A DNA stretch of 25,577 bases from a virus. The stretch is taken from positions 1-25,577 of the IMG/VR virus record IMGVR_UViG_3300017753_000087, one strand, 5' to 3'. Within the stretch, counting starts at the first letter, position 1, and each line of letters starts with the position of its first letter. Below, in pieces: positions 1 through 25,577 of this stretch. The position numbers and the translations under genes are program-made. Under the pieces are notes generated by a model. That model was given only the letters and a program-made list of their open reading frames with translations. It did not search any database and had not been told where the DNA came from.

Positions 1-34
1 AACTAAAAAAACTTTCAAAAAAATAATAAAATAA

Positions 35-82
35 TTCACTCCAGATTTTTTTATTTGGAATATTTTTATTATATTTATATTA
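35..82 (+). promoter_or_regulatory. Phage promoter-like element P1
   Basis: Shares the architecture found before four other gene blocks in this window: TTCAC at 35-39, TTTTTTTAT at 46-54, and a TTATATT core at 69-75 separated by 14 nt. A second overlapping TTATATTA lies at 75-82. The GGAATATTTTTATTATATT segment also matches the element before the gp32-like gene. It probably drives the small membrane-protein gene. The role as a promoter is inferred from recurrence; no start site is known. Confidence 0.5.
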
Positions 83-90
83 AATAACAA

Positions 91-114
91 TTAACTAATT
101 AACTAATTAACTAA
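91..114. repeat. Three tandem copies of an 8-bp repeat
   Basis: TTAACTAA occurs three times head to tail (91-98, 99-106, 107-114), in the leader just before the first gene. It may be a protein-binding array or simple slippage in AT-rich leader DNA. Function unknown. Confidence 0.7.
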
Positions 115-127
115 TAGCAATTAAAAT

Positions 128-472
128 ATGAGTAAATTAACGCTTTGTGTCCTGCTTTTCTTGTTTGGACAAACCTTAATATGGTTTCAAACTAACGGAC
201 AATTTCTTTGGAAATGGTTCGAAAAACATCCACTAATTTTATCGATAACAATGGGTACAACGATATCTTATGCTTTTATCATGGCAACAAAATATGCTTA
301 TGAACATTTTGACGGTTTATTATGGCCAGGAAGATTCTTAGGTTTTGCTCTAGGTATAAGTTCGTACGCAATTTTAACTTGGATATTTATGGGAGAAGGA
401 ATATCATTAAAAACTTTTACTTCATTAATACTTGCAACAGGTATAATATGTGTACAATTATTTTGGAAATAA
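128..472 (+). CDS. Small four-helix membrane protein, function unknown
   Basis: This 114-residue protein is almost entirely hydrophobic. Four likely membrane segments can be seen at about residues 4-20, 35-57, 66-86 and 94-112, with short charged loops (for example around the WKWFEKH segment). The helix count and size resemble small multidrug-resistance/DMT-type proteins, but I see no family-defining residue and make no functional claim. It should sit in the host inner membrane. The ATG has an A-rich leader (CAATTAAAAT) and no Shine-Dalgarno, as for several genes here. A promoter-like element and a triple 8-bp repeat precede it. It is separated from the UV endonuclease gene by a second promoter-like element, so it is probably its own transcription unit. 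Confidence 0.75.
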   Translation: MSKLTLCVLLFLFGQTLIWFQTNGQFLWKWFEKHPLILSITMGTTISYAFIMATKYAYEHFDGLLWPGRFLGFALGISSYAILTWIFMGEGISLKTFTSLILATGIICVQLFWK

Positions 473-473
473 T

Positions 474-532
474 GTTAATAACTTTTCACTCAGAATTTTT
501 TTATGTTAAATAAAATTATTATATTACCTTAT
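474..532 (+). promoter_or_regulatory. Phage promoter-like element P2 (uvdE)
   Basis: Full form of the recurrent element: palindrome GTTAATAAC at 474-482, TTCAC at 485-489, TTTTTTTAT at 496-504, a 14-nt spacer, TTATATTACC at 519-528, then TATATAAAA and a TTAAA leader ending at the ATG. Spacing is the same as in the copies at 3711 and 19746. The leader has no Shine-Dalgarno. Confidence 0.6.
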
Positions 533-546
533 ATAAAATTAAAACT

Positions 547-1566
547 ATGGCAAAACAACTAGGATATGCATGTATAAATATGAATCTTTCAAAAGAAGGT
601 ATCTCATGCAACAGAAGTATGATACGAAGAACATTTGACGCTAAAGGCGTAGAATATGCTTCAGAATTAATAATTACAAACATTACAAACTTATTAAAGC
701 TTGTACAGTGGAATAATGAAAACAATATAAAAGTATATCGCATGTCCAGTGATATGATGCCTTGGATGTCAGAATATGAATTGTCAGATCTACCAGATTA
801 CCAAGAAATATGTGCACTATTAAAAGCTGTTGGCAAAACTGCAATGGATAATGGACAAAGACTGTCGTTCCATCCAGGCCAATTTTGCGTACTAGCTTCA
901 CCAAACGAAAAAGTAGTGCTAAATGCTATAAATGAACTTAACAAGTCTGCACAAATTATGGATCTTATGGGTCTACCAAAGTCTCGTATGGCAAAAATTA
1001 ATATTCATGTCGGCGGTGCATATGGCGATAAACCTTCTGCACTAGATAGATTTTGTAAAAACTTCTTAAGATTACAACCATCTGCTCAAGCTCGTCTTAC
1101 AGTTGAAAATGATGACAAAAAGAATATGTATTCTGTACAAGACCTATATGAAGGTGTATACAAAGTAGTAGGTATACCAATTGTATTTGATTACTTTCAC
1201 CACAAGTTTTGTACAGGCGATATGACTGAAGAACAAGCACTTAAACTTGCAGCAAAAACCTGGCCAAAAGGTGTAAAGCAATGTACTCACTATTCAGAAT
1301 CTAAAAGAAAAGAACAGAAACTTGTAATTGAACAGATTTGTAAAAACAGCAACATAACACTAGAACAAATGCAAGATTTTCCAACGCTATCTGGAATGTA
1401 CAAAGAATTTAGCAAAATAAAAGAACAAGCTCACTCAGACTACATTGTAGACGAAATCAAAGACTACGGTCTAGACATTGATGTAGTTGTCGAAGCAAAA
1501 GCAAAAGAATTAGCGGTACAAGGATACCACAAAAAATATAAAAATATTTTAACTGAAGTTTTTTAG
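547..1566 (+). CDS. uvsE: UV-damage endonuclease (UvdE/UvsE family)
   Basis: A 339-residue TIM-barrel UV-damage endonuclease that would nick DNA 5' of pyrimidine dimers and start alternative excision repair. Family blocks appear in order: LGYACINMNL at residues 5-14, RLSFHPGQF at 105-113, INIHVGGAYGDK at 151-162, LTVENDD at 184-190, FDYFHHKF at 214-221, THYSESK at 247-253, and a C-terminal HSDYI followed by the typical VVEAKAKELA helix. His109, His154, Glu187, Asp215, His218/219 and His248 are the expected metal-ligand positions. Length is normal for the family. The start is the first Met, directly before the conserved first strand, with an A-rich leader behind a promoter-like element. The final codons (GTT TTT TAG) form part of the next promoter-like element. 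A light-damage repair gene fits a surface-ocean phage. Confidence 0.92.
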   Translation: MAKQLGYACINMNLSKEGISCNRSMIRRTFDAKGVEYASELIITNITNLLKLVQWNNENNIKVYRMSSDMMPWMSEYELSDLPDYQEICALLKAVGKTAMDNGQRLSFHPGQFCVLASPNEKVVLNAINELNKSAQIMDLMGLPKSRMAKINIHVGGAYGDKPSALDRFCKNFLRLQPSAQARLTVENDDKKNMYSVQDLYEGVYKVVGIPIVFDYFHHKFCTGDMTEEQALKLAAKTWPKGVKQCTHYSESKRKEQKLVIEQICKNSNITLEQMQDFPTLSGMYKEFSKIKEQAHSDYIVDEIKDYGLDIDVVVEAKAKELAVQGYHKKYKNILTEVF

Positions 1567-1589
1567 TATGGAATATTTTTATTATATTA
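1559..1589 (+). promoter_or_regulatory. Promoter-like element P6 overlapping the uvsE stop codon
   Basis: T6-A at 1559-1565 contains the stop codon of the preceding gene. It is followed by GTATGGAATATTTTTA and TTATATTA at 1582-1589. It is nearly identical to the element at 13914-13944, which also overlaps a stop codon. It is followed by an AATTAAAACAGGAG leader with a good ribosome-binding site (AGGAG, six nt before the ATG at 1620). Confidence 0.5.
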
Positions 1590-1619
1590 ACTAAATAATA
1601 ATTAAAACAGGAGAAAAAA

Positions 1620-2426
1620 ATGGCTATTGATTTAGAAGCAATCCGACGTAAGTTAAATAACTTACAATCATCAACAAAAAGAACAGAAAACCTTTGGAAA
1701 CCTAAACCAGGTTCAAATCAGGTTAGAATAGTACCTTATCAGCATGATAAAGATAATCCATTCTTGGAATTATTTTTTCACTATGACTTAGGTAAGAAAA
1801 ATTACTTATCACCGGTAACATATGGAGAATCAGACCCGGTTGTAGAATTTGCAGACAAGTTAAAATCTACTGGAAACAGTGACGATTGGAAACTTTCTAA
1901 AAAACTAGAACCTAAAATGAGAGTTTATGTACCAGTTATCGTTAGAGGCGAAGAGTCAGACGGCGTTAAATTTTGGGGATTTGGTAAAACAGTTTACCAA
2001 GAACTATTAGGATTTATTGCAGATCCAGACTATGGTGATATTACAGACTTAACTGCAGGTAGAGATATTGTAGTTGAATTCACCCCATCAGAAGGTGCAG
2101 GATCTTATCCAAAAACTGCAATTCGTGTAAAACCAAATCAAACAGCAGCGACTGAAGATAAAAATTTAGCAGATAAAATTGTTACAGGACAAACTGAAAT
2201 ATTTTCTATTTTCAAAAAACAAAGTTATGATAACTTAAAATCTGCACTAGAATCTTGGTTAAACCCAGAAGAAAATGAGTTAGAAGGACAAAGCGATTTA
2301 CCTTGGGAAACTAAAGCGCAAACAACTTCAAATAATACAGCAACAGTAACTACATCAGAAAAAAAGGCAGATAAAGCTACAAAAACTGATGATATTTCTG
2401 CAGCATTTGACGATTTGTTTAATTAA
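1620..2426 (+). CDS. gp32: gp32-like single-stranded DNA-binding protein
   Basis: A 268-residue homologue of the T4 gp32 ssDNA-binding protein, which coats the lagging-strand template and recruits recombination and replication proteins. The recognisable core is residues 23-77: a basic WKPKPGSNQVRIVPY strand, then FFHYDLGKK and LSPVTYGESDPVVEF, the segment that in T4-like proteins holds the zinc site. The C-terminus is a low-complexity Thr/Asn/Lys linker ending in an acidic DDISAAFDDLFN tail, the usual partner-binding tail. The protein contains no cysteine, so the zinc finger of T4 gp32 is absent. A strong Shine-Dalgarno (AGGAG) precedes the ATG, suggesting high expression. It lies 3 nt upstream of uvsX, its functional partner. 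Confidence 0.88.
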   Translation: MAIDLEAIRRKLNNLQSSTKRTENLWKPKPGSNQVRIVPYQHDKDNPFLELFFHYDLGKKNYLSPVTYGESDPVVEFADKLKSTGNSDDWKLSKKLEPKMRVYVPVIVRGEESDGVKFWGFGKTVYQELLGFIADPDYGDITDLTAGRDIVVEFTPSEGAGSYPKTAIRVKPNQTAATEDKNLADKIVTGQTEIFSIFKKQSYDNLKSALESWLNPEENELEGQSDLPWETKAQTTSNNTATVTTSEKKADKATKTDDISAAFDDLFN

Positions 2427-2429
2427 AAT

Positions 2430-3554
2430 ATGGCTAGTAAACGAGAAGACAGAGATAATTTAGCAGGAATCGTTGCAGATTCTCTAAATAAAAAATTTAA
2501 GGACTATAAAGTTGCTTATTTTTTAGATGGAGCAGAAGATACTCCAACAGATTTAACCGAATGGATAAGTACAGGATCTTCTATGTTAGACATGGCCATA
2601 TCTAATCGCCCTAACGGCGGTATACCAGTTGGTAGAATTACCGAAATAACTGGTTTAGAAGCCTCAGGTAAGTCTTTAGTAGCAGCTCAAATTTTAGCAA
2701 ATACTCAGAAAAAAGATGGATTAGCTGTATATATTGATACAGAAAATGCAATGAATGAAGAGTTTTTAAGAACTATTGGTATAGACGTTTCTAAAATGTT
2801 ATATATTCAATTGGAAACAGTTGAAGATATTTTTGAAGTAATAGACAATATAATAACTAAAGTTAGAGAAAGCGACAAAGATAGACTTGTTAGCATAGTT
2901 GTTGATTCTGTAGCAGCTGCCACAACTAGAGTAGAGCAATCAGCTGATTATGATAAAGATGGTTGGTCAACTGGTAAAGCTATTATTCTTTCAAAAGCAA
3001 TGCGTAAAATAACGCAAATGATTGGAAGACAAAGAATAGCTTTAATGTTTACAAATCAACTTAGACAGAAAATGGGAGTTATGTTTGGTGACCCTTGGAC
3101 AACAAGTGGTGGGAAAGCAATAGCATTCCACGCTAGTTGTAGATTAAGACTAAAGGCTGCAGGCCAGATAAAGGCAAAAGTTAATGGTCAAGATCAAACA
3201 GTTGGTATTAAAACAAAATGCCAAGTTGTTAAAAATAGAATGGGCCCGCCATTGCGAACAGCAGAATTTGATATTTACTTTGATAGCGGAATAGATGAGT
3301 TTGGTGGATGGCTAAGAGTTTTGAAAGACTATAAATTAGTTTCTCAAAGTGGCGCATGGTATACATACACAACAGACGACGGAGAGGTTATTAAGTTTCA
3401 ATCAAAAGATTGGAATGAAAAACTTGAAAAAGACGATCATCTAAGACAAGAAGTATATGATAAAATTTGTAGTACTCTTATTATGGAATATAAGGTAGAC
3501 AATTTTGGAATAGATGACTTAGAGCATACAGATGAAGCACCTCCAATAGGTTAA
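2430..3554 (+). CDS. uvsX: UvsX recombinase (RecA/Rad51 superfamily)
   Basis: A 374-residue T4 UvsX-type strand-exchange ATPase that forms filaments on ssDNA and drives recombination-dependent replication. Walker A is GLEASGKS at residues 75-82. The catalytic glutamate region is YIDTEN at 101-106. Walker B is LVSIVVDS at 153-160. The mid-region FTNQLRQKMGVMFGDPWTTSGG contains the conserved NQ that senses nucleotide and the DNA-binding loop 2. Length is close to T4 UvsX. It starts 3 nt after the gp32-like stop with no Shine-Dalgarno, so it is probably translationally coupled and co-transcribed from the promoter at 1559-1589. Confidence 0.93.
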   Translation: MASKREDRDNLAGIVADSLNKKFKDYKVAYFLDGAEDTPTDLTEWISTGSSMLDMAISNRPNGGIPVGRITEITGLEASGKSLVAAQILANTQKKDGLAVYIDTENAMNEEFLRTIGIDVSKMLYIQLETVEDIFEVIDNIITKVRESDKDRLVSIVVDSVAAATTRVEQSADYDKDGWSTGKAIILSKAMRKITQMIGRQRIALMFTNQLRQKMGVMFGDPWTTSGGKAIAFHASCRLRLKAAGQIKAKVNGQDQTVGIKTKCQVVKNRMGPPLRTAEFDIYFDSGIDEFGGWLRVLKDYKLVSQSGAWYTYTTDDGEVIKFQSKDWNEKLEKDDHLRQEVYDKICSTLIMEYKVDNFGIDDLEHTDEAPPIG

Positions 3555-3562
3555 ATTTTATT

Positions 3563-3606
3563 AGTAAGTAGTCGTGGTAGATTTAAAACTGCTACGATTA
3601 CTTATT
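3563..3606 (+). other. Long RNA-type hairpin downstream of uvsX
   Basis: The arms at 3565-3580 and 3589-3604 pair over 16 bp around an 8-nt loop (ATTTAAAA). Two further pairs (A-T, G-T) extend it outward to 3563/3606. Three of the 16 pairs are G-U wobbles that work only in the + strand RNA, which points to a transcribed structure. There is no good T-tract after it, so it is not a classical terminator. It may stabilise the 3' end of the gp32-uvsX mRNA or be a processing site. Confidence 0.6.
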
Positions 3607-3608
3607 TG

Positions 3609-3704
3609 TTCTACGAAAAAAGGCCACCTTCTCGTGGTGTAGAATGTTAAGAGTTAAAAGTCCTCACTATGATAACGACTATTTTAACCAACCAAGAGCC
3701 TTTT
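3609..3704 (+). other. Multi-branched inverted-repeat region, possible structured RNA
   Basis: Several helices fit together in this non-coding stretch: a 7-bp closing stem AAAAGGC (3618-3624) with GCCTTTT (3698-3704), a 4-bp arm CACC/GGTG (3625-3628, 3636-3639) with a 7-nt loop, and a longer arm GTTAAAAGTC (3653-3662) with GAC-TA-TTTTAAC (3677-3688). An alternative outer stem is TTCTAC/GTAGAA (3609-3614, 3639-3644). The layout recalls a tRNA-like fold, but tRNA sequence signatures are missing. Function unknown. Confidence 0.4.
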
Positions 3705-3710
3705 ATTTTT

Positions 3711-3768
3711 GTTAATAACTTTTCACCTAAAATTTTTTTATTTCAATTAATTTTCTTATATTACCTAT
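3711..3768 (+). promoter_or_regulatory. Phage promoter-like element P3 (exonuclease)
   Basis: Full element with the same spacing as at 474 and 19746: GTTAATAAC at 3711-3719, TTCAC at 3722-3726, TTTTTTTAT at 3733-3741, 14 nt, TTATATTACC at 3756-3765. Unlike the other copies, the ATG of the downstream gene lies inside the conserved CCTATAT part, only 5 nt after the TTATATTA core. Confidence 0.55.
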
Positions 3769-4821
3769 ATGAATAAAAACTACACAGAATTATTAAATAG
3801 TCTAAAAAACGACGAAATGCCCAAAGGAGCAGACGACAGAATTTTAATTATTGACGGCCTAAATACTTTTATCAGAAGTTTTGTTGTTGTACCAACAGTA
3901 AACGATAATGGAATACATGTTGGTGGAATTACTGGTTTTCTAATGTCTATAGGATACGCCATTAGAAATATTAAACCAACGAGAGTTATTATATGTTTTG
4001 ATGGTAAAGGTGGAAGCCAAAAGCGCAGAAAGCTTTTTCCAAACTACAAATCTAGTAGAAGAGTAAAACATAGGATGACTAGAATAAACGAATTTAATAG
4101 CGTTGATGACGAGAGAATTGCAATGGCTCAACAACTTCAACGTCTATCTGAATATTTAGAAACTTTACCTGTGACAGTATTATCTCCAGAAAATATAGAA
4201 GCTGATGATGCAATGGCTTATATTTCTCAACAAGTATATCCTAAAAGCCAATGTATTATTATGTCGACTGATAGAGATTTTTTACAACTAGTTGACGATA
4301 GAGTACAAGTTTGGTCTCCAACAAAAAAGAAGTTTTATTTTAAAGAAACAATAAAAGAAGAATTTAACATATATTCTAAAAACTTTCTAATGTATAGAGT
4401 ACTAACTGGAGACAGTTCAGACGATATACCTGGAATAAGAGGAGCTGGATCTAAAACATTAATGAAACGACTTCCAATACTATTTGATGAAAAGAAAATA
4501 CAATTAAATGATATATTTAAGTATATAGAAAAATCTAATGATGGAACAAAACTATCTGCAGATATTTTAAAAAGTAAAGATATGTTAGAATTAAACCATC
4601 AATTAATGCAATTAGATGAGGTAGATATTCCAGGTAGAACAAAACAATCTATACTAGAAATTGTACAAAAACCAATATCAAAGTTGACGCAAATAAAATT
4701 TTTATCTATGACTTTAGATGATACACTTAACTTAAATATAAAAAACCCTCAGTTGTGGCTTAAAGATACGTTTGGCAAGCTTGATGTATTTGCTAGAAGA
4801 AAAGATAATGAAAGTAAGTAA
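3769..4821 (+). CDS. rnh: FEN-family 5'-3' exonuclease / T4 RNase H-like
   Basis: A 350-residue FEN/5' nuclease, the T4 RNase H counterpart that removes RNA primers and flaps during lagging-strand synthesis. The metal-binding acidic residues are in the expected order: LIIDGLN (Asp29), IICFDGKGG (Asp78) followed by the basic KRRKLFPNYKSSRR clamp at 86-98, IEADDAMAY (Glu144, Asp146, Asp147), STDRDFLQLV (Asp168, Asp170) and GDSSDDIPGIRGAGSKT (Asp215, Asp218, Asp219, plus the H3TH DNA-binding turn). The assigned ATG lies inside a promoter-like core. An internal Met17 (3817) would give a protein starting just before the first catalytic strand and is a real alternative. The 3' end overlaps the helicase gene by 14 nt. 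Confidence 0.88.
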   Translation: MNKNYTELLNSLKNDEMPKGADDRILIIDGLNTFIRSFVVVPTVNDNGIHVGGITGFLMSIGYAIRNIKPTRVIICFDGKGGSQKRRKLFPNYKSSRRVKHRMTRINEFNSVDDERIAMAQQLQRLSEYLETLPVTVLSPENIEADDAMAYISQQVYPKSQCIIMSTDRDFLQLVDDRVQVWSPTKKKFYFKETIKEEFNIYSKNFLMYRVLTGDSSDDIPGIRGAGSKTLMKRLPILFDEKKIQLNDIFKYIEKSNDGTKLSADILKSKDMLELNHQLMQLDEVDIPGRTKQSILEIVQKPISKLTQIKFLSMTLDDTLNLNIKNPQLWLKDTFGKLDVFARRKDNESK

Positions 4822-6151
4822 ATTAAGCGATTTTGGATATTCATTCCAAATAAAACTAATATCAGCCCTGTTTAAAGATAAATTATTTTTACAACAGATA
4901 ATAGATATATTAGATGGAAGCTACTTTGATTCAGAAGCAAACATCGTTATACTAGATATAATTAAAGACTATTTTAAAGAATATAAAACTACGCCTACTT
5001 TAGAAGCAATGAAAATTAAACTTGTAGAGATGGAAAATGACCTTCTCGCAAAAAGTATTGCTGACAATATAAAAGCCGCATTTTCAAATCTAGAAGCTGA
5101 TGATCTAGATTATGTAAAACACAAGGCACTAGAATTTTGTAAAAATCAAGAAATAAAAAAAGCCATTGTTGAATCTGTTGAATTATTAAACAGTGGAAAT
5201 TATGACGAAATAAAGGCTAAAGTTGATAATGCAATGAAGGCTGGTGTAGAAAAAGATATGGGACATGAATATGCAGAACACGTTGATGAACGATATCTAG
5301 AAAGTGTAAGAAATACGGTTACAACTGGCTGGGATGCAATAGATGATATTGCCGATGGAGGTTTAGGTAAAGGAGAATTAGGGGTAATGGTTGCTCCTGC
5401 AGGTATTGGTAAATCTTGGGCCTTAGTAAATGTTGGCGCAAATGCAGTAAAGGCTGGATTAAATGTTATACACTATACACTTGAACTTAATGCAGCCTAC
5501 GTAGGGTTAAGATATGATTCAGTATTTACAGGAATACAAGCCCAAGAATTAAAGTATAATATTGACGACGTTAAGAAAAAGGTTGAAACTTTAAAGGGTG
5601 ATCTAATTGTAAAATATTATCCAACCAAAGCAGCAACAGTAAATACATTATCAGCTCACATTCAAAGATGCACTGCACTAGGTAAAAAACCTGATTTAAT
5701 TATAGTAGATTATGCTGATCTTTTAAGAGGACACGGTAGAGAAGTACGATTAGAACTAGGTAATATCTATGAAGATCTAAGAGGATTAGCAGGTGAATAT
5801 GAAATACCAGTTTGGACAGCTTCTCAAGCAAACAGGTCTGCTTTAGAAGATGATATTATTGGAGCTGAAAAAATAGCAGAGTCATATAGTAAAATAATGA
5901 CTGCAGATTTTGTTTTATCTTTGAGTAGGAAAATAGAAGATAAGCTTGCAAATACTGGAAGATGGCATGTTATTAAAAATAGATTTGGTCCAGATGGCAT
6001 AACCTTTCCAAGTAAAATGAATGCAAGTAATGGTCAAATAGATATACATGTAGACACATCTATACAAGGAAAAGAAACAACAAAAGAAATGGATAATCAC
6101 AACGAGTATCTAAGAAAAATGATGAAAAAGAAGTTCGACGAAATGAATTGA
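4808..6151 (+). CDS. gp41: gp41-like replicative DNA helicase (DnaB/RecA fold)
   Basis: A hexameric 5'-3' replicative helicase of the T4 gp41/DnaB type. From the chosen start it has 447 residues. The N-terminal helical domain (about 1-150) begins SKLSDFGYSFQIKLISALF, as in other gp41 proteins. The motor domain has Walker A APAGIGKS at 196-203, Walker B LIIVDYADLL at 297-306, and a VWTASQANRSA motif that senses the gamma phosphate. An upstream in-frame ATG at 4772 would add 12 residues inside the exonuclease gene. I prefer 4808 because it follows an AGAAGAAAAGAT purine stretch and gives the usual short N-terminus. The 14-nt overlap with the exonuclease suggests coupling. A terminator follows 29 nt after the stop codon. 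Confidence 0.9.
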   Translation: MKVSKLSDFGYSFQIKLISALFKDKLFLQQIIDILDGSYFDSEANIVILDIIKDYFKEYKTTPTLEAMKIKLVEMENDLLAKSIADNIKAAFSNLEADDLDYVKHKALEFCKNQEIKKAIVESVELLNSGNYDEIKAKVDNAMKAGVEKDMGHEYAEHVDERYLESVRNTVTTGWDAIDDIADGGLGKGELGVMVAPAGIGKSWALVNVGANAVKAGLNVIHYTLELNAAYVGLRYDSVFTGIQAQELKYNIDDVKKKVETLKGDLIVKYYPTKAATVNTLSAHIQRCTALGKKPDLIIVDYADLLRGHGREVRLELGNIYEDLRGLAGEYEIPVWTASQANRSALEDDIIGAEKIAESYSKIMTADFVLSLSRKIEDKLANTGRWHVIKNRFGPDGITFPSKMNASNGQIDIHVDTSIQGKETTKEMDNHNEYLRKMMKKKFDEMN

Positions 6152-6180
6152 TATATGTATATATCTATATTTATTAGTAC

Positions 6181-6208
6181 AACTGGTCTAGTAACCAGTT
6201 ATTTTTTT
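6181..6208 (+). terminator. Rho-independent terminator after the helicase gene
   Basis: Perfect 7-bp stem AACTGGT (6181-6187) / ACCAGTT (6194-6200), 6-nt loop, one A, then seven T. It separates the exonuclease-helicase unit from the ribonucleotide reductase gene. The AT-rich stretch just before it (6152-6180) contains CTATATTTATTAG, which resembles the promoter cores here. A terminator placed after a promoter would imply an attenuated leader, but that is speculative. Confidence 0.85.
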
Positions 6209-6234
6209 CAATAATGGTTTAGTAGGAGAGACAA

Positions 6235-8444
<2,210 letters not shown>

Positions 8445-8470
8445 TTTGTTTTATTTCTATATTTATATAT

Positions 8471-11400
8471 ATGTGTATATCTGACAACAGTTGTAGTATA
8501 AGTACTGAATTTGGAAATCTAAATTCTCAGCAACTCTCATGTAGTTATTTTCCATTATCTTTAGGAAATTATCCATGGAACTTCACCCCATTAGAAACAA
8601 ACATGTCAACCCCAGGTGTAGTAAATGCTGATTCTATAGTCTTAGATCCATACATTCCTAGTTTAGAAATTGGAATGGTTGGATTTTCAACTGGAGCCTC
8701 TCCTTCTGAGTTTGTAATAACGTCACTAAACGAACCAGACGCAGAAATAGATGTTGCCCCATTGATAACCATTGGTCCAGGAGTACCAATATCTTTTACA
8801 AAAACCCAAGGTAGGGTTTCGTGTAGTATATTTAAACTATCTGAATCTGTTCAAACAAAAGATAGAGAAAATGCCTGTGTAGATTTTTTACAATTTTTTG
8901 TATCTAGTGGTAGTAACGCCCCTCATCAACAACCGACAACCCATATATTTACAGACGATGGATTTGACTTTTCGGTAACCCCACAGCAAGAACTATTAGT
9001 TTGGCAAGGAGGTTGGACAACGCAAAATACCTTTATTGAAGCAGACCAATTATCAATTGGTACACCATTAGTATCTTGGGCAAATGATATATATCAATAT
9101 GTTCAAATTACATCTATGAGTTATGACGCAAATAACTCTGTTGGAGTAAATTGGATGACGACTGGAACAAATAGTTACCAACTAGAAAACGGAATAGTTG
9201 TTAGAGGATTCATAGATGACTATTGTTCTTGTTCTCCAAGCGCCAGCATAAATGACGTTCCTTGCGACAGCACAGCATCATACTGTGTTAGTGAATCACT
9301 AGAACTTAGATTTTCAGGATCAGAGTCTGGAGGAAGTGACGATGGCCAAGGTGGTGGAACATTTAAAAACTGGAGTGTTGTTGTAAATGAAGGAAACGTA
9401 GTTGCAGATTCAACACTTGCAAATAACAATCAGGAATTAACCATGTCTATTAGTCACCTTTCACAGTCTGCAAACTTAACTATTTGCTATACTGAAAGTA
9501 GACACCTTGGACCGATAAGTTCTACACCATATGAATTTGACCAAGGCCAATTTTATGTTGGTAGTTTAACTTCTCAATCTGTAGAAGTATCTGGTGGATA
9601 TATTGCAAGTGCATCATCTCTACCTGAAGTTGGCATATTACTAGACGCAGTGTTGGGAACTGGAGCAATTGAACAGACTTATACCCCATTTGTAGCAACG
9701 CATCAGGAATCAGATCCTAGTAGTGTTACGTATACACATTTTCACTATTTTATATATTGCACTGGCTCCCATGCAAACTTGCCCGGAGTAAACGAAGGAT
9801 TTACTTCTCAATCATATTATCTCTATGGAGTTAACACGCACATTCACCTTTTTGCATCTGATTCAGCAGATGATGGCCAATTGCATCAAGAACATCCATC
9901 ATATTCTAACGCTGGATATAGTTTAGCTTGGAAAATAAATTCTTTATGGACAGCCTCAGCAGACATAACAGATCCTAATCCATTTGTGACGCCAGCTAAT
10001 GGTGGTGCCAATAGGTTTGGTTATAATTTTGGAACGTTTGGACATTCAACAACTTGGAGAAATAATAATGCGTTTAGTGGAATGCATTCCTGGCCAAGCG
10101 CTTCATATGCATACAGACCAACAAATATTACTCCAGCAAATGGAGTAGAACCTATAAGCATTGCAAACGATTTTGACAGTACATATTATGGAGATACAAT
10201 ATTTTTAATATCGCCTCAGACTGGCAGTAGATGTGCATCCCACAATGACCCATCCCACAGAAACTTAACTTGGGCCTCAACTGGATCTTTCTTTTATACC
10301 GGTTCCTATCCTCACTTAACTTGGGGAGGTGCAGTATGTTCTGATACAGATTATGGAATAGTGGCTAGTGACGATTGTTGTTTTAATTTAAGATTAAATA
10401 GAAAGCCATTTGCAGATTTTGGAGATACAATATGTCAAAAAAATGCAGGGTCAGCTATAAATTTAACCGAAGAATTACCGATATTAAACGCAGATACAAT
10501 AATATATACTTTAGCTTCTGGAGCAATTGGAACGTTTTTGTTTGAAGATACTAGGAGTCTTCTTATATTAGATCCTTCAACTTTTTCAAAGGGAAAGGTA
10601 ACTGTATGCTACACGGCATCGTCTAATAATCCAGATTGTACCAATGATGCAGATGAAACATATGAGACAGGAGCAACTTCAACTCCAGATTGTTGCCCAG
10701 CAATAAGTGGTTGTGCAACAATTTTTTTACATCCTGGATTTTCTGCTGGAAAAGACGCAATTTCTTGCTATCCAACAATGTCTATGACAGGAATTCAGCC
10801 GACTTTTACTTTTACAGATACGGTTGTAAGTCAACCAACATGGTCTCTTAAAGGGGCTATATTACAATTTGATAATTATGAATTAAACCCAATTGTAGCC
10901 CAATCAGACGCCGATGAGATATGGCAAGATTTATCAGGTGCCATAGCAGGAGTACAACCATTTGCAAATACATCGGCAAATTCAAATGCTACAAACTCAT
11001 ATTCAACAGAAATACATATGAATCCAGAAGCCGATGAAGACCTTAATTTTGGATGGTTTACAATGAGTTTAAACGTTTCAAATGGTCCATGTAATTTTTC
11101 TGATACTGCTATTTATTATGTTGCAAGAACTTTTCCACATGCATATAATCCCCATGTAGGACAATTTCGAACAGATTGCCATAATCCAGAAGAGGGAAAT
11201 ATTATTAATGGACCACTTGACCCAGAAACAGGGTTTATACAGCTGCAGGCAACTGGTTCTCCTGGTTTATGGAGTTACGTAGATCCAAACCCTCCAATTG
11301 GCGCACACCCTAATATAGTAGACTTTAATAATCCTACAACTGGAATAAGACTAGGAATCTGCGAAGGTCCAGCAACAGTTCGTTGGACACAAAATAGTTC

Positions 11401-12970
11401 AAGCACGGTTAAAATAGGCAATGAAGATTATGCAATACAATGTGAAGCTTCTCAAGATGTAACTGTAGAAAAAATATCTGCAACAAATAGAATTAATTTA
11501 AAGGGACATAGATTACTTTATTCTCCAAGCGATCCAACAGCTTTTAAAGCATTTACCAGCTCTGTTAGTTATTCAAGAGGAGACGTTGGAGACCATAATG
11601 ATGCAATAACTGTTGGAGGCCCACTAACTATCCATGGAACAAATTTTGGAGCATCTACAACAGATACAGTAAAGTGTATGCATATATTTAATTCACTAAA
11701 CCTCGTACACTCGGCTTCCATTCATTATTCAGTAGATAACCAAATGTCACAAGAAGAATTGGTTATTAACCTCTCCCCTCCATTTTTACCTGACGCTCCT
11801 GATGGAACTAGAATGTTTCAATGGAGAGATGGAGTTGGTGCAAGTATAAATAATGTAGCATTGGCAAGTAGCGAATCTAATCAAGGGTTAATGTCTCAAT
11901 CTAGACTATTTATTCCTGGTACTATTGGTGGCCACAACCCATCTTTTCCAATAAACACTAGTTCATTTTTCTATTTTTCAGCATCAACAAGCCATAGCTA
12001 TGCTAGTGACGGCTATTCTCCAGACATATTTTATCAAATGCACATATCTGGAGCTGCAGATGACTGCAATTGTAGAAACTTTGGATCACAGGCAAGATTA
12101 TATTTTCACAATGATATAGAAAAATTAGAATTTGCAACAATTCCTGGAGTTAACAATTCAATTACAGCTAATTCTGGTGTTGGTGCATTGTCATCAGTAG
12201 TAGCTACTGGAGTAACCCAACTAGAACTAGAACCAAGCTTAGGAATAAATGTACCAACGTACAAAAATGTTGAAGCAATAGGATTCTTTTCAGAATCAGT
12301 AAACAGACTTTCAAGTTTTCCAGGATTTGTAACCATGTCTTCGGTTATAACAACAACTAATAACCCGCCAGCACCTTTTTTAACTGCATCTTGGAAATTT
12401 GGTGCAACTATACCTATTAATCCTGCTAGATCAAGGGCGATCCAAAATATGATTTACAACCCAACTTGGAAATCGTATAATCCATTAGGAGATAGTGGAC
12501 CATCAGGTGGGGGTACTTTTCCAAATAACTTAGACCACTCCAATATAAACTCACTCCGACCTGAACCAGGAACAGGCTTATCAAACGCAGGTATAGGCTT
12601 AAGCTTTGAATGGAATGCTGTAGAACTTTTTCACTATAGAAACGGATCAACTGCTAATTTTACTGACGCACCAGTAATAACTGGTTCATTTGCAGATACA
12701 AGAACTTCACAATCATTTTTTGAAAATCCAACATATTTTCCAGCAAATAGACTAAACGCAAACCAAGTTGCAGGATATGACAATATATTTGCAAGTAATC
12801 AAACCTATGGACCACATGTAATAAATTACGCAAATGCAGCAAATGCTAATCAAAATTCTGTTACAACTTCTTCGGTAATGTTTGAAGTTACCGGTACAAT
12901 TAAAAATTGTAACGGTGATGCCATAAAAACTTATTATGCTTCTCAATCTGTAATGTTTTATAGAGGATAA
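8471..12970 (+). CDS. Giant adhesin/tail-fibre-like structural protein
   Basis: A single 1499-residue reading frame, the largest in the window. It is rich in Ser, Thr, Asn and Gly and poor in Lys, as in beta-rich extracellular proteins. No signal peptide is obvious. Cysteine-containing Ig-like repeats can be picked out: NLTICYTES (about residue 335) and KVTVCYTASS (about 710), and FGDTICQKN near 650. A VGGPLTIHGTNFG segment near 1050 recalls IPT/TIG domains. Paired cysteines recur (CSCS, DCCP, CNC). Such modules resemble Bacteroidetes surface adhesins, which fits a receptor-binding fibre or decoration protein. The ATG at 8471 has no Shine-Dalgarno and lies 3 nt after TATATTTATA (8458-8467). 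If that is a -10 box, the message would be nearly leaderless or Met45 (8603) would be the start. The exact virion role is unknown. Confidence 0.65.
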   Translation: MCISDNSCSISTEFGNLNSQQLSCSYFPLSLGNYPWNFTPLETNMSTPGVVNADSIVLDPYIPSLEIGMVGFSTGASPSEFVITSLNEPDAEIDVAPLITIGPGVPISFTKTQGRVSCSIFKLSESVQTKDRENACVDFLQFFVSSGSNAPHQQPTTHIFTDDGFDFSVTPQQELLVWQGGWTTQNTFIEADQLSIGTPLVSWANDIYQYVQITSMSYDANNSVGVNWMTTGTNSYQLENGIVVRGFIDDYCSCSPSASINDVPCDSTASYCVSESLELRFSGSESGGSDDGQGGGTFKNWSVVVNEGNVVADSTLANNNQELTMSISHLSQSANLTICYTESRHLGPISSTPYEFDQGQFYVGSLTSQSVEVSGGYIASASSLPEVGILLDAVLGTGAIEQTYTPFVATHQESDPSSVTYTHFHYFIYCTGSHANLPGVNEGFTSQSYYLYGVNTHIHLFASDSADDGQLHQEHPSYSNAGYSLAWKINSLWTASADITDPNPFVTPANGGANRFGYNFGTFGHSTTWRNNNAFSGMHSWPSASYAYRPTNITPANGVEPISIANDFDSTYYGDTIFLISPQTGSRCASHNDPSHRNLTWASTGSFFYTGSYPHLTWGGAVCSDTDYGIVASDDCCFNLRLNRKPFADFGDTICQKNAGSAINLTEELPILNADTIIYTLASGAIGTFLFEDTRSLLILDPSTFSKGKVTVCYTASSNNPDCTNDADETYETGATSTPDCCPAISGCATIFLHPGFSAGKDAISCYPTMSMTGIQPTFTFTDTVVSQPTWSLKGAILQFDNYELNPIVAQSDADEIWQDLSGAIAGVQPFANTSANSNATNSYSTEIHMNPEADEDLNFGWFTMSLNVSNGPCNFSDTAIYYVARTFPHAYNPHVGQFRTDCHNPEEGNIINGPLDPETGFIQLQATGSPGLWSYVDPNPPIGAHPNIVDFNNPTTGIRLGICEGPATVRWTQNSSSTVKIGNEDYAIQCEASQDVTVEKISATNRINLKGHRLLYSPSDPTAFKAFTSSVSYSRGDVGDHNDAITVGGPLTIHGTNFGASTTDTVKCMHIFNSLNLVHSASIHYSVDNQMSQEELVINLSPPFLPDAPDGTRMFQWRDGVGASINNVALASSESNQGLMSQSRLFIPGTIGGHNPSFPINTSSFFYFSASTSHSYASDGYSPDIFYQMHISGAADDCNCRNFGSQARLYFHNDIEKLEFATIPGVNNSITANSGVGALSSVVATGVTQLELEPSLGINVPTYKNVEAIGFFSESVNRLSSFPGFVTMSSVITTTNNPPAPFLTASWKFGATIPINPARSRAIQNMIYNPTWKSYNPLGDSGPSGGGTFPNNLDHSNINSLRPEPGTGLSNAGIGLSFEWNAVELFHYRNGSTANFTDAPVITGSFADTRTSQSFFENPTYFPANRLNANQVAGYDNIFASNQTYGPHVINYANAANANQNSVTTSSVMFEVTGTIKNCNGDAIKTYYASQSVMFYRG

Positions 12971-12973
12971 AAT

Positions 12974-13921
12974 ATGAAATATGTTTTAGGATATAATACT
13001 GTTTCTTATTTTACGGCCTATGTTTTAGATATACCATTAATTAAACATAAAACTTTAGAAGAATTAGATAGAAATCATGGAGCAGACTTTATACCGTCTA
13101 ATCTTTTACAATTTACTTCTAATATATTTAAAGACTGTAAAATAGAAGAATATGAAAGATTTTATAATGATAGAGGCAGATTTACTTCAAAACAACCTAA
13201 AAATTTCCATAACCTGTATTCATTATATACCAGGGGAAAAACAAATGTAGAAAAAAGTTATCTAAACCAGCTGGAAAAGTATCAAAAATACGTTTCAATT
13301 AATGGATTAAATGCTGAAGATAGCTTTAATACACTACTTGAAAAAATTAAAGAAAGTGTAAATAAAACTATTATAGATAATCAACTAACAGGTATAGATA
13401 TTCAAGAGAAAGAACTTATTGGTCAACCAGATATAAAATTTACAAATCTCATATCTACTATAAACTTAGTTGATTTGTCAGAACTAGATAAATCTGGAAC
13501 AATTAGAAAATCTATAGTTAAAAACTATAATTTAGAAGGTTTTAATTTGCCTCACAATGACAAATTTATTTATTGCTGTAAACTGGAGTCAACAGAAGAT
13601 AAAACTCTAGCTGGAATATATAAACAGGTACTAGCAACCGGACAACCATATTATAGAAAAACATATAACAAAGATTCTATATTGTATGAATGTATGAGAA
13701 ATATCTATAATAAGCAAATAGAAGGAAATACAATACTTAAATATTCAGAAACAACTCAAATTTCAGATAACCTAAATATAGGTAGATCACTTGGCATTGA
13801 TTTAATTGGAAAGTTTTCTCAATGGAAAGAAAATACAACATTAGAAACAATTTACAATCAATGTATGGAGCTAAATGAATTTTATGATATTGGTGAAAAT
13901 AATCATAAAAAAGTTTTTTAG
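12974..13921 (+). CDS. Uncharacterised protein, degenerate flavoprotein/UDP-galactopyranose-mutase-like
   Basis: A 315-residue protein I do not firmly recognise. The N-terminus YVLGYNTVSYFTAYVL (residues 3-18) looks like the first beta-strand/turn/helix of an FAD- or NAD-binding Rossmann fold, but the GxGxxG glycines are mostly lost. Later segments, LISTINLVDLSEL and a GQPYYRKTYNKDSILYE strand, resemble the ISTIPL and substrate-side strands of UDP-galactopyranose-mutase/amine-oxidase-like phage proteins. The middle (about 75-150) is charged and helical. It starts 3 nt after the giant structural gene with no promoter, so it may be read through from it. Its last codons (GTT TTT TAG) form part of the next promoter element. 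Alternatives are a scaffold-only relative or an unrelated protein. Confidence 0.45.
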   Translation: MKYVLGYNTVSYFTAYVLDIPLIKHKTLEELDRNHGADFIPSNLLQFTSNIFKDCKIEEYERFYNDRGRFTSKQPKNFHNLYSLYTRGKTNVEKSYLNQLEKYQKYVSINGLNAEDSFNTLLEKIKESVNKTIIDNQLTGIDIQEKELIGQPDIKFTNLISTINLVDLSELDKSGTIRKSIVKNYNLEGFNLPHNDKFIYCCKLESTEDKTLAGIYKQVLATGQPYYRKTYNKDSILYECMRNIYNKQIEGNTILKYSETTQISDNLNIGRSLGIDLIGKFSQWKENTTLETIYNQCMELNEFYDIGENNHKKVF

Positions 13922-13944
13922 TATCAAATATTTTTGTTATATTA
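13914..13944 (+). promoter_or_regulatory. Promoter-like element P7 overlapping a stop codon
   Basis: T6-A at 13914-13920 includes the stop codon of the preceding gene. It is followed by GTATCAAATATTTTTG and TTATATTA at 13937-13944. It matches the element before the gp32-like gene almost base for base, with the same spacing. It likely starts the nucleotide-metabolism block (thymidylate-synthase-fold enzyme to SGNH-like protein). Confidence 0.5.
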
Positions 13945-13970
13945 GTAATATAAAAAAATAAAAGGGTTAT

Positions 13971-14822
13971 ATGAACAAATTTGACAGCTTACACGAGCTA
14001 TTTTTATCAGAGCTTCAAGCTTTAACTGGTTTTGGAAATCACGTTAATAGCAACGGAAGTAAACAAACAGAATTACTTTTCAGATCTTTTGAATTAACAG
14101 ATCCTACAAAATTAGGAATACGTTTTCCATCTAGAAAATTTAATACAAACTATGCTGTAATGGAATTTTTATGGTATTTATCTAGAAATAAAAGAGTAGA
14201 TAATATTGGCAAGTGCGCAAGTATTTGGCTTAGAATACAAGATGGACAAAATGAAGTAGAATCTAACTATGGTAGCTTTATTCTCGGTCAACAATGGGAC
14301 TGGATCAAGAAAGAGTTAGAAAAAGATAAAGACTCTAGGCGATGTACAATTGTAATAGGTCAACCTTATCATAAAACAAAAAACTGGCACGATATTCCAT
14401 GTACGCAATACCTTCAAGTATTTATTCGAGATAATAAATTGCACTTAGGTGTTAACATGCGAAGTAATGATATTATATTTGGTATGTGTAACGACATATT
14501 TAATTTTGCACTATTTCAACAGTTAATGTTAAATGAACTAAGAGAAATATATCCAGACCTAGAACTAGGTTCTTATTATCATCAAGCAGGTAGTTTACAT
14601 TTATATGATATGCACTATAATATGAGAGATAATATACTTATGGATGCATCTAAAAAAGTCCGCAATGAATTGGTAGATATAAAAAATTGCAAATGGATAT
14701 TAAAACCTGAAATAACTATAGATTATATAGACAAAGAAAAAATATTTTTACCACAAAAAAGCATGGAAAAATTAGAATTGGTAGATTTTACAAACAAACA
14801 AATAAAAAAATTATTTATATGA
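13971..14822 (+). CDS. Thymidylate-synthase-fold enzyme, probable dCMP hydroxymethylase
   Basis: A 283-residue member of the thymidylate synthase (ThyA) superfamily. Visible catalytic elements are Glu65 (MEFLWYL), the Arg pair SRR at 122-124, the nucleophile Cys144 (IPCTQYLQ), Arg164-Ser165-Asp167 (MRSNDIIFG) and His210/Tyr212 (LHLYDMHY). Aligned without gaps from RSxD, the residue matching E. coli ThyA Asn177 is Asp175 (CNDIF). His147 after the catalytic Cys is replaced by Thr145. In this superfamily the Asn-to-Asp change switches the base from dUMP to dCMP, as in T4 gp42 dCMP hydroxymethylase. I therefore infer a dCMP 5-hydroxymethylase, or possibly a methylase, rather than thymidylate synthase. 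Its start follows a promoter-like element, with a weak AAAGGG ribosome site. It overlaps the next gene by 4 nt (ATGA). Confidence 0.8.
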   Translation: MNKFDSLHELFLSELQALTGFGNHVNSNGSKQTELLFRSFELTDPTKLGIRFPSRKFNTNYAVMEFLWYLSRNKRVDNIGKCASIWLRIQDGQNEVESNYGSFILGQQWDWIKKELEKDKDSRRCTIVIGQPYHKTKNWHDIPCTQYLQVFIRDNKLHLGVNMRSNDIIFGMCNDIFNFALFQQLMLNELREIYPDLELGSYYHQAGSLHLYDMHYNMRDNILMDASKKVRNELVDIKNCKWILKPEITIDYIDKEKIFLPQKSMEKLELVDFTNKQIKKLFI

Positions 14823-15100
14823 AAAAGAAAGAATCAATACTTAAAAGGGCTGACGAAATAATTCATAACCGATCAGAAGAAAAAGAAAGAAAATACGGAC
14901 CATTTAGTGAAGGCATGGAAAGAGCTGCAAAAATTGCCAGTGGTATGACTGGTAAAGACTTTGAGGCTGAAGATATGTATGCTGCGCTGGTAGCTTTAAA
15001 ACTATCTAGGCATTCTTATAACTATAGAGAAGATAACTTATTAGACTGCGTAGCTTATTTAGGCGGTTTAGACAACTATATTAAGGAGAAAAAGAAATGA
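14819..15100 (+). CDS. DUF6378-like small protein (possible nucleotide hydrolase relative)
   Basis: A 93-residue, mostly helical protein. Its pattern is an N-terminal ILKRADEIIHNRSEEKERKYG, then AAKIASGM, a VALKLSRHSYN helix and EDNLLDCVAYLGGLDNY. This fits the small phage family I know as DUF6378, which shares the Asp/Glu helix layout of MazG-type NTP pyrophosphohydrolases. Activity is not established. The ATGA overlaps at both ends (with the thymidylate-synthase-fold gene and the dUTPase) place it in one tightly coupled nucleotide-metabolism operon. If the upstream enzyme makes 5-hydroxymethyl-dCMP, a protein that removes dCTP would be needed, and this is one candidate. That link is speculation. 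Confidence 0.6.
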   Translation: MKKKESILKRADEIIHNRSEEKERKYGPFSEGMERAAKIASGMTGKDFEAEDMYAALVALKLSRHSYNYREDNLLDCVAYLGGLDNYIKEKKK

Positions 15101-15537
15101 AAATAACAAAAATTAAAGATGTAAAGACTCCAACAAGAGCAAACACAACCGATGCTGGTGTAGATTTTTTTATACCAAATGATTATACTGGTAAAACTGA
15201 CTTACCACCTGGAGAATCATGTTTTATTCCAAGTGGGATAAAAGTAAACGTACCTGAAGGATATGCTTTAATAGCATTTAATAAATCTGGAGTTGCTACT
15301 AAAAAAGGATTACATGTAGGAGCCTGTGTAGTTGATTGTGGTTATCAAGGAGAACTGCATATAAACTTAACAAACGTAAGCGCAGAATACCAAACAATTG
15401 CAGCAGGAGATAAAATAGTTCAGTTTGTACTATTACCACTAGGTGATCCAACCATAGAATTAGTAGAAGAAAATAATTTATATGAATCAGTATCCACAAG
15501 AGGAGAAGGAGGATTTGGTTCATCAGGAACAAAGTAA
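15097..15537 (+). CDS. dut: dUTPase (trimeric deoxyuridine triphosphatase)
   Basis: A 146-residue trimeric dUTPase that hydrolyses dUTP to dUMP and keeps uracil out of DNA. All five family motifs are present in order: DAGVDF at 19-24, NKSGVATKKGL at 62-72, GACVVDCGYQGEL at 75-87 (catalytic Asp80, uracil-stacking Tyr83), AGDKIVQF at 103-110 and STRGEGGFGSSG at 133-144. Motif 2 reads NKSG where PRSS is usual, a mild variation. Length is typical. A good Shine-Dalgarno (AAGGAG, about 8 nt upstream) and an ATGA overlap with the previous stop mark the start. The dUMP made here could feed host thymidylate synthesis, since the phage's own ThyA-fold enzyme looks dCMP-specific. Confidence 0.95.
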   Translation: MKITKIKDVKTPTRANTTDAGVDFFIPNDYTGKTDLPPGESCFIPSGIKVNVPEGYALIAFNKSGVATKKGLHVGACVVDCGYQGELHINLTNVSAEYQTIAAGDKIVQFVLLPLGDPTIELVEENNLYESVSTRGEGGFGSSGTK

Positions 15538-15540
15538 AAT

Positions 15541-16611
15541 ATGATAACATTAGTAGATAAAATTAAAGATAAAGGTATTAAAATAGGTATTGACGGACTT
15601 TCTGGTGCAATATCAAAAAGAATATCAAACCATAACGGGGCATGGGCTCACAAGGTAATGAACCAATGTATAAATGCAGGATATACTGACGTAACAATTT
15701 TAGATAAATCAGAAAAACTAAATAGTTACGACGTAATTATACTCTATATGGGTATAAGTTATGAAGGAACACTTAATCTTTTTGGAGGCCTAGGCGATGA
15801 CTTTTGTAAAAAACTTATTCAACTAGAAAGCTTTCCAGGAAAACTATTATCCTTACAACATGAAATGCCAGATTTGGTAGATATGGTTTCAAAAAGACTT
15901 AAAAATAGTTCAACATCTCCTTTAGCCCATATAATAGATTTAGAAGAATTACAAAAAGCAGTTAACAAAACAGAAAAATTTGATATAGTAGAAAAAACCA
16001 CAAAATTATGTTTTGGTGATAGCCACTCTTTTTCAATGTATCAACCAGGATATATGACTAGTCGTAACGACGGATTAACCCTTTATTCTGTATTAAGAGA
16101 CGGTTTAAAGGATAAAATACTAGAAAAATCTGGAATAAATACTGAAGACTTAACCCATTTAACATTTTACGCAGGTAATATAGATATTAGACACCACTTA
16201 TGTAGAAGAGAAGACTATTCTAAAGCTACTGAGGTTATGGTATTATATTTGGCAGATCAAATAAATTGTTTAAATATAAAAAATGTAGAATTAGTGCATG
16301 CTCTACCAATTGAAGATGAAAGTAGAAAATTACCTAAAACAGGATATTATAAAGATACTCCATTTTACGGAACATGGGAACAAAGATCAGAAGTTGTAAA
16401 AACATTTAATAAAACTATAGATACTGTTTGTGAACTATATGGTTGGACAGCTAAATCATGGCCGTCTAATATATTAAATGATAAAAAACAATTATCGTTT
16501 GACGCAATGGAAAAACCTAAAAGTGTTCACTTAAGCAGAGAATATTATAGATGGGATATGGAAAATAATTGCGAAAATAAATACCACAAAAGTGTAGTTT
16601 TTTCGTTCTAA
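15541..16611 (+). CDS. SGNH/GDSL-like protein of unknown substrate
   Basis: A 356-residue protein with two parts. Residues 1-145 contain strands of a possible alpha/beta domain (VTILDKSEK, YDVIILYMG) and a GLGDDF loop. From about 155, LCFGDSHSFSMYQPG (Gly159-Asp160-Ser161) matches SGNH block I. YAGNIDIRHHL (Asn213) could be block III, and SVHLSREYY (His330) resembles block V, although the Asp normally three residues before that His is Lys here. So Ser, Asn and His of an SGNH esterase may be present without the usual Asp. Substrate unknown; possibilities include acyl, acetyl or glycan esters. It follows the dUTPase by 3 nt and closes this transcription unit. Confidence 0.55.
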   Translation: MITLVDKIKDKGIKIGIDGLSGAISKRISNHNGAWAHKVMNQCINAGYTDVTILDKSEKLNSYDVIILYMGISYEGTLNLFGGLGDDFCKKLIQLESFPGKLLSLQHEMPDLVDMVSKRLKNSSTSPLAHIIDLEELQKAVNKTEKFDIVEKTTKLCFGDSHSFSMYQPGYMTSRNDGLTLYSVLRDGLKDKILEKSGINTEDLTHLTFYAGNIDIRHHLCRREDYSKATEVMVLYLADQINCLNIKNVELVHALPIEDESRKLPKTGYYKDTPFYGTWEQRSEVVKTFNKTIDTVCELYGWTAKSWPSNILNDKKQLSFDAMEKPKSVHLSREYYRWDMENNCENKYHKSVVFSF

Positions 16612-16648
16612 CTTAGTATTTATATTGGGGAAAATAAAAGTGAAATAA

Positions 16649-16688
16649 TTTTTCCGATTAAAAAAAATTTATTATATTATATAAAATA
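16649..16688 (+). promoter_or_regulatory. Promoter-like element P8 before the inositol operon
   Basis: TTATATTA at 16672-16679, followed by TATAAAATAACAATTAAAGAGG. The leader has both the AATTAAA motif and a Shine-Dalgarno (AGAGGA). The upstream T-rich box is weak (T5 at 16649-16653) compared with the other copies. A separate TAGTATTTATATTGGGG lies just upstream at 16615-16630. Confidence 0.4.
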
Positions 16689-16708
16689 ACAATTAAAGAG
16701 GAATCAAA

Positions 16709-17896
16709 ATGGCAAAAAATAGTAAAATTAAAGTAGGAATCATAGGAACAGGAAACTGTGCAAAGTCGCTTGTAGAAGGCGTACAATATTATGCTGAAAA
16801 TATTAAAGCAGAAACAGGAGTAATGAAAACAGATATTGGAGGTTATTTAGCAGGAGATGTTGAATTTGTAGTAGGGTTTGATATTGACGAACGTAAAACT
16901 GGTTTACCATTAGGTGAAGCATTACAACAACGACCAAACTGTGCATGGAATATTGTAGATAATATTGAATCTAAAGCACCAGTATTTGAAGCACCTGTTA
17001 TCGATGGTTATGCTGGTTTAATGGATAATTATCCTGAAGAAAATAGATTCTTAGTTTCTGAAAAGCTAAGAAATTCTACAGATATGAATAGAGTATCTTG
17101 GACCAATAAATTAGAAAGAAAATGGAAAGATACCATAATTAAAGAATTAAAATCAAAAAAAGTAGAAGTACTTGTTAACTATTTACCCGTTGGTTCACAA
17201 AAAACTACAGAATTTTGGGCTGAAATTTGTTTAGAAACTGGAATTTCTTTTGTAAATTGTATCCCAGTATTTATTGCATCTGACCCAGCTTGGGAACAAA
17301 GATTTATTGATGCTGGTATACCATTAATTGGAGACGATATGCGTTCTCAATTTGGGGCAAGTATTTTATCTCAGATGCTACAAGAATTAGCATTTGAAAG
17401 AGGTCACCATGTAAAAGCACACATCCAAAGAAATGTTGGTGGTAATACTGACTTTTTAAATATGGAAGACAAAACCAGATTAGCTTCAAAAAAGATTTCT
17501 AAAGAAAATGTTATTAGAGCTCAAAATGAAATTAGAGGTATTTCTACTGAAGATTCATTCCTCCATGCAGGACCTTCTGAATATATTCATTTTTACGGAG
17601 ATAATAAAGTTGCAAACTTTAGATTAGAGCTTGAAGGTTTTGGCGGTTCTCCAGTATTGTTTGATGCCCAATTAAGTGTTCAAGACAGTCCAAATTCTGC
17701 AGGAGTAGTAATAGATGCAATAAGATACTTAAAAGTTGCAAGAGAATTAGGAGTAGTAGGAGCACTAAGAGGTCCATCTGCTTTTACTCAAAAAACTCCA
17801 CCAGATCAAATGATGTTTTCAGACGCTGTTTATGAATGTACTGAACTAGCAAACAGAAGGTTAACTGAATCTACTTCAAAACAAATGAATAAATAA
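16709..17896 (+). CDS. ino1: myo-Inositol-1(3)-phosphate synthase
   Basis: A 395-residue NAD-dependent inositol-phosphate synthase of the bacterial/archaeal type, converting glucose 6-phosphate to inositol 3-phosphate (1L-myo-inositol 1-phosphate). The NAD-binding start is VGIIGTGNCAKS at 9-20. Family blocks include FVVGFDID, VNYLPVGSQ, FVNCIPVFIAS, IPLIGDDMRSQFGAS, HIQRNVGGNTDFLN and the C-terminal KVARELGVVGALRGPSAF. Length is normal, so it should be active. The start has a Shine-Dalgarno and a promoter-like element. The HAD phosphatase starts 2 nt after its stop and the aGPT-Pplase-like gene overlaps that, making a three-gene operon. Phage-encoded inositol synthesis is unusual. It may supply a precursor for DNA or surface modification, or redirect host lipid or osmolyte metabolism. 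Confidence 0.93.
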   Translation: MAKNSKIKVGIIGTGNCAKSLVEGVQYYAENIKAETGVMKTDIGGYLAGDVEFVVGFDIDERKTGLPLGEALQQRPNCAWNIVDNIESKAPVFEAPVIDGYAGLMDNYPEENRFLVSEKLRNSTDMNRVSWTNKLERKWKDTIIKELKSKKVEVLVNYLPVGSQKTTEFWAEICLETGISFVNCIPVFIASDPAWEQRFIDAGIPLIGDDMRSQFGASILSQMLQELAFERGHHVKAHIQRNVGGNTDFLNMEDKTRLASKKISKENVIRAQNEIRGISTEDSFLHAGPSEYIHFYGDNKVANFRLELEGFGGSPVLFDAQLSVQDSPNSAGVVIDAIRYLKVARELGVVGALRGPSAFTQKTPPDQMMFSDAVYECTELANRRLTESTSKQMNK

Positions 17897-17898
17897 TT

Positions 17899-18294
17899 AT
17901 GAAAGTAAACGGATTTGATATTGATGGAGTAATCCATTTAGGAAATGGAATATGCGGCGTAAGACCAGGCCCAAACGATGTAATAATAACTGGCAGAAGC
18001 CATGAAGAAGAGCCAGAAACAAAAGCTTTCTTACACAAACATGGTATAAAAAATGAAGTTTATTTTAATCCTTTACCGTTTAAGGTAAAATCTAGAGAAT
18101 CTTCTGGTACCCATAAAGCTAGAACTTTACAGTGGTTAAAAGAAGTAAAAACTATAGATGTTCAATTTTTCTTTGAAGACGATGAGGTACAAAAAGCAGA
18201 AATAGAAAAAAGCTGGAACGGTAAAGTAATACACGTTTCACACGATTTTACTGAAAAAGAAAATGTAAGACACTTAGAGGATTTGCATGCCTAA
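17899..18294 (+). CDS. Small HAD-superfamily phosphatase
   Basis: A 131-residue, capless HAD hydrolase with all four motifs: FDIDGVI (nucleophile Asp7, acid/base Asp9), VIITGRS (Thr31), the Lys in GTHKARTL (Lys73) and FFEDDEVQ (Asp94/Asp95). The catalytic set is complete, so it should be an active phosphatase. Substrate is unknown. It starts 2 nt after the inositol-phosphate synthase and overlaps the aGPT-Pplase-like gene by 8 nt. A reasonable guess is that it dephosphorylates the synthase product to free inositol or acts on a DNA-modification intermediate, but related small HADs also act on nucleotides or polynucleotide ends. Confidence 0.8.
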   Translation: MKVNGFDIDGVIHLGNGICGVRPGPNDVIITGRSHEEEPETKAFLHKHGIKNEVYFNPLPFKVKSRESSGTHKARTLQWLKEVKTIDVQFFFEDDEVQKAEIEKSWNGKVIHVSHDFTEKENVRHLEDLHA

Positions 18295-19750
18295 TATTTT
18301 AATACCAGCTGGAAGCACAAAAGACCAATCACTCAGAAATTCTATTGATTGGGATGTACTAAAAGATTATGAGCATTTTGTTAAGATGGTTAATAAACGA
18401 ACACTATTTCAAAAAGGAATATTAGAGTCATACACTCCAACAGACCCAGCTTTGGGATTAGAAGTAGAATATTTTCACCCTTCAATAACTGCAGATGATA
18501 GAATGGTGTACATTATGGAAAATATTGTTACTGTGCCAGGACTAAAATGGCAAAACGTTATTGGTAACACTATTATATCTCACTTTTATGGAGCAAGAGG
18601 CGTTCATAATGTTTTAACTGGCATTGATGATGATAAAAAAGCCCATATTGATTTTATTCTACTAGGAAAAGAGCAACAACAGTTTAAAGAAACTGGTGAG
18701 GTAGGAGAATACACTAAAAAACTTAGAAAAATTGCAGTTGCAGCTAAAGAAAATAAACAAAAAATATGGGGTACAACTGAACTTCATACAAGCATACAAA
18801 CTGCCGGTAGAAGATTTGTTAATGAATGGTATCTAGGAAATGCTAGACACGACGACAAAGGAACATGGTCAAATGTTTCAGAATGGATAGCATCTTGGAC
18901 ACATAGACCTTCTGGACATAATCCTAAAAAAACAGTTATGACAGGCATGAGAGAAGCAAAAGACCTTTATGAAGGATTTTTATACTTAACAGGCGAAAAT
19001 ATGATTGGAGACTATTACGGTTACCATTGCTCAACATCAAACTCTGTTAATCCAAAATTAAACTTTAGCCATGATTCAAAGTTCGTAGCTCCAGGTCCAG
19101 GAGCATGTGAAACTCTAGAATTAATGTTTCCAGGTTTATCTAAAAAAGAAGTACCTTTAGGTGAAAGGGTTGTTTGGATACGAGAAAACCAAAAAGAAAT
19201 TTTAGATATACAGTTTCATAAAGAATTGTGGAACTATACAACAGAAAATGGTATTAAAATATTTGAAGATGAGCAAAATGAATTAAAATCATACGGTACT
19301 GAAGTAAGTCTTTGCCAGTACTCTGTTTACTGCAGGCTTAAAAATAATCCTCACTTAATAAAAAAGAGGAAAGTTGCTAGAGTTGCTCCAAAAGCAAAAC
19401 CTCAACTACTATTTGAAAAAACAGAAATGGAAGAGGTATTAGTAGGAGAAACTTGTAAAGTTAAAATGATTAAAGAAGAACCATCTTCTATAATTGTTTC
19501 AAAAATAAAAACTGCTAAAACTAAAAAAATAACCTTAAACCAACCAAATATAGATTTAATAAAAAGAATAATGTCTTCATTGGGTAATACTTCCATAAGA
19601 CACGATCAAGTATTAAAGGTTATTATATCAGAAGGTGGCCACGGATTAAGACTTGACAGCAATTGGAAAGAGAGCTGGGCAATAATGCAAGAAATGGTTA
19701 AAGCAAACATGCTAATTAAAACTGGACAATACTACGATCTAAATTGTTAA
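18287..19750 (+). CDS. aGPT-Pplase / HMUDK_hel-like DNA base-hypermodification protein
   Basis: A 487-residue protein resembling the alpha-glutamyl/putrescinyl-thymine pyrophosphorylase clade (amino acid:DNA transferases) and the helical domain of 5-hydroxymethyl-dU DNA kinases. Matching blocks: FVKMVNKRTLFQKG...YTPTDPALG...DDRMVYIMENI (31-80), GARGVHNVLTG (102-112), the IGDYYGYHC helix (240-248), HDSKFVAPGPGACETLELMFPG (262-283), the family's GPG motif, and LCQYSVYCRLK (342-352), equivalent to the terminal LCE-DKY-R block. Relatives attach groups to activated 5-hydroxymethyl pyrimidines in DNA. Residues 370-487 are an extra basic linker plus a helical, winged-helix-like tail (LIKRIMSSLG...), perhaps for DNA binding. 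No P-loop kinase is fused. The assignment is from remembered family motifs and needs a profile search. Confidence 0.6.
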   Translation: MPNILIPAGSTKDQSLRNSIDWDVLKDYEHFVKMVNKRTLFQKGILESYTPTDPALGLEVEYFHPSITADDRMVYIMENIVTVPGLKWQNVIGNTIISHFYGARGVHNVLTGIDDDKKAHIDFILLGKEQQQFKETGEVGEYTKKLRKIAVAAKENKQKIWGTTELHTSIQTAGRRFVNEWYLGNARHDDKGTWSNVSEWIASWTHRPSGHNPKKTVMTGMREAKDLYEGFLYLTGENMIGDYYGYHCSTSNSVNPKLNFSHDSKFVAPGPGACETLELMFPGLSKKEVPLGERVVWIRENQKEILDIQFHKELWNYTTENGIKIFEDEQNELKSYGTEVSLCQYSVYCRLKNNPHLIKKRKVARVAPKAKPQLLFEKTEMEEVLVGETCKVKMIKEEPSSIIVSKIKTAKTKKITLNQPNIDLIKRIMSSLGNTSIRHDQVLKVIISEGGHGLRLDSNWKESWAIMQEMVKANMLIKTGQYYDLNC

Positions 19751-19808
19751 TAACTTTTAACCAAATATTTTTTTATTTCAAATAAATTGTTTATATTACC
19801 TATATAAA
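19746..19808 (+). promoter_or_regulatory. Phage promoter-like element P4 (DNA polymerase)
   Basis: Full element: GTTAATAAC at 19746-19754 (straddling the previous stop codon), TTAAC at 19757-19761, TTTTTTTAT at 19768-19776, 14 nt, TTATATTACC at 19791-19800, then TATATAAAAATTAAACTATG. The core and leader are nearly identical to the copy at 24722-24775. No Shine-Dalgarno. Confidence 0.6.
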
Positions 19809-19817
19809 AATTAAACT

Positions 19818-22274
19818 ATGAGCACATTCAAACTATCAAGAATAACGTCAAAATTTGACAAAGGAATTTATAAAATTTACCAATTTGGCTATGACGAAAA
19901 CGGAAATTTTACAACTAAGGTTGATAATTTTAAAGATTATTTTTATTATTCTGCAAAACACATTGAAGATATATTAGACATCAAGCAATTTGATTGTAGT
20001 GATACTACTATATACAAATCCTTACACGAAGAAGAGGTATATAAAGTTAGTTATACCTCTATAAAAATGAGAAATCAAGTAGGAAAAGATTATCCAGGAA
20101 GAATATACGAGTCAGATAAAAGCCCAGAGTTTAATTTTATATTAGATAAAGGATTGGAATGGTCTGATAAAAGAAATATTATGTATTTTGATATTGAAAC
20201 TTGGTTTGATCCTGAAAATCCAAAAGATAATATGCCTGAAAAAGCAAAACAGCCTATTACTTCAATACAATGCTACGTTCCTCAAGTTGGAAAGTACTTT
20301 GTATTTTCTTGGCATCCTGAATATACAAAAGATTACGATGAACCTAAGATAGTTGATGATGGGACTCATGTAATTATGCTTTGCAAAAAAGAAGAAACTG
20401 CAATATTAGGTTTTATTAATACATTAAATATGCTAAAAGTAGACGTAATTTCTGGATGGTATTCTGCAGGTTATGACCTTCCATATATAGTAAATAGGTG
20501 CAGGGTATTAGGTTTACCATATGAAAATTTATCTCCTATAAAGGATGTCTACATTAGAAAGCGTGGAGAATATTGGAAAGTAAATATCAAAGGACTAGAT
20601 CATATTGATATGATGGAAGGTGTACAAGATATGGGTTACAATCTACCAAACTATAAACTAGCAACAGCAGTTAAAGAAATTGTTGGTGAAAAAGGGTTAG
20701 ACAAATTAACAGACGTTACTTGGAAAGATTGGAATACTAATTATAAAGGATTTATAAAGTATGGTATACGTGATGTTGAAATACTTAAAGAAATAAATGA
20801 TAAAATAAACATTTTTGGCCTATATACAACAATACAAAGTATTGCAAATTTAGATTCTTTAGGTTTAGTTTTTTATAAATCTATGATTGTTGATAACTAT
20901 ATTTTAAAAGAGTTTCACCAAAAACTAATATTCCCAACAAGAAGACATGGAAGAAAACAACAATATGCAGGTGCCATAGTCTTTAATCCAACTGAACCAG
21001 GTAAACATGATGACGTAACCGTTATGGATTATACTTCACTTTATCCAACAGCTATGATGGCATTTAATTTAAGTCCAGAAACATTTATAGCATCTGAAAA
21101 AGATTGTAAAAAGCTTGGTATAAACATTGAAGAAATAATTGACCAATTAAATAATGATAACATTCCATTTATCGATACTGGCCACGATGATACTCTTTTT
21201 GGCGGTAGATACTTATTCTATTCGCAAGAACATAAATTAGGATTATTACCTTATGTATTAAAAAAGCTATTCTTAAAGAGGGTTGAAATAAATAGAGCAT
21301 TAAAGGCTGGTGAATACACTGGTGATGATGTTGTAGCAATGGAAAAAAGACAATGGGCTTATAAAATTATATTAAACTCTGCTTATGGTGCTATGGGCTT
21401 TAATCAGTTTAGATTATACAAGCCAGAAGTAGCAGATGCTATTACATATTTTGCAAGACAGGCTCTTAAATTTGCAGTATTAAAATTTAATGAATATGGA
21501 CACAAAACTCTTTACGGAGATACGGATTCAATATTTGTAAAATCAGCTGGCAATACTGCAAAACAAATGGAAAGTCAATTAGAAGTATTTAATGAAGCAT
21601 TAAAGGAAGAATATGTTAAAAAATATAATCCTAAACTTCAAGACGAATACATGCTAATGGATTTAAAATTTGAATATGACATGGAAAAAATATACTTTGG
21701 TAATTCAAAGAAAAGATATTATGGAATAGTAAGAGATACTGGATATAAGTATATTAGAGGTATGAATATTATTCGTAAAGATACACCAGAATTTATGAAA
21801 GGAGCAATGAACAAAATTGCAGAATTAGCAGTTAGGGATGGTTTAGATATTAGACACCTATTAGCATTAAGAAAAAAAGTAGAATCTGTTGGATATAAAG
21901 AAATAGGTATATCAAAATCATTTACTAGAAGATTCAACGAGTATGTAAAAACAATGCCACAACACGTAAAGGCTTCAGTATGGGCAAATGATAGGTTAGA
22001 AACTACAATTAAAAATACTGATAATCCATACCTATTTTACATTAAAAGTAACTGTGAAGAAGATACTAAACCCAGAGATAGGCAAACGGCAATATGTCTC
22101 AATGAAGAAGACCTAGATTTAATAGGAAAAAGAAAAGATATATTTGAATTAGACTATGAAATATTTTTTAAGAAACAGGTATTAGACCAGCTTAAAGAAT
22201 TTAATAAAATAGATAATGTTAAAAATATATTAGAAGAATATAACGAAATAATAAAAGAAAAAGCAACAATATAA
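19818..22274 (+). CDS. gp43: Family B DNA polymerase (T4 gp43-like)
   Basis: The 818-residue replicative polymerase with proofreading. Exonuclease domain: Exo I YFDIETWF (Asp125, Glu127), Exo II GWYSAGYDLPY (Asp220) and Exo III YGIRDVEIL (Tyr315, Asp319). Polymerase domain: motif A DYTSLYPT (Asp404), motif B KRQWAYKIILNSAYG (about 512-526) and motif C YGDTDS (566-571), followed by the KKRYYG primer-grip motif. In Exo II the residue that is Asn in T4 (GWN) is Tyr here, but the catalytic Asp is kept. It is shorter than T4 gp43 (898 residues). No thumb or C-terminal clamp-binding oddity is obvious. It is transcribed from its own promoter-like element and has a Shine-Dalgarno-free leader. Confidence 0.95.
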   Translation: MSTFKLSRITSKFDKGIYKIYQFGYDENGNFTTKVDNFKDYFYYSAKHIEDILDIKQFDCSDTTIYKSLHEEEVYKVSYTSIKMRNQVGKDYPGRIYESDKSPEFNFILDKGLEWSDKRNIMYFDIETWFDPENPKDNMPEKAKQPITSIQCYVPQVGKYFVFSWHPEYTKDYDEPKIVDDGTHVIMLCKKEETAILGFINTLNMLKVDVISGWYSAGYDLPYIVNRCRVLGLPYENLSPIKDVYIRKRGEYWKVNIKGLDHIDMMEGVQDMGYNLPNYKLATAVKEIVGEKGLDKLTDVTWKDWNTNYKGFIKYGIRDVEILKEINDKINIFGLYTTIQSIANLDSLGLVFYKSMIVDNYILKEFHQKLIFPTRRHGRKQQYAGAIVFNPTEPGKHDDVTVMDYTSLYPTAMMAFNLSPETFIASEKDCKKLGINIEEIIDQLNNDNIPFIDTGHDDTLFGGRYLFYSQEHKLGLLPYVLKKLFLKRVEINRALKAGEYTGDDVVAMEKRQWAYKIILNSAYGAMGFNQFRLYKPEVADAITYFARQALKFAVLKFNEYGHKTLYGDTDSIFVKSAGNTAKQMESQLEVFNEALKEEYVKKYNPKLQDEYMLMDLKFEYDMEKIYFGNSKKRYYGIVRDTGYKYIRGMNIIRKDTPEFMKGAMNKIAELAVRDGLDIRHLLALRKKVESVGYKEIGISKSFTRRFNEYVKTMPQHVKASVWANDRLETTIKNTDNPYLFYIKSNCEEDTKPRDRQTAICLNEEDLDLIGKRKDIFELDYEIFFKKQVLDQLKEFNKIDNVKNILEEYNEIIKEKATI

Positions 22275-22276
22275 TG

Positions 22277-22313
22277 TTTTAAAATTATATTTATATTAGT
22301 AAATTAAACAGTT
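22277..22313 (+). promoter_or_regulatory. Promoter-like element P9 before groES-groEL
   Basis: Overlapping TTATATTT (22285-22292) and TTATATTA (22291-22298), followed by GTAAATTAAACAGTTATG. This gives the AATTAAA leader seen elsewhere. The upstream T-box is weak (TGTTTTA at 22275-22281). It likely drives the chaperonin operon. Confidence 0.4.
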
Positions 22314-22343
22314 ATGAATAAAAACAATAATGGAGGTTATGAC

Positions 22344-22643
22344 ATGGTAGAACCAATCAGAGGAAAAGTGGCTATTAAACAATTAGATCCGGAAGAAATG
22401 ACTTCTGGAGGAGTTATCTTACCAGATATTTCACAAGAAGGTATAAGTAGAGGAGTTGTAAAGGCAGTAGGCCCTGCAGCATATAATTTTGGAACGCTAA
22501 TAGAACCAATGGTAAAGGTTGGAGATATTGTAGCATATCCTAAAAGAGGAGCATATACTGTAGAAATGGAAGAAGGTGACATCTTAATAATCAGTGAAAT
22601 AGATTTATTTTGTATAATTAAAAGAGGAGAAAATAATGGCTAA
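22344..22643 (+). CDS. groES: GroES co-chaperonin
   Basis: A 99-residue GroES that caps GroEL. The N-terminal strand is IRGKVAIKQLDPEE. The mobile loop SGGVILPD has the hydrophobic IL tripeptide that docks on GroEL. The core has VKVGDIVAYPKRGAYTVEMEEGDILIISEIDLFCII, standard for bacterial GroES and unlike the longer-looped T4 gp31. I start it at 22344 because GGAGG (22332-22336) lies 7 nt upstream. An in-frame ATG at 22314 sits right after an AATTAAA leader and would add MNKNNNGGYD, so both starts may be used. It overlaps groEL by 8 nt (ATGGCTAA), the usual groES-groEL order. Confidence 0.92.
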   Translation: MVEPIRGKVAIKQLDPEEMTSGGVILPDISQEGISRGVVKAVGPAAYNFGTLIEPMVKVGDIVAYPKRGAYTVEMEEGDILIISEIDLFCIIKRGENNG

Positions 22644-24255
22644 AGAGTTAACTTTTGATTCAAGCGCTAGAAAATCGCTAAAAAATGGTGTAGATAAATT
22701 ATCTAAAGCCGTAGAAACAACACTTGGACCTAGAGGTAGAAATGTTGTAATAGAGAAAGAATATGGAGAATACCACTCTACAAAAGACGGGGTTACTGTT
22801 GCAAAATCAATTGAACTTGAAGACGCACTAGAAAATGCAGGTGCTCAAATTGTAAAGGAAGTTTCTCAACAAACAAATGATGAGGCAGGAGATGGAACAA
22901 CCACTGCAACAGTACTAGCAGCATCTATAATCGATCAAAGTTTTGCAGCAATTGAACAAGGATCTCATCCCATAGAACTAAAGCGAGGAATAGATAAAGC
23001 TGTAAAGGATATTGTAAAGTCTTTAAAAAACAGTAGTAAAGAAATTAGTTCTGAGGACGATATTAAAAACGTCGCAACAGTTAGTGCAAATAATGATACA
23101 GAGGTTGGTAATTTAATTTCAGAGGCAATTTCAAAGGTTGGTAGAGAAGGAGTTGTTACCGTTGAAGAGTCCCAAACAGGAGATACTAGACTAGAAATGG
23201 TTGAAGGTATGCAGTTTGAAAGTAAATACTTATCGCCATATTTTATTACAAATAATACTGATATGAGGGTAGAATTAGAAAATCCTTGGATTTTATTATA
23301 TGATAAAAAAATTACATCCATTAAAGATATTGTAAAGGTATTAGAGGCAGCGATACAACAAAATAAGCCATTACTTATAGTAGCTGAAGATATAGATGGT
23401 GAAGCTTTAGCTGGACTTATTGTAAATAAAATTAGAGGCACGTTAAAGGTTGCAGCTGTAAAAGCACCAGGCTTTGGTGAAAAGAGAAATCAATACTTAG
23501 AAGACATTGCAGCTTTAACGGGTGGTACGGTTGTATCTTATCAAAGAGGTATGAGACTTGATAAAATTACCCCGGAAGTTTTCGGCACCGCGGCAACAAT
23601 CACTATTGATAATAAGAAAACAACTATTGTAGATGGAGCTGGAACAGTTGAGGCAATTGAAGAAAGAATAAATTTAATAAAACACGATATTGATAATTCA
23701 TCTTCTAATTATGATAAAGAACAAAACCAAGAAAGATTAGCAAAGCTTGCTGGTGGAGTTGCAATTTTAAGAATTGGAGCTCAATCTGAAATAGAAATGA
23801 AAGAAAAGAAAGATAGAGTTGAAGATGCCCTTAATGCAACAAGAGCTGCTCTAGATGAAGGAATAGTTTCTGGTGGTGGTATAGCTCTAATGTCATGCTA
23901 TGAGCCAAATTCTAATTTTGATAATGAGCATCAACAAACCGGAGCAAACATAGTAGCTAAGGCGTGTAGCGCACCTTTTCAAAGAATAATGGAAAATTGT
24001 GGACTTAATCCAGAATTAATATGGAGTAAAATAGAAAATGCAGGAGAAAATCAAGGTTTTGACGCTAGAACAGAGAAAGTTGTAAATATGTTTGAAGCTG
24101 GAATCATTGACCCTTGTAAGGTAACTAGAACTGCCCTTGAAAAAGCAGCTTCTGTTGCTGGAACACTATTAACTACTGAATGTGTAATAACAAATCTTCC
24201 TGGAGAGGAAGGCAAAGAACCTCCAATGGCTGGCGGTGGCTTTGGAATGATGTAA
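22636..24255 (+). CDS. groEL: GroEL chaperonin (complete, phage-encoded)
   Basis: A full 539-residue GroEL subunit. It keeps the ATPase residues: LGPRGRNVV, KDGVTVAK (Asp52 equivalent), DEAGDGTTTATVLA (Asp87 equivalent) and EDALNATRAALDEGIVSGGG (Asp398 equivalent). The apical domain (roughly 190-375) and the C-terminal GGGFGMM tail are present, so it should fold and hydrolyse ATP. A Shine-Dalgarno (AGAGGAG) precedes it, and it is coupled to groES by an 8-nt overlap. Phages usually bring only a co-chaperonin, so a complete GroEL/ES pair suggests large or difficult virion proteins, perhaps the 1499-residue adhesin. No frameshift is seen. Confidence 0.97.
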   Translation: MAKELTFDSSARKSLKNGVDKLSKAVETTLGPRGRNVVIEKEYGEYHSTKDGVTVAKSIELEDALENAGAQIVKEVSQQTNDEAGDGTTTATVLAASIIDQSFAAIEQGSHPIELKRGIDKAVKDIVKSLKNSSKEISSEDDIKNVATVSANNDTEVGNLISEAISKVGREGVVTVEESQTGDTRLEMVEGMQFESKYLSPYFITNNTDMRVELENPWILLYDKKITSIKDIVKVLEAAIQQNKPLLIVAEDIDGEALAGLIVNKIRGTLKVAAVKAPGFGEKRNQYLEDIAALTGGTVVSYQRGMRLDKITPEVFGTAATITIDNKKTTIVDGAGTVEAIEERINLIKHDIDNSSSNYDKEQNQERLAKLAGGVAILRIGAQSEIEMKEKKDRVEDALNATRAALDEGIVSGGGIALMSCYEPNSNFDNEHQQTGANIVAKACSAPFQRIMENCGLNPELIWSKIENAGENQGFDARTEKVVNMFEAGIIDPCKVTRTALEKAASVAGTLLTTECVITNLPGEEGKEPPMAGGGFGMM

Positions 24256-24265
24256 GGAGAAAAAT

Positions 24266-24523
24266 ATGGAATCTTTAACAGGAGGAAACGGTAACTTAAA
24301 GGAAGAATTAGCTAAAAATCTAGCTGGATTACAATTAAAAGATTTAGACGCTGTAGAATGTGAAAATTGTGGTAATCCAACATTTCAACAGGTTACTTTA
24401 TTGCGAAAAATATCACCAGTAATGAACCCAACTGGTAAGGCAGGATTTTTACCTATACCTATTTATCAGTGTGCTAAGTGTGGTCATATTAATGAAGAAC
24501 TAATGCCTAAAACAGATGTCTAA
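24266..24523 (+). CDS. Conserved phage zinc-ribbon protein
   Basis: An 85-residue protein with an N-terminal helix (LKEELAKNLAGLQLKDLD) and one zinc ribbon formed by CENC (Cys32, Cys35) and CAKC (Cys69, Cys72). Between them is the segment TLLRKISPVMNPTGKAGFLPIPIYQC, a pattern I recognise from unnamed proteins of marine T4-like phages. Function unknown; zinc ribbons of this size often bind nucleic acid or RNA polymerase. A strong AAGGAG lies 6 nt before the ATG, directly after the groEL stop. It overlaps the next gene by 8 nt. Transcribed with groES-groEL. Confidence 0.75.
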   Translation: MESLTGGNGNLKEELAKNLAGLQLKDLDAVECENCGNPTFQQVTLLRKISPVMNPTGKAGFLPIPIYQCAKCGHINEELMPKTDV

Positions 24524-24710
24524 AATAGAAGATTCAGTTTGTAAAAAAATTCTTGATAGGGCAAAAGTTGGCAAAGAAAAATATGGAGTCACAATGGAGC
24601 GTGACGATCTAAACTTTACACAGTGGATGACCCATCTACAAGAAGAGCTCATGGACGCAATAGTCTATATAGAAAAAGTTATTAACAATAAAGATTCTGG
24701 TGAAAAATAA
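24516..24710 (+). CDS. Small MazG-like nucleotide pyrophosphohydrolase-like protein
   Basis: A 64-residue protein with the pattern KYGVTMERDDLNFTQWMTHLQEELMDAIVYIEK. The EELMD helix (Glu43, Glu44, Asp47) matches the metal-binding EExxD half-site of the MazG/all-alpha NTP pyrophosphatase superfamily, and similar short phage proteins are known. It contains only the first metal-binding helix pair, so it would have to oligomerise to be active, or it is not catalytic. Start chosen at the ATG of an ATGTCTAA overlap with the zinc-ribbon gene. Its last codons form the left arm of the terminator at 24695. Confidence 0.7.
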   Translation: MSKIEDSVCKKILDRAKVGKEKYGVTMERDDLNFTQWMTHLQEELMDAIVYIEKVINNKDSGEK

Positions 24711-24728
24711 ATTCACCAGAATTTTTTT
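24695..24728 (+). terminator. Rho-independent terminator of the chaperonin operon
   Basis: Perfect 10-bp stem TTCTGGTGAA (24695-24704) / TTCACCAGAA (24712-24721), 7-nt loop containing the stop codon, then seven T (24722-24728). The same T-tract and the TTCAC of the right arm also fit the upstream boxes of the next promoter-like element. Confidence 0.9.
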
Positions 24729-24762
24729 ATGTGGTAAAAAATGATTATATTACCTATATAAA
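24712..24762 (+). promoter_or_regulatory. Phage promoter-like element P5 (PD-(D/E)XK nuclease)
   Basis: TTCAC at 24712-24716, TTTTTTTAT at 24722-24730, 14 nt, TTATATTACC at 24745-24754, then TATATAAAAATTAAACTATATG. It matches P4 closely but lacks the adjacent GTTAATAAC; a reverse-complement copy, GTTATTAAC, lies further upstream at 24678-24686. Confidence 0.55.
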
Positions 24763-24773
24763 AATTAAACTAT

Positions 24774-25577
24774 ATGCAATTAAAAACACCATATGACTAT
24801 GCAGTTAAAGCAAGAAAGATGGGTAAGAAGACAATTTCTTACTCTCAGATAAGCAAATATACAAATTGCCCTCTTTCTTGGAAACTTGATAAGATAGATA
24901 AACATCAAAGATTTGAGCCAAATATGTTTTTAGTATTTGGAACAGCATTTCACGAAACTTTTCAATTATACTTAGATACAATGTATAACGAAACAGCAAC
25001 AGCGGCCGATAAATTAGACTTAAATAATATATTAAAAGATAAAATGTCAAAAGATTATTCTGAAAGAGTTGCTGAATTAGATGGCCAACACTTTAGTAAC
25101 CCAGAAGAAATGCAAGATTTTTATTCTGACGGTATTGCAATATTAGACTGGTTTAAAAAGAGAAGAGGCCAATATTTTTCAAAAAAGTATACTGAATTGG
25201 TTGGTATTGAGATGCCAATATTTAGTGAAGTAGAATATAATGATAAAGTAATGTTTATGGGCTTTATGGACTTAGTAATGAAAGAACATGACACCATAAA
25301 AATTATAGATATTAAAACTTCATTCATGGGTTGGAAAGATAAAAAGAAAAAGAAAGAAGGAAACCAACTTAGACTATATAAAAAATATTTTTCAGAACAG
25401 TATGGCACAGATATTAAAAACATAGATGTAGAATATTTTATTGTTAAAAGAAAATTATATGAAAACTGTGATTTTCCACAAAAAAGAATACAAAAATATA
25501 ATCCTTCTTCAGGAAAACCATCAATAAATAAAGTTGACAAATTACTAAAAGAGTTTGTAGAACACGTGTTTAATAAA
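24774..25577 (+). CDS. PD-(D/E)XK nuclease, RecB/Cas4-like (3' end outside window)
   Basis: The frame is open from the ATG to the window edge, 268 codons with no stop, so the C-terminus is missing. Features of the RecB/Cas4-type PD-(D/E)XK family: an N-terminal SYSQISKYTNCPLSWKL motif (22-38), GTAFHETFQ (His60), the catalytic GFMDLVM (Asp166) and IIDIKTS (Asp179, Lys181), and QLRLYKKYF (the QxxxY motif, 198-202). It should be a metal-dependent DNA nuclease used in recombination or DNA processing. Only one Cys (Cys32) is seen in this part, so there is no sign yet of a Cas4-type iron-sulfur cluster. Leader AATTAAACTAT without a Shine-Dalgarno, after a promoter-like element. Confidence 0.88.
   Translation, partial: MQLKTPYDYAVKARKMGKKTISYSQISKYTNCPLSWKLDKIDKHQRFEPNMFLVFGTAFHETFQLYLDTMYNETATAADKLDLNNILKDKMSKDYSERVAELDGQHFSNPEEMQDFYSDGIAILDWFKKRRGQYFSKKYTELVGIEMPIFSEVEYNDKVMFMGFMDLVMKEHDTIKIIDIKTSFMGWKDKKKKKEGNQLRLYKKYFSEQYGTDIKNIDVEYFIVKRKLYENCDFPQKRIQKYNPSSGKPSINKVDKLLKEFVEHVFNK

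Follow-up and report, generated by a model that had tools for sequence, protein, structure and literature searches.

The presence of a 1499-residue, adhesin-like protein amid the nucleotide-metabolism genes of a viral genome raises the question of what such a protein does and how its gene came to be maintained there. The gene, designated BIG here, occupies positions 8471..12970 on the plus strand of the window (the whole stretch of 25,577 nt analysed), with an ATG start and a frame that is open throughout. An earlier note on this DNA had placed an adhesin-like, Ser/Thr/Asn-rich ORF between ribonucleotide reductase and a dCMP-type enzyme, far from any visible tail genes. The ORF and its setting are borne out: the upstream enzyme is a class II ribonucleotide reductase (RNR; 6235..8094, +; phrog_367, E 2e-135), with the B12-dependent RNR insertion domain PF21995 at its cut-off, and the downstream one is thymidylate-synthase-like (TS; 13971..14822, +; PF00303, E 1.2e-15; phrog_160, E 9.1e-33). 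Besides BIG, the RNR-TS interval holds two genes: hyp78 (8208..8444, +), a small gene on the 5' side of the BIG slot, present in carriers of BIG and in several non-carriers, and hyp315 (12974..13921, +), on the 3' side of it. In some relatives, hyp315 versions start with GAGPAG, which by eye is FAD/NAD-binding-like. The composition of BIG also agrees with the earlier description, as Ser, Thr and Asn make up 28.6% of its residues against 11.8-23.2% in the 20 other window proteins compared; it contains 30 Cys, only 3.7% Lys plus Arg, and has a pI of 4.5. No tail gene was recognised within the 25,577-nt window; in the relative G002 the recognised ones are upstream of the BIG homolog and share its strand, with the sheath gene starting 29 kb and the hub gene ending 25 kb before it. 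Large genes of no recognised identity run in G002 from the hub to 13 kb before that homolog.

As a whole, BIG has no match in Pfam, NCBIfam, PHROGs, PDB sequences or named phages. Homologs were found on 14 other viral contigs, all of them uncultured, and the complete ones span 1035-1719 aa. Profile computations on this family show that two central units are homologous to the PKD/Ig-like repeats of giant Bacteroidota surface proteins. The stronger match is that of U3 (aa 872-1003; 11084..11479, +), with a hhalign P of 5.4e-15, followed by U2 (aa 739-879; 10685..11107, +), with P 7.2e-5; in both cases none of 60 shuffles reaches the score. The profiles drew on 10 of the 16 family rows, and within a segment any row with 30 or fewer residues was dropped as well. 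A further segment, U1 (aa 634-728; 10370..10654, +), is Ig-like from the model of the 1035-aa homolog L085 only, and was dropped as a PKD unit when its hhalign comparison to the repeats proved not significant; a match between U2 and U3 (score 29) was discarded as an artefact of the 8-residue overlap between the two segments. Searched against 395 Bacteroidota genomes, the BIG profile matches three, always on U3 (model positions 742-841) and each time inside a long ORF (3737, 3607 and 1410 aa). With filters off, these host proteins score 64.7, 62.3 and 29.5 bits, while no score among 900 shuffles and 3 reversals exceeds 3.2; with default filters the direct search recovers only one of the three. 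Conversely, a repeat HMM built from the host proteins finds 6 of the 16 BIG homologs at 18.5-38.3 bits, above the 10.9 bits of the best among 1616 shuffles and reversals. The other ten, including BIG of the window (best unit 5.4 bits), do not rise above shuffles, and the repeat homology thus holds for the family profile and not for the window sequence taken alone.

Structure comparison points in the same direction. The L085 model returns 133 PDB matches at E<=0.001 in Foldseek, with Ig and cadherin proteins predominating among the 50 listed and the Aureispira grappling-hook protein GhpA at the top (E 1.4e-10). Residues ~305-634 of L085 align to Ig and cadherin chains with Z of at most 7.5, a level that the tool grades as common, and the Ig-like fold is read from a homolog model with a mean pLDDT of 44.5; a model of a single 352-aa piece (mean pLDDT 32.9) gave no usable fold. 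At the level of the family, the Ig-like content previously proposed and a kinship with Bacteroidota surface repeats are hence upheld. The proposal that BIG was taken from Bacteroidota is not, since no direction of transfer can be read from two homologous repeats. BIG shares a homologous PKD/Ig-like unit with Bacteroidota surface proteins (K319L-like PKD, PF22352; GhpA, PDB 9fly), but a phage encodes it, no signal peptide is apparent by eye, only two of its units have sequence support, and its N-terminal domain, described below, is of a different kind. The domain duplication suggested on the basis of the motifs LTICYTES (aa 336) and VTVCYTAS (aa 710) also finds no support: 71 pairs of 8-mers share at least 5 identities, a number matched by 7 of 50 shuffles, LTICYTES sits in a region without conservation across the family, and the score of U1, which ends near VTVCYTAS, against U2 is reached by 12 of 60 shuffles.

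The N-terminal ~250 residues (HINT-like N-domain, aa 2-247; 8474..9211, +) are among the best-conserved parts of BIG, both in the family alignment and in pairwise windows, and the prediction that they adopt a degenerate HINT (intein/Hedgehog) fold is well supported by the L085 model, by hhalign to inteins and by alignments. In the VIA-align list for this model, ranks 1-21 of 50 rows are all HINT, with Z 8.9-10.8 over 104-143 residues, and outrank the Ig rows. With more sequences included, hhalign against inteins gives P 0.0067, no score among 150 column shuffles reaches the observed one in local or global mode, and blocks B, F and G fall in register. This comparison set 11 of the 16 family rows (near-copies and fragments left out) against 17 of 20 intein loci, one of which (L147) has its N-part misaligned. 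Both results speak against the alternative that the domain is not HINT, the structural match having arisen spuriously from an all-beta model of low confidence. We consider this unlikely but by no means negligible, for model confidence is low at the N-terminus (in blocks of ten, pLDDT 21-29 over residues 1-80, 57-77 over 81-150 and 31-46 over 151-180), and earlier hhalign runs on small alignments gave P 0.38 and 0.1 with an unrelated control at 0.35. Moreover, N-domain pieces of eight homologs retrieved no HINT from Pfam (below the cut-off, only PF01366 at E 0.3 and PF17572 at E 0.02), nor did the N-domain find any among PDB sequences. A search of 61 genomes with PF07591 found no HINT, and the two matches of the N-domain profile in the 395 Bacteroidota genomes (E 0.005-0.006), to similar 124-aa lipoprotein-like ORFs, were rejected as being at about chance level.

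BIG thus resembles the HINT superfamily (inteins, Hedgehog autoprocessing and bacterial intein-like domains) in predicted fold, in block order and in an invariant Cys near the N-terminus, but differs from inteins in features tied to splicing. Cys2, immediately after the initiator Met, is present in all 14 rows of the 16-row alignment that hold the N-terminus; the global hhalign nonetheless pairs intein Cys1 not with Cys2 but with Cys46 of L085, equivalent to Cys118 in the window. The block-B TxxH motif reads T170-x-x-Q173 in the window, with His confined to three of the 11 rows (L006, L087 and L088), the C-terminal His-Asn of inteins is replaced by Arg/Lys-Gly in 11/11 rows, and there is no N-extein, the frame being open for only ~11 codons 5' of the ATG. 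Since the residues needed for splicing are lacking, splicing is not expected, and the domain should serve as a structural or docking module. An insert of ~70-78 aa that starts at aa 38 (nt 8582) is common only to the window, L002, L108 and L109 among rows with an N-terminus; L120 has a longer, different insert. Such a degenerate HINT fold is an unusual feature for the front end of a phage adhesin: among the papers listed in PMC, outside which most subscription journals fall, no title or abstract opening dealt with HINT domains in virion adhesins. It may even be speculated that the fold has been reused as a virion docking device or covalent anchor, with the Ig-like remainder as exchangeable host-contact units: Met removal would free Cys2 at the HINT active-site position, from which it could be joined in trans to a particle protein by a thioester or an amide bond. 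We regard this as improbable; if true, it would be a novel role for the intein fold among viruses.

A sequence element at the start codon offers a further clue to function. The candidate late-type promoter element TATATTTATATATAT (8458..8472, +) runs into the start codon of BIG and scores 18.9 bits with a PWM built from six sites 5' of structural genes of relatives; the next gene in the window scores 11.0, and 60 Markov resamplings of the window give at most 16.2. An equal score is found ahead of the BIG homolog in 13 of the 13 relatives tested. Relatives also have the element ahead of the genes for tail sheath, tube, hub and adaptor, as well as ahead of GroES and, in some, hyp114. Out of sample, enrichment at structural genes at 11 bits was not significant (4/20 vs 9/83; Fisher 0.22; rank test 0.41) in six records outside the training set, two of which had structural homologs.

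Taken as a whole, these observations lead us to favour, as a somewhat probable reading, that BIG is a late, virion-associated host-contact surface protein of a contractile-tailed T4-like phage whose host is a T9SS-bearing member of the Bacteroidota, probably a marine one. A host-range or decoration role had been anticipated by the earlier note, and the Ig-like and Bacteroidota-repeat evidence supports probable host contact or decoration. Location on the virion and binding are what we infer: BIG would attach to the particle through its N-domain or C-terminal region, its Ig-like units and variable regions would bind host-surface structures that vary in their turn, and divergent alleles would be kept circulating by selection for new contacts with hosts. 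As regards the host, the T9SS sorting domain PF18962 matches four of the 13 related records, including one BIG carrier, and has no match in the window record.

The Ig-like domain string in a T4-like phage also invites the view that BIG is a true Hoc-type decoration protein, located on the head and not the tail, with a capsid-binding domain too diverged to be recognised. Like BIG, Hoc of T4-like phages carries an Ig-like string that varies between relatives, and very long versions exceeding 1000 residues exist, according to PMC10385173. Against this stand the lack of any Hoc match for five homologs in PHROGs, Pfam and NCBIfam at E<=10, a search that found no known capsid- or tail-binding domain whatsoever, and the usually C-terminal position of the conserved Hoc binding domain (same source), given that in BIG it is the N-domain that ranks among the best-conserved parts. 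BIG differs further in its place among replication genes and in its length, ~4x that of T4 Hoc (376 residues). The C-terminal region (aa 1240-1499; 12188..12967, +) has conserved motifs in the family alignment, but its model is too low in confidence for folds to be compared; Hoc is missing among the 50 VIA rows listed, which has no bearing on this region. All in all, we deem a Hoc-type identity unlikely. Quite unlikely, too, is that BIG is not on the virion at all; in that case the infected cell would produce it and it would be exposed or set free on lysis, serving for instance to make debris stick or to block receptors (superinfection exclusion or aggregation). Related records do encode another giant Cys-rich protein with a T9SS sorting domain, and this phage group hence seems to make host-exported surface proteins; BIG itself, however, shows no hydrophobic N-terminal signal by eye, PF18962 is unmatched in the window record, and the start element is held in common with structural genes.

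The distribution of the gene among relatives bears on whether it is mobile. In the 14 other carriers the homolog occupies a single slot wherever the contig shows it, with hyp78 seen upstream in 13 and hyp315 downstream in 13. The carriers form one clade (support 99/97 for UvsX and 100/100 for DnaB), with one change on each tree, and among 18 loci that have both RNR and hyp315, eight lack the gene. These trees used rows above 85% of gene length and 50% identity, RNR non-carriers below 84.5% identity being left out, and rows with the slot out of view were put in no group (16 for UvsX, 17 for DnaB and 9 for RNR). The same slot, the single carrier clade and the eight relatives without the gene there show, by computation, a clade-specific fixed locus and not the mobile module earlier envisaged. 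That BIG is a mobile cassette that recently jumped into the RNR-TS region is scarcely credible, since its absence from those eight loci and the other cargo, a PALP enzyme, that occupies the slot in L007 are set against one slot, one clade and no second genomic site in the searches made. A profile scan of genome contigs yielded 60 stretches that fitted a pattern, with no relative among them.

Within this fixed slot, alignments show BIG to be a fast-changing gene with two regions that vary between relatives. Variable region 1 (aa about 300-600; 9368..10270, +), delimited from the family alignment and pairwise identity windows, is mostly missing from L085. Variable region 2 (aa about 1001-1100; 11471..11770, +), from pairwise windows, contains the lowest-identity window between the window and L002 (81%); between L006 and L087 it stands at 56% (L006 numbering), the lowest window of that pair being 55%. 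Across a comparison of 10 loci, dN/dS in the closest pair is 0.25 for BIG versus 0.00-0.12 for nine other genes; no 100-codon window for which it is finite reaches 1, which lends no support to positive selection.

Related systems are known from other phages. The pelagimyophage host-recognition cluster is likewise a hypervariable host-contact region of marine T4-like phages, but lies in the structural region between VrlC and gp14, whereas BIG is a single gene in the replication region (PMC7029224). The Ig/BACON/PKD adhesins of gut phages, some of them myoviruses, are similarly modular and belong to phages predicted to infect Bacteroidota, but were selected for mammalian-epithelium binding, whereas BIG comes only from uncultured viral contigs and carries the HINT-like N-domain (PMC13370021). 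Our results suggest that, in phages of marine Bacteroidota, host contact may be varied at a locus outside the tail cluster, with diversity kept by in-place allele exchange.

Such exchange of divergent BIG alleles between relatives is shown computationally by the drop in identity within BIG between highly similar outer flanks. The window and L109 are 94% identical at 2.5 kb and 97% at 15 kb, but only 66-77% identical, or unalignable, in BIG. The comparison of loci upholds synteny, which counts against mobility, but not an absence of exchange, as alleles have been exchanged in place. Synonymous difference for this pair is 0.10-0.21 in DUF6378, dUTPase, p356 and MIPS and rises to 0.53-0.69 from RNR to TS. 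The UvsX and DnaB trees place L109 beside the window, but the TS tree groups it with L006 and L120 (100/99); downstream, L112 shows a complementary pattern.

The gene for the 1499-residue Ig-like, adhesin-like protein (hereafter BIG; 8471-12970, plus strand, as are its neighbors) is a clean ORF in a 25,577-base virus record, the window itself, with a T4-like replication block. It is preceded, in order, by UvdE, gp32, UvsX, a 5'-3' exonuclease, a DnaB-like helicase, a class II ribonucleotide reductase (RNR; 6235-8094) and hyp78 (8208-8444), and is followed by hyp315 (12974-13921), a thymidylate-synthase-like gene (TS; 13971-14822), DUF6378, dUTPase, p356 (a phrog_17781/13881 protein), MIPS (myo-inositol-phosphate-synthase-like), p131 (a small phrog_415 protein), hmUK (an hmdU-kinase-helical-domain protein), a family B polymerase, GroES and GroEL. 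Five BIG homologs had no match in Pfam, NCBIfam or PHROGs at E up to 10, and the window protein matched neither PDB sequences at E up to 1 nor named phages at E 0.01. With UvsX (2430-3554), Microcystis phage Mel-JY01 ranks first among named phages, at 54% identity; judged by this gene, the collection thus contains no close cultured member of the group.

Scans with the BIG protein, two profiles and the downstream gene, together with an RNR scan (best 80 of at least 600 matches), revealed BIG homologs on at least 14 other viral contigs (L002, L006, L009, L012, L083, L084, L085, L086, L087, L088/L118, L108, L109, L112 and L120), the complete ones spanning 1035 to 1719 residues. The position of the gene is constant: hyp78 lies upstream in 13 of 14 contigs and hyp315 downstream in 13 of 14, the exceptions being contigs that begin (L112) or stop (L108) inside BIG. 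Among the matches listed, 18 loci had both RNR and hyp315; BIG was present in 10 and missing from 8, where the gap measured 81-310 bases in seven cases and 1443 bases in L007. The slot of this last non-carrier holds a PALP (cysteine-synthase-like) enzyme (12219-13115; PF00291, E 5.7e-67), and the hyp78-hyp315 junction hence admits different cargo. A single branch sets the carriers apart in the trees of UvsX (support 99/97; 11 carriers and 6 non-carriers scorable) and DnaB (100/100; 12 and 8), their grouping is weakly supported for TS (71/67), and the RNR tree requires five changes of carrier label, of which the starred branches of this poorly resolved tree force only one. Across 12 related records, the BIG profile matched at known BIG loci only (in 5 of 12). 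In record G001 (L097:5769-10696, minus strand), the BIG homolog and the adjacent hyp315 are each broken across two frames, through either sequencing error or real decay.

Between the window and L002, the closest pair, dN/dS is highest for BIG (0.25, versus 0.00-0.12 in nine other genes). In every 100-codon stretch of BIG with a finite estimate, dN/dS lies below 1. In the comparison with L109, synonymous-site difference is 10-21% for DUF6378, dUTPase, p356 and MIPS, 29% for UvsX and 53-69% from RNR to TS; it is also raised in exo53 (52%), DnaB (41%), p131 (37%) and hmUK (36%), and the genome is therefore a mosaic. In 500-base bins, the nucleotide identity of the window and L109 is 94% at 2.5 kb and has dropped to 78% by 8 kb. 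Nine bins cover 8.5-13 kb, four of them unalignable and five partly aligned at 66-77%; beyond these, identity recovers, with 72% at 13 kb and 97% at 15 kb. L112, for its part, is 89-98% identical to the window across TS and the half of BIG that it contains, and at 15-16.5 kb stands at 79-84% against 94-97% for L109. L109 joins the window in the trees of UvsX and DnaB; for TS, its partners are L006 and L120 (100/99). At the protein level, L109 provides the closest full-length homolog after L002 (47% identity), and both L109 and the window carry the N-domain insert starting at residue 38. Such divergence and tree topologies around BIG are the trace expected of recombination between divergent alleles at a fixed locus.

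Among 395 Bacteroidota genomes sampled, the BIG family profile found matches in three, always within a long ORF and at model positions 742-841. Two of the three host proteins carry PF22352 PKD domains and the third has no Pfam PKD match; default filters recovered this third protein alone, and with filters off 900 shuffles and 3 reversals all fell far below the three. An HMM built from 13 repeat units of these proteins matched six homologs at 18.5-38.3 bits (L087, L012, L088, L006 and the near-identical L083 and L084) and left the other ten unmatched, the window included; L085 reached 10.1 bits with one unit, against a shuffle maximum of 10.9. In profile-profile comparison with PKD, residues 872-1003 (P 5.4e-15) and 739-879 (P 7.2e-5) of BIG matched, and residues 634-728 (P 0.4), the N-domain (2-247; P 0.43) and the C-terminal region (1240-1499; P 0.076) did not. 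The predicted structure of L085 has a mean pLDDT of 44.5, its best parts being residues ~300-380, 411-460 and 493-632. Its top Foldseek PDB match is GhpA of Aureispira (E 1.4e-10, yet with TM-scores as low as 0.12-0.13); most of the matches below it are Ig and cadherin proteins, and the BFVD list contains many Ig, PKD and phage tail proteins.

The N-domain resembles the HINT (intein/Hedgehog) fold. In the VIA comparison of the L085 model, rows 1-21 of 50 are all inteins or Hedgehog autoprocessing domains (Z 8.9-10.8), covering mostly residues 40-177; GhpA is row 22 (Z 8.8), and Ig rows begin at Z 7.5. Pfam and PDB-sequence searches for HINT in this domain were negative, and hhalign with small alignments fell short of significance (P 0.38 and 0.1, against 0.35 for a control). 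With larger alignments (11 BIG and 17 intein rows), the local score was 23.1 (shuffles 12.4 +/- 2.4, maximum 21.0) and the global score 13.8 (shuffles 2.8 +/- 2.3, maximum 10.2), neither reached by any of 150 shuffles. The alignment places T170-x-x-Q173 on block B, in the usual intein nomenclature, and NSYQLENGIVVRG on the intein C-terminus. The equivalent of Cys1 would be either Cys2 or Cys118; an initiator Met ahead of Cys is usually removed. The terminal His-Asn is absent from all 11 BIG rows and the block-B His from 8 of them. Passages of one study describe several inteins that splice without these His residues (PMC7664689), so that losing them does not settle the matter by itself; more weight against splicing falls on the missing Asn and N-extein. 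Ig/PKD adhesins on phages are already known, as portions of the literature on Hoc (PMC10385173) and on gut-phage adhesins (PMC13370021) attest, and no paper on virion adhesins with a HINT domain appeared, by titles and abstract starts, among the PMC full-text matches listed for HINT/intein-like and phage. Within the reach of our searches, what is new is the BIG family itself, together with its constant position amid genes of nucleotide metabolism, the pattern of allele exchange and the degenerate HINT domain at the front.

A promoter-like element (8458-8472, plus strand) runs into the BIG start codon. The sequence ATATTTATATA stands one base ahead of that codon and nowhere else in the window (0.23 occurrences expected). 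The window and four related records contain 27 copies, 19 of them within 60 bases ahead of a start: six precede structural genes (adaptor, two sheaths, tube and two hubs), two GroES, four BIG and seven genes of no recognised identity (in G008, two structural genes were assigned by homology and GroES by eye), and none of the 19 precedes a recognised replication or nucleotide-metabolism gene. A PWM built on those six structural sites gives BIG the top score of the window (18.9, with 11.0 for the next gene); in 12 of 13 relatives the homolog also leads, and in L120 it comes second, after GroES. In six records outside training, two of which (G004 and G007) yielded structural homologs, structural genes as a class showed no significant enrichment (4/20 vs 9/83 at 11 bits, with P 0.22; 0.41 in a rank test), the nine non-structural sites belonging to GroES, hyp114 and RNR; we infer that most tail genes lie inside operons. 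Candidate late promoter is a reasonable label for the element. A weaker copy (22286-22300; 10.6 bits) lies ahead of GroES in the window, with stronger ones in G001 (20.2), G010 (14.7) and L120 (20.3).

A giant protein with a PF18962 T9SS sorting domain above cut-off is encoded in 4 of 13 related records (the carrier G001, and G008, G009 and G010), and is absent from the window record, a fragment. Parts of one source present T9SS as a trait of the Fibrobacteres-Bacteroidetes-Chlorobi superphylum (PMC11205867); the sorting domains and PKD kinship together make a Bacteroidota host likely. From the kind of relatives found, we infer a marine source. The giant protein of G001 (L094:10127-13588, minus strand; 1153 residues, 62 Cys) has a signal-peptide-like N-terminus, by eye, and PF18962 at its C-terminus. 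Among the best 80 of 85 matching viral stretches, its own contig included (relatives L153-L231), all eight relatives scanned carry PF18962. It appears to be a T9SS cargo encoded by the virus, and merits separate study; the titles listed for T9SS and phage include none on phage-encoded cargo. On the same contig (7552-19226, minus strand; about eight genes), several unrelated-looking proteins have in common, by eye, a MIKLKDILSE-like N-terminus, which resembles the capsid-targeting leaders of T4 internal proteins.

Elsewhere in the window, the TS-like, DUF6378, dUTPase, phrog_17781-type, inositol-phosphate-synthase-like and hmdU-kinase-helical-domain genes form a run (13971-19750) that may serve the hypermodification of DNA bases. 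Copies of a dispersed element, 62-76 bases long (473-547, 1531-1605, 3710-3782, 16668-16731, 19745-19820 and 24712-24773), lie ahead of the genes for UvdE, gp32, the exonuclease, the MIPS-like protein and the polymerase, with one more at 24.7 kb; the element may be a promoter module for genes expressed early or midway.
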